Assembly (NCBI GenBank): GCA_963422465.1
Contig: OY730171.1
Location: 2,418,001 to 2,482,000 of the forward strand
Reading direction: 5' to 3'
Length of the DNA stretch: 64,000 bases
Source: Lichina pygmaea
Lineage: Eukaryota; Ascomycota; Lichinomycetes; Lichinales; Lichinaceae
The notes under the pieces were generated by a model that did no database searches, was not told the DNA's origin, and was given only the letters and a program-made list of their open reading frames with translations. The number at the start of each line of letters is the position of its first letter. The stretch's first letter is position 1. Position numbers and translations under genes: made by a program. Positions 1 through 64,000 of the stretch are shown one piece after another.

Positions 1-3000
1 GCAAATCCTAGGAAGGCTTGTACTTCCTTAACTGATATCAACATTGGCTATTGTTAAATCACTTTGATTTTCTCAGAGTCAATCTTGATCCCTTTGATTC
101 CTATGATGTATCTGAGGAATTCAACTTCCAGTTTGTTGAACTTGTATTTCTTCAGGTTGAGCTTGAGCCCTGCCTTTTGTAGACATTGTAGAATATCCTT
201 CACATGTTTGGTATGTTCCTGTTGTGTGTTCAAGTAGACAAGAATGTTGTCCAAGTAGGTGATAGCTGTTTAGTCCAGGTGTACTCTGATGATGTTGTTG
301 ATCAATGCTTGACATGTTGCTGGTGTGTTTATAAGTCCAAATAGCATAACCAGATACTTGTAGTGTCTGTATCAGGTTCTGAAGGCTGTCTTCCATTCTT
401 CTCCTTCTTTCATGCGTATCAGGTTGTATGCTTCTTTCAAGTCCAGCTTGGTGAAGATTGTAGCTTGGCTGATCCTGTCTCACAATTTGTTCACATTTGG
501 CAATAGATATCAGTTCTTGATAGTAATGTTGTTGAGTTTCCTGTAGTCCACACAAAGTCAAAGACTTCTGTCTTTCTTTGGTGCAAATAGTATTGGGTAT
601 CCTGCTGGCAATTGAGATTCTCAAATAAAACCCTTTTTCAGGTTTTCCTCCAGGTACTCGCGAAGTACTTGGAGCTCTTTCTCTGATAACTGGTAAATTG
701 GTCCAAATCCTGGCTCTGTCCCTGGTTGCAACTTGATCTCATGATCCCAAGGTTGGTGCTTAGGCAACACTGCTGTTGTTGTCTCTTCCTGAAAGAGGTT
801 ATCATACCCAGGTCAGTACTCTTCAGAGATCTCCAGAGGGTTAACAACTTCCTCTCTCTTCATCTCTGACTGTTTGGCCACCTGGTTCTGGGGTGTGCCT
901 GTCAAGGCAGACCTCTTCTCTTGAGAGTTGTCCTTTCTGTCAGTGAGATTCCACTGAGGACTTCTTCCCTCATCTGTCCACACCTTCTGCGGCTGGTAAC
1001 AGGTCTGAGCTATGTTGTTAGTGCAGTTCCTAAACGTGAGTACTCCTGTCTTCCAGTTAACAACTGGGTTGTGCTTCTTTAGCCAAGGCATCTCCAAATA
1101 GATATCCTGAGTGGCCAACTCAACAATATCAAGGTGGATTCTTTCAGTATAGTGTCTGGTAACTGTTTCTATTGGCTGCGTCTCATGGCAGACTAGCTCT
1201 GTCTGTCTATTTGCCATCGCGAGCTGATAGGGCTACTGCTTGCATCTTCTTCCAGTGCTGAGGGTGTTGTAAAGTTATCTCAAAATGTAGTTTCCACTGG
1301 CTCCAGAGTCAACAAGTGTGTATGTCTGTACTGGCGTGTTGGCGTGTAGTGACACAGGCAATCACAGGTGCTTTGCGTTGCTAGGAGTCATGTTATTGAG
1401 CTCCTGATGTCACCCCTTGACAAGGGAGTTCAGTCTTTTCCTGATTGAAGTGTTCTTCCACTGACTGGGCAATAAGTCCAGCTATTCCTATCAGTTCTGA
1501 GGAATCTGTTCATGAATTTGTCTTGCTGATGCTTGTCATATCCAGGCTTGAGGCAGTACTGCCAATTGTGGACGTAGCAGTTGTGGTTGTTGCCTTGCTG
1601 TAGGAACATGAGGTGTTTGTGCCAATCATGTGTGTGCCCAGAGAATGTGGTGTGTTGGTGTTTGTCCCAAAGGTGGATCTCACACACATCCTTCTCACAA
1701 TTGACCTAATGCTTGTGGCAGGTGGTGTAGTAGGGTGAATGTCCTCTGTACCTTTGTAGTTGTTTGTGGTAGGTGCAGTAGTGCTTTGTGCAAAACCTCC
1801 ACTGTAGTTCACTGTGCTGTAGGTTTCATGGGTCCATGCTGTAAGCATAGCTTCCTTGTGGTATTTCTTCTTTGAAAGACGCGGGTTCATCTCAGTCCCC
1901 ATCAGAGGTGGTTAAGGGCTCCTGTCCCTTATCCTGACCTGTCTGTTCTGGTAGATTCTTGTCTCCTGATGTTGCCAGTTGGTGGGCTACTTCTAATATC
2001 TGATCGTAGTTGTCCTATTGTTCAAGGGATAGCTGAGCCTCTCCTGGTGGGTCCTCTGGCTCAATGACATTCCAGTCTCTGTCAAGTGTATTAAGTTACT
2101 GTCAGTGCACCTTGTTCTTTGAACAACAGTCTTTTGCCATGTGGCCTAGCTTACCACAGGTATAGCACTTCAGTGCTTTCCTCTTCTTGTTGTTCCTCCC
2201 CTTTGTGAACCTTCCCTTGTGGTGGACTGCATCCAGTTCCATGGGTGCACAGCCATATGGGTCATGTGGCAGTGCCTTGTTAGGTGGCTTGTAGTGGTTG
2301 CTCACATACCATGCAGGGTGGCTGTATCCTCTGTTGTGGTGTTTCTCCATCACTCGCTTGAATAGTTTGTCATTGATGTTGATTGCTTGTGTGATGAGCT
2401 TGTCCAGTGTGTTGACCACTTGTCTGTCAAAGGTGATTTCATCCTTCATATTTTCCTTAAGTCTATGTCAGTACATAACCATCAGGGTGTTGTTGTCCCA
2501 GTCAGTCAGTACTGAGTATTGTTTGAACTACGTGGTGTACTCTGCGGCTGAGTGTTGTTGTTTGATGTGCTGGATTATTTGTATAGCCACTTTGTCTTTG
2601 TTAGATAGTCCAAGGATCCTTTTGATCCTGTCCTTGAATCACGTCTATTTTGTCATCTATTCTGACATACTATTGTGGTCTCTGTTTCCTGAGAGATGTT
2701 TGTTGATGTAAGGCTTGATCCATCAATAAGTATTACCTCTTATATAAGTAGTTGCGAAGAGGGGCCACTTTTCCTTAGGCAGCTTTGTCTCTGGTTGGAA
2801 TTGAAAGTAGACTTGGAGTTGCATAAGCCAGTCATCAACCTTACTTCTTTTGCTGTAGAACAGGTCTGACTTGGTGACGCTAATCTTTCCATCTGGGAAG
2901 TTGGGGTTGGTTACTCCTGAGGTACTTATCCTTGAGGGTCTTCAAAGTGTTGTGGTCTGTACTGTACTGTCCTATCTGAGTATAGGATTAGGGTGAGAGG

Positions 3001-3620
3001 TGGAAGGCAGGTTGGTTCTCACAGGAGAGGAGTGTCAAGGAGTGCGAAGGGGTTTGGTGGAATGTGGTAGTGGTGACACCTGATCAATAGCTTTGTACAA
3101 AGGATTATATTAAAGTAGATCTAGTTGTCTGGATCACAACATGAGTTGAAGATGATTGTTCCATAAGAGAACTATCGCCAGACTATATAGTGCTCAGTTT
3201 GTGAGTACAGTGAGCTCTGCTCACTTTGCTCACTCAGTGAGATCAGTGAGCTCTGCTCACTTTGCTCACAGTTCATGCACGCTGCAGCAAGCTGGGTGAG
3301 CTCTGCTCACTTTGCTCACTTGTTTATGCACGCTGCGGCAAGCTGGGTGAGCTCTGCTCACTTTGCTCACTTGTTCATGCACACTGCAGCAAGCTGGGTG
3401 AGCTCTGCTCACTTTGCTCACTGTTCATGCACACTGCGGTGAGCTGGGTGAGCTCTGCTCACTTTGCTCACGCATATACATGCTGCGGCAAGCACCCCCT
3501 GGTTTGTCTTGCCAGTCATGTGACTGGTTCCCGTGTCACACTGTCTGGTACTTCTGTCCAGTATCCTGTCTGCTGCTTTCTGTGAGTATATAAAGACTGT
3601 GTTCCTCCTGGGTCATAACA
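1..3620 (-). mobile_element. Ty3/gypsy element A0 (family A), partial, broken fossil
   Basis: Family-A Ty3/gypsy retrotransposon in reverse orientation. Its 5' LTR is at 2948-3620. The interior follows leftward: Gag with a CCHC knuckle (CYTCGKLGHMAKDC, about 2110-2160), an aspartic-protease region (about 810-1400) and the start of reverse transcriptase down to base 1, where the window cuts it. Protein matches to the two other family-A copies in the window are close. The coding parts are heavily broken (well over ten breaks). Its right end abuts a LINE ORF1 (LINE3), so it appears to be the innermost insertion of the nest. Its LTR carries a different U3 repeat from the other copies. Confidence 0.88.
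2948..3620 (-). repeat. LTR of element A0 with U3 dyad array
   Basis: The inverted LTR begins TGTTGTGGTC and ends GGGTCATAACA on the plus strand, mirroring the TGTTATGACC...CCACAACA ends of the other family-A LTRs. It is 673 bp against about 600 bp for its relatives. The extra length is a tandem array with six copies of a 24-base core starting at 3210, 3246, 3296, 3347, 3398 and 3448. Each core holds GTGAGC-TCT-GCTCAC, a perfect dyad. The array lies directly upstream, in LTR sense, of a TATA-like CTATATAG at 3183-3190. Confidence 0.88.
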
Positions 3621-4885
3621 TTAGACTAGTAGGCTCTCAGGATAGTGATTTGCTTGCTCAGAGATGGGTTGCTGTTCTGGATTATCTGGCAGGTTTTCTC
3701 CAGGTCTTCAGGTTGGATATCTTCTGTTCTGACTCCATGGATCAGAACTGGAAATCTCTTGGGCTGGATGGTTGCTTCCTTTGTGAAGATAGCTGATACC
3801 CAGGCAGGGTTTTTCTCTAGGAAGACTTTAGTCTCTTGGCTTTCTGTGTTAATAAGGATATCCCCTGAAGGAAGTTTTCTTACTGCTCTGACCTGCTTGT
3901 TGTAGGGGCTGGGTAGTCTGTCTTGAAGAGCCTGGAAAAGCTGGATGTGAGTTCTATTAGCTATGTCAGGTGGCTGGATACCAGGATGTACAAGAACTTC
4001 TTTGAGAATTCTTGCAGGTAGAGGGATTTGTGCTGGAATAGATTTTTGGACAGCCTGGGCATATGATAGCTTGGCTTCTTGTTTGTCCAGCCGCTTGTTG
4101 ATATTCTCCAGCTTCTGGAAGATTCTGTTGGTGAGGCCAGTAGAGCTAGACTGGGCTTCTGTAGGGAAGGAGTTTTTTTTGATATTTTCCCAGCTTTTCA
4201 GAATGGATTCTGGGACTGGTTGAGTTTTGATCCAGAAGTCTACTAGTTTGTAGTCACTCTGGGGAGGTGGTTGGGGGATAGGAGGGCTGGACTGGGTGCT
4301 AGCCAGACTGGGAGCTGGTTGGGAGAGTATAGCTGGTGTAGCTCTGGTGTTACTTTCTGAAAAGGTGGGTTTTTTCTTCTTGGAAGCTATGTTAGAGATT
4401 GTTTGGCACAGGTTGGGTGTTTCCTGTCTGCAGAGTACTGCCAGAAAGAAGAGTCACCTGGTTTCCCAGCAGTAATAATCTAGTCCTGGGACCAATCCCC
4501 AAGACTAGACTTTCCTGGGCAGCTTTTTCCAACTAAGCTCTGGGCAAAGCTAGAAGTATTAACCTAGACTAGGGACCAGACCCTCTATCAAGACTTTCCT
4601 TGAGCCAAAGACTCTGCTAGCTCCATTATCAGTCAGACTCTAACTATTCCTCTTATCCTAAGACTCTCTCTCTCTGGTTGTGGGTAGATTGCTGGTTGTT
4701 GAAGAAGAAGATCGTGGATTCAAGATCACAACTTTTGACAAACAGGTGTGATTCTCAAAGGTGATGGGTTTTCACCTTAAGGTTTGGGTGGTTTCAGAGA
4801 GGAACTCAGCTGTTTTCCAGAACATATGACAAATTATGGTGTTTGTCAAAAATGATGGTCCTTGAAGAACGTGGTTCTGGGAACA
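3621..4885 (-). mobile_element. LINE3: Tad-type non-LTR element, 5' UTR and ORF1 part
   Basis: On the minus strand an ORF runs uninterrupted from about 4440 to 3621 and reads as a Tad-clade ORF1 (Gag-like) protein. It has a proline/serine-rich N-terminus, a short coiled stretch (NRIFQKLENINKRLDKQEAK) and the conserved module containing PARILKEVLVHPG, LPSGDILINTESQE and FPVLIHGVRTED. About 400 bp on the right (4450-4885) have no long ORF and are probably its 5' UTR. The rest of ORF1 and ORF2 is missing because A0 lies at 3620. The open ORF1 suggests a young or selected copy. The right end, where gypsy C begins, is approximate. Confidence 0.75.
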
Positions 4886-7800
4886 GTTGTGTAGTGGTCC
4901 TCCGACAATACCTGGACATATTTGTCACTGCTTATATTGATGATGTCTTGGTATACACCAATGGAACCTTGGAGGAGTATAAACAGCATGTCAAAACAAT
5001 CCTACATACACTCCAGAAAGCAGGCATGAGGTTACACCTTGATAAAAGTGTTTTCCACACAAAAGAAGTGGAATATTTAGGGTCGATCCTGACAACAGAA
5101 GGAATCTGAATAGATGACACAAAGACAGCAGCAGTACAAGACTGGCCAACACCCAAAAACCTCAAAGAAGTACAATCCTTCCTAGGATTTGCAAACTTCT
5201 ACTGATGATTCATCAAGGACTACTCAAGAACAGCAGCAGCCTTGACAGAGTTAACCAGAAAGAACAAATCTTTCAGGTGGGGGGAGAGCCAACAAGTGGC
5301 CTTCCAGGAGTTGAAGGATAAATTCATCTCCACACTCATTTTGGCATCATTTGATCCCAAGAAAAGGATCATTCTGGAAACTGATGCCTCGGACCAAGCA
5401 TTGGGATCCTGCTTGTGTCAACCAGACGCTGACAACCGCTTACACCCTGTCGCGTATCAATCAAGAAAGTTCTCTGGCCCAGAACTGAGGTACGATGTTC
5501 ACGACAAAGAGTTGCTAGCAATCGTCGACACATTCCAAGAATGGAGGCCTTACTTGGAAGAGGCAAAATACACGGTAGACGTGTACTCAGACCACAAGAA
5601 CTTAGCTTACTTCACAACAACAAAGAAGCTAAACTGATGACAAGTTTGATGGGCAGAGTTGTTAGCATCATACAACTTCCAAATCCTCTACCGGAAGGGC
5701 ACTGAAAATGCTTGAGCGGACGCTCTCAGCAGGCGACCAGACCTGATGGACAAGAAAACAACAGAGGAACACCCAATCCTAGCAACAAAAGGATGAACCC
5801 TAGTCTATGCCCAACCCCAACTGGCAACAACAGAAACAAAGAGTCCACTCCTTACCCTTGGCCACAAGATGGCAAACAAAAAGGAAATTGTGCCAGAAAG
5901 AGCACAAGAGGAGGTGATCCGGAGGCACCATGACAGGCTTTTGCACAGACACCCCGGGTGAGATAAAACCTTGGAGAAAATCCAAAGGAACTACCACTTT
6001 GATGGAATGAAGTGCAAGGTGACAGAGTTCATCCACAACTGTGAACAGTGCACGAAGAACAAGCTATCAAGACATAAGCCCTATGGGCAGGCACAGCAAA
6101 TAGACCTACCCAAGGCACCATGGGAAACTATCATGATGGATTTCATAGTCAAGTTGCCAAAGTCAACAGACCCAGCAACAAAGGTGGTATACGATAGCAT
6201 TTTGGTGGTTGTTGACAAGCTCACCAAATACACCCACCTGGTCCTGTGGAAAAAGTCAGGAACTGCGAACAAACTTGCGAGTGTCCTACTCAAAGAGCTG
6301 GTAAGCTACCGAGGGCTACCAAAGACAATCATCTCAGATCAAGACAAACTCTTCACCTTGAAATTCTGGAACACGTGGACAAGGCAACTTGGCATTGATA
6401 CAAGGATGTCAACAGCCTACCACCCACAAACTGACAGACAAACTGAGCAGACAAACCAGACAATGGAGCAGTATCTACAACACTACATCAACCACCAGCA
6501 GGATAACTGGGTGGAACTGCTACCAATAGCCCAGTTTGTGTACAACAACCAGCAACACAGTGTGACAGGGACAACACTGTTCTTTGCGAACTACAGAAGA
6601 AACCCCTGATGGCAGGCAACAGCAGGAGGCAATATTGTCAATGTTGATAAACTTGCTGCTATGCACAAGATAATGAAAACAACAATTGACTGTGCCCAGA
6701 ACACTACCACCCGCTGATTACACAACAAAAGGTTGAAGGGACCAACCCTGGAAAGGGGGGATAAGATCTACCTATCAACAAAAACCTGCGCTCAAAGTGA
6801 CTGAGCAAAAAGCTGGACCACGTACAAATCAGACCATTCAAAATTGAGAAGCACACTGGGAAAGTCAACTATCAACTGAGACTACCACGAAAAGCAAGGA
6901 TACACTGAGTATTCCACGTCTCGCTGCTTGAACCAGCACCCAGCGACGCAGAGATCAAGACAGAATAGAACTTCAAGAATAACAAAGAAGAGTACAATGT
7001 CAAAAGAATCCTGGATAGTCGGAGAGACAGACAGAAAACTGAGTACCTGGTGAAGTGGTTAGGATTTGATGAACAGGAGAATTTGTGGGAACCAACCGAA
7101 AACTTCAGCTCTGCGATGAACCAGAAGCTGGTGGATTACCACCAAGCAAACCCGCAGTGACTAGGTCTGACAGGGACAATAGCTCAAGAGAAGCCAAAGT
7201 CTCTGAAGAGAAGATGTCCTCAAAGGACAGCGGAGCAGCAGTCTGACTGGCCTCCTGTTCGCAGATAACACGGAGAGCCTCTTGTTCCTGAGCATCAAGG
7301 GACTCTTGATCCTTGATGGCTGACAGCTCACAACAGATGGCATCAGCCTTCTTCTGTAAGATGACCCAGCTGCCGGCGGAGGTGGATCTGCCGGGGAAGC
7401 AACTTTGACAATTGGTCATCAGTCTTCTGCAGCTGAGCCTTGAGCTGCTCGCACTTAAGTTCCATCTTCTTCCATTCTGATTCTGAGAGATGAAGGTCAC
7501 AGTGACAACCCTTCTTGATGCACTGATGACAAAAACACAATGCAGAACTCACAACACACTTGGTGTAGTCATGACAACAAGCACCGCATGTGATTTTCAA
7601 TTCCTTGTCTATTTTGCCAATGCGACAAGAGAGAAAACTGCGACAACAAGTACAAGTTGTCTGATCTTGGTTCATGACAAAAGAGGAGCAGGAGCTAAGC
7701 GAGGAGCTTGTCCACACAAAAGGATGATACCCCTTGGAGGAGACCCCCCCTCTAGAGCATCTGTATAAAGACCACCCCAAGAGTCCAGAGGGATTAGCTC

Positions 7801-7956
7801 TCCAGGCTGAACACAACACGCACACATTGTACTGAGACAATAGTACAGAGAGAGTTACTTATCTGTCTATTTCTCTACCGAGTCCCTGTCTAGAATCCGC
7901 CCTGCAAAGCAACAGACTGTACCGGTTTCTGTGTGAACCCGGCCTGGCCTTTAACA
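4886..7956 (+). mobile_element. Ty3/gypsy element C, 5' part missing, broken fossil
   Basis: A second Ty3/gypsy family. In order it shows the end of reverse transcriptase (AYIDDVLVYTNG at about 4935), RNase H (ETDASDQALGSCLCQ, about 5380), a zinc-binding integrase N-terminus (CEQCTKNK, about 6045), the integrase core (about 6110-6610, including TAYHPQTDRQTEQTNQ) and a chromodomain (EYLVKWLGFDEQENLWEP, about 7035-7100). An antisense ORF follows at about 7180-7680. A probable 3' LTR starts near 7709 and ends CTTTAACA at 7956. The left end is replaced by LINE3. At 7957 family-A Gag sequence begins abruptly, as expected for an insertion of C into A1. It is broken, with about ten breaks or more. 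Confidence 0.82.
7180..7680 (-). other. Antisense zinc-knuckle-like ORF region in element C
   Basis: A minus-strand ORF lies between the chromodomain and the probable 3' LTR of C. It begins near 7675 (MNQDQTTCTCC) and has repeated Cys pairs (CTCC, CGACC, CHQC, CHC) followed by a heptad-like helix (MELKCEQLKAQLQKTDDQL). It is the counterpart of the antisense ORF of family A, though the sequence is very diverged. Confidence 0.6.
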
Positions 7957-9660
7957 CCACTACAAGCCGCCTAACAAGACACCACCACATGATCTATATG
8001 GCTATGCACCTATGGAACTGGATGCAGTCCACTACAGAGGAAGGTTCACAAAAGGAAGGAACAACAAAAAAAGGAAAGCACTGAAGTGCTATGCCTGTGG
8101 CAAGCTAGGCCACATGGCGAAAGACTGTTGTTCAAAGAACAAGGTGCACTGACAGCAACTTAATATGCTTGACAGAGACTGGAACATCATCAAGCCAGAA
8201 GACCCACCAGGAGAGGTCCAGCTATCCCTTGAACAATAGGATGATTATGATCAAACACTTGAAGTAGCCCACCAACTAGCAACATCAGGAGGCAAGGACC
8301 TACCAGAACAGATAGGTCAGGACAAAGGACAGGAGCTCTTAACCACCTCTGATGGGGACTGAGACAAACCTGTGTCTATCAAAGAAGAAATACCACAAGA
8401 AAGCTATGCTTACAGCATAGACTCACAAAACTTACAGCACAGTGAACTACAGTGGAGGTTTTGCACAAAACACTACTGCACCTACCACAAACAACTACAA
8501 AGGTACAGAGGACATTCACCCTACCACACCACCTGCCACAAGTATTGGGTCAATTGCAAGAAGGATGTGTGTGAGATCCACCTTTGGGACAAACACAAAC
8601 ACACCGCATTCCCCAGGCACACACATGATTAGCACAAACACCTCATGTTCCTACAGCAAGACAACAACAACAACTGCTACGTCAACAATTGGCAGTACTG
8701 CCTTAAACCCAGATGTGACAAGCATCAGCAAGACAAATTCATGAACAGATTCCTCAGGACTGATGGGAATGGCTGGACCTATTGCCCAGTCAGTGGAAAA
8801 ACACTTCAATCAGGAAAAGACTGAACTCCCCTGTCAAGAGGTGATATTGGGAGCTCAACCACATGACTCCTAGCAACACAAAGTACCTGCGATTGCCTGT
8901 GTCACTACACACCAACACACCAGTACAGACATATGCACTTGCTGATTCTGGAGCCAGCGGAAACTACATTTCAAGACAACTTTACAACACCCTCAGCACT
9001 GGAAAGAAACACAAGCAGCAGCCCTACCAGCTTGTGATGGCAAATAGACAGACAGAGCTAGTCTGCCATGAAACACAGCCAATGGAAATAGTCACCGGAC
9101 ACCATGCTGAAAGGATCCACCTTGATATTGTCAAGTTGGCCACTCAGGATATCTATTTGGGGATGCCTTGGCTAAAGAAGTACAACCCAGTTGTTAACTG
9201 GAGGACAGGAGTACTCACGTTTAGGAACTGCACTAACAACACAGATCAGACCTGTTACCAGCCGCAGAAGGCATAGACAGATGAGGGAAGGAGTCCTCAG
9301 TGGAACCTCACTGACAGAAAGGACAACTCTCAAGAGAAGAGGTCTGCCTTGACAGGCACACTCTAGAACCAGGTAGTCAAACAGTCAGAGATGAAGAGAG
9401 AGGAAGTTGTTAACTCTCTGGAGATCTCTGAAAAGTACTGACCTGAGTATGATAACCTCTTTCAGGAAGAGACAACAACAGCAGTGTTGTCTAAGCACCA
9501 ACCTTGGGATTATGAGATCAAGTTGCAACCAGGGACAGAGCCAGGATTTAGACCAATTTACCAGTTATCAGAGAAAGAGCTCCAAGTACTTCACAAGTAC
9601 CTGGAGGAAAACCTGAAAAAGAGTTTCATTCAAGAATCTTAATTGCCAGCAGGATACCTG

Positions 9661-9676
9661 ATACTATTTGCACCAA
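9661..9676 (+). repeat. 16-bp target-site duplication of LINE1, left copy
   Basis: ATACTATTTGCACCAA occurs here and again at 13058-13073, exactly bracketing LINE1. The host sequence (reverse transcriptase of A1) reads continuously across one copy. Confidence 0.95.
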
Positions 9677-12600
9677 TGTGCAAAAAAGCCAATCAGTCCA
9701 AGAGCTACTGCTAGCAACCTCAGCTCTCCAAGAGGTGGACATTATTGCACTTCAAGAGCCCTGGAAAAACCCTCACCTAGAAACAAGCACTTCAACTGTT
9801 TTCTCTTCCTTTCTTCCTCTCTACTGTTCAGAGATTGGCAGAACACTTTTTCTTATTAATAAAAATCTGAAACTCTCTTCTCTTCATCCTACCTTCTGGA
9901 ATAAAGACTTTGTTTCTCTTGAAATCTACTTGGAAAACTCTCCTACTTCTCTTTGAGTACATAATCTCTACTTCACCCCATCAAGTCAAGAAAACTACAC
10001 AGAGGTATCAGAAGCTTTTCTCTGTTTACTCCAAAATACTTTACAAGAACAAGGACAACATATTCTTCTCACAGACTCAAATCTTCACCACCCAGACTAG
10101 TCAAAGAAGAGAAGACTGTACTCTGAGACTGCAAACAAGTTTCAAGACCTAATGAAAGATTTAAATCTGGATTTAGCTATTGCACTTTTCACCCCTACCA
10201 GAGCAAGATCTCTTTCTGAAAAACCATGTTCTTCTATTGATCTGTCTTTTATTTCTTCTTCTCTTTCTAACTCTCTGATTTTCTCCAAAGTGGCTCTTCA
10301 GTTCTTTCATAGGTCTGACCACAGACCTGTACTAACCTGCCTGGACCTGGATCCTCCAAGGAAAATCTGGAAACAAGAAAGAAACTGGAGAACACTGGAC
10401 TCAAACCTTGCAAGAGTAGAGTGTGAGAAGCTACACCTGCCCTTCCACTTCCAAGACAAATATGAAGTGGATGAGTACTTGGAGTATCTTGACAACTTTC
10501 TCCAAGAAATAGCAAGCAAATCCACACAGCTCCAGAAGCAATCTGGCCACTCAGTCCCCTGGTGGAATCAAGAGATCCAAAACAAGGTTAAAGAGGAAAG
10601 AAGAGTAAGAAGAAAAGTGCAAAAAAGACAAGCAAGTCAAGAGGAACTTGAGCAAGCAACTAAGCTCAAGAAAAAGGCAGTCAGAGATGGAAAACAGAAC
10701 ACTTTCAGACACCAAATCCATGAGCTGGCCAGCTCTTCAAAGTTCTGGAAGCTTGCAAAGTGGGGAAAGTCCAAAGCCAACAAGACTCCTGATCTTCCTC
10801 TGGTTCCTGACCTGGAAACACAAGAAGGAATAGCCAAAACCTTTGAGGAAAAGACTAAAGCCTTCTCACAGCAGTTCTTTCCAAAAGCTCTAGTTCCAGA
10901 ACCAGGCTCAGAAAGCTCCCAGACTATCTCTGAGATACAGCTCTCCCAGGAGGTAACATGTGAAGAAGTGGAGCAAATTCTGGCCAAGAAGAAACCTTTC
11001 ACAGCAGGAGGGAGAGATAAGCTGCCAAATGGATTTCTGAGAGCTCTGGGGTCTAGGTTCTGCCAAGCTCTAGCTATTCTGACTTCAACATGCTGGAAAC
11101 TGGAGTACTTCCCTGAAAGATTTAAGAGTGCAAAAACAGTCTGCTTGAGGAAACCTGGCAAGGGAACCTACAATCAAGCTAAAGCCTGGCACTCTATAGC
11201 TCTGCTAAACACAACAGGCAAGCTGATGGAAGCTATTGCTGCAGCCAGACTAAGCAAGATAGCAGAAGAAGCTGGACTATTGCCAGATATCCAGATAGGC
11301 TTTAGGAAAGGAAGATCCACAGAAGCAGCACTTTTCCTTCTAACCTCCCAAGTGGAAAAAGTCTGGAAGGAAGGCATGGTTGCATCCCTACTCTCACTGG
11401 ATATCTCAAGAGCCTATGACAGAGTTCTCCCCAAGATACTACAGCAAATTCTGAAAAGAAAAGGAATACCTGCCTGGCTAGCTTTCTGGATCTACTCCTT
11501 CTGTGATAAGCACTCTACCACTCTTGTCTTTGATGATTCTGAGTCTTGTTCAATTCCTATTCATTGTGGAGTTTCTCAAGGTTCTCCATTATCCCCTATT
11601 CTTTTTCTATTCTACATTTCTGAATTGCATGAGACTGTGCATACTCCCTCTTCTGGTGTATCTGCCCTGGGGTTTGCAGATGATACAAATCTGCTTGCTT
11701 TTGGTCACTCCTTGAAAAGTAACCTTCTGAAGTTAAAGAACACACACCTCAAATGTCTATCATGGGCTGCAAGACATGGAATAGTCTTCTCTCCTGAGAA
11801 ATATGAAATACTTCATTTTTCCAGAAGAAGATCAGACAATCTTCAGCTCAAGCTCAGACTGGGGAATGTGATTCTCAAACCAAAAGAAGAAGTGTGAGTA
11901 CTTGGAGTGTACCTAGATGCAAAGCTCCACTGGCGCAAACACCAGAGGATTATTCTTCAAAAAGCACAGAAAGCACTCTCTTCTCTTTCTAGAACTTCCT
12001 ATTCTACTTGGGGCTTTCCAGTTCACACATCACGTCTGGTGTACACTGCTATACTGAGATCTCTACTGAGCTATGCAGTGGGGATCTGGTTTAACCCTCT
12101 AAGAAAATCCTCCAATATCTCTTCTCTTGTTTCATTTCAAAACAGATGCCTAAGACTTATTGGGGGTGCTTTCAAAGCCACTTCTTCTTTTCTATTAGAG
12201 AGTGAGCTTTTTCTTCTACCTCTAGACCTCTACTTTAAATTTCGCACTGCCTGTTTTCTTTCTTCTATTCAAAACTCCCCTCTCAAATACTTTCTTGACA
12301 GTATCTTTTCCACTATTTCCAGCTATGCCTCTCTCTTGAAGAAACCTTTAAAGGAATCCCCAACTATCTCTCCTAAGTGGAAATTCACTTGGTTAAGTCA
12401 AATAACTACTAACCAGGCTAGTTCAAAGAAAGAACTACAAAAGCTCTTTACTAAAGAGTGGGAAGACCAATGGGAAGAGAAGAAAACAAGAAGCTATCCA
12501 GACTGGCAGACTTTCTGTCAAAAGCCACACAAAAACAATCTGAAGCTCTACAAAGAGTTACAGAAAGCTGAGGCAAGTCTGCTACTGCAAATCAGGACTG

Positions 12601-13057
12601 GAAGAATTGGTCTGGCAAGTTTTCTTTTCAGAGCTGGAGTTCCTGACTTCCCTACCCCACTATGTGTGTGTGGCCAAGCAGAAGAAACTGCAAAACATAT
12701 CACCTCTTCATACTCTCTTTATTCAAGACAAAGACAACAAGTCTTTTTTAATCCCCAAGACTTCACCACTATTATTTCAAACCCAGAGCTACTACAGAAG
12801 TTCTTGTACTGGTTTATGTCTTTGAAAAGACTAAACCAGTTTAATCTAGCTTTCAAACTCCACTATTCCCAATCCAATACCTAGATTCTCTTCTCTTACC
12901 AGAAACTTCAAGATTCCTTTTGTTACATTCCCTAGTCACACCCTGCCTTCAGTTTTTATCTCTTCAAAGGTTTTCTGAAGGAGTTCACTATTAGCTAGAA
13001 GATCTGCATAGCTGTAAAGCTACTACCAGTGTAAGAATCAAATAAAATAAAATAAAA
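9677..13057 (+). mobile_element. LINE1: Tad-type non-LTR retrotransposon, ORF2
   Basis: A 5'-truncated Tad-clade LINE inserted in A1. One reading frame from 9678 to 12884 encodes ORF2. It begins with an AP-type endonuclease (IIALQEPWKN near 9750; DLSFISSSLSN; RSDHRPVLTC), followed by reverse transcriptase (PFTAGGRDKLPNGFLRAL; GFRKGRSTEAALFLLTSQ; GFADDTNLLAF) and a C-terminal knuckle region (LASFLFRAGVPDF, CVCGQAEETAKH). The frame has three stops: TGA at 9954, TAG at 10098 and TGA at 11895. Each can be explained by one C-to-T (or G-to-A) transition. The last knuckle cysteine seen in LINE2 is serine here. The tail is (AATAAA)-like rather than pure poly(A). ORF1 is absent. Confidence 0.93.
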
Positions 13058-13073
13058 ATACTATTTGCACCAA
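13058..13073 (+). repeat. 16-bp target-site duplication of LINE1, right copy
   Basis: Second copy of ATACTATTTGCACCAA directly after the A-rich tail. A1 resumes with CAAAGAAAGACAG, the same sequence as in the uninterrupted copy A2 at about 20595. Confidence 0.95.
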
Positions 13074-16043
13074 AGAAAGACAGAAGTCTTCAACTTTGTG
13101 TGGATTATAGGAAACTCAACAACATTACCATCAAAAACTGATATCTGTTACCAAATGTGAACAAATTGTGAGACAGGATCAGCCAAGCTACAATCTTCAC
13201 CAAGCTGGACTTGAAAGGAGCATACAACCTGATATGTATGAAAAAAGGAGAAGAATGGAAGACAGCTTTCAGAACCTAATACAGACACTACAAGTATCTG
13301 GTTATGCCATTCAGACTCACAAACACACCAGCAACATGTCAAGCATTGATCAACAACATCATCAGAGCACACCTGGACCAAACAGCTATCACCTACCTGG
13401 ACAACATTCTTGTCTACTCGAACACGTAACAGGAACATACCAAACATGTGAAGGATGTTCTACGATACCTACAAAAGGCATGGCTCAAGCTCAACCTGAA
13501 GAAATGTGAGTTCAACAAACTGGAAGTTGAATTCCTCAGATACATCATAGAAATCAAAGAGATCAAGATTGACCCTGAGAAAGTCAAAGTGATTCAGCAA
13601 TAGCCAACACTGACATTAGTCAAGGAAGTACAAGCCTTCCTAGAATTTACCAACTTCAACCAACAGTTTGTCAAGAACTACTCACAGATAGCAACACCAC
13701 TGACAGAACTCACAAAGAAGAACGTGGAGTACTGGTGGATGGAGAGACAACAAAAAGTATTCCAGCAGCTCAAGGACACTTGTGCCAAGAAACCAGTTCT
13801 CCTCAACTTCAAGACAGGCCAGCCAACACAAATTGAAACAGACACTTCAGACCAAGCAGTGGGAGTATATCTATGCCAACAGGCAGACAGCAAGTGGCAC
13901 CCAGTTGCCTACTACTCACGCAAAATGTCACAAGCAGAACAAAACTATGATATCCACAACAAAGAGCTACTGGCAGTTGTCAATGCACTCAAACACTGGA
14001 GAGTGTATGTGGAAAGTAGTTCTGAACTCACCATTCTCACAGACCACAAGAATCTGACAACATTCACGACAACCAAGAAGCTGAACAGATGACAAGTCAG
14101 ATAGGCTGAACTCCTAGAGTAACACAAGTTCAAGATCTTGTACACCCCCAGACAAGACAATAGGAGAGCAGACGCACTAAGCTGACAAAAAAACCACATA
14201 GAAGATGATGAACACCAAGGAACAATCTTATAGCAGGACTAGCAAGGAAACCTGGTGCCTTAACCACAGATCAACAAGCTCACAGCAGAAGACACTGAAG
14301 AACTAATAAGGAACTACTACGATAATCCAGCACATAGTCACCCAGGAATCACCAAAACCACAGACCTTATCCAACAGGCAGGGAACAATATCATTAACCT
14401 CTGACAACATGTTACAAGCTACATCAGCAAGTGTCTACTATGCCAGAAAAACAAACATAGAAGACATAAGCTATACGGAGAAGAACACCTGAACACAATA
14501 CCAAGAGGTCCTTGGGAAGACATGTCAATAGACTTCATCACAAAGCTACCTAAGTCCAAAGACCCAGTCACCAGAATCACCTCCAACTTAATTATAGTGA
14601 TTGTGGACAGATTCACAAAATACCTAATAGTGGTACCATTCAAGGAAACTCACACAGCAGAGCAGTTGGGACATCTTCTACTGGACAGATTGGTCAGGGA
14701 CCACAGAGTTCCAATCACAGTCATTACTGACAGACAAACTCTTCACATCCAACTACTGGAAAACAATCAGTGCAGCCATGGGAACAAAACCCAAAATGTC
14801 TACAGTCTATCACCCACAAACTGACAGCCAGACAGAGTGAGCAAACCAAGTCCTGGAGACTTATTTGTGGCATTACATCAACCAGACCCACAGTAATTGG
14901 GTACAGCTATTACCAGTGGCACAGCTGGCAATTAACCAGCACAGATCAGACTCAACAAAGGAATCACCATTCTTTGCCAATTTTGGATAACACACAAACA
15001 TCAGAATACCAAGCAGAGCTTCACCAAACATGGAGAAAGCACTCCAACATGACAAGCTTCTATAACAAACACACATGATGATGAAGCACTACCTTCAAGA
15101 GACCTCAGAAAAGATGCAATGCCAAATGGACAAAAAATCGAAAATAGCACCTCAGCTGAAGAAGGGGGATAAAGTCTACCTCCTCACAAAAAATTGGAAA
15201 GTCAAGAAACCAAGAACAAAGAAACTGGACCATGTCAAGGTCAGACTATTTTCAGTCAAAGAAAGAACTGGACCAGTCAACATCAGACTGCGACTACCAA
15301 GAGACACTCAGGTACACCCAAACTTTCACATCTTAATGATCAAATTAGCTGATCAGAGCACACCCTTGCAGGAAACATTTTATTACCAACCAGAGGAAGA
15401 ACAGGAATTCAAGGTTGAACATATCTTGAAGAGAAAAGGTCAGTGATACCTTGTCAAGTGGAAAAACTACCCAGACTTGGAAAATACCTGGGAACCACTC
15501 AGGAACCTCACGAACTGCCAGCTCCTCCTGCAGCAGTTCTGGCAGAAGTAGGACTGAACAGCTCAGCCTGCAGCACAGACATGTCAATGACTGTCGCTGA
15601 CAAGTCTTCACCATCCACCTCTATTTCAGCAACAAGGCACTGGAGCTTCTTCCTTGCTCAACCCTCAGCACTTTCAAGAATCTTTCACTTTTGGGACACA
15701 CAAGCCTGCAGCTTGGCAAGCTGCTCAACAAGAGTATCCCACTTGGCCTCATCAACAGCCAAATCCTCGCAAAGGTTATCTCAGGTCATGTTCAGTGACT
15801 CCCAAGAAAGCAACACACAGGACTTCCCATGATGAGTGCACTCAGCGCACTTCAACTTATTGTTGTTGTCAGATATTCAGAAACAGGGCTTGTGGTTCAA
15901 AACACAGAAGTCACACAGAGCAAGTGACACAAAGTTATGATCACAGATCTGGGCTGCCAGTTGTCCTCGGTAAGCAGAGGCACGTAATTTTGCAGACATA
16001 CTCCAGAATTCATCAGGATGATAAATGAAGGAGAGGAGGGTAG

Positions 16044-16647
16044 TGTTATGATCCCTGGGATGGGAGCCACTCATTTATAAGCAATCAGGCCACAGGCCAG
16101 ACAAGAGGACACCATGGAAAGTCAAGTGACCAAACTAACAAAAGGTCACGTGACTGTCAAGACAAACACAGGTGGCTTGACACAGCATGCATGAAGTATC
16201 AAGACAATCTCACCAGTCTTGATGCAGGGTGTAGGAACTGTTGAGACAATCTCACCTATCTTGACACAGCATACATGAAGCATCAAGACAATCTCACCTG
16301 TCTTGACGCAGGATGCATAACATGGTGGGACTGTCAAGACAATCTCAACTGTCTTGACATCAAGACTGTCAAGACAATCTTGATCATCTTGACAGGCCAG
16401 CACTATATAGTCCAGTGATAGTTCCCTTATGGAACAATCATCTTCAACTCATGTTGTGATCCAGACAACTAGATCTACTTCAATACAATCCTTTTGTATG
16501 AAGCTATTGATCAGGTGTCACCACCACCACATTCCACCAAACCCTGTCGCACTCCTTGACACTCCTCTCCTGCGAGAACCAACCCACCTTCCACATCTCA
16601 CCCTTAATCCTATACTTGGTTAGGACAGCATGGTACAGACCACAACA
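16044..16647 (+). repeat. 3' LTR of element A1
   Basis: Starts TGTTATGATCC after a purine-rich tract (GAAGGAGAGGAGGG) and ends CCACAACA. The U3 region holds tandem units with TCAAGACA...TCTTGA dyads and a downstream CACTATATAG, as in A2. The next base, 16648, is gypsy B sequence. Confidence 0.9.
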
Positions 16648-17629
16648 AAGAACTCACTCCAACAGGCTTGACAGTGGGAAAGACATTTTGACAACATGAA
16701 GTACTCCAAGTTCTTGTGATCAGAGATCACTTTGACAGGTTCTGGAGATTCTTCAAGCTCTGCTCACTATTCTTCAAAGGCACAGACAATTGCCAGCAAC
16801 TCTTTGTTGTAGATCCTGTAGTTGCATTCTGCTGGCAGATGGTGGTGTGACAAGAAGGCAACAGGGTGTAGAACTTCTTCATGGTCTGGCTGTGACAGGA
16901 CAGCACCAGAGATGTAGTCAGAAGTGTCAGTCTCAACAACACACTCCTTCTCCAGATCAAAGTGCTGCAGGATAGGTGTAGTGCTGAACACCTTCTTGAT
17001 ACTTTCAAACAAGCACTGCTCTGGGGTTTCCCACTTGAAGATAACATTCTTCTTGGTCAGAGCTGTGAGTGGGGATGCAAGCTTGGCAAAGTCTTTGATA
17101 AACCAGTGGTAGAAGTTTGCAAAAACAATAAAGCTCTGCACTTCCTTAAGACTGGCAGGAGGCTTCCACTCCTTGATGGTGTCAGTCTTGGCTGGGTCCA
17201 TGCTCACAGATCCAGGTCAGCTGTCTTCAGTGGCAGACTGAATAATGAGGCCAAGGTACTTGACTTGATGGACTTCAAAGTCACACTTGGAGATGTCAAC
17301 TTGCAGGCTTACATCTTGTAGTTGACTGAGAACAAGCTTGACGTGCTTCTGGTGTTCCTTGAGTGTCTGACTGTAGACAAGGATGTTATCCACATAGGCA
17401 GTGCCAAAGACATCAAGGATGTCAGGTCCCAAAACATTATTGATGTAGTTCTGGAACATGCTTGGAGTATTGGCAAGACCAAAGAGCATGACAAGGTATT
17501 CGTAGAGGTCTGAGTGTGTGCAGAATACAGTCTTCTATTCTTCACCTTCCTTCATCTGGATACAGTTGAAGGCACCAACAATGTCAAGCTTGGTGTACCA
17601 CACAGCTTTGCAAAGCTGGTCCAACATCT

Positions 17630-18228
17630 TGTTACAACCCATGGAATGGGAGCCACTTATTTATAGGCAATCAGGCCGCAGGCCAGGCAAGAGGACACCA
17701 TGGAAGTCAAGTGACTGACCAACAAGGGGTCACGTGACTGTCGAGACACACAGAAGTCTTGACGCAGCATGCATGAAGCATCAAGACAATCTCACCCATC
17801 TTGACGCAGGATGCATGAAGCATCAAGACAATCTCACCTATCTTGACGCAGGATGCATAAAGCATCAAGACAATCTCACCAGTCTTGACGCAGGGTGCAT
17901 AACATGGTAGTACTGTCAAGACAATCTCAACTGTCTTGATGTCAAGACTGTCAAGACAATCTTGATTGTCTTGACAGGCCAGCACTATATAGTCTGGTGA
18001 TAGTTCCCTTATGGAATAATCATCTTCAACTTATGTTGTGATCCAGACAACTAGATCTACTTCAATACAATCCTTTTGTACAAAGCTATTGATCAGGTGT
18101 CACCACCACCACATCCCACCAAACTCCTTCGCACTCCTTGACACTCCTCTCCTGCGAGAATCAACCCACCTTCCACCTCTCACCCTAATCCTATACTTGG
18201 ATAGGACAGTACAGTACAGACCACAACA
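17630..18228 (+). repeat. 5' LTR of element A2
   Basis: 599 bp, TGTTACAACC...CCACAACA. The U3 carries dyad cores TCAAGACA-N(8-10)-TCTTGA starting at 17781, 17823, 17865, 17916 and 17951 and a degenerate one near 17739. A CTATATAG at 17985-17992 follows as the likely TATA box. Confidence 0.93.
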
Positions 18229-21200
18229 CTTTGAAGACCCTCAAGGATAAGTACCTCAGGAGTAACCAACCCCAACTTCCCAGATGGAAAGATTAGTGTC
18301 GCCAAGCCAGACCTGTTCTACAGCGAAAGAAACAAGGTTGACGACTGGCTTATGCAACTCCAAGTCTACTTTCAATTCCAACCAGAGACAAAGCTGCCTA
18401 AGGAAAAGTGGCTCCTCTTCGCAACCACTTACATGAGAGGTAATGCTTATTGATAGATTAAGCCCTATGTTAACAAACATCTCTCAGGAAACAGAGACCA
18501 CGACAGCACAACAGAATAGATGACAAAATGGACATGATTCAAGGACAAGATCAAAAGGATCCTTGGACTATCTAACAAAGACAAAGTGGCTATACAAATG
18601 ATCCAGCACATCAAACAACAACACTCAGCCGCAGAGTACACCACACAGTTCAAACAATACTCAGTACTGACTGACTGGGACAACAACACCCTGATGGTCA
18701 TGTACTGACATAGACTCAAGGAAAACGTGAAGGATGAAATCACCTTTGACAGACAAGCAGTCAACACACTGGACAAACTCATTACACAAGCAATCAACAT
18801 CAATAACAAACTATTCGAGTAAGTGATGGAGAAACACCATGACAGAGGATACAGCCACCTCGCATGGCATGTGAGCAACCACTACAAGCTGCCTAACAAG
18901 GTACTGCCACATGACCTATATGGCTATGCACCCATGGAACTGGATGCAGTCCACCACAAGGGAAGGTTCACAAAGGGAAGGAACAACAAAAAGAGGAAAG
19001 CACTGAAGTGCTATGCCTGTGGCAAGCTAGGCCACATGGTGAAAGACTGTTGTTCAAAGAACAAGGTGCACTGACAGCAACTTAATACGCTTGACGGAGA
19101 CTGGAATGTCATCAAGCCAGAGGACCCACCAGGAGAGGCTCAGCTATCCCTTGAACAATAGGACAACTACAATCAGACATTGGAAGCAGCCCACCAACTG
19201 GCAACATCAGGAGGCAAAGACCTACCAGAACTGACAGGTCAGGATAAGGGACAGGAGCCCTTAACCACCTCTGATGGGGACTGAGATGAACCCATGTCTA
19301 TCAAAGAAGAAATACCACAAGGAAGCTATGCTTACAGCATGGACCCACAAAATCTACAGCATGGTGAACTACAGTGGAGGTTTTGCACGAAGCACTACTA
19401 CACCTACCACGAACAACTACAAAGGTACAGAGGACATTCACCCTACCACACCACCTGCCACAAGCATTGGGTCAATTGCGAGAAGGATGTGTGTGAGATC
19501 CATCTTTGAGACAAACACCAACACACCGCATTCCCCAGGCACACACATGATTGGCACAAACACCTCATGTTGCTACAGCAAGGTAACAACCACAACTGCT
19601 ACGTCAACAATTGGCAGTACTGCCTTAAGCCTGGATGTGACAAGCATCAGCAAGACAAATTTGTGAACAGATTCCTCAGGACTGATGGGAAGGGCTGGAC
19701 CCATTGCCCAGTCAGTGGAAAGACACTTCAATCAGGAAAAGACTGAACTCCCTTGTCAAGGGGCAACATCAGGAGCTCAACAACATGACTCCTAGCAATG
19801 TAAAGCACCTATGATTGCCTGCATCACTACACGCCAACATGCCAGTACAGACATACGCACTTGTTGACTCTGGAGCCAGTGGAAACTACATCTTGAGACA
19901 ACTTTACAACACCCTCAGCACTGGAAGAAGACGTAAGCAGTAGCCCTATCAGCTTGCAATGGCAAATAGACAGACAGAGCTAGTCTGCCATGAGACACAG
20001 CCAATAGAAATAGTTACCGGACACTATGCTGAAAGGATCCACCTTGATATTGTTGAGTTGGCCACTCAGGATATCTATTTGGGGATGCCTTGGCTAAAGA
20101 AGCACAACCCAGTTGTTAACTGGAGGACAGGAGTACTCACATTTAGGAACTGCACTAACAACACAGCTCAGACCTGTTACCAGCTGCAGAAGGCGTGGAC
20201 AGATGAGGGAAGAAGTCCTCAGTGGAACCTCACTGACAGAAAGGACAACTCTCAAGAGAAGAGGTCTGCCTTGACAGGCACACCCCAGAACCAGGTGGCC
20301 AAACAGTCAGAGATGAAGAGAGAGGAAGTTGTTAACCCTCTGGAGATCTCTGAAGAGTACTGACCTGAGTATGATAACCTCTTTCAGGAAGAGACAACAA
20401 CAGCAGTGTTGCCTAAGCACCAACCTTGGGATCATGAGATCAAGTTGCAACCAGGGATGGAGCCAGGATTTGGACCAATTTACCAGTTATCAGAGAAAGA
20501 GCTCCAAGTACTTCACGAGTACCTGGAGGAAAACCTGAAAAAGAGTTTCATTTGAGAATCTCAATTGCCAGCAGGATACCCGATACTATTTGCACCAAAG
20601 AAAGACGGAAGTCTTCGACTTTGTGTGGATTACAGGAAACTCAACAACATTACCATCAAGAACTGATATCTGTTGCCAAATGTGAACGAATTGCAAGACA
20701 GGATCAGCCAAGCTATAATCTTTACCAAGCTGGACTTGAAAGGAGTATACAACCTGATACACATGAAAGAAGGAGAAGAATGGAAGACAGCCTTCAGAAC
20801 CTGATACAGACACTACAAGTATCTGGTTATGCCATTCAGACTCACGAACACACCAGCAACATGTCAAGCATTGATCAACAACATCATCAGAGCACACCTG
20901 GACCAAACAGCTATCACCTACCTGGATGACATTCTTGTCTACTTGAACACGTAACAGGAACATACCAAACATGTGAAAGATGTTCTACGATACCTACAAC
21001 AGGCAGGGCTCAAGCTCAACCCAAAGAAATGCAAGTTCAACAAACTGGAAGTTGAATTCCTCGGATATGTCATAGGGATCAAAGGGATCAAGATTGACTC
21101 TGAGAAAATCAAAGTGATTCAGCAATAGCCAACACTGACATCAGTTAAGGAAGTACAAGCCTTCCTAGGATTTGCCAACTTCAACTGACAGTTCATGAAG

Positions 21201-23179
21201 AACTACTAACAGATGGCAACACCACTGACAGAACTCACAAAGAAGGACATGGAGTACTGGTGGACAGAGAGATAACAAAAAGTATTCCAACAGCTCAAGA
21301 ACACTTGCGCCAAGGAACCAGTTCTCCTCAACTTCAATACAGGCCAACCGACACAAATTGAGACAGACGCTTCAGATCAGGCAGTGGGAGTATGTCTATG
21401 CCAACAGGCAGACAGCAAGTGGCACCCAGTTGCCTACTACTCACGAAAAATGACACAAGCGGAACAGAACTATGATATCCACAACAAAGAGCTACTGGCA
21501 GTTGTCAACACACTTGAACACTGGAGAGTGTACGTGGAAAGTAGTTCTGAACTCACTGTTCTCACAGACCACAAGAATCTGACAACATTCACAACAACCA
21601 AGAAGCTGAACAGACAGCAAGTCAGATGGGCTGAACTCCTAGGGCAACACAAGTTCAAGATCTTGTACACCCCCAGACAAGACAATAGGAGAGCAGACAC
21701 ACTAAGCTGACAAAAAGACTACATGGAAGATGATGAACACCAAGGAACAATCTTACAGCAGGACTAGCAAGGAAACCTGGTGCCTCAACCACAGATCAAC
21801 AAGCTCACGGCAGAAGACACTGAAGAACTAATAAGGAACTACCACGATAATCCAGCACATGGTCACCCAGGAATCTCCAAAACCACAGACCTTATCCAAC
21901 AGGCAGGGAACAATGTCATTAACCTCTGACAACATGTCACAAACTACATCAGCAAGTGTCTACTATGCCAGAAAAACAAACATGGAAGACATAAGCTATA
22001 TAGAGAAGGACACCCGAACATGATACCGAGAGGCCTGTGGGAAGACATGTTGATGGACTTCATCACGAAGCTACCCAAGTCCAAAGACCCAGTCACAGGA
22101 ATCACCTACAACTTGATTATGGTGATAGTGGACAGATTCACAAAATATCTAATAGTGGTACCATTCAAGAAGACCCACACAGCAGAACAGTTGGGACACC
22201 TCTTACTGGACAGATTAGTCAGAGACCACGGAGTTCCAATCACAATCATTACAGACAGAGACAAACTCTTCACATCCAACTACTGGAAGACAATCAGTGC
22301 AGCCATAGAAACAAAACCCAAAATATCTACAGTCTATCACCCATGAACTGACAGCCAGACAGAGTGAGCAAACCAAGTCCTGGAGACTTACTTACGGCAT
22401 TACATCAACCAGACCCACAGCAATTGGGTACAGTTATTACCGGTGGCACAGCTGGCAATCAACCAGCACAGATCAGACTCAACAAAGGAATCACTATTTT
22501 TTGCCAATTTTGGACAACATGTGAACATCAGGATACCAAGCAGAGCTTCACCAAACATGGAGAAAGCACTCCAACATGACAAGCTCCTATGACAAACACA
22601 CACAATGATGAGGCACTACCTTCAAGAGACCTCAGAAAGAATGCAACGTCAAATAGACAAGAGATCAAAAATGGCACCTCAGCTAAAGAAGGGGGATAAA
22701 GTCTACCTCCTCACAAGAAATTGGAAAACAAAGAAACCAAAGACAAAGAAACTTGACAACATCAAGGTCAGACTATTTTCAGTCGAAGAAAAAACTGGAC
22801 CAGTCAACATCAGACTGTGACTACCGAGAGACGCTCAGGTACACCCAAACTTTCACATCTCAATGATCAAATTAGCTGACCAGAGCACACCCTTGCAGGA
22901 AACATTTCATTACCAACCAGAGGAAGAACAGGAATTCAAGGCTGAACAGATCTTGAAGAGAAAAGGTCAGTGATACCTTGTCAAGTGGAAAAACTACCCA
23001 GACTCAGAAAATACCTGGGAACCACTCAGGAATCTCACAAACTGCCAGCTCCTCCTGCAGCAGTTCCAGCAGAGGCAGGACTGAACAGCTCGGCCTGCAG
23101 CGCGGACGTGTCAATAACTGTTGCTGACAAATCTTCACCATCCACCTCTATTTCAGCAACAAGGCACTGGAGCTTCTTC

Positions 23180-23530
23180 TTTGCTTGACCTTCAGTACCT
23201 TCAAGAACCTTTCACTTTTGGGACACACAAGCCTGCAGCTTGGCAAGCTGCTTAACAAGAGCATCCCGCTTGGCCTCATCAACAGCCAAATCCTCGCGAA
23301 GGTTATCTTGAGTCATGTTCAGCGACTCCCAAGAAAGTGACACACAGGACTTTCCACGACGAGTGCATTCAGCGCACTTCAACTTATCATTGTTGTCAGA
23401 CATTCGGAAGTAGGGCTTGTGGTTCAAAACACAGAAGTCACACGGAGCAAGCGACACAAAGTTATAATCACAGATCTGGGCTGCCAGTTGTTTTCAGTAA
23501 GCAGAGGCATGTGATTTTGCAGACATACCC
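23180..23530 (-). other. Antisense zinc-knuckle-like ORF region in element A2
   Basis: Between the chromodomain and the 3' LTR, the minus strand encodes a small protein-like stretch. It has two cysteine clusters (CDFCVLNHKPYF, then CAECTRRGKSC) and a charged, probably helical tail (REDLAVDEAKRDALVKQL). The same arrangement occurs in A1 (about 15590-16035). A comparable antisense ORF with CTCCRSF and CHQCIKKGCHC clusters and a Lys/Glu/Leu-rich helix lies at the same place in gypsy C. No family name is claimed. It is part of a fossil element. Confidence 0.6.
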
Positions 23531-23570
23531 AAGAATTCATCAGGACAATGAATGAAGGAGAGGAGGGTAG

Positions 23571-24169
23571 TGTTATGACCCATGGAATGGGAGCCACTTA
23601 TTTATAGGTAATCAGGCCACGGGCCAGGCAAGAGGACACCATGGAAGTCAAGTGACTGACCAACAAGAGGTCATGTGACTGTCGAGACACACGGGAGTCT
23701 TGACGTAGCATGCATGAAGTATCAAGACAATCTCACCCGTCTTGACGCAGGATGCATAAAGCATCAAGACAATCTCACCTGTCTTGACACAGGATGTATG
23801 AAGCATCAAGACAATCTCACCAGTCTTGACACAGGGTGCATAACATGGTGGTACTGTCAAGACAATCTCACCCGTCTTGATGTCAAGACTGTCAAGACAA
23901 TCTTGATTGTCTTGACAGGCCAGCACTATATAGTCTGGTGATAGTTCCCTTATGGAACAATTGTCTTCAACTCATGTTGTGATCCAGACAACTAGATCTA
24001 CTTCAATACAATCCTTTTGTACGAAGCCATTGATCAGGTGTCACCACCACCACGTTCCACCAAACCCCTTTGTGCTCCTTGACACTCCTCTCCTGCAAGA
24101 ACCAACCCGCCTTCCACCTCTCGCCCTAATCCTATACTCGGATAGGACAGTACGGTACAGACCACAACA
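23571..24169 (+). repeat. 3' LTR of element A2
   Basis: 599 bp, TGTTATGACC...CCACAACA, preceded by a purine-rich tract (GAAGGAGAGGAGGG). Same length as the 5' LTR. The differences between the two are almost purely transitions. Confidence 0.93.
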
Positions 24170-25065
24170 CATCTTCCGGATCAGTGGTAGGGGGTAATAG
24201 TTCTTGATAGTGATGGTGTTGAGTGCTCTGTAGTCTACACAGAAATGTAATCTACCTCCTGGCTTCTTGACAAAGAGGACTGGTGTAGTAGCAGGTGATG
24301 AAGATGCTTGAATAAAGTCCTTGTTCAGGTTCTCTGTCAGGTACTTCTTGAGAACTTCAAGTTCTTCTCTGCTTATACTGTACAGAGGTCCAGAGGATGC
24401 CTGGGTTCCTGGTTCCATCTTGATCTTGTGGTCAAGTCCTGGGCGTAGAGGAGGAAGCTTGTCAGCGTCATCCTTGCTGAAGACATCCAGGAACTTGTGG
24501 TACTGAGCAGGGAGAAGTGTGGCAGGATCCACACACTTCTTTGGCTTCAACGCCTGCTCAATGTCTCTCAGAGAAACACTGAACAACTGGTGATCTGGCT
24601 TGGCAGCAAGGAGAGAAAATACAGCAGCATTGATGGGGATTGGTGTGGCAGAAAGAGGCTTGGGATCCTGAGGCTTTCCAGCAGACATCTTGGCTTCAAG
24701 ATCCAAAGAGATTGGATAGCTATTGTTTGACTTGAGGCATGCAGATCAGCAGTGATCTAACTTAAACATGATTGAGGTGTTTGTCTAATCAATGTGTGGC
24801 CTGTGCTTCTGGAGCCATGGTATCCCCAGAATCACATCATAGTGAAGACCAGGAGACACAAAGAGAGAGACTTCCTCCTGGTGCACACTATGTACTGTGG
24901 TCATGATTATCTTGGCGAGATGCATAGTTTATGATGTTTTGCCATTGAACAATCACAATGTGCGTGGGTAGGGGAGAGGTTCTTGGTGAAGAGATTACGC
25001 AAAGGAAGCACCAATACAACCAAATACTGAACAGCCAGAGTTAATAAGAGTATTGCACTTAAATT

Positions 25066-25078
25066 TCCCATCTAGGAT
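25066..25078 (+). repeat. 13-bp target-site duplication of LINE2, left copy
   Basis: TCCCATCTAGGAT occurs here and at 27600-27612, bracketing LINE2. Confidence 0.92.
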
Positions 25079-27599
25079 TTTATTTATTTATTTTTTTATT
25101 TTTTTATTTTATTCTTACACTGATTTAGCTGTAGAGCCATGCAGAAATTCTAGGTACATGTTTGTTTCTCCAGAAAACCTTTGGAGGAATAAAAACTGGA
25201 GCTTGGGAGAGACTAGGGAAAATCTTGTGGAATATGCAGTAGCTAAGGAAATTTGTATATGTAGCTATTTGTTAAAACAAACAGTTGACTTGGTAGAGCT
25301 TAGAAAGAGAGTTGGTGGGCTAGGTTGAACTGGTCAAGTCTTTTCAAAGATATAAACCAGAAAAGAAGTTTAGGAAGTAGCTTGGAGGAGAATAAGATAG
25401 ATGGGAAATCTTGTAGAGGGAATTGGACTTGTTGTCTTTGGTTTGAAAATTTGTTACAGAAAAAAGTGATGTGTTGGGCTGTTTCTTCTCCAAAACCACA
25501 TGTGCATAGAGGGGAGTTAAAGTCTGGAACATTTGCTCTGAAAAGAAAACTGGCCAGTCCTATTCTTGCTGACAGAATTTGAAGAAATAGACTAGACTCA
25601 GCTTTTCTCAAATCTTTGAAGATATTGAGGTTTTTCTTCTGTGGCCTTCTGGTGAACATGTCCCAAATAGCAGAACAATTTCCTCTGCTTACCTGCCATC
25701 TGGCTTCCCATTCTTTGTGGAAAACGTCCTGTAGACTTTTCTTTGAGAAGTCTTGGTTAGTAGTTAGTTGTTCCAGCCAGACTGTTCTCCAGTTTAGAGA
25801 AATAGTTGTCAGAGACTTTGGTGTAGTTCTGAGAGAAGAAACATAGAGAGAAATTTGACTGTGTAGTTTGTGGAGAAGTGTAGAAGGAGAGTTGGGTAGT
25901 GTGTTTGAATAGAAAGATGAAAGAAAACATGCTGTTCTCAGCTTGAAGTATAAGTCTAGAGGGGGTAGAAATAGTTCTGATTCAAGTAGGAAAATAGGAG
26001 TGGCTTTAAAGACACCTCCTATAGTTCTTAAACATTTATTTTGGAAAGTAGATAATGAAATAATATTAGAGAGTTTCTTTTGGGGATTGAACCAGACTCC
26101 TACTGCATAACTAAGAAGAGATCTTAGTATAGCAGTGTAGACATGACGTGCTGTTAGGACTGGTAGTCCCCAAGTAGAGTAGGTTGTTCTGGATAAAGCT
26201 GAGAAATATTTGGAGGCTTTCTGTGACATGATTTTTTGGTGTTTTTTCCAGACAAGTTTTGAGTCAAAGTAAAGTCCCAAGATGCGCACTTCTTCTTTTG
26301 GTTGAAGTACCACTTCTCCAAGTCTTAGACTGAGCTGAAGATTGTCTCTTCTTCTTCTAGAAAAATGGAGAAGTTCATACTTTTCAGGTGCAAACTTCAT
26401 ACCATGTTTTCTTGCCCAGTCCTGACATTTGGAATGTGTAGACTTCAACTTGAGAAGGTTGCTTTTCAAGGAGGAGGAGAATGCAAGAAGATTAGTGTCA
26501 TCTGCAAAACCAAGTGCTGAAACTTCTTTCTCGGGGGTGTGTACAGTATTGTGCAGTTCTGAGATATAGAAAAGAAATAGAATAGGAGAGAAAGGTGATC
26601 CTTGAGGGACTCCACAGTATATAGGGAACTGGGGGGATTCTGAGTCATCAAACACCAGAGAGGTAGTGTGTGAAGTAGTGAAGGAAAAGATCCAGGATAC
26701 AAACCACTTAGGAATCATTCTCTTAATCAGGATCTTTCTGAGAACTTCTGGCAAGACTCTGTCATAGGCTCCAGAGATGTCTAGAGAGAGAAGACTAGCA
26801 ACCATTCCTTCTTTCCAGATCTTTTCTACCTGGGAGGTCAGAAGAAAAAGTGCTGATTCTGTTGATCTTCCTTTTCTGAATCCCATCTGGATTTCTGGCA
26901 AGAGATTTTCTTTCTCAGCTAGTTCACTTAGTCTTGCAGCTGCAATAGCTTCCATTAGCTTCCCAATTGTATTCTGGAGAGCTATAGGGCGCCATGCTTT
27001 TGCTTGACAGTAGGATCCCTTGCCAGGTTTCCTTAGGCAGATTGTCTTGGCTGACTTGTACCTGTCTGGAAAGTATTCCAGTCTCCAGCAAGCCTCCAAA
27101 ACCTTAGCAATTCTTTTGTTGAAAGGGTCTCCCAGTGCTCTTAGAAATCCATTTGGTAGAGTATCTTGGCCTGGTGCTGAGAGAGGTTTTTTCTTCTTTA
27201 GAACCTCTTGTACTTCTTCCTTGGAGACTTCTTGGGATAGTTGCCATTCCTGGGTTTCTTCTGGCAGGTCCTGTTCCTCTGGCTCTGGCTGTAGGGGAAG
27301 AGGGAAGAATTGAGTCCTGAAAGCTTCTGTTTTCTCTTCAAAAGACTTTGCCAGCTGTCCTTGTTGTCCTATAAGTTCTGGGACTATTGGTAGGTCAGGA
27401 ACTTTGCCGGCTTTTTCTTTTCCCTATTTGGCAATTCTCCAGTAGTCCTGGGTTTCTGCTAGCTGGTGGAGATGTGTTCTGAATGTCTTTCTTTTGGCTT
27501 GTCTGATCAGACTCTTTTTCTTTTTAGTTATCTCCTCTAGTCTGGTGGTTTCCTCTTGGCCTTGGAGTACTTTTCTTCTTACTTTTCTTTCCTCTTGGA
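25079..27599 (-). mobile_element. LINE2: Tad-type non-LTR retrotransposon, 5'-truncated
   Basis: A reverse-oriented Tad-clade LINE inserted in the protease region of gypsy B. It is truncated at the 5' end, so it lacks ORF1 and the endonuclease. The remaining ORF2 frame runs from 27599 to 25300 with a single stop (TAG at 27426-27424, at the Trp of a KWGK motif kept in LINE1). It shows LPNGFLRALGD, GFRKGRSTESALFLLTSQ, YCGVPQGSPFSPILFLFY, GFADDTNLLAF and a complete C-terminal knuckle (CTCGFGEETAQHITFFC). The 3' tail is the A-rich complement of 25079-25120. It is the best preserved reverse transcriptase here. Confidence 0.93.
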
Positions 27600-27612
27600 T
27601 CCCATCTAGGAT
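27600..27612 (+). repeat. 13-bp target-site duplication of LINE2, right copy
   Basis: Second copy of TCCCATCTAGGAT. Gypsy B continues immediately after it. Confidence 0.92.
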
Positions 27613-28701
27613 ACAAGGAAGAAACAAGCACTTACTGTCCAATTGCTGGTCTGGAGACAGATAGCCAACATGGAGATCTCTTTCATGTTCTTGGGCATGA
27701 CGATAACCAAGGACTACTTGTTTTCTGACTCCGGAGTAGTCTCAACAGTGGCAGACTTGGTGGTGGTTGTGGTGGTGGTAACAACAGGCATGCTTTTCAC
27801 TGGACAGAAGGTTGAGACATGACCTTGGTTCCCACAGTAGAAGCAGAGGCTTTTGCTTCAGCGATCTTCTTGCTCTTCTGGTGTCAGCTTAGAGCGGCTG
27901 AGATCTATGGTAAGACTTGGTGGCTGTGGTGTGAAGGCTGGCTTGATGAACCCTGGACGCAGAACTGAAGCTCCTGACTGTGGAACTGAGGCTTGGGTGG
28001 GAGATGCTTGACGTGGACAGCGAGAGTTGGCAGAAGTGGCACGCAACTGGTTGTCCTGCAGCTGGCATTCCTTAACAAGCTTCTGATAGCTGATGTCCTT
28101 GAGGTTGATGCTGACAAGCTGCTTGGCAAGCTCTTCAGAGACAGCACATTGAAGATGGCACTTCAAGGCCTTGTTGTTGAAGCCTGTGCGTGGAGCATAC
28201 TGATTGAACTCTGTGAAGAACTCGGCAAAGGAATGGTTGGCCTGACACAAGGTGATGAGCTTCCTCTGAGCTAGGAACTCTGGGTCTGGGTCGGAGAAGG
28301 TGTTCCGGAGGTCTTGGATGATGTTGTGCCAGTCAATGTACTGGCCAGCCGTGATCTTAGCTGAGATGTAGGACTGCGCAGTGCCAGTCGTGCGTGAAAA
28401 GACGTACGCAATCTGTGATGTTTCTGTGGGGTACCAGTCAGTGTTGAGTGTCATCTTGAGTGACAGTGATATGATGAAGCTCTCAAGCTTCTCATGCGTG
28501 ATTTCCGTGTTTCCTCTATCGCCACTGAAGATCTCTGGGTCAGCAGTACGTTCAGACTTGGACTTGGGAGTGGTGTTGGTAGCTTGAATTTACATGAACT
28601 CTGCAAACATGTTGCGAAGGAACTTGTTATTTCCAGCAACTGGCATGGCTTGGTCTGGTTGTTGAGACATGACAAGGACATGAACATGGCTTGGTGAAGT
28701 G

Positions 28702-29081
28702 TGTTATGGTTGGGTTGGTCTTTCGTAGTGTGACAAGGCAATAGCAGAGCAGAACTCAAGCCTAACTGATTCGGTAACCTTGACCTGACTTGGCTTGAGA
28801 CTTGAGACTTGGATTGATGTACAAGACGAAAGACAAGGAAGGAAGAAAAAGAGAAAAGAAGAGAAGAAGCTGGGGGAGTAGGAGAAGTTCTTATAGGCAG
28901 GGGATCAGGCAACAGCGGAGCAAACAGGCAACAGTGCAGATAGAACTTCCCGGCAAGGTGCGTGACTTGTGCCAGATATGCAACAAGGCAATGGCAGAGC
29001 AAACAGGCAACAGTGCAGAAGGAACTTCCCGGCAAGGTGCGTGACTTGTGCCAGATATGCAACTGGGCCAGAACTGTGACA
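28702..29081 (-). repeat. 5' LTR of gypsy B with internal 78-bp duplication
   Basis: In element sense the LTR starts TGTCACAGTTCTGG (29081) and ends AACCATAACA (28702), about 380 bp. Within it, a unit of about 78 bp containing AACTTCCCGGCAAGGTGCGT is present twice in tandem (about 28905-28982 and 28983-29061). Gag begins about 30-45 bp inside. The base count is by eye and no second LTR is in the window, so the limits rest on the TG...CA ends and the change to copia sequence at 29082. Confidence 0.7.
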
Positions 29082-29805
29082 GGGGTGCTCAATCTGTCTG
29101 ACGTGCTTTTGCTGCTCTTCACTAATTGACAATAGTATGATGTCTGCTGCCTTTCCTTCTTCTACCTTCCTATCCTGCCACTCCTTTGTGGCCTTGATCT
29201 GTTGACCTTTGGATCCTGTTGCTGATGTTTGGGCACGCTTCATCTCTGACTCTTCTGGCTCTACAAGGACAGTGTGCCAGACTCTTGCGGCCAATAGCCA
29301 CATCCTGATAACTTGTGCCCAGTCTTCATAGTTCTCTGGGCCCCGGAGCAGGACCTTCCTGCCCTGTTCCTTCTTGTCTTCCATCCTATTGGCTTACCTT
29401 CTGCTAACATCATGGCTAGCCCTTCCTTACAGCCTTTTCCTCTAGGCCCTTCTTTGCAGCTTTTTCCTCTAGGCTCTTCTTCTCCTCTTCTTCTTCAACT
29501 TCTTCACAGTTGATTCAACCTTGTCAGCAGGATTCCCGAGCTCATAACCTGTTGGGATAATCAGTGTCAGTGACACTTCAGAATGACGAGGCACTTCAAA
29601 GACAATAGGATCTTGTATTCAATAGGATGTACTGAGACATTCGTCTACAATGAAAAATCTTCCTTTGTCCTTCCAATCTAGGGTTAGCGTCTTTCTGGGT
29701 GTCACGTGGTATGACATTGCAGATCGCCCAACTTCAACATACAGTACCACACTGTGAGGGCACGTGACACAGCCCTACAGGGCTGAGTGGCAACAGTACG
29801 TAACA
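29082..29805 (-). mobile_element. Ty1/copia element D, 5' end only, broken fossil
   Basis: Outermost element of the nest, reverse orientation. Its 5' LTR is 29550-29805 (TGTTACGTAC...CCCAACA in element sense). It is followed by GGTTATGAGC, a typical primer-binding position, and a Gag-like ORF starting at 29384. The first 100 residues resemble copia Gag N-termini (LLRGPENYEDWAQVIRMWLL; later ADIILLSISEEQQKHV). Gypsy B interrupts it at 29081/29082, and the remainder would lie left of the window. At 29806 single-copy host DNA begins. GTCAT (29806-29810) is the expected host duplication. Confidence 0.72.
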
Positions 29806-30373
29806 GTCATCATTATGTAGATGAAGCTACTTTAGAGATGTTCTGGGCTAGGTGAGGAAATAACTCACCTTGATTGCAGCAAGTGACTGTGAATCAAGTG
29901 GTAGCTCTACTTGTGCTCCCCAACACTCTGCTGGCAACTACGTCACTACACAGCTGCAGGCTAGACTTGAGAGCAAGCCATTAGCAGTGCCGAGCAGGTA
30001 ATCACCAACGTACCACCCACTCCCCATACGGTCTGGGACGTCCTTACTCCGGGTAACATCACCGTCAGCAACAGGCTTGTTATGCTGCCTCTACGACGCC
30101 GGCGGTGCCGCACGTCCACTAGGCACTATCGATAATAGGCAACAACAAACCACCGAAAGGAGAATTCTTTCCCTTTTTTGCTTGTCAATCCGGCCTCGAA
30201 CAGAGCGAGGACCAGTTAAGCAACCATTCATTGGAGAGGACCCTCGATCGGCTGCGTGCACAGTATCAAGGATACCGTCCGGGACCGTACACTGCAAGCA
30301 TCCCATCGCTGTGACGCTCGAGAGGAATAGTACGGCCGCACCTGCTTCACGGCCACGCAACAGCATTCTTCCC
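29806..30373. other. Boundary and 5' region of the ADP-ribosylglycohydrolase gene
   Basis: First host DNA after the retroelement nest. No long gene is recognised. The sequence becomes GC-richer within a few hundred bases and presumably holds the promoter of the gene starting at 30374. Confidence 0.5.
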
Positions 30374-32111
30374 ATGGAGTACCTCAATCTGCACCCGTTC
30401 GTGCGCTCGACCGTGGTCGACAAAGCCTTGTGTGTCATGGTCGGCTCGGCCTTGGGCGATGCAGTGGGGCTTTACACCGGTACTGTGTCCAACACCCAGT
30501 ACAACCACTAGTCACCGTACGATTTCTCTCTGGTTTCAGAGGGGAAGCGGCCGTTGAGCTGACGGTAGACTTTCTCCATGGGCCCCGTCTGCAGAATTCC
30601 TCCCCAAGGAGTTGGCTCGCAAAGCCTACCCCGACGGCAACTTCTCCCTACTTCCTCCTCTCACCGAGTTTCATGGTGATACTCATCGAGGTAAATCCCC
30701 GTGGAGATTCTTCTTGGAACGACGTACAGTACTGTCACGTGTGCTGGACCGTCTTGGAGTTGATGTGCTCGTCCATTGGTGCGATTCATTTGTGGGGGTT
30801 CCTGGTTCATCGTCCTTTTGGGTTCTTGCTGGCCAAGTTTCCGTTGAAAGTCTTACATGTGCTGAGGAGCCGTTCTCAACAGACAAGTCCGAAGCGGTAC
30901 GGGCTCGCACTCCTCCCTTACGGCACTGCACGTCTGTCGATGAACATCTCATTGATTTCCGCAAAAGGGAGACTGGACAGATGATACCGACCACGCTCTC
31001 CTCATTCTTCTGTCGTACCTCCGTCACGATGGTGACCTCCTGCCGAAAGACTTCGCAGAGCGTCTGGCCAGCTGGTGCGAGCAAGGCCTACGCTGTCTCG
31101 ACCGGCTGCCGCTTGGCGTTGGAAACACCGTGAAATCGGTGAGCTGAGCCGAGATACTATAGGAGGGTCTCTACTTTGGCGGCTAGGTCGACTGAGAGGC
31201 TGGCTCAGGTCATACTTGACCCTGTGTTTCGAACCTCGCCGGCGGGCGCCGCCCGTGCTCTTTGGGAAGAACGGCAGAGAAATCTCGCGGCCAATGGGTC
31301 CTTGATGCGGACACATCCTCTGGGGATCATGTGTCTGCCTCTGTCGCGTGATGCGAGGTATGATACCGCAGCGGCGTACTCGCAGATCACCCACTTCGAC
31401 CCCCGCTGTACCCTCGCTTGCAGTATCTCTACCTCTTTGATATCAGGCATCCTCGCAGGGGAGGTGCAAGACGGAGCGCACGTTGACAGCGTCATCGAAG
31501 ACGCGTATGTGTGGGTCAGCAAGCAGAACCCGGACGAAGACGGGTTCCGTCTCGACCGCGGAGAGTTTGAGCGACACGTCTACGCCGCGAAGCTCGAGTC
31601 CCTCGAGCTCGACGACGCGCTGAAGACGGGATACGTCTACAAAGCGCTCGGCGCGGCCGTGTTCTGCCTACGACGGGCCGTGCGTGAGCCACGCGGCCAG
31701 ACGGAGACGTTCGAGCGCGTTATCGCCGATCTCATCATGCAGGGCGGCGACGCGGACACCAACGCGTGTTGCGCCGGCGCGCTTGTCGGCGCGTGGGTCG
31801 GTCACGCCAGCCTCCCGGCGCACTGGCGCGACGGGCTGCGGCACGGCCGGTGGCTCGAAGACAAGACCGCAGCACTGTGCCGCGTCCTCGGCGTCGTCGT
31901 GGCAGACCGCTACGACGGCGAGCACGATCCAGACAACCTCACGGACGGCGAGAGAGGATTGCTGCCCAGAGACGTGCTCGATAAGAGAGAGCAGGACCTG
32001 CTCCACAGCATCCTCACTAAGAAGGCCGATAGAGAAGGGGTTGAGAAACGGAGCAGGGAAGAGAAGAAGAGGAAGGAGGCTGGTCTGCTTGGCCTCGGCC
32101 GCCTCTTCTGA
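30374..32111 (+). CDS. ADP-ribosylglycohydrolase (DraG/ARH family)
   Basis: Predicted to remove ADP-ribose from proteins or related small molecules. Exons 30374-30479, 30595-30690, 30972-31138 and 31209-32111 give 423 residues; each junction is GT-AG and keeps the family alignment. Family marks are ALGDAVGLYTE near the N-terminus, the metal-binding WTDDTDHALLIL (Thr-Asp-Asp), NGSLMRTHPLGI, the aromatic-rich DPRCTLACSISTSLI and the second metal site GGDADTNACCAGALVGAW. The tail is Lys/Arg-rich and ends LGRLF. The 281-bp second intron is long for this region and its acceptor is the least certain. It is the first gene beyond the transposon nest, and a LINE fragment lies 83 bp past its stop. Substrate unknown. 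Confidence 0.88.
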
Positions 32112-32183
32112 AGGCTGTGCCATGTTGTCCATTAAAAGAACTGGGATCTCGGGCCTCGAGAAACAAATTGCTGTCTGCTATGT

Positions 32184-32657
32184 ATGCTTGGGTATAGGAC
32201 TAGCCAGCTTTCTTTTCAGAGCAAATGTTCCAGACTTCCAATCTCCTTTATGTTCCTGTGGTTTTGGAGAAGAGACTGCCCAACATATCACTTTCTTTTG
32301 TAATAAGTTTCTTACTCAAAGACAGCAAGCCACTTTTTTTTCCTACAATTTCTCTTTTTTACTTCAAAAGCCTAAAGTGCTTAAAGAATTTCTTCTCTGG
32401 TTTATGTCTTTGAAAAGACTAGACCAGTTCAACTTAGCACACAAACTCTTGTCAGAAAGTCTCCTATCTCTGTGATTTCTATTCTCTTCAGACACTACAT
32501 ATTCTTTCAGATATTTCCCTAGTCTTACCCAAGTCTCAGTTTTTATTCCTTTAAAGGTTTTCCGAGAAAACAAGCATATATCTAGAAGTTCTGCATGGCT
32601 CACCAGCCAAATCAGAGTAAGAATAAAATAAAAATAAAAATAAAAAATGCTTGGGTA
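32184..32657 (+). mobile_element. LINE4: 3' fragment of a Tad-type LINE with 11-bp duplication
   Basis: Bases 32195-32646 match the last 450 bp of LINE1/LINE2: LASFLFRANVPDF, CSCGFGEETAQHITFFC, then the 3' UTR and a tail of TAAAA-like units. The flanks ATGCTTGGGTA at 32184-32194 and 32647-32657 are the target duplication. The C-terminal coding part is open in the frame of the other copies. It lies in the 3' flank of the ADP-ribosylglycohydrolase, so it may be part of that transcript. Confidence 0.92.
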
Positions 32658-32783
32658 CTTTGTCTCTGTGAACGAGTTGTACGTTGCTGACTTGGTCTTA
32701 CCACGCCTGTCACTCTTCATTTCCATTTCCACCGTTCTCTTTCATTCTCTCGTCATTCCTTGCCAAACTCCCTGTTTCGTCGT

Positions 32784-32798
32784 CCCCCCCCCCCCCCC
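32784..32798. repeat. Homopolymer C15 tract
   Basis: Fifteen consecutive C on the plus strand, between LINE4 and the 3' end of VFA1; in VFA1 sense it is a G run about 50 bp after the stop. Confidence 0.95.
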
Positions 32799-32847
32799 TC
32801 TCTGAGCGTCTTCCCCTTCCCATGCCATCACCCCGACAACAAGAGCC

Positions 32848-34063
32848 TCAGGGGTCTCCTTTGGGCACGGCAGGAAAAGCGGACGAGCTTTGCAATCGCT
32901 CACGGTTGCGCTTGCTCACCTCGGCCGTCCGGAGACGGTCTAGACGCATCTGGTAGAAGGTTCTGCGTGGGCATGAATGGGTGGGTTAGTTCGTTGGGTT
33001 GATGGGGCGCTTTACGGGGTCGTAGGGGACAGTCTAGGAGGAAATGGAAAGAGACGGGGAGGGATGGTGAGGACATGGGGAAGATGATCCTGAGGAGGGG
33101 TATGAGTTCGAACGAGGAGTGCAGGCATGGATGGGATATACATGTCATACAGTGTCATGCAATGCCATGCCAAGCCGAGAAAGACTCGACGGATCCACAT
33201 CGAATTATCCAAGGTTATACTTTTACTTTAGGATGACTCCCGACGGTAAGATTGTGAGAAAAAGGGAAAGGTGGGGGGAAAGTGCAAGAAAAGCGTCCAA
33301 CGTACTTGTGCAAAGCAAATATGCGCGGCGAAGGCGCCGAATCTCTGTCATCCCCATCGCGACGTGCGGACTTTTCATCATCATCGGCACCGTTCTTTTC
33401 CTCATTCTTCTTCTTCTTCTCCTTTCCCTTGTCGTCCTTGTCGTTAGTCCCGTCTCCCTTGTCCTCGTCGTCCCGGTCGTCATCGTCCTCATCATCCTTC
33501 TTCCTCTTGTCCTTGTCCTTGTCCTTGTCCTTCTTCTCCGTCTTCTTCTGCTTCTGCTCCTTGCGTCTCTGCTTCTCCTCGAATTCCTTCTTCAGCGCCT
33601 CAATCTCGCGGTCCTGCGCGGCTTTGGCGGCGGCCTTGTCGACGGCGGCTTGGTCGACGATCGGACTGCAGAAAGCTCGGTCGCCCAGGTGCCCTTTGCA
33701 CACGTAGAAGAAATCCTAAAATAAAGGAAAAAGAGAGCCACGCACGATGCGTGTGGGTCCACCTGTCATTCATTACGGTGTAGCATAGTAGGGCATGGTA
33801 GGGTAGGGTAGAATAGGTTGTGGTCTTGCTGGAGAAGGGGAAAGGTCGAGCGGGCGTGTGGGCAGCGGAAAATGGCTTGTGGATGTACGACGTGAATGTG
33901 AGGATGGGACGACGGCTGTGCATTGAGTGGGTCTAGCTTGGCGGAATACCTTGCTGTCTGCAGTGATCAGCACCCACGGCGACGGCTTGTAGCAGATCTC
34001 GCACGCCTTGGTCGATGTGTCGGCTACTCGACGCAGGTGCCATCTGTTGGGAAAGAGAGACAT
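32848..34063 (-). CDS. VFA1: VPS4-associated protein 1 (Vfa1-like)
   Basis: Vfa1 binds the AAA-ATPase Vps4, which recycles ESCRT-III in multivesicular-body sorting; this role is known from yeast and assumed here. Exons 33950-34063, 33306-33715 and 32848-32962 give 212 residues with GT-AG introns. The conserved N-terminus is RRVADTSTKACEICYKPS, PWVLITADSKDFFYVCKGHL and DRAFCSPI, with a CxxC and a C-H pair that look like a small metal site. A long charged region follows (Lys/Glu then Asp/Lys runs, about residues 75-160, probably coiled or disordered). The C-terminus FYQMRLDRLRTAEVSKRNRE and FPAVP is the family's terminal helix. It converges on the ADP-ribosylglycohydrolase gene. Confidence 0.88.
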
Positions 34064-35575
34064 GGTGCAGGCCTGGTGGATCAACGACGAGGCTTGAGTA
34101 TGAACAGCAGGACGCGAGGTGGATAGTCTTATTGGACCTGGACGCACAGCTTGACTATTCGAAAAATAGTAGGGGTTCCATGAGTGTAGCAAAAAGAACG
34201 CTCCATGTCAACTACGATTACCTCCACTATGTTTCGAGAGCATGATGCGGATACAACAATTTCACCACACTCTAGTCTCCTTTGATCAAAATCATACGTC
34301 GTATTACGCAAAGGACACAGATATGTGCTGTATATCAGGGTTGTGGCTACTGAAAGGTGAGCAGTTGGAGTCCCCGCTGGGACTACTGTACTCTACGGTA
34401 TTGGTGTTGATAGTGGTACGAACATACGTACTGTTTGCTAGGAACGTCCTAGGAACGCTGGCCATAGAAGACCAAGGGGCGCATCAATGCAGGCGGCGAT
34501 GTTCAATTGGGATAAAGAGCTACTTGTAGTAGAGACGTGGGGCAGTAGCTGCTGCGACTCTGCGGGGCTCAGCCTTATGGGCACATGATCATGACGCTGT
34601 CGGCGATTAAACTACTTTTGATAACGAGGTTGTCTTCCGTGAAATTGTGATTCGAGTCGAATGCTGTTGTTTCTGCGCACAGACCTCTTACGATACGTAT
34701 GTACCATGGCACGGCATGTAGCTGAGATACGTACCGTAGTCGGTTGCGGGTAGGCGGTCGCAAAGAACTGGGCCCGGCGATGTAATTTTAGCGTCTGACC
34801 TTTGAGAGCCGATCCTGCATTTGCTATAAGTCTTGAGACATCCAGGGTCGTACGTATGTACACGAAGTAGTAAGAACGACATGTGGCAAGTTCCAGTTGC
34901 GATGCAGCTTGGAAGCAAGTATCTCGCCGAACAGTGTAGAAGACGACCCCTGGTACAGTACGTAAGTAGGGCTTCCTAGTTCGAACTTTGGTCCGTAGAA
35001 ATCTCCGGACAAGCAGAAGAGGGAGATTTCGTCGAGTCTTCTGTACAATGAGGTTTGAAGGGCAGAAGTCATAGGCCTCTTTGTGTATCTCCATGTCCTG
35101 CCTGGACCCTACTGGTACAGTACGCCTCGTACCCATCATCGTACCTTGTACATACGTACTTACTGTAAGCTCTATGCTCCATAGGTAGTCAACTACGTAT
35201 GCATACTGCTTACTCATCCTACTTCCGTAGTTCCATTGGCTTCGGAGGTTCCACAGTCGACCACCCGTCGTTCCGGCGCTATCCCAATCTAGACTTAGAA
35301 GCACAGGTCGCTGTAAGCGGACGGTGCACGCCATCCGCACATCCCCGGTGGTGCTTAGTAATCAGCCATCCACACCGGTTTTGAATACTACGCCCCCCGT
35401 TTTGCCGCTTTTCCGGGGTCCGAGGGCGTTCTGTTAAAGAGACCGATCCATCCAGCCTTCCAGAGAGGATCAGCCATCCTCCACATTCCTTTCTTTCCAG
35501 GACAAAACCTCCACACCACGACCAACAGCTCAGACTACGCTCCCGCGAACGGAAAAGCCGATCCCACCCGTCGAG
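34064..35575. other. Intergenic region, divergent promoter of VFA1 and the small protein gene
   Basis: About 1.5 kb without a recognisable gene. A 242-codon minus ORF (34612-35340) matches nothing I know and has no conserved-looking motif. The stretch is rich in GTAC/TACGTA words (for example 34420-34440, 34690-34735, 35100-35215). Confidence 0.5.
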
Positions 35576-35923
35576 ATGTCCGCTCAAGATCCGCACCAGT
35601 CCGGCCAGCAGAAGGACGACTACCTCGACAAGGGTAGGCCCCGACCGGCCCCGAGACTTGGGGACCTTTCGCCGACGTGGTCCTGGCTCCGATGTGCCGT
35701 GATCGAACGAGGGCTGACGACCTTCACGCAGGTTTCGCCATGGCTCAGAAGAAGTACGCTCCGAACGCCAAGGTCGACAGGGCGATGAGCGAGAAGATCA
35801 CCGACGGGATCCGCAAGATCTTCGAGAAGATCACTGGGTACGTGGAGACGCACGACCTCGCCCTACGCGATGACGTTCTAACGGCGTCGCAGCAAAAAGG
35901 TCCCTTCGTCCATCTCGAACTAG
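35576..35923 (+). CDS. Small conserved fungal protein, 64 aa, function unknown
   Basis: Exons 35576-35633, 35732-35837 and 35893-35923 give 64 residues. The start MSAQDPHQSG is polar, followed by DDYLDKGFAMAQKKY, MSEKITDGIRKIFEKITG and the terminal KKVPSSISN. The pattern DYxDKG...EKITD..R..FEKxTG...P..xSN is one I associate with small, uncharacterised proteins of filamentous ascomycetes. Branch-point-like CTAAC at 35878 supports the short last exon. The last exon is only 31 bp and would be missed by ORF-based calling. It is hydrophilic with no signal peptide or membrane helix. Confidence 0.65.
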
Positions 35924-36730
35924 ATCTACCTTTCCGTTTCTCGCTCGGGCCGTCATGTCTTGACTTTGGCCGGATGGGTTCGTCGTCGCAGCAGCGGAGG
36001 CGATAATAATCACACCTGCTTGTCGTTGCTAGCTGCACCTGACGTGACATACCGGTTCCTCCTGCTCCCGCCTCTCAGCTCGCTGGAGTTAGTTGGTTGT
36101 TCTTCTCCACGGCCGTGGTGCTTGCCGTTGTCGGTTGTCCGATGAGCGGCGGACATGGCTTTGACGTATTGATATCCCTAGCTTTTACAATTGATATCCC
36201 ACTTTTTCGGCTTTCACAGCAACAAAGAGCACTTGACCAGGCACGCGATGAACTCGTAGAGGTGATGGCAGATCAGACCCAGTCGATTGAAAGCTACCAG
36301 GGGTGATCGAAGAATATACAAGCGCTGGAGTCGGAAGCACGACGCTCGCCGTCGCTGTTTGCAACACGCCAGTGCTCACGACGACAGACATAAGACTCCT
36401 CCCCTGTGCCGTTTGGATTTGCAGCAGGCGAAGTCGTGTCGAGACGCCAATCGGCGGCAAGAAAAGACCGCTCTTGCTGTAAAGAAAAGCATGGGAGTTG
36501 CAAGTAAGAAAAACACCGGCTGATATCAACAGACATGGAAACAAGCAAGCCTCGCCCCTGCGCCGGGCCCCCGCTCATCAATAAAGGCCCATCACGGTTG
36601 ACATGTGAAAAGGAAGTTTATACTATGTAAAGGTGTGACACGTCGAATGAACGACGGATGTAGAGTTTTCGGTGGAGTAGGGGAAGTAGTGATGGGAGAA
36701 GTAGTGGAGTAAGAAGGAAAGAAAAGGCGG
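35924..36730. other. Intergenic region
   Basis: No gene recognised between the convergent small protein gene and the membrane-protein gene. Short ORFs here have no family features. Confidence 0.45.
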
Positions 36731-37501
36731 CTAATAAGGGTCATTGTGGACTTGCCAGGCCATGATCATCATCCACAGCAGAAAGACGGTCCCGATGATG
36801 GCGAAGCTGAACGCCGCCCTCCAACACGCACCTACAGCGACGACGACGAAGAGCGGCGGTCAGCGTCCGTTGTCGTGGTAGGGGGACCCCCTCTAGCATG
36901 AAGGGAGAGGGGGAGGGGGAACCATCCGCGAAAAGGTTGGCCACTTACAGATGTTGACCTGTTGGAGATGGGCCAGGGTCAGTATGGTGGGACCCCTGGA
37001 AGGGTTGTTCTGGACGAAGTCGGTGCAGTAGCTGTTGATGTTGGCCGTCGCGCCGAACAGCTCCATCGCGATTCGGATGAGGCCCGTCAGGAACAGCACG
37101 AAGAGGACGAAGGAGCCGAGTATGACGACGCCCGGGATCAGCTGTCTGCTCGAGACGAGGTAGATGATTACGAGCACGAAGATGACGCCCAGAGCACCGG
37201 TGACGACCCAGAACGGCATGTACCTTTTTGGTCGTTCCCGCGCGCGCGCGCCCCGTGTCAGCGTTTGGGATTGCGTCGAAGGGTCGATAGGGGGAAAGGG
37301 GGACTGGCAGCTGCCACGTTCGGATCGATCGTCCACTGACCATGGAATGCCCAGCCGCATCTGGGTCTGTATGCTCATGAACTGCGCAAACACCCCGAGC
37401 AGCGTCGCCGACGCGGCCAGGAAGACGAGGATCCAGAAGTTCAGCTGGATGTCTGGCCAATGGTACCGGGTCCTGCGGAGCACCGGCCCTGGTTCGGCCA
37501 T
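36731..37501 (-). CDS. Four-helix membrane protein, MARVEL-like
   Basis: Exons 37341-37501, 36949-37223 and 36731-36831 give 178 residues, with all junctions GT-AG. Four hydrophobic segments are visible: about 20-45 (LNFWILVFLAASATLLGVFA), 56-78 (MPFWVVTGALGVIFVLVIIY), 84-106 (IPGVVILGSFVLFVLFLTGL) and 150-172 (FSFAIIGTVFLLWMMIMAW). The N-terminal RTRYHWPDIQLN motif and the loop with two cysteines are shared, as far as I recall, by uncharacterised MARVEL-like proteins of filamentous ascomycetes. The likely location is plasma membrane or endomembrane; role unknown. The first intron is 117 bp and contains a (CG)n run. Confidence 0.75.
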
Positions 37502-39165
37502 GGTCCACCAAAGCCAGCGGCAGACGCCGTCTCCTGCTGGAGCCCTATCCGCGGCGGCTTGCACGCAGTCCCGAGAGCGCTATATGAACCGTCTCCTTGT
37601 GCGTTGAACAGGATCAACGACTCGACTCGACCGATTGCGCGCCGTCCGACCCAGCGATATCGCTCTCGACGGGCGAGAAATCGAAGGCCGCAACGGCTGT
37701 CGACGATGCAAATCGACCCTGGTGCACTGGCAACCGCCGGTTCGAAGGGGGAAAAACAACAGCGTCGAGGGTGTTGAGACCGACGTGCCGTAGCCTATGC
37801 GCACGGAATAGTAGAGTCGCAAGTGAAGAGGGAACGTTTCGTCGAGGATGCGCGTTGCGCGCAGAAGATTAGGAATCGCCCAGGGTCAGGCAACGAGGAG
37901 TCCGTCAGGCCGCCACGACCCCGTCGGGGAGCGAGCGAGCGAGCGAGCGAAAGAACGAAACTGCGATATATAATTGTTCGATACCGTAAGCGAGAGCGAC
38001 AGAGAGAGTGTGTGTGTGTCTGAAGCACCGCTTCGAGGAGGAAGGGCCTCCCTCGAAAGCGACAACAGACAGACTGTTCGTTGCAGTGGGTCAACGACGG
38101 TGTCAATCGAACAGATTCGATACAGTACAGCAGACGAGCAAGGACGGCAAGCAAAAGGATGGAAATAACTCACCTGCTGTGGACTTGTCGATGGACGACG
38201 ATGACGTTGTTGATGTACCCTCGTACGTATGATACAGTATGGAAGTACACCGTAGCGACTGTTCAAGCCAGCAAGGTAATTAGTGTACAGAAATAAACCC
38301 CCGTCTGTTTACTGTTCCCGTCAATTGGGCTTACACGCGCCTTGCGTATGGTTGCCAGCGGTTGCCCAGCCAGTGCCAGCTAGTTAATTGGTGTCTGCTC
38401 CACCCGCGCCGGCGCCCGACCCAGGAAGTGGTCTTGTAATTGGGTTTCGGTACCGTGTACTTTACCGGCTCACGAGACATGCCCGAGAGATAGGTACCGA
38501 TACATGAGTTTATCCTGGAGACTTTTTCAACAGTACTTTGTACTGTGGAAAGCTCATCTGGAGAGAGATATGTTGAAGTGTGAAGTGCTTGTGTGACTTT
38601 CAAGAAGACTGGTGTCTTTTACAGAACTCCAAAAAAGGATGTGTCAGGGGTGTTGTTCCCCCTCGAGTACCTCCGTGGATTGACGTAGATACGTACAGTA
38701 TATAGACCTATCCAGGCACGCCAGGGGGCTGGTTGGTGGCTGTGGTAATCTAGAGCATGTGTCAAATGATGATCTAGGACAAGATTCAAGAAACCGAGAA
38801 GATTGTGACACACCTTATCTTTGTCATAATCTACCAAAACTCTGTGTGAATCTTGTCGAGTTTATAAAAGAAAGTCTGGTCACTTTCACGGTCTGACCCT
38901 GGGAGATGCACTTATACATGTAGCATCACGCCAGCTCTGTGATATCGGATTGTTGGCCCTTTGTGAGAGATGATGGCCAAGGAAAGTCACACTTCTTGAG
39001 GCCGAGATGGCAGCAGAAATAGCATAGTGGCATGTGCGTTATTGTAATTCAGAAGGTGAGTGGTTATTGTTCTGTCAAGCCGGTCATGCCAGTCTGCATC
39101 ATATCTTCGTCTGGCCTGACTTCATAGTAGAAGTTCCCATCGCAGGTCCCTCCCGCATTCAGTAG
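37502..39165. other. Intergenic region with microsatellites
   Basis: No gene recognised. It holds a (GCGA)n run at about 37929-37950 and a (TG)n run near 38010. At 38640-38930 there is a stretch with a TATAAAAG box (38862) that looks promoter- or LTR-like but has no partner. Confidence 0.45.
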
Positions 39166-39483
39166 CTAGAGCCGCAGGGACTCGTAGCTCGGCTCTCTCG
39201 AAGATTCAACGGCGGCGGCAGCGCGCACCAAGGCACGAGTCTCTGCTGCGGAGCGACCCTCGTCGACCACTCGTGCCTCCAACGCCTCCCTCGCCTCTCG
39301 GAGAAGCGACTGCAGCTTGTCTGGTCTTGTGGTGACGATCCGGACGTCGCTGTTGTATCCACTGTTATGGCCGATGCGGGTATCCCCTCGCCCGCGTGTT
39401 CCACAGCATCTGTGGAAGATGTTCCCCGCAAAGTCGAAGAAACTCACTATGCCACTGGTGATACTAAAGTGTTCAGCCGCCAT
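39166..39483 (-). pseudogene. Fragment resembling the N-terminal domain of fungal STAND/NACHT proteins
   Basis: A 105-codon ORF starting MAAEHFSITSGIVSFFDFAG. The small amphipathic start (SGIVSFxDFA) followed by a helical, Arg/Glu-rich stretch (LQSLLREAREALEARVVDEG) is the layout I associate with the N-terminal module of many fungal NOD-like (STAND) proteins and their ankyrin/TPR relatives. No NACHT or NB-ARC domain or repeat follows; the ORF ends at 39166 and the next 400 bp downstream are not coding-like. It could be a decayed receptor gene or a small stand-alone gene. Sequence similarity is weak and judged by eye. Confidence 0.4.
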
Positions 39484-39575
39484 GGTGTTCTGTCAAGGGA
39501 CAGGGGAATCCGCTTTTTCTAAACAGGGAAGGCAATCAACTTACTTGATAGTACGGGGTCACCGGGTGGTTGCTG

Positions 39576-39702
39576 TTTGTCATCAGTGGGTTTTGAATGC
39601 TTAAGGAAAGAGCAGTATCTGTCAGTAGCTTCAATACTGGTGGTGGGAGGGGGAAGGAGTGGTACTTACTGTTCATCATCAGTGGGTTTTGGCCGCTTAA
39701 GG
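39576..39702. repeat. Diverged direct repeat CATCAGTGGGTTTT...CTTAAGG
   Basis: TCATCAGTGGGTTTTGAATG and CTTAAGG at 39580-39606 recur as TCATCAGTGGGTTTTGGCCG and CTTAAGG at 39676-39702. A weaker third copy (TCGCCAGCAGGTTTTGACTG) is near 39906-39925. Read on the minus strand they would encode QNPLM(T/M)NS twice. Confidence 0.6.
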
Positions 39703-40297
39703 CTGACGTTTGTTGGAGATGATCCTGGTGCCGCCTAGGGTTGGCCCTAGCCTTAATTGTGGGGCTCAGGGCTTCCAAAAGCGCTCATGTAGTCGACTAG
39801 CCTATTTCCTCTCGAACACAATCAGTCGCCCCACTTCTCTTCTTCCCGCTGCCTGCTGTGGTATTTTCAGTCGAACAACTGAGAGGAACTAGTTAGTTAT
39901 TGTTTATCGCCAGCAGGTTTTGACTGGACCAGTAAACGTATGTACCGCACGGCGGACCACTACCTCGTACATACTAGTTGGACACGCACACAAGAAAAAC
40001 GACTGGGGGGCACGGCAGAGCCAGTCCACAATAGACATGGATCTACCGAGACTATAACTACTCAGACACAACTCTGATGGGGCTCACTACGAGAGAGGAT
40101 ATCGGACAACTACATGAACGGACTGAAAATCAAGCTCCGCATGTAGTTCCTAGCCTTCTAGTTCGGATGAGAATCCCACGATCGTTCTGAAAAAGCGAAA
40201 AAGCTCCTTACCGTACCGTACCGTATAGCCCGGGCGCTCGGCCCGGAAAACCCTTTCTCCGTCGCTGTTTTGTCATCCACCCCTTGACAGTACTGCA

Positions 40298-40318
40298 CCC
40301 CCCCCCCCCCCCCCCCCC
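40298..40318. repeat. Homopolymer C21 tract
   Basis: Twenty-one consecutive C on the plus strand in the intergenic region downstream of HIS2. Confidence 0.95.
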
Positions 40319-40371
40319 TCCCATACCCTACGGTCAGGACCGGTAGGCGACGTCTCGGCCCTCTTCGGTCG

Positions 40372-40425
40372 ACGGTACGTACGATACGTACGTACAGTAC
40401 GGAGTACTCCGTACTCTATAGGTAC
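40372..40425. repeat. Cluster of GTAC-based palindromes
   Basis: GTACGTACGATACGTACGTAC is followed by AGTACGGAGTACTCCGTACT (40396-40415), a perfect 20-bp palindrome. No gene overlaps. Confidence 0.9.
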
Positions 40426-40686
40426 ATTGAGTTGCTGAAACAGAAGATCGGCTCGATCGGACGAAGTGATGGGGGAATATTACGTGTCCTAAGCGCTACC
40501 GTATGGTGCTCCATTCCGTAACAGCTTGTGGAGATGTGTGATGGTTGAATGGTGATGGCGTAAGGGAGCCATGTTTCGCCGTCTTGTGTAGAGCATGATG
40601 AATGGAAAGGTCCAGGAGCCTACGAAGCTCGAAGGGAGCATTGTTGCATCCGGACAGAATCGGCATATTTCCGACTGCTGATTTGA

Positions 40687-41713
40687 TCAACGACCAGCGA
40701 TGCAGATATCCATCTCATCGACGGAGATTGAGCGAGTCACGATATGTTCGTCGTCTGTCGTGCCAACGTCAAAGTAGTAGATTTCAGTAACACCAAGGTC
40801 TCTGAGAAATCCAACGAGCCGGTCGTAATTCTGGCCGACTTGATCGGTGCCATGGCTATCGTCGGATAGCGTCAAGCGTCCCCCAAGCCCCATAAACACC
40901 TGTAGCAGCGTGAACAATCGTCCGTCACTCGCTGACCGCCTGTCTTTCGGAACGGGCTCGTACCTCAACAATGCTGCGATTCGGGTATGGGTCGCGCATC
41001 CCTTTTCTCAGCGCCGCAGAGTTGATCTCCATGACGCCACCGTACTGGACGATGAACTCGAGATTCCTCACGATCCTGTCCCAGACTCGGGGAAAGTCCC
41101 GAAAGTCGACATCGGGGTCATCGCTCCGGAGCCGGATGAGATCAAAGTGGCCCACGATGGGGGGCTTCAGTCTTCGCAGCATGTCCAGCTGTGCATCAAA
41201 GTACGCGACGAAGGCATCCTCATCCGTTCCGCCCACCGTGTGCCGTGCCTTTTCGTACAGAGGACGGTCGAAGTCTATGGCGATGGTGTTCAGGTGGTGG
41301 ACGGACCCGACGAAGAGATCAAAGGCGTACTTCCGTCGTAGGTCCTGGATCAACGCCTCCGAGGAAGGTCTGATCCAGTCCGATTCAAATCCTATCAGAA
41401 TCTTTATCCGTGGTGCGTATACTTCTTTGAGCCTCCGCGCCTCGTGATAGTACGCGTCGAACGTAGTTGCCAGATCCGCCGGGGTTTGAGACGCATCAAC
41501 CTAGCCACTTCGATCAGACGTGCATCCGGCGAGCCTCGATATGGCGCCGCACACCTCTTCTGGGTACAGATCCACACTCTCATCTCGAGGCATATGCTCC
41601 GTCAACGCAAAGACACGGAATCCTTGCCGCACAGCCGTCTCTATCATATCTTCCAGTGTGTTTTTGGCATGCAGGCAGAACTGCCCAGAGTGACTATGAT
41701 GAGAGAACGGCAT
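40687..41713 (-). CDS. HIS2: Histidinol-phosphatase (PHP family)
   Basis: Hydrolyses L-histidinol phosphate to histidinol in histidine synthesis (EC 3.1.3.15). Exons 41555-41713, 40964-41500 and 40687-40899 give 302 residues, with introns of 54 and 64 bp. PHP metal-site motifs are clear: MPFSHHSHSG at the N-terminus, ALTEHMPRDE, FESDWI, FVGSVHHLN, VGHFDLIRL, MEINSAALRKG and the terminal LSDDSHGTDQVGQNY. The start at MPFSHHSHSG matches the family; an in-frame upstream Met (41812) is judged non-coding. It is cytosolic. Downstream (left) is a long intergenic region; upstream is cnxABC in the same orientation, 280 bp away. Confidence 0.93.
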
Positions 41714-41993
41714 GCTTCCAGGTGTTCGACTGGTGAGACAGGTGTAGTTCCCACAGACCCCGACCGTGCTCAACTCGTGTCCAGCAACATTAACTCGAGG
41801 GATATCTTGCAATGACTAAGCGATCGAGGAGATTTGCCTGGCAACAGATTTCCTCATGAGAGTGTGATCTCTCTTTGTACAATATCGTCTGTCCATAGCT
41901 GTGATCAGGGCTAATCTTGGTGCAGACGTCTGCTTGTATCACAAGCAAGAGTACTCCGTACAGGGTATCCGCAGAGCGCATAGACAGGAAGAT

Positions 41994-44214
41994 CTATGCT
42001 AGAGCGGTCTCTTCTTCAATTTCAAGATCCGCATCCCAGGTTCCGCTCCTGCCTCCAGCCTTGTATATGACTCGCACGCCTTCAATTGTGATGGCGCGAT
42101 CAACAGCCTTACACATGTCGAAAATGGTCAGAGCAGCGGCCGAGACTGCGGTCAGGGCCTCCATCTCAACACCAGTCTTGCCAGCGCACTCGACCTCTGA
42201 CTGGATCCTGATCCGGCCGCCGTCCGTAGATCCAGCCGGTGGAGCCAACCGCGGGAGCGGCTCGAGGTCAACCTTGACTGACGAGAGGGATATGGCGTGA
42301 CATAGTGGAATCCACTCGGGCGTGCGTTTCGCAGCCATTATTCCGGCGATGCGCGACACTGACAGAACGTCACCCTTTTTCATCGTGTTGGCACGTATGA
42401 GCTCTAGAACGGTTGCATTCGAGAAGACGACGTAGCCAACAGCCTTCGCTACTCGATGCGTGTTTGGTTTGCTCGCTATTGAAACCACATGTGCGGCCCC
42501 AGAAGAGGTCAGGTGCGTCAGTTTGGGCAGAGGTTTCGAGCTTGATGATGTCGACGTTGAATAGTGACACGGCTGCGGCATTGTGTGAGAACCTCGAATG
42601 CCGCCAGCGAACGAGTGATAGCCAATGAGCTGTTGTTTATCATAGCGTCTTCGACGATACTGTTCCGGCGAGACGCATTTTCGTGACAATGACCAATCTG
42701 TTTGATCCAAGTACAGTCAGCATCCGCACTGGCACTGGCCTCCATAGAAGCTGCAACCATCCGTGATGCTTTACCTGGCCATATGCAAGGTAGGAAAATC
42801 TCAACATAGATCAATGATGATACAGCCGTGGCTGATCCTACCCACCGATCAATATCATAGGCCGGTTTTTCATTCCCACGAGGGCATCCATGCCGGCATG
42901 TTTCGCTTTCTTGCGCTGCACAGCCAAGCCGATCAAACCCAAGAGCTTTTTCTCTGTTGATGGATCCGGATGTGTTCCACCATGCGACGAGGACGACTGG
43001 GCTGCTTCGGTGGCCTTTAGAGCCTGTAGGTCGTCTTCGTCCAGCGGCCTTCCACGAGTCTCTTTCCGCACGACATCTCGAAGGGAGACTTCGGCATTCC
43101 CAAAGAGACAAACCTTTAGGTTCCCATCGCTGGTCACTCGGAGTCGGTTGCAGGTGCCACAGAAGTTGTGCGTCATGCTGGTAATGAAGCCCATGCGCCC
43201 CACAAATCCGGGGACACGATACGTCTTGCTGGTGTTGTTGGGGTGGTCTTGGACCCTCTCCAGATCCGGAAACCTTTCGGAGATCAAATTTAGCATCTCC
43301 TGGTAGCCGAGCATCTTCCCACGCTGCCACTTGTTGCCGTCAAAGGGCATATACTCGATGAACCGGACCTCGAGATCACGCTCTCTGCCCAGCTCCACGA
43401 ACGGAATGATCTCTCGATCGTTGAGACCGCGCATGACGACGACATTGATCTTGAGCGTGATTGGTACCCCTGATGACTTCAGCGCGAGAATACGATCCAG
43501 CGAACGCATAACCGCCTCGAACCCATCACGCCTGGTCATCAGTTGAAACTGAAAGGGGTCGAGCGTATCAAGGCTAAGATTGATGCCGGTAAGCCCTGCA
43601 TCTACCATGCTTTCCAGCTTGCGATGTAGAGCCAAGCCGTTGGTCGTAATGCACAGTTCTTTCAAGCCTTCACTCCGGAGAGAGCCAATAGAGCGCATCA
43701 TCGATACAAGGTCAGGACGGACAGTAGGTTCGCCACCGGTCAGCCGAATCTTGGTGACGCCTTGACGGACAAAGAGAGACGAAAGATAGTATATCTCCGA
43801 CGCCGTCAAGATATGCGACGGTGGTGATAAGGGAACCCCTTCTGTCGTGTCACCCAATGCGATTAGCGGACAGTCTCAACAGTCGTTCGTGATATTGCTT
43901 CGTCTGGAGCGCATACCTGCCGGCATGCAGTAGAGACAGCGGAGATTGCATCGCTCGGTGACACTGATCCGAAGGTAGTCATGTTGGCGGCCAAAGCGAT
44001 CCTGCAAGACGTCCGAAGTTCGGCGCTCCGTGTGATCGGTGATACTGTTCCGGGCCATCGACCGCTCCGGTGAGTCCGCTGCAGGCTCGGCAGCTGTTGC
44101 GACGGCGCCTGAACAAGCGGTACGTCGTCCTACTGCTGGTACGACCTCGCGAGACGGCCGGTGGAGCCAACGGTTCGCTAACGACATTGATGTTGAAGCA
44201 GAGCGTCGAGCCAT
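41994..44214 (-). CDS. cnxABC: Molybdenum cofactor step 1: MoaA-MoaC fusion (cnxABC type)
   Basis: Converts GTP to cyclic pyranopterin monophosphate. Exon 1 43917-44214 and exon 2 42842-43841 encode MoaA: an Arg/Ser-rich N-terminus (probable mitochondrial leader), radical-SAM cluster [20 protein letters not shown] and a second cluster CGTCNRLRV with the later Cys in LKVC. MoaA ends NRPMILIGG and is followed in the genome by TAG at 42838-42840. The MoaC part (to 41994) has [26 protein letters not shown] and [20 protein letters not shown]. The likely intron from 42841 to about 42541 (donor GG|GTAGGA) would join the two as 614 residues; this acceptor is a best guess. Unspliced, MoaA would be 433 residues with a C-terminal Gly-Gly. 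Divergent from ADE5,7. Confidence 0.9.
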
Positions 44215-44857
44215 CTTGAAGATTCAGTCGTACAGGTCCTTTGTCACAACCAAATTGGTATGAGGAGCCACGGGATCCGGGAGGCAATTGGTGATATCCT
44301 GTCTCCATCGTGGTTGGAATGATGAATAATCGGTAACCTCCGACGGTGAGCGCGACGGATGCGGTACTCTAGGGATGAGTTAGTCATCCACTTCGTCGAG
44401 GAGCGGTACGGTAATACGTAGATACTCGCGTGTCCAAAATATTAATGAAATTAATGAAACGCTACCCTAAGATGGTCATGTATCACAGAACTAATGAGAA
44501 TGAGCTTGTCTCTAATTACCCCTCCATTATCGATAAGGAATTTGGAGGGGTCACTCAAGTAAGAACAGAAAATTCCCGGGTGAGGGTAGCATTACGTACT
44601 GGTATGTCCTCAGCGAGACAAGGTACGAGTTGAACCTCCCTGCGGGCGGCGTGGGCTCTGGCCCAGGCAGGGGTCTAAAGTACGAAACGCGGCCAGGCAC
44701 GCCAATATTTTGCACAACTGGGTCTAGCCCAGGAACTGTCCGAAGTAAGAAATCTGCCTACGAGGTTGAGGAGGAAGCGGTGGACCACAACATTCTGTAC
44801 ATCGAACCTCGCAACTGAATCCTAACCCGTCTTCAGCACTCCGACAGTGTTGCTACA
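44215..44857. other. Divergent promoter of cnxABC and ADE5,7
   Basis: About 640 bp between two start codons. A 67-codon ORF (44430-44633) has no recognisable feature. A local A/T-rich patch (ATATTAATGAAATTAATGAA, about 44440) stands out from the GC-rich surroundings. Confidence 0.5.
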
Positions 44858-47480
44858 ATGGGGAAGCTTCGCCTCCTAGTAATCGGCAATGGCGGTCGTG
44901 AACATGCCTTGGCATGGAAATTGAGCGCGTCGCCAATGGTAGAGCGCATCTTTGTGCTTCCAGGCAATGGAGGCACAGCCAGCTTGTCAGCCTCCGTGAC
45001 GAACATCGATACCATCAAGACCGACGATTACCCAGCATTGGTCGCTTTCGCAAAAGAACATGACATCAACTTGGTCATTCCCGGGCCCGAGGCGCCGTTG
45101 GTGGACGGAATCGAGGCTTTTTTCCGCGCCGGTACGAGACACTGACTACCTTTATTCGACCAAGTTGGGCTCATGCATGTGTAGCTGGCATCCGTTGCTT
45201 TGGACCATCGAAAGAGGCCGCGGCCATGGAGGGCTCGAAGACTTTTGCAAAGGATTTCATGCAGAGACACAACATTCCAACAGCGCAGTACAGGACCTTC
45301 AATGATCACCAGCAAGCAAAAGAATATGTGGACTCTGTTGATCACGGTATTGTTCTGAAGGCCAGTGGCTTGGCGGCTGGAAAAGGGGTCATCATACCCA
45401 ATACCAAGGAGGAAACTTATGCCGCACTGGAGGAAATTATGTTGAAGAAAACATTTGGTGCCGCAGGTGATGAGATCGTGATAGAAGAATACCTCGAGGG
45501 TGATGAACTCAGCATCCTTGCGTTCAGCGACGGCTATACCGTCAAGTCTCTGCCTGCGGCACAAGATCACAAGAGGATCTATGACGGCGATCAGGGGCCC
45601 AATACGGGCGGCATGGGATGCTATGCACCTACAAGAATTGCCTCTCAATCTTTGCTTCAACAGATTCATACAGAGATACTGCAGCCTACGATTGATGGGA
45701 TGCGGAAGGAAAGTCGGTCTTCATCATCCAGTTTCTTTCTCCGTATGAGCTGAATTTGTGCCAGGATGTCCTTTCGTCGGCATGCTCTTCACCGGTCTCA
45801 TGGTCACCCGTAATGGACCAATGGTCTTGGAGTACAACGTGCGATTCGGGGATCCAGAGACTCAGACAGTGCTTCCGTTGCTCGGTGATGAAGCCGATTT
45901 GGCAGAGGTCATGCTTGCATGCACTGGAGGCTGGTTGGATGCTCTCACGCTTCAGGTCAGGAGCCAGTTTGCAGCAACAGTAGTCGTAGCCTCAGGCGGC
46001 TACCCAGGAGGATATGCGAAGGGTGTAGAGATGAGCTTGAGCGCGGTCCCGCACGGTACGCACCTTGCTTTGCGCTTCACTAGGTGCTTGCAGCTACGCT
46101 AATCTTGCGACAGGTGTGATGGTTTTCCACGCGGGAACTATCGTTCGAGACTCTGCCCTGTTAACATCAGGAGGCCGGGTGTTAGCAGCAACCGGCGTCG
46201 CTGATAGTCTCGAAGAGGCTGTTCGGAGAGCCTACGAGGGAGTGGAATCAATCAAGTTCAAAGATATGCATTACAGAAAGGACATCGCACACAGGCAAGC
46301 CGTATTGAGGTTCTTTATCCCGACCAACAACTCATTTCTCCGTAGGGCTTTTAAACCCTCTCAGACCCGGGACAAGTCTCTGACCTATGCGGCTGCCGGT
46401 GTGTCGATTGACGCCGGAAACAAGCTTGTCAGAAAGATCAAGAACGCCGTACGATCGACAAAGAGAAGCGGAGCAGACTCCGAGATTGGAGGGTTCGGCG
46501 GTGTTTTTGACCTCTCCGCGGCTGGGTTCGGCAATGGTCCTTTGCTGATCGGGGCAATTGACGGCGTTGGAACGAAGCTGGATATTGCCCAGGCTCTAAG
46601 AAAGCACGACACCCTCGGTTAGTTGACGTCTGCGCTGCGCGCCTCAAATACTGACTGGGGTGTAGGAATCGACTTGGTGGCGATGAATGTCAACGACCTG
46701 GTGGTGCAAGGGGCCGAACCGCTCTTCTTCTTGGACTGCTATTCATGCGGGAAGCTCAACGTCGACAAAGCCGCTGCTTTTGTTGAAGGCGTTGCCGAGG
46801 GTTGTCGACGTGCTGGCTGTGCACTCATCGGAGGCGAAACTGCCGAGATGCCGGGCGTCTACTCCGACGACGGTTATGACGTGGTTGGTGCCGCTGTTGG
46901 TGCGGTGCGGGGGAAACGGGTACTCCCTCACACCGACGCGATGACAGAAGGAGATGTGCTCCTCGCCCTTAAATCTAGCGGCGTCCACTCCAACGGCTTC
47001 TCGCTCGTGCGGAGGGTCATCCGGGAGCAGGGCTTGGAATATGGCGATCCGGCGCCCTGGGACACGCAAAACAGCATCGGTCTATCCCTTCTGACGCCGA
47101 CGCGGATCTACGTCAAGCCGCTCCTCGAGCTCGTCCGGAGAGATCTCGTGCTTGGGATGTCGCACATCACGGGAGGCGGTCTGCTCGAGAACATCCCGCG
47201 AATGCTGCCCAGCCACCTCGCCGCGAAAGTGGACGTTGGCGCCCGGCATCTCCCGGCAGTATTCGCGTGGCTCAAGAAGGCAGGCGGTCTCGACGCCGTG
47301 GAAGTGGCCCGGACGTTCAATGCCGGCGTGGGAATGGTCTTGGTCGTGCCGGAGGCGAAAGCGAAAGACGCCGTCGCCGAGCTCGAGCGAGCAGGGGAGA
47401 GCGTATACCGCATCGGCAGGCTCGTTGAGAGGAAGGACGGTCCGGCATGCATCCTGCACAACCTGGCTTCGTGGTCGTGA
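44858..47480 (+). CDS. ADE5,7: Bifunctional GAR synthetase / AIR synthetase (ADE5,7)
   Basis: Catalyses two steps of purine synthesis: phosphoribosylamine-glycine ligase (PurD) and phosphoribosylformylglycinamidine cyclo-ligase (PurM). Exons 44858-45131, 45185-45712, 45765-46055, 46114-46294, 46346-46617 and 46666-47480 give 786 residues, close to the yeast enzyme. PurD marks: [59 protein letters not shown]. PurM marks: [92 protein letters not shown]. Intron 4 (46295-46345) starts GCAAGC, a GC-AG intron; the reading IAHR-AFKP requires it. Introns are 48-58 bp. Cytosolic. Confidence 0.95.
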
Positions 47481-48389
47481 AGCAATGCCGGCCGACTTGT
47501 TCTGCGTGGACTTCATCGCGCAGCAGTAGAATCATATAGACATGGAGAGCCCACGCTCGTGTACAAGCTGTTGAGATTGCCGCCCCCGAAGCCCGACGCG
47601 GCAGGGGGGCCGCGTAATGAAGCCGCGCAGCCGCACGAAGCAGAGAGCTGACGAGGCCGACGGGAACATAGCCCCTGAAGCAGGGGGTGGGCATCAGGAG
47701 CAAGCACGGCGAGAAGACAAGGGCAGCGCTAGCGACTGGAGCAGCACCAGGAGCGAGACGTGGCACATAGGACGTGGCAATTGGCCTGCCCTCGAGGAGC
47801 GAAACTCCACCACCATCGGAATGTTCTTCTCAAGACAGGCCGGCACCGTACCCGTCAACATCACGCCCGTCGGCGATATCTTCACCTACGCACTTGTATC
47901 CCGTACAGAAGTTACGATCAGTGAGAAGTCTAGACCCCTCAACCGGAGAGACGATTCAGGCTGTTGAGACTGGTTGTCGGGGTCGTCGGTCGTCGCCGGG
48001 TGCGCAGGTGGGTAGGTGTGTAGATGGATAGCTAGGTGTGTACATACGTAGATGGATAGCTAGGTAAATAGGTAGGTAGGTGGATAAGCACAGGAGGTGG
48101 ATACGTAGCTTGATCGCCGGTCTATATGGTACCGGTACCGTAACACCGCGGAAGCTTGCTGCTTTCCAAGCTAGACAGACTACGGAAGTTGGATGCGCCG
48201 GCGGCAGCTCGTGGTTGAAAGTTCACCGTGCTCACCTAGCCTAGGAGGTACCGTACAGGGCAATGCCTCGCATGTGGAGAAGTGTCGTTGACGTGGCTGG
48301 AGCGGGATGAATAGAATGGCTGCGTTGTAGAGGACATGGACTACCGTACCGTACGACTACGACTAAAACTTACGGCTACTTCCATCATA

Positions 48390-48401
48390 CCCCCCCCCCC
48401 C
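48390..48401. repeat. Homopolymer C12 tract
   Basis: Twelve C on the plus strand, 125 bp past the 3' end of the tRNA gene. Confidence 0.95.
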
Positions 48402-48520
48402 TCCTCCCACAAAAAAAAATTTCAAAAACCACGTACTTCAGTATTTCAACCCCTGATGCCTCTCGAAACAAACCTTCCCAATCCCCAAGATGCAATTCAA
48501 GATCTTCTCCAAAAATGTCA

Positions 48521-48526
48521 AAAAAC
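48521..48526 (-). terminator. Pol III terminator T6
   Basis: A run of six T on the minus strand (A run ending at 48525 on plus), one base after the discriminator of the tRNA-Thr. Confidence 0.8.
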
Positions 48527-48651
48527 TGCCAACAGAGGGACTCGAACCCTCGATCGCCGCATCTCAGTAGCCTTCGCATCACAATACACAGCCTCTGTGT
48601 ACCACGCTCCTCTTCTACGAGTGCGATGCCTTACCCCTGGGCCATGCCGGC
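48527..48651 (-). tRNA. tRNA-Thr (anticodon CGU) with a 53-nt intron
   Basis: Exon 1 is 48616-48651, intron 48563-48615, exon 2 48527-48562. The acceptor stem GCCGGCA pairs with TGTTGGC (two G-U); the D stem is GCC/GGC; the anticodon stem TCGCA pairs with TGCGG; the loop after splicing is C-T-CGT-A-A; the variable region is CGATC; the T arm GAGGG-TTCGAGT-CCCTC is perfect; discriminator A. A box (TGGCCCAGGGG) and B box (GGTTCGAGTCC) are present, and TTTTTT follows the 3' end as a Pol III stop. The intron sits after base 37 and contains CTAC, able to pair with GTAG at the anticodon. It also has a TACACAG-AGG-CTGTGTA hairpin and a TGCGA that mimics the anticodon stem. Confidence 0.87.
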
Positions 48652-49328
48652 GGTTGGTGGGTCTTGGCATTAAGTGTTATATATTGAGACAGGAAAGGGA
48701 GGGGGGCATTTGGAAGCCACGTGCTGCATGAAGGTGGGCGACTATCAGTACGAGAACCTACGGTACAGTATGTATCGTACCGTACCGCCTCTTTACCGGT
48801 GCGGAGGTACGAGAGGTGTGAACGACTACGACTAGGTAACTAGTCGCATCGATTGGTATGCACACTGAACTGGCTCTTGCTTTTCCTACGATGCCCAGCA
48901 GCCTACTTCCGTATCATACAGATTTACCCAGATGTACAGCGAAAGGAGAGACTATCCCGACATCTTGGAGAGCAGAAAGACCGAGTCTAGAGGGAGAACT
49001 TGAGTGAGGCCGAACGGACGAGAAGAGCAAAGTGAATTAGACGAGTACCGTAGCAAGTAAGGTAGCAAGTAGTTAGCAAGTAGCAAGTAGCAAGTGGCGA
49101 ATAGCGAGTAGCAAGAAGCCAGAGGTGGTATCAGAGTATCGCTCCATCCATCCATCCGCGCCTCGACGGCGTGGCTGACCGGCTGGAAGAAGTATTAGAA
49201 CAAGACAATTAGAACCCCCCGACGAGAACCCATCCGGATCACCCAGACACCCCGAGAAGAGAACACCGCCAACACCTGGATCTGCCCGTTGCAGACAAAG
49301 CACGAGACGATCCACGGTGAGGTGCGAT
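48652..49328. other. Intergenic region with GTAGCAA repeats
   Basis: Upstream of the tRNA and downstream of the PABA-synthase-like gene. Tandem, imperfect AGTAGCA units occupy about 49046-49122. A GTACCGTACC cluster is at 48755-48810. No ORF is convincing. Confidence 0.5.
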
Positions 49329-52196
49329 CTAGAAGATGCCGATGTCTTGGAAATTGTTGGCGATCAAGGCGACTTGTTTCAGACCCGTCATGAAGGGGCC
49401 CAAGGTGCGGTCGAGTTCGTCGCGCATCTCCTGGTAGTCGGTTTCGGGATCGCTGAGAGCGGTCACGGTGCTGCTGGACCCGAACCGCCAGTAGTCGAAG
49501 GGCCCAGTCGGTTTGCCAATGTGCTGGGCCTGCTTGATTTTATCTTTCCCGCCAGGGCTGTCGAGCATATGCTCCCCCTTGGGTTGCCCTCCTATGTTTC
49601 CCCAGCTCCAGGTTGTTGTATTGCAGATCGAACTGGCCGTGACACCGGCTGAAGCTCGGGCTCGAGGTGGAAACGAGTAAGCCGGAGTCGATTCCGGCGC
49701 TGGGGTTGGCTCAGGAGCTGAAGTTGGCTCGGGAGCTAGAGTCGATTCCGGGGCTGAAGTTGGATCTGCAACTGGAGCTGAAGCCGGAGTGGGAGCGACG
49801 GGCCAGTCACGACACTGGTCGTGACTCCATTTCGTAGCGGTGCGTTGCAGGACCGAAAAGCCGCCGCGGCCGCTGATGCACAGATACCCCATCACGCCAG
49901 AGTAGATGCCCCGACGCTTCCCGCCTTCCAGATTCCGCAAAATCTCGCATGATCGCTTCTTCGGCGCCCCGGTCGATGTGGCGGGCGGCAAAGACGCACC
50001 CAGAAGCCTGTAGCCCTGTTTGTATTGCCGCATCGAGTCATTTTCGGCTTGAGTGCATCCCATGGGTTCCGACAGCTCCGTTGGCTTGATGTAGTTGCCT
50101 TCGATGACACTGGAGAGATGCAAGCCCTCGGGAGACACGTCCAGGTGCCCTAGCTGTGGAACAAAAACGGCTCCAGTTCCTAGCACGCCAAGCATGTCGT
50201 GCCGGATCACGTCAACGACCGTCACCTGCTTGGCTCTTTCCTTGATCTCCCCGCGCCATCTCTTCAGCTCGTCCTCGGTCGGGACTAGCTGAGCACCGAG
50301 CGGCCCCTTGGTCGATTGCATCTGGAACCCCGAGGGCCCAATTTCCAGGAATCGCTCGGCGCTGAGGCTCATTATCGTCGTCGAGCCCACATTGTAGAAG
50401 GCGCCGAACGGGGACTCGTTGCGTTGTCGCATGTGCCGATACATGTGCCATGCGTGACTGCGCCATCTCGGTCTCGGAAGCCGCATTGTGGCCTGGCTGG
50501 TGAGGCAGAGCCCGTGTGACTGGCCATCCAGGATGAGCTCCCGGCACTGCTCGACTCGTCGTTTGTATACGCCACCGTTGATTGTCGACAGCTGCATCCC
50601 AACCGGGTGTTCGAGGACGTCCATGTCTCCGTCTCTGTACGAGGCCTTGAATCTCCTGTCGATTATCGATGGCTCTTCCGACCACTCGTCGAACGAGCTG
50701 AACCCTATCGGACCGTCCGCCAGTGTCTCCGTGATCCCATGAATCCAGACAGAGTCGTTCGGTGCCAAGCTCTGAACATAGGCCATCTGCAGATCGTGAT
50801 CGAGCACGACGCTGCGCTCGATGAACGCGAACGAGATATCCGGCTGGCTCTGTCCACGCTCGCCGAAGCTTATGACCGGCGGTGGATCGACCCCGATGGA
50901 GCTCAGGCCCATCTCGTGGGACACGTATCCCGCAAGACCACCCCAGAAGGGTGAATCTTCACGGCCGTAAAAGTTCCGCAGCCCGCTCATGTACCTGCAG
51001 AGAAATTCCCAGAAGTCATCGTTGAAATTAGAGAGACACCAGGTATCGACATTCACGCTGCCGTGAAGGTGTCTCACGATCTTGACCTCCTGAGCCCCGG
51101 TAGAATACTCGATTGTCGTATGGTCTTCCGGCACGACGAATCCGACGATGGTGTATCTGCTGTTATGCTCCGATCCAGCTGTTTCGAGGACGACAGCATC
51201 ACAGCCGTCGTAGCCCACTTGAACGCATTTGAGTATCTCCTCGCTGTGCCAAGGCCAGTGCAACGTCTCCGTCACGACCTCCCTTGGGCCACGACTGTCT
51301 CTCCACTGACGCGCCAGTAAGAGGTTCATCATGTGTCGCTCGAAAGGCAGCTCGAACACCAAGTCGCGCTCTCGTCGATCGAGCCAGCGCTGTAGATACA
51401 TCACGATGCGATGGGGAGCCCTCGACGAAGCCCAGTACCAAGCGCCGTATCGTTTTTGATGCCAGCGAGCCACTTCCGCCCACCAATTGCTGATGACCTT
51501 CCGGCTCTCCTTGTCGGAAGCGGCCGAATCCACATGGAACTGTATGCCCCAGAATGGCTTCTCGACATGCCTCACGGCCATCAGGATGGCGTCGTCCTTG
51601 TGTTCGGCGACGACCCACGCCAACGGTTGAAGGTTGGGAATGGCAGCTCTCGGCTTCCATAGCAGCCTCGCGTCCCATAGCATGTACTCTTCCTTGTAGG
51701 CCGGATGGTCGGGTGGGTCGAGCTTCACCTCAAGGGAGTGGTAGCGCGTAACTTTGATGCCACTCAAACCCCGAAAGATCGACTCTTCGCCGTGGACGAC
51801 CTGCGACACGATACCATGCTTCGCGTCCTTCAGACGTTGAATCGTGGCGCCGAAGGTGTATGCCAAGCTCTGGAAGCCCAGAGAGATGCCGAGGGCCGGT
51901 CGGACATCCTCCTCGGACAGGTTCCAGAGTTCGTTCATGATGCCAACGTCCGCCGGGTTCGTGGGGCTCCCGGGACCAGGGCCAGCAATGACGGCATCAA
52001 AGTCTCTGACCATACGGGCAAATTCAACGGCGGACATGCCGGGGTTGATCTTCAGAACATAGACTTTGGCGGAGAGTAGTTTCTCGAGCATGTGAATGAT
52101 GTTGTTCGCAAAGGAATCGTACGCATCGATGTAGAGCACTCTTGGGTGGTTGCACTTGGCAACCAGCTTGGTGAGGATCTTGCATTCTTCGGCCAT
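49329..52196 (-). CDS. PABA-synthase-like fused protein with degenerate active sites
   Basis: A single-exon ORF of 955 residues with the layout of fungal p-aminobenzoate synthase: glutamine amidotransferase (about 17-250) fused to aminodeoxychorismate synthase. Fold marks remain: LYIDAYDSFANNI, VIAGPGPGSPTNP, GFQSLAYTFGA, FWGGLAGYVSHEMGL, TGAPKKRSCEILRNLEGGKR. Key residues do not. The nucleophile Cys of GICLGxQ is Ser105 (codon TCT, 51882-51884), the triad HPES is HVDS (His221, Asp223), PIKGT is STKGP, SLPPGSMTG is SLPPATSTG, and the terminal GAGGAVT is GSSSTVT. A Pro/Ala/Glu/Ser repeat insertion (APEPTSAPEPTPAPES, about residues 790-840) splits the catalytic end. The uninterrupted 2.9 kb frame argues for retained function, but not necessarily PABA synthesis. 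Confidence 0.85.
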   Translation of the reverse strand: MAEECKILTKLVAKCNHPRVLYIDAYDSFANNIIHMLEKLLSAKVYVLKINPGMSAVEFARMVRDFDAVIAGPGPGSPTNPADVGIMNELWNLSEEDVRPALGISLGFQSLAYTFGATIQRLKDAKHGIVSQVVHGEESIFRGLSGIKVTRYHSLEVKLDPPDHPAYKEEYMLWDARLLWKPRAAIPNLQPLAWVVAEHKDDAILMAVRHVEKPFWGIQFHVDSAASDKESRKVISNWWAEVARWHQKRYGAWYWASSRAPHRIVMYLQRWLDRRERDLVFELPFERHMMNLLLARQWRDSRGPREVVTETLHWPWHSEEILKCVQVGYDGCDAVVLETAGSEHNSRYTIVGFVVPEDHTTIEYSTGAQEVKIVRHLHGSVNVDTWCLSNFNDDFWEFLCRYMSGLRNFYGREDSPFWGGLAGYVSHEMGLSSIGVDPPPVISFGERGQSQPDISFAFIERSVVLDHDLQMAYVQSLAPNDSVWIHGITETLADGPIGFSSFDEWSEEPSIIDRRFKASYRDGDMDVLEHPVGMQLSTINGGVYKRRVEQCRELILDGQSHGLCLTSQATMRLPRPRWRSHAWHMYRHMRQRNESPFGAFYNVGSTTIMSLSAERFLEIGPSGFQMQSTKGPLGAQLVPTEDELKRWRGEIKERAKQVTVVDVIRHDMLGVLGTGAVFVPQLGHLDVSPEGLHLSSVIEGNYIKPTELSEPMGCTQAENDSMRQYKQGYRLLGASLPPATSTGAPKKRSCEILRNLEGGKRRGIYSGVMGYLCISGRGGFSVLQRTATKWSHDQCRDWPVAPTPASAPVADPTSAPESTLAPEPTSAPEPTPAPESTPAYSFPPRARASAGVTASSICNTTTWSWGNIGGQPKGEHMLDSPGGKDKIKQAQHIGKPTGPFDYWRFGSSSTVTALSDPETDYQEMRDELDRTLGPFMTGLKQVALIANNFQDIGIF

Positions 52197-53473
52197 GGCA
52201 GGAGCGATGAGGTGGTGTTGGCGATGGTGATTGTGGTATCGCGGGATGAACCCTGAGGTGACATTGAATATCCAAGCTGGCCGGAGATAACATGTCCATT
52301 TTGAGCCGCTTCCAACTGCTCGCTGAGATATTGGCCATGTAATCGCAAGCTGTCAGATATAGGCTAGCGTGACTGTAGATGTCGGAGAAGGTCAAGGCGG
52401 CAAGTGCCCGAAGTTCCGAGCTCGCCGCAGGAGCGCGGACGGTATTTATCCGGCACGTCCGGGTGACAGAAGCTTCTGTGAAACTCTAGAAGGCAAGAAG
52501 GACCGTATCAGCAGAGATCTTTGTCGGCTATTGCCGGTAGTGTCCACGATATCTCGTTGACCTTTCGAGGAATCTGACTTGTCAGATTCACCAGGCTTGA
52601 TGTCCGTCGAAGGGTCAGGCTGCTTGTCCACGTGCGTTGTACGGAAAAGCTTCTTGATTGTGTCGCTATCATTATGTCATCAGGTACATACGTACCGGTA
52701 ATTAGTCAGGTTCGGTACCGTATATAGGTACCGTACGGGGCTAATTAGGCCGATGCTGTTTTCGCGACGTCGTTTGGCGCTCCAAAGTCCGTCCACGCAA
52801 AACCTGCCGTGGCTGACCAGCCACGAGACTACTCATCATCATATGGCTTGCTATTTTGTCTCAGGTCGATGGATCCGACGTCTTGAAATGGCCGATTCGT
52901 GCGATCAAGCTGCCAATTTCGAGGTCATAGCGAATTGATCCCACACAGACTGGTGCCAGCGTCGTTCAGCATACCTTAGCTTTTTTATTTGCCCAACAGC
53001 TGGAATCGCTCGCACACCTTGCCAATGATTTCTCTTTCCTTTCTTTTCTACTGGTAGCATGTCTAATGCTATCGATCTCATGACAATGGTGATGTCCCTG
53101 CTTGCTCTGAAGGGTTTGTGCGAAATGGGGCCATCATGTTGAAGTGGGAGTACAGCCCTGGTACCAGATACCCATGAAGAGCGGTGGGAAACGTTTCCGG
53201 AGGGGGTTTCAACACCCATCAAAAAGCCAGCAGTCCCCAATGACGGGGGATATAGCTTCAGTGACTGGCAGTGTGAATACATTGTGGCAATTCATGGCTA
53301 TATCTGTGATCTTCCCCCTCAAGGATGCGATTGCTCGTCTTCCACCTGCCGAGAACCACTGCAAAAGTACACGCCAGTCGTCTCTTGGCTCGAAATTGCT
53401 GGGCATCTCGACCGTAAGCCGTCCCCCTTGTGCTTTGAGCAGAAGACTAACAGCATGTTCAGATCCTGCCACC
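52197..53473. other. Intergenic region
   Basis: No gene recognised upstream of the PABA-synthase-like ORF. A GTAC-rich block (52680-52738, with GGTACCGTATATAGGTACCG) lies in it. Confidence 0.45.
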
Positions 53474-53695
53474 ATGTGCTCTTATGACTACTACATCACC
53501 TGCTGTCACCACGACGTTGTTGTTGTTGACATGGAGTTCTGCGGCAACCAACCGGTTGACGCTTATGGTCCGGGGGACGCAACTGCCGGAACGTCGTGCT
53601 CCCGAGTCGAAGCCACTTGCCACGGCATCTGCAGTCTTCTCGGTCTTGAATGCTCGGAGGTGGCGAATCTGGAGAATGGAGAGGATGATGGCTGA
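53474..53695 (+). CDS. Small Cys-rich ORF, 73 aa, uncharacterised
   Basis: The ATG at 53474 has a strong context (GCCACCATG). The product starts MCSYDYYITCCHHD and contains eight or more cysteines (ITCCHH, FCGN, SCSRVEATCHGIC, LEC). It has no signal peptide, so the cysteines may bind metal rather than form disulfides. The MCxYDYY...C.H start resembles short fungal proteins I have seen but cannot name. The preceding ORF region in the same frame (53144-53473) has no such character. It could be a real small gene or a chance ORF. Confidence 0.35.
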   Translation: MCSYDYYITCCHHDVVVVDMEFCGNQPVDAYGPGDATAGTSCSRVEATCHGICSLLGLECSEVANLENGEDDG

Positions 53696-54197
53696 CACAA
53701 GCAAAGGTACTTCTTCTGTCCTGCTGGATGCCGGGAAAAGTCACTCCATCGCTGGCAGAAGCAAGAATGGGACTCTTTCTATGCCTTTGAAGAACGGCTA
53801 CATGGAGAAGATGTCAACACAAGGGCTTTGTGGGCGATTTAGGCAAGGTGCAATCTATTAGGGAGATGGTTGTTGAATTTAAAACCGGGTATACAACCGA
53901 TACCCGTTCTCACCCCGAGGACTTCAAGCCACGTTGATGGTGAGCCAAAAGTCCCTAGAGCGTAGTGCCTGTGTTTACCCCTTGAAGCCCCTATTTGTGG
54001 TCTAACCTTAGTCAGCCGCCACTCAACCGCTGCCTAGCGTGACAGGATTCATTACTTTTGACACAATCTCATCAACCACGCCGGCGAGAGCGTGTCTTCG
54101 CGCATCAAGCTGGTCCCTGATCAGCCCTACCAGTGCCTACAAGGACAGTCAACCGCGGCGGAACGTTGAAAGCGCACCCAATCGTAGGGCCGTCACC
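53696..54197. other. Intergenic region and CWC27 5' region
   Basis: No gene recognised. The frame of CWC27 is open upstream to 54039, but that extension lacks family similarity. Confidence 0.45.
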
Positions 54198-55937
54198 ATG
54201 AGCACCTCCTACAACCTCGAGCCTCAACCGACCGCCAAGGTCTTACTGCAGACCACTTCCGGTGATGTCGTTCTCGAGCTTTTCGCCAAGCAAACACCAC
54301 TGACTTCACGCAACTTTGTGCAACTATGTCTCGACGGCTACTATGTTGGTACCCTCTTCCACCGTCTGCTCCCGGGTTTCATCATTCAAGGAGGAGATCC
54401 GACGGGGACAGGCGAGGGAGGGGAATCCATCTACGACGATGGCCGGCCCTTCGCGGACGAATTTCACAGCCGGCTGAAGTTCAACCGGCGCGGGCTGCTG
54501 GGAATGGCCAACGGCGGCGGGAAAGATGACAACACGAGCCAGTTCTTCCTGACCCTGGCCAAGGCGGAAGAGCTCAACGGCAAGAACACCATGTTTGGCA
54601 GGGTCGAGGGCGATACGATCTACAACCTCGTGAAGATGGGCGAGGCCGAGCTCGCAGCAGACCAAGGCAGCGAGAGGCCGCTGTATCCGACGAAAATCAC
54701 GGGGACCGAGGTGCTGGTCAATCCCTTCGAGGACATGGTCAAGCGGGAGCTTTCTCGGCGAGCAGCGCCGGCCGATGTCGAAAGAGGCACAGCCCAAGGG
54801 TCAAAGAAGAGGAAGCCGGCCAAGAAGACGGGGAAGACGCTATTGAGCTTTGCTGGCGATGAAGGAGAGGATGAGGCTCCGCTACCCGTTGCAAAGAAAG
54901 CCAAGTTCAACACCAAGCTGGTCGATGCAAGCGCAAACGACGTGTCTGCACACAACGGACTTGACGCCGTTGAACAAAAGGCCGCTGCAGTGCCAGGCAA
55001 GGAGAGCCCGTCCAGCTCGTCCCTAGCAGCGTCAAAGGACCATCAGGCGCAGCGGCGATCCGAGCCCGCACGCGCTCGGAGGTCTGCGCCAGCAAAGGCA
55101 GTGTCCTCCTCGCCATCCGCCAGTCCCGAACCCGAGCCCGTCGCCGCCGTGTCGTCGCTGCTGGAGAAGACCAACGCTCAGATTGCGGATCTGAAAGCCT
55201 CGATGAGGCGCACGGTCGAGACGGGACCCAGAGAAGCGCCAAGCAGAAAGAAAACTGCGCTCGAGCAGATGATCCCGGAGACGTCGATCCGCGGGCGGAG
55301 ACGGAGACATGGCGCTGCAGGACGGGCGGGCCCGAGCAACGGTCCGACAGGCCTGGAAGATGACGACAGACGCGCTCTCGACCTGCTGAACGCGTTCCGG
55401 GCAAAACTCGACAACGCTCCGGCCGAGCAGCCGACGAGGCAGAAGGAGACGAAACTTGGGGGCGACGTGCCTCCTCGGACCGGTACCGTCGGCAAAGCGC
55501 ACGCCACCAAAGCCGAGGGAAGCAAAGACGAGGACGAAGAAGCCCGTCTCTGCGACCTGCACTTTATATCAAACTGCCAATCGTGCCAGTCCTGGGACAG
55601 GCGTCAGGCGTCTCGCAGCCGGCGACGGCATCGATCGCAGAAGCGCTCCACCTCGCACTCTCCCGCGCGGACGCATTCGTCGCGAGGCTCTATCACCTCC
55701 TCCGGAGCCGACGACGGCGACGGACACAGCGACAACGACACGGGCTGGATGTCGCACGCGCTGACGTTCGAGAAGGATCGGCTGGGCAAGGACCTGACCT
55801 GGCGCAAGCAGAACCAGGACGAGCTGGTCGTCATCGATCCGCGCGAGAAGGGCAAAGACATCATGGAGATGAGAAGGGGGGAGAAGAAGAAGAGGCCGAC
55901 GGAAGCTGCGGGCGGAGCACGGAGCACAGGGAGGTAG
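54198..55937 (+). CDS. CWC27: Peptidyl-prolyl isomerase CWC27 (spliceosomal cyclophilin)
   Basis: A cyclophilin associated with the spliceosome. Single exon, 579 residues. The start MSTSYNLEPQPTAKVLLQTT matches the family; an in-frame Met at 54039 is judged too far upstream. The cyclophilin domain covers about 10-175 with FHRLLPGFIIQGGDPTG (the catalytic Arg is kept), GMANGGGKDDNTSQFFLTL and ELNGKNTMFGRV. A long charged, disordered region follows (nuclear-localisation-like KKRKPAKKTGK), with coiled ALDLLNAFRAKL. The terminal CDLHFISNCQSCQSW, WMSHALTFEKDRLGKDLTW and VIDPREKGKDIMEMRRGEKK block is characteristic of CWC27. Nuclear. It converges on the bZIP gene. Confidence 0.94.
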   Translation: MSTSYNLEPQPTAKVLLQTTSGDVVLELFAKQTPLTSRNFVQLCLDGYYVGTLFHRLLPGFIIQGGDPTGTGEGGESIYDDGRPFADEFHSRLKFNRRGLLGMANGGGKDDNTSQFFLTLAKAEELNGKNTMFGRVEGDTIYNLVKMGEAELAADQGSERPLYPTKITGTEVLVNPFEDMVKRELSRRAAPADVERGTAQGSKKRKPAKKTGKTLLSFAGDEGEDEAPLPVAKKAKFNTKLVDASANDVSAHNGLDAVEQKAAAVPGKESPSSSSLAASKDHQAQRRSEPARARRSAPAKAVSSSPSASPEPEPVAAVSSLLEKTNAQIADLKASMRRTVETGPREAPSRKKTALEQMIPETSIRGRRRRHGAAGRAGPSNGPTGLEDDDRRALDLLNAFRAKLDNAPAEQPTRQKETKLGGDVPPRTGTVGKAHATKAEGSKDEDEEARLCDLHFISNCQSCQSWDRRQASRSRRRHRSQKRSTSHSPARTHSSRGSITSSGADDGDGHSDNDTGWMSHALTFEKDRLGKDLTWRKQNQDELVVIDPREKGKDIMEMRRGEKKKRPTEAAGGARSTGR

Positions 55938-57226
55938 AACCGAGCTCTCCATCTACGTGCGTGAATATAGCTACAAGTCGTCTGAAAGCTCCCAGCCAGA
56001 CATTCACCGCATCTTGTCGCCACAGCTCGTAAGCCGTTCAGAACACACCTGGTCTCCTTCCGTTTTCCCGTCCTCTCCTTTCCATGCCACGCACGCCCAC
56101 GACCCAAGTCTGTTTGCACCTACCCAGGGAGACGATCTTTCAACGTGGCATATATACCGAGGAAGGCAATCTTCCGACGATGCATCTACGTACCGCTGCC
56201 CCGCACGCAAGGCCAGGTACGTGGCGGTGTTCACATGTATCACACTGTACCCTCATCTATGCCGCAGTACGAAGAATATCATGTGTGAGTACACTCGAAC
56301 GCGCTGCAGAAGATACATACGGCACCCCTCTGTCCTCCTCCAAAACCCCATCTCGACCAAAGGGAAAGGAAAGAAAAAAAGAAAAGGGAAGGGCAAGACA
56401 AGACCTCACGATGGTATCGCTCGCTGTGGGTCGTCCAAGCGACGACGTGCAGTGAGTGGTGCAGTGAGTGGTGCAGTGAGTGCTGCGTGAACCAGAGCGG
56501 TGCACGGGGTGATACTGTTCGACTGTGAACGCTACAGCGAGCAGCGGGAGAAGAAGATGAGTGTCACGACTGATAGATTGATTAGAGGGAACTAGCTAAT
56601 CATCTATATGCAGACACGAAGCTGATGTTTGCCTTAGAGCAACAGAAGGCTCTAGAAGGCACGAGGCGGATCCATGCAGGATCGACGGGGAGACAGCGTC
56701 GACGGGAGACAGCAGAGACGGCACCGGGTGGCTCCATGCCGGATCGGCTGCACTATGCGGCAGCGCTATGCGGCAGCAGCAGGATCAACATCAAACAGAT
56801 ACACATCAATCACTGGAAAAGAACAAATAGAAGAAGAAGAAGGAGAAGAAGAAGAAGAAGAAGCAGAAGAGAGACTACTCGAGGTAGAGGTCGAGGTAGA
56901 GATGGAAGAACAGCATCCAATACGTGCTGTACTGTACTGTACGCTCAGTACGCTCGTTTACGTATAGTATGTGCTGGTATGCTCGGATTCTTCATGAGGC
57001 TCGTGCTGTTGCATGCTGGCAGTACATCACAGTAAGACCGGCCAGATGTATTTCTTCACGTGATGCAAAATAAAACAGAGAGAGGCCATGAAGAACGACA
57101 GAAGAGAAGAGTCGTGGATATATCGTCCCCCAGATTTTATCATTACTCCGTTCTGCCCCGTGCAGCTGCTCTCTCTCCGCGTATCACCGCTCTACCGGGT
57201 ACGTCCGTACGGCCGGACGTACGTGC
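55938..57226. other. Convergent 3' region of CWC27 and the bZIP gene
   Basis: No gene recognised. Simple repeats: GTGCAGTGAGTG units at about 56450-56480 and a (GAA)n run at about 56828-56865. An inverted repeat GTACGTCC...GGACGTAC (57199-57222) lies directly after the bZIP stop. Confidence 0.5.
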
Positions 57227-58202
57227 TCATAACTCCATCTTCTTGCCCGAGACGTTACCGCTGCCGGCTGCCCTGCCACCGCCGACGCTGTCCTTCGTCG
57301 TCGCCATCTTCGTCGTCGCCGTCGTCGTCTGCGGCGTGCTCCGTTTCCGCCAGAGCTCCGTCACGTCGTCGTCCTTGCCATCCTTCTCGGTGATGAGGTT
57401 CTTGAGCCACTTGTTCTCCGTCTCGAGCTGGCCGATGCGCGCCTCGAGCTGGCTGACCTTGTCCGTCATCTCCTTGGCCGTCCGCTCCAGCGTCTGCTCG
57501 CGCTGCTTCTTCTTGATCCTGAAGCGCGCGCTGGCGGCGGTGTTGCGCCGCCGTTTGTCTTCCTCGGCCGCCAGCCGCGCCGCTCCGTCAGGCGACCCCG
57601 GCCCCGATCGCTCCTCGGGGCCGAAGGCGGCAGCGTCAGCCTTGCGTTTGTCTCCCGTCTGCGGCGGCGTGACCGATCCTTGGGCCACCGTCATCGGCGT
57701 CGCCGCGGCGGCCGTCATCGCGGCAGGCGACGACATGGCCGGCATGACGTATGCGAAATGTGGGACTTGTACGGGCGGAGGTGCGAGAGGCACCGAGCCG
57801 GGCTCGGCCAAGAGCGTCTGGAAGCTCGTGATGTCCGTCAGACGAAAGTCCTCTGGACCGAGGCGCCGTGCCCGTCAGTATAGATGCTTCTCGTCGCGAC
57901 GTCGAGGCTCGATGCCCACCTCTCAGAAGGTCCAAGCCGGTGCATCCGGGCTTGGGCGGCGCCAGCGAGTCCACCCCGCTCGCTGGCCGGTCGTCCGCCT
58001 CCGAGCCAGCCGCGGCCGGGTTCACGGTCTCGTCGAGGTCGAAGTCGAAGAAGTGGGTGTTGGTGAACATGGCCAGGTCATCCTCCTCGAAGGCGAGACC
58101 TTCGAGCGGCTGAGCGGCGACGTCCAGAGCCGAGGACTCCGCGGTCGGGTCGGCAGCGAAAGCGGTGACGAGGGACGACGGATCTCCGTCAAAATTCGAC
58201 AT
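57227..58202 (-). CDS. bZIP transcription factor, CYS3/MetR-like sulfur regulator
   Basis: Exons 57920-58202 and 57852-57227 (intron 67 bp) give 302 residues. The start MSNFDGDPSSLV resembles CYS-3/MetR. An acidic region (FEEDDLAMFTNTHFFDFDLD, about 43-62) is a likely activation domain. The bZIP lies near residues 205-265: basic region RRRNTAASARFRIKKKQREQ, then leucine heptads (VSQLEARIGQLETENKWLKN). The NTAASARFRxKKKxREQ signature is that of the CYS3/MetR/ATF4 group, which activates sulfur-assimilation genes when sulfur is limiting. The Ala-rich linker and Gly-rich tail are unremarkable. The precise role (CYS3 or a paralog) cannot be decided from sequence alone. Confidence 0.85.
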
Positions 58203-59333
58203 GATAGTGTCTCGAAGCTGACCCGGCGCGAACGAGTTGCTCGAGGAGCGAAGCGACCGCTTCGTCTTTGGACTCCCGCAGTCACGCTCTATTGATGTGG
58301 TCCCTCTCTCGCCCTCTTCTTGTTTCTCCGCCCTCAATTCAGACGGTAGTTGCCAGTCTCCTTGAGATGGGAAGTGAAGAGGTCAACAGACGAGCATAGG
58401 ATGTGTGGGGGGGGGGGGGTCTCCACATCCCCTCATTCACCCGACCAGTCAAAGAGCGCCGGCAAAGCTTTAGTAATCCGTCTCTGGATCTTTTGTCGCA
58501 CAGGCTTACGATGCCTCGAGTATCGAAACTCTCGAGGCGACCGCACTCATGGTCACCCCACCCTTTGCCGAGAAACACATGTCTTGTTTGTTTTGACGGG
58601 CCGAGATTCTTTCACTCGCCCGATCCCGGTGAAAGAGCTTCCCTGTCGAAAGACATGAGAGAATCGTCTCCGATTAGTCAATGGCGTAGGATAAGGTTGA
58701 GTCGATCAATGCGCCGGGGATGCAATATGATGTCTGGCTTTGCAGCAATTTACCCGGTGGCGGTTGGGGGGTGGGGTAGGAGGGGCTGTTGGAATCACGT
58801 GCCGACCTATCACTATCACCATTCATCCATACGTACTCTAGTGATTCGAAAGAAGACAGCTCTGCTATGATGATCATGCTCAGTACTATCCGAGAAACCC
58901 AACAAGAACCATTCGATGGCGGGTATATGTAACGTACACTGGTACCATAATGGTTCACCCTCAAGGAGCCTGTAGAAGACCGCTTCAACAGTGCTTGTCA
59001 AAGCCAAGTTGACGGTCGACGAGAGTGTGCCGGTATGCCATCAGAAGACATGTACTGCCCAATGGCGCCTGAAGAAGACACTACCCGTGATACTTGCTCC
59101 TGTACAAGACACCGTGAACGACAGGGATACAGGTCAGCCCTCACGGCACGATAGCTTTCCGGCATGTAGGAATCCCATCGGTATGATGACTGCCACGACC
59201 TATACAACCGTCACTTAGCCCGCTGTCGTATGTCCGTAAACAACGCAAGCAGAGAAGACTATCCAAAGTCGCTTCCTAGGGTCGCTGGTATCGTACGCGG
59301 TGATGCTACCCCTGAAGACCAAGGAGCCCTCCG
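58203..59333. other. Intergenic region upstream of the bZIP gene
   Basis: Holds the bZIP promoter and, further right, the 3' flank of OMP decarboxylase. A G13 tract is at 58407-58419. No gene recognised. Confidence 0.5.
58407..58419. repeat. Homopolymer G13 tract
   Basis: Thirteen G on the plus strand, 205 bp upstream of the bZIP start codon. Confidence 0.95.
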
Positions 59334-60515
59334 TCACAGAGCCGGCAACGGCCTGTGCTTGCCTAGCCGGTCCTGATACGCCGACCACGCCTCGCGCCGG
59401 TACCGCTCGGCCTCCATCTTCCGGTCCTTGGCGTTCAAGATGCCCCGTCCGACGATGATTATGTCTGAACCTCGCTCCTGCACCACCCGTCGCGGCGCAT
59501 TGTACTGTTGGCCCAGGCCGTCCCCCCGCACCTGCTCCGGATCCGAAGCCGACTCCGGTGGGAGGGACACGCCTGGCGTCAGCGTGATGAAGTTGTCGTC
59601 GACGTCCTCGTTCAGGGACCGCTGTGCGATGAAGCCGAGCACGAAATCTCGATGTTCGCGCGCCAAGGCCACGCATTGCTCGGTATATGCACGCGTCAGC
59701 AGGTTCCCCTTCGAGCTCATCTCGGCCAGCAGCAGCAACGCTCTTTGGGTCGGATGTCCGCCGCCGCCGTGGGGGCTGTAGTCGCTGCCATCCTTGAGAG
59801 CGCTTGGTGAAGGGCGTCTGTCCGCCGGCATGGGCTCGCTGCGGGTCTCCACCGTGACTACGCTGAGGATCTTCCCGCCGGCATCGCCCCCAGGTATTCG
59901 AGACTCGCCGGGCCCGTGGCTCACTCCGTTCGCATCGCCAGGCTCTGCCGCGATGTGGGTCGTCGTGGCAGGGCTGAAACGAGGCTCGATCTCCGCGGCG
60001 GCAGACTGCAGGGCCCGAACGATGTCTGGACCCGGAAAGACGTGGGCGTTGACCAACGAGGCCCACTGTGCGATGCGCAGCGGGCCTGCCGTGTACTGCC
60101 TCTGCACCGTGCCTGGGCCCCTCTCAGCGTCGGGTCGATGCCTCCAACGGATCTGTGTCTAGGACGTGTGGTCGAGGGGGGAGCAGCTACTTCCAATGTC
60201 CCCAAACTTGCGGTCCTCGAAGAGCAGGAATTTCTCTCGTCGCGCAATGTCCTTCAAGCTCTGCATCGTGGCCTCGCTAAAATCGTCGATCGTGTCGGCG
60301 TGGGTCTTGAGGACGACGATACTGCTTCCGAGCTCGTCCGCAAGGGCGAGAAGCTCGGCCGTCGTCGTCACGTCCGCGCTCACGCAGAGGTTGGACTTCT
60401 TCGAGTCCATCAGGCGGAAGAGGAAGGCTGCGACGGGGGCCGTCGAAGGTAGAGTGGCCCGAGCGAGAAAGGACCGTCGGAGCGTATGATGAGCTCCACT
60501 CGCATCTTCGGCCAT
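59334..60515 (-). CDS. pyrG: Orotidine 5'-phosphate decarboxylase
   Basis: The last step of UMP synthesis. Exons 60191-60515 and 59334-60112 (intron 78 bp, donor GTAGCT) give 367 residues. Conserved: NLCVSADVTTTAELL, IVVLKTHADTIDDF, FLLFEDRKFGDIGSTV (catalytic Lys/Asp), QYTAGPLRIAQWA, LLLLAEMSSKGNLLT, FVLGFIAQRS, FITLTPGVSLP, DGLGQQYNAPRRVV, GSDIIIVGRGI. An inserted stretch of about 70 residues (from PRFSPATTTHIAAEPG to SALKDGSDYSPHGG) precedes LLLLAEM. An insertion at this place is typical of Sordariomycete pyr-4-type enzymes. The start is taken at MAEDASGAHHTLRRSF; Met codons just upstream (60518, 60542) cannot be excluded. The orthologue is pyr-4/pyrG/URA3. Confidence 0.94.
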
Positions 60516-60852
60516 CATCGTTCGGACCTGTGTGATGGACACAGTGGATGCGGCTCATCTATGGGGTACAGCGTCCAGGAATATCACCAGCAAGCTTGTC
60601 GCCCGCTCGAGATCCTGGTTTCAACATCACCAGACTCACGACGAGAGCGGCTCCGGCCGCGCGAGAGCGGTTGCCCAGCAGGTGGAAAAGTCTCGTCACG
60701 TGAATGACGATGAAACCAGTTACGGAAGTACGTACTCAGAGCTGACTAATTGTGTGCTGCTTACCGGCGCTTCGGGCCGTCGCATCAGACCGACGGTCTG
60801 GTCCTACACCCTCTCTGCCGGCCGTCGTCACCGTACGTCTCGTCGTGGACCG
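60516..60852. other. Promoter of the OMP decarboxylase gene
   Basis: About 340 bp between two minus-strand genes; no ORF of note. Contains GGAAGTACGTACTCAG at about 60724. Confidence 0.5.
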
Positions 60853-62241
60853 TCATCTCTTTTCGTGAACCTCGACGGTGACGTGGCTTGGGGGAGACTC
60901 GGAACGAGAGGAGAGTCCGTCGTGGCCGTCCGTGCGACCTGATCGAGCTTTCTGGAGCGGCCACCGGCCACGGACCTCCCTGTATCGCATCAAGAGAAAG
61001 GCCACGATGACGACGAGCCAGTACAGGTTGTAAGAGATGACGGATCCATATGTGCCCGTGTTGTTCCACCCGAAGAGAGAGTTGAAAACACCCCACCCGC
61101 CACCTCCGTTGACGCCTGGGCTGCAGCACTACGGCCCTGCTGTCAGCTCTGATCGACGACGAACAAATGGCGACCGGCCGAGAGAGGATCGCAGTCTGCG
61201 GCGACTCACGTTGATGTGCCAGACCGTCTGGCGGATGTCATACGATCCAGGCCCGGCTCCACCTTCGGCCGCGTCGCCTCCCGACGCTTTGTTCCACTGA
61301 CGAGTTTCAGCTCCGGTTCGGCCTGGGTCAAGAAGACGACGGGCTTAGAACTCACCCTGTCCGCCTCGATCAACCACACTCCTTTCGACACCAATCCAGC
61401 TGCGATGAGATACAGGAACGCGGTCGAGCCGACCAAGAAGATCTGCAGCGAGACGTGGTTGCCGCATCTGGGTCGCTTGTGAGCAAAGTCCTGGTCGCGA
61501 CGCGGCCGAGACCTACTTGTACAGAAGATAGCCGACGAGGCTGCCGGCCGCGAGACCCGTGACGACGGGAAGGGGCATCGCCGACGCCGGCTGGCCGAGA
61601 CCCACGCCGCCGACGAAGATGATGGCCTCCACCCCTTCTCGAAGCACGGTGACGAACGGCAAGATGAAGATTGCATACTTCTCCGCCCATCTCTTGACTC
61701 GGTTTCCTTGGGTACTGGGCTTGGCTTCGAGGGCCTTTCCCAGCTTGAGGCGCCATTTCCCGCGCATCTTGGATACCCTGAGGAGGGCGGCGCCCATCAA
61801 CGTGATGATGACGGCGGCCACGAAGGCAAAGGCGCCTTCCCACAGCTCCTCTGCGCCGGACCAACTGGCCCTACCGAGGCTGTAGAAGGCGCCGATCACA
61901 CCGGCGCCGATGACGAGACAGATGAACACGCCGAGCCCCGTTCCGAACCATACCTGCACCGGCGTCGGCCTTCAACATGGGGACGGCCAGCCTCGAGCAG
62001 GCGATAGCGGAAGAGCTACTTGTCTCCTGAGCTTTCTCAACGTGACCTTGTCCTCGACGGGATCGAGAGTCTGCTTGAGGAACGAGAGGAGCACCGACAC
62101 TATGATCGCCGTCTCCAAGGTCTCGCGGAAGAGCACAAAGAAGACTGTGGGCCACGATGTGAGCTGCCCGTTGACGATGCCCGTCAGGAAGAAGGCCGTC
62201 CGGAGCTCCAACATACCTGGCACGTGAAAAACATTCACCAT
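60853..62241 (-). CDS. FTR1: High-affinity iron permease FTR1
   Basis: Plasma-membrane permease of the reductive iron-uptake complex, working with a Fet3-type ferroxidase. Six exons: 62217-62241, 62020-62144, 61517-61953, 61356-61467, 61210-61296 and 60853-61128, 353 residues. The two iron-binding motifs are RETLE (exon 2) and REGVE (exon 3). Seven hydrophobic segments are visible, including [62 protein letters not shown]-like and [20 protein letters not shown]. The extracellular [31 protein letters not shown] and [12 protein letters not shown] blocks are typical. The first exon is 25 bp. No FET3 gene is visible in the window, although the pair is often divergent. A GATA pair lies 110 bp upstream. 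Confidence 0.93.
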
Positions 62242-62340
62242 CTTGCCGGGTCGACGCTTATCCGGCTTCGATCTTCTCTTTTGCGCCTGGCTTCAGACAC
62301 CGAACGCGACGGGCGGGCAAGAGGCGGGTTCCCTTGTCAG

Positions 62341-62360
62341 GATTATCAAGATCTGATAAG
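62341..62360. promoter_or_regulatory. Paired GATA sites, SreA-type, in the FTR1 promoter
   Basis: TTATCA (62343-62348, TGATAA on the minus strand) and ATCTGATAAG (62351-62360) face each other about 100-120 bp upstream of the FTR1 start. ATCTGATAA fits ATCWGATAA, the known site of the fungal iron repressor SreA/SRE. Function is inferred from motif and position. Confidence 0.6.
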
Positions 62361-63480
62361 ATGAGGACTGGACGCATCACTCCCCCGCCCTGCGCGCAAG
62401 CGACATGCAAAAGCTGCGTCGCCGACATCGGAAACTCTCTGCTTCTGCCTTGCCGCTCTGCGACCTACTCGTACGGCTGGCCCGTCCATGGCGACCGACG
62501 TCAGATGCCGATGTGTGGAATCTTTCGATCGCTTGCAGTCTCGTCACCACCATGAGGGTCACCTGCCGTCAGAGCTGAAGCAATGCATTGCTTTGTGGCG
62601 TTTGGCCTGGTCGTTGGCCACGGCTCTACCCATACGTCCCCGGCCAAGATACTTGGACGAACCCCCACCCATCTGCAGACTTTTGCATCTGATAACTTTG
62701 ACCTCCGGCCAAGCCGTGCCGCTCCGGCAGAATCTCGGGATCGGGCGAGGGGACCTTGCCTTGAGTCGGGCTGCAAGAATAACCGAGGCGATCTGTGGCG
62801 CAGGCGCGCGGAAACATTACGAAAGTGATCAAGGCATCGATTACCTAATCGTACCTACTTACGGAGGTACTTGCCAGCACCACGACGAGGCTGCGAGATG
62901 GGCCGAGGAGACGTCTTTTATTTTGGCTGAGACTATCGTGACCGTGACCATCCCGCCATAACATCAGACAGCGCATGAGAAGGAGCGCAAGTCACCAATG
63001 TGAATCCGAAAAGAAGCCGGCGTGCTTGACAACGGTCTGGCACGAGGCATGGATCCTCTCACGATCGTCGCCGGAGCCGTGAGCATAGCGGCCGTGGCAA
63101 TACATAGCGCGAGGAAGTTGCGACATGATCAATGGCTTCGATGATGGCCCAGACAGTCTTTGCGCAATTTCACAAGACGCAGAAGACCTCTCCAAGCCAT
63201 CCGACTTGCTGATGCGCTTGAAAGAGGCCAGCATCTGGCCGTCCACGGTCTTTGATCGAAAGACTGGATGAGCTATTGTGACATGGCCATGGAAAGAACC
63301 GGTCATGTGATCAAGTTGTTTGTAAAAGCATCTCATCGGCGTGGAACAGCCAGTTGAAAGAAAACTCTGTGGATGCTCAAGAAGACAAAAATTAAAGAGA
63401 AAAGGACCAGCTGTACCATAACAAGACGAGCCTCTGTTTACGGCTTCATATCACCACTGCCTCAGTATACTCCTTTCGTC
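62361..63480. other. Intergenic region
   Basis: No gene recognised. There is no sign of a multicopper oxidase divergent from FTR1. ORFs up to 157 codons (62488-62961) lack family features. Confidence 0.45.
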
Positions 63481-63499
63481 AGTGCTAGACGTTAGAATG

Positions 63500-64000
63500 C
63501 TGACTAGGGTCATGGCTCCAAGGTGGGGAAAAAGCACTTCAAGATCAGCAATAAGACAGGTGAATCTACTGAGAAGGTCCGAAAGGGTCTCGCAAGCCTT
63601 GAAAGCCAGCATGTTTGTGCATAGAGACGGGAAGATCAAGATTACCAATGCTACAGAGGATGCGCGGCTCCGTTTGCGTACTAGGATGATGATGACAGCA
63701 CGAGCCTGACAACCCCTAGAGAGCTCATGGCCACATGCACAGGTGATGAGCAATTAGTGTTGACCAGGCTGGCCCAGAGTACTGACGTGAACGAGAAATG
63801 CTACAAGGGCTGCATAGCACTACATCTCCGTGCTGACCTTGGTGATGCCCTGATGAAGTTCTGCTTGAAGAAGGACCATCCCCCAATGCCAACAACGAAT
63901 CACACGACATACCCCCATATTCAGCTGTCGTGCCTGAAATCCACAGACGCCTTGAGGCGATCAAGATGCTGCTGCGACTCGGAGCCGTCGGCTACCAAGA
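63500..64000 (+). pseudogene. Ankyrin-repeat protein gene, decayed, running off the window
   Basis: In one frame the sequence reads STEKVRKGLASLESQ, then ELMATCTGDEQLVLTRLAQS, TDVNEKCYKGCIALHLRADL; a second frame continues DEVLLEEGPSPNANNE and RRLEAIKMLLRLGAVGYQ. This is the ankyrin pattern (DVNEK..G.TALHLAAELG..EVV.LLLEEGADPN). Two in-frame stops (TAG at 63622 and 63682) and a frameshift near 63845 break it. Both stops could come from single transitions (CAG to TAG, TGG to TAG), as expected from RIP or deamination. An intron around 63625-63685 could hide one stop, so decay is likely but not certain. The N-terminal helical part suggests a STAND-like architecture. Confidence 0.55.

Follow-up and report, generated by a model that had tools for sequence, protein, structure and literature searches.

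We studied a gene of Lichina pygmaea in a window of 64,000 nucleotides (the whole stretch of DNA analysed), in which MoaA and MoaC domains lie at one locus and on the same strand, A before B. The gene is read from the minus strand and is a fungal orthologue of the cnxABC / nit-7 / MOCS1 type, which serves cPMP synthesis, the initial step towards the molybdenum cofactor. Its MoaA protein scored 344.3 bits against TIGR02666 moaA (cut-off 284.05) and carried the Pfam domains Radical_SAM and Mob_synth_C, and the moaC part matched Pfam MoaC (E = 2.5e-50) and TIGR00581 (176.4 bits, cut-off 141.5). Exon 1 of moaA has in-frame ATGs at 44214, 44187, 44058 and 43926. The join that removes intron 1 was picked among six listed joins because it rebuilt the sequence CxxxCxxC-MPAEGVP. 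The MoaA N-terminus is Arg/Ser-rich and, by charge count only (7 R/K and 2 D/E in the first 45 aa), it could be a mitochondrial presequence.

Table 1 Features of the MoaA-MoaC gene (positions in the window)
Feature	Position	Strand	Remarks
moaA exon 1	43917..44214	-	start taken at the first of four in-frame ATGs
Intron 1	43842..43916	-	75 nt, CAG/GTATGC ... CGACAG, within the radical-SAM domain
moaA exon 2	42838..43841	-	unspliced reading
GGT GGG TAG	42838..42846	-	double glycine and stop; donor overlaps
Candidate switch intron	42698..42845	-	148 nt, G/GTGGGT ... GCTGAC ... AAACAG; frame-restoring join
Candidate alternative intron	42698..42774	-	77 nt, CAG/GTAAAG; donor past the stop, acceptor 42698
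Linker of predicted fusion	42582..42697	-	39 residues before Met 42581; contains RRRR
moaC part	41994..42581	-	first in-frame ATG to TAG, MoaC domain

The moaA frame closes with Gly-Gly-stop (...ATG ATA TTG ATC GGT GGG TAG GAT), the two glycine codons occupying 42846-42844 and 42843-42841 and the TAG 42840-42838. The moaC frame follows downstream in another phase and is open from 42716 to the TAG at 41996-41994. An earlier note on this DNA had described the two frames and the ATC GGT GGG TAG GAT end, and had proposed that a retained intron yields a MoaA ending in Ile-Gly-Gly; both points agreed with our reading, in which the unspliced product has 433 aa and ends in IGG.

Of 86 GT..AG joins tried, whose donors lay anywhere from the moaA stop to 120 nt ahead of it, 16 stayed open to the moaC stop. 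One was the join 42845 to 42698 (ATCG/GTGGGT ... AAACAG/ATTG), whose donor (ATC G/GT GGG TAG) lies 4 nt upstream of the one proposed in the earlier note. The 148 nt that it excises contain bases 2 and 3 of the first glycine codon, the whole second one and the stop, so that the moaC frame is restored and both glycines and the stop are gone. The product is a 665-aa fusion, ...NRPMILI-D-WSLSRK.... A branch-like GCTGAC, with its A at 42717, stands 19 nt ahead of the last base of this intron. Two related joins were rejected: 42841 to 42698 is out of frame and leads into a dead-end tail and a stop, and 42845 to 42775 alone falls outside the moaC frame, giving 516 aa that end in NLCPN.

Among the 110 GT sites in the interval 44400-42400, donor 42845 had the lowest U1 duplex energy, followed by 42841, 42774 and the donor of intron 1, in a calculation where the duplex register was not forced and sites 42845 and 42841 overlap. 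Both of these sites match the donor consensus at 5 of 9 positions, and branch/acceptor pairs of the same type turned up in 1017 of 2000 mononucleotide shuffles; sequence alone would therefore not decide the junction. We preferred donor 42845 because the published intron of Neurospora crassa nit-7 starts at the same base of the glycine codon (see below). The true donor is thus most likely 42845 and the true acceptor most likely 42698. Since six neighbouring introns (45132-45184, 45713-45764, 46056-46113, 41554-41501, 40963-40900 and 43916-43842), chosen by eye among listed joins for the protein that they rebuilt, measure 52-75 nt, a length of 148 nt looks long for this neighbourhood and 77 nt ordinary.

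In a literature search on the fungal switch, made on open-access texts, the one experimental paper among the titles listed was that on N. crassa nit-7 (PMC7232280). There the intron spans 1460-1696; the NIT-7A construct comprises 1-1467 (1-1464 in the eGFP fusion), the NIT-7AB construct 1-1459 joined to 1697-2664 (PMC7232280). From these construct numbers we derived positions 1459-1464 for the nit-7 glycine codons, 1465-1467 for the stop, and a donor starting at base 2 of the first glycine codon. As the variant that blocks the splice form is 1461T>C (PMC7232280), this first codon would be GGT and the donor G/GTGGNT. By the construct numbers, the N. crassa intron thus starts at base 2 of the first glycine codon (GGT), and so, by its sequence, does the predicted intron of the window; this positional match, like the frames, domains and junction arithmetic of the window gene, was obtained directly here. 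Both fungi have one gene with MoaA followed by MoaC, a switch intron, predicted in the window, that holds Gly-Gly and the stop, and a further donor site past the stop that shares the acceptor. They differ in that the switch intron has 237 nt and is single in N. crassa, whereas in the window it has 148 nt and moaA carries an additional intron of 75 nt; in the second donor, which lies at +9 in N. crassa and 71 nt downstream in the window, not at the corresponding base; and in the stretch before the MoaC Met, which by arithmetic from the constructs has 136 residues in N. crassa (NIT-7B Met623) and 39 in the window.

The unspliced nit-7 mRNA gives NIT-7A and the spliced one NIT-7AB, both being needed for growth; the unspliced transcript increases on nitrate, and a donor mutant showed no significant growth on nitrate (PMC7232280). 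The A domain of NIT-7AB, described as inactive in its fused state, is lost after import, which frees NIT-7B, and NIT-7B made alone did not localise to mitochondria (PMC7232280). When NIT-7B and NIT-7A were supplied separately, growth was not like the wild type (PMC7232280). The second nit-7 donor, past the stop, produces the variant 1469-1696, which is not essential (PMC7232280).

A corresponding mechanism can be proposed for the window gene. If intron 42845-42698 is retained, translation would stop at the TAG at 42840-42838 and give the 433-aa MoaA, a predicted GTP 3',8-cyclase whose C-terminal Gly-Gly is free. If the intron is removed, the split first glycine codon would become Asp (G+AT), Gly-Gly and the stop would be lost, and the 665-aa MoaA-MoaC fusion would result. 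Its A part should be inactive, as in N. crassa, and the MoaC part would be carried along by the shared presequence and released by cleavage later, also as in N. crassa. We infer the presence of both mRNAs, the mitochondrial import, the cleavage and the nitrate control. The whole reading, in which intron 42845-42698 decides between MoaA-Gly-Gly and the fusion, appears highly probable; a two-protein switch at this locus is probably real and is known in kind, its mechanism having been published for N. crassa nit-7 (PMC7232280). The N. crassa arrangement is thus suggested in a fungus with an extra intron, a shorter switch intron and a shorter linker. The exact junction is now predicted for the window gene and can be checked, and gene prediction that imposes a single model on the locus would lose either MoaA-Gly-Gly or MoaC.

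The earlier note had likewise proposed a single splice choice between MoaA-Gly-Gly and a MoaA-MoaC fusion, within one gene that needs both products. The need for both agrees with N. crassa nit-7 (PMC7232280) and the choice was right in outline, with the junction probably wrong. That junction, 42841 to 42541, would keep Gly-Gly inside the fusion (ILIGG-SKPLPKL). It is one of the 16 of 86 joins that are open to the moaC stop, so its claim to keep the frame held, and its donor has the second-lowest U1 duplex energy among the 110 sites. Nevertheless, the junction itself found no support: its acceptor is AAG, the interval from 42717 to 42541 lacks a branch-like YTRAY match, its intron would measure 301 nt, and it starts unlike that of N. 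crassa nit-7, whose position matches 42845. Donor 42841 is accordingly probably wrong, and this junction seems extremely improbable to us. As the donor is most likely G/GTGGGT at 42845, neither glycine would remain in the predicted fusion, where one or both had been supposed to stay.

Two further readings were considered. The intron might always be removed, leaving one bifunctional protein and Gly-Gly as a relic, and the Aspergillus nidulans cnxABC product has indeed been read as one protein. Against this, Gly-Gly and the stop are intact in the window gene, all 80 bacterial MoaA proteins checked (see below) end in Gly-Gly, and for N. crassa the A domain is said to be inactive when fused, NIT-7A being required (PMC7232280); we regard such a constitutive fusion as very unlikely. 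Alternatively, MoaC might be translated by itself from the ATG at 42581, either through re-initiation or on a separate transcript; the fusion would then be unneeded. The context of this ATG, CACACAATGCC, is a favourable one in fungi. For A. nidulans cnxABC, the idea of a bicistronic transcript had been raised at one time, as PMC7232280 relates. A ribosome on the retained transcript would, however, meet seven ATGs between the MoaA stop and ATG 42581, and separate NIT-7B of N. crassa did not reach mitochondria and, together with NIT-7A, did not give wild-type-like growth (PMC7232280), which makes independent translation of MoaC very unlikely, too. The preferred reading remains the splice switch at 42845-42698.

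Within the splice switch, the second donor past the stop deserves separate consideration. Donor 42774 matches the consensus at 7 of 9 positions, the most among the 22 GT sites between 42960 and 42541 and as many as intron 1, and its U1 duplex of -8.3 kcal/mol is the third of 110. Its use with acceptor 42698 would remove 77 nt after the stop and keep the 433-aa MoaA-Gly-Gly with its IGG end. Because it shares acceptor 42698, splicing may take place in the MoaA-Gly-Gly mRNA as well. The switch could then be a competition between donors 42845 and 42774, which lie 71 nt from each other, for acceptor 42698 rather than a choice between retention and splicing; this suggestion, based on the consensus, is possible and rather unlikely. 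If true, every mRNA would be spliced and donor strength would set the MoaA : MoaC ratio. The AG/GT at 42775/42774 also divides the 148 nt into 71 and 77 nt, which may leave in two steps of ordinary size. Against such a two-step removal, the first 71-nt half has only the weak branch-like TTGAT (A at 42811), and 42774 is below 42845 by U1 energy. Spliceosomal twin introns (stwintrons) are nested or abutting introns that leave one after the other; in their common [D1,2] type the first base of the donor is separated from the rest.

An overlap of donor and stop proves nothing alone, as it is common in bacterial genes, which need no spliceosome. A GT occurs within GGN-GGN-stop in 30 of the 48 codon/stop combinations. 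As a control we kept 80 bacterial MoaA loci out of 333 relatives, mostly Bacteroidota and not a broad sample; all 80 proteins end in Gly-Gly (79 read directly, and L060 in its open frame). Among the 79, a GT was present within the last nine bases of 53 genes, and the nine bases were identical to those of the window gene (GGTGGGTAG) in 4. The overlap gains its weight from the experimentally tested, matching intron of N. crassa nit-7.

The region around the switch was also inspected for other signals. RNA structure around the donors gave z = -0.91, and 41 of 200 shuffles equalled or exceeded its stability, i.e., no special fold. Rfam on 41900-44400 at E <= 1 returned a single match, on the opposite strand and far under its gathering score, hence no molybdenum-cofactor riboswitch at that threshold. 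Codon usage in the linker gave no coding signal (-0.037 in the moaC frame vs 0.038 and -0.024 in the other two). The linker motif RRRRYDKQQ might, as a speculation, serve as a site for import or for cleavage of the fusion. The patterns searched for in viral contigs had no match.

The human gene MOCS1 offers a second parallel, which the earlier note had drawn and which agreed in outline with a review (PMC9607355): alternative splicing close to where the A part ends leads to MOCS1A or MOCS1AB, as proposed for the window gene. According to the same review (PMC9607355), MOCS1B is freed by cleavage, a step inferred for MoaC in the window, and an internal mitochondrial targeting motif is reported ahead of MOCS1B. 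Unlike the window gene, human MOCS1 has ten exons and relies on alternative splicing of exon 9 (PMC9607355). Aspergillus nidulans cnxABC is named as the nit-7 homologue in PMC7232280 and has both activities at a single locus, as in the window.

The divergent neighbour on the plus strand (44838-47480) is a GARS-AIRS purine-synthesis gene with the Pfam domains GARS_A, GARS_C, AIRS and AIRS_C and three short introns, picked among listed joins. Downstream, on the minus strand (40856-41815), lies a neighbour whose PHP domain is interrupted by introns and which by reading resembles histidinol-phosphatase. An intron-free 1007-aa frame at 49329-52352 (minus strand) carries GATase, Anth_synt_I_N and chorismate-binding domains, the last matched in two stretches, and a Pro/Ala/Glu repeat at the frame end; by reading it is p-aminobenzoate-synthase-like. 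At 48527-48651 (minus strand) there is a 125-nt tRNA match of 44.8 bits, over the Rfam gathering score and probably intron-bearing; ARAGORN lists none. Other domains in the window were ADP-ribosylglycohydrolase (31146-32111, plus strand), cyclophilin (54012-55934, plus strand), bZIP (57230-57874, minus strand), OMP decarboxylase (59337-60158, minus strand) and FTR1 iron permease (61516-61971, minus strand). The GC content was about 0.42-0.46 up to 28 kb vs 0.51-0.59 beyond, and the region 1-30000 was rich in retroelements, with reverse transcriptase frames at 10101-11894 (plus strand) and 25303-27423 (minus strand), an integrase at 5962-6606, an RNase H at 13604-14089 and a gag-like frame at 27861-28589.
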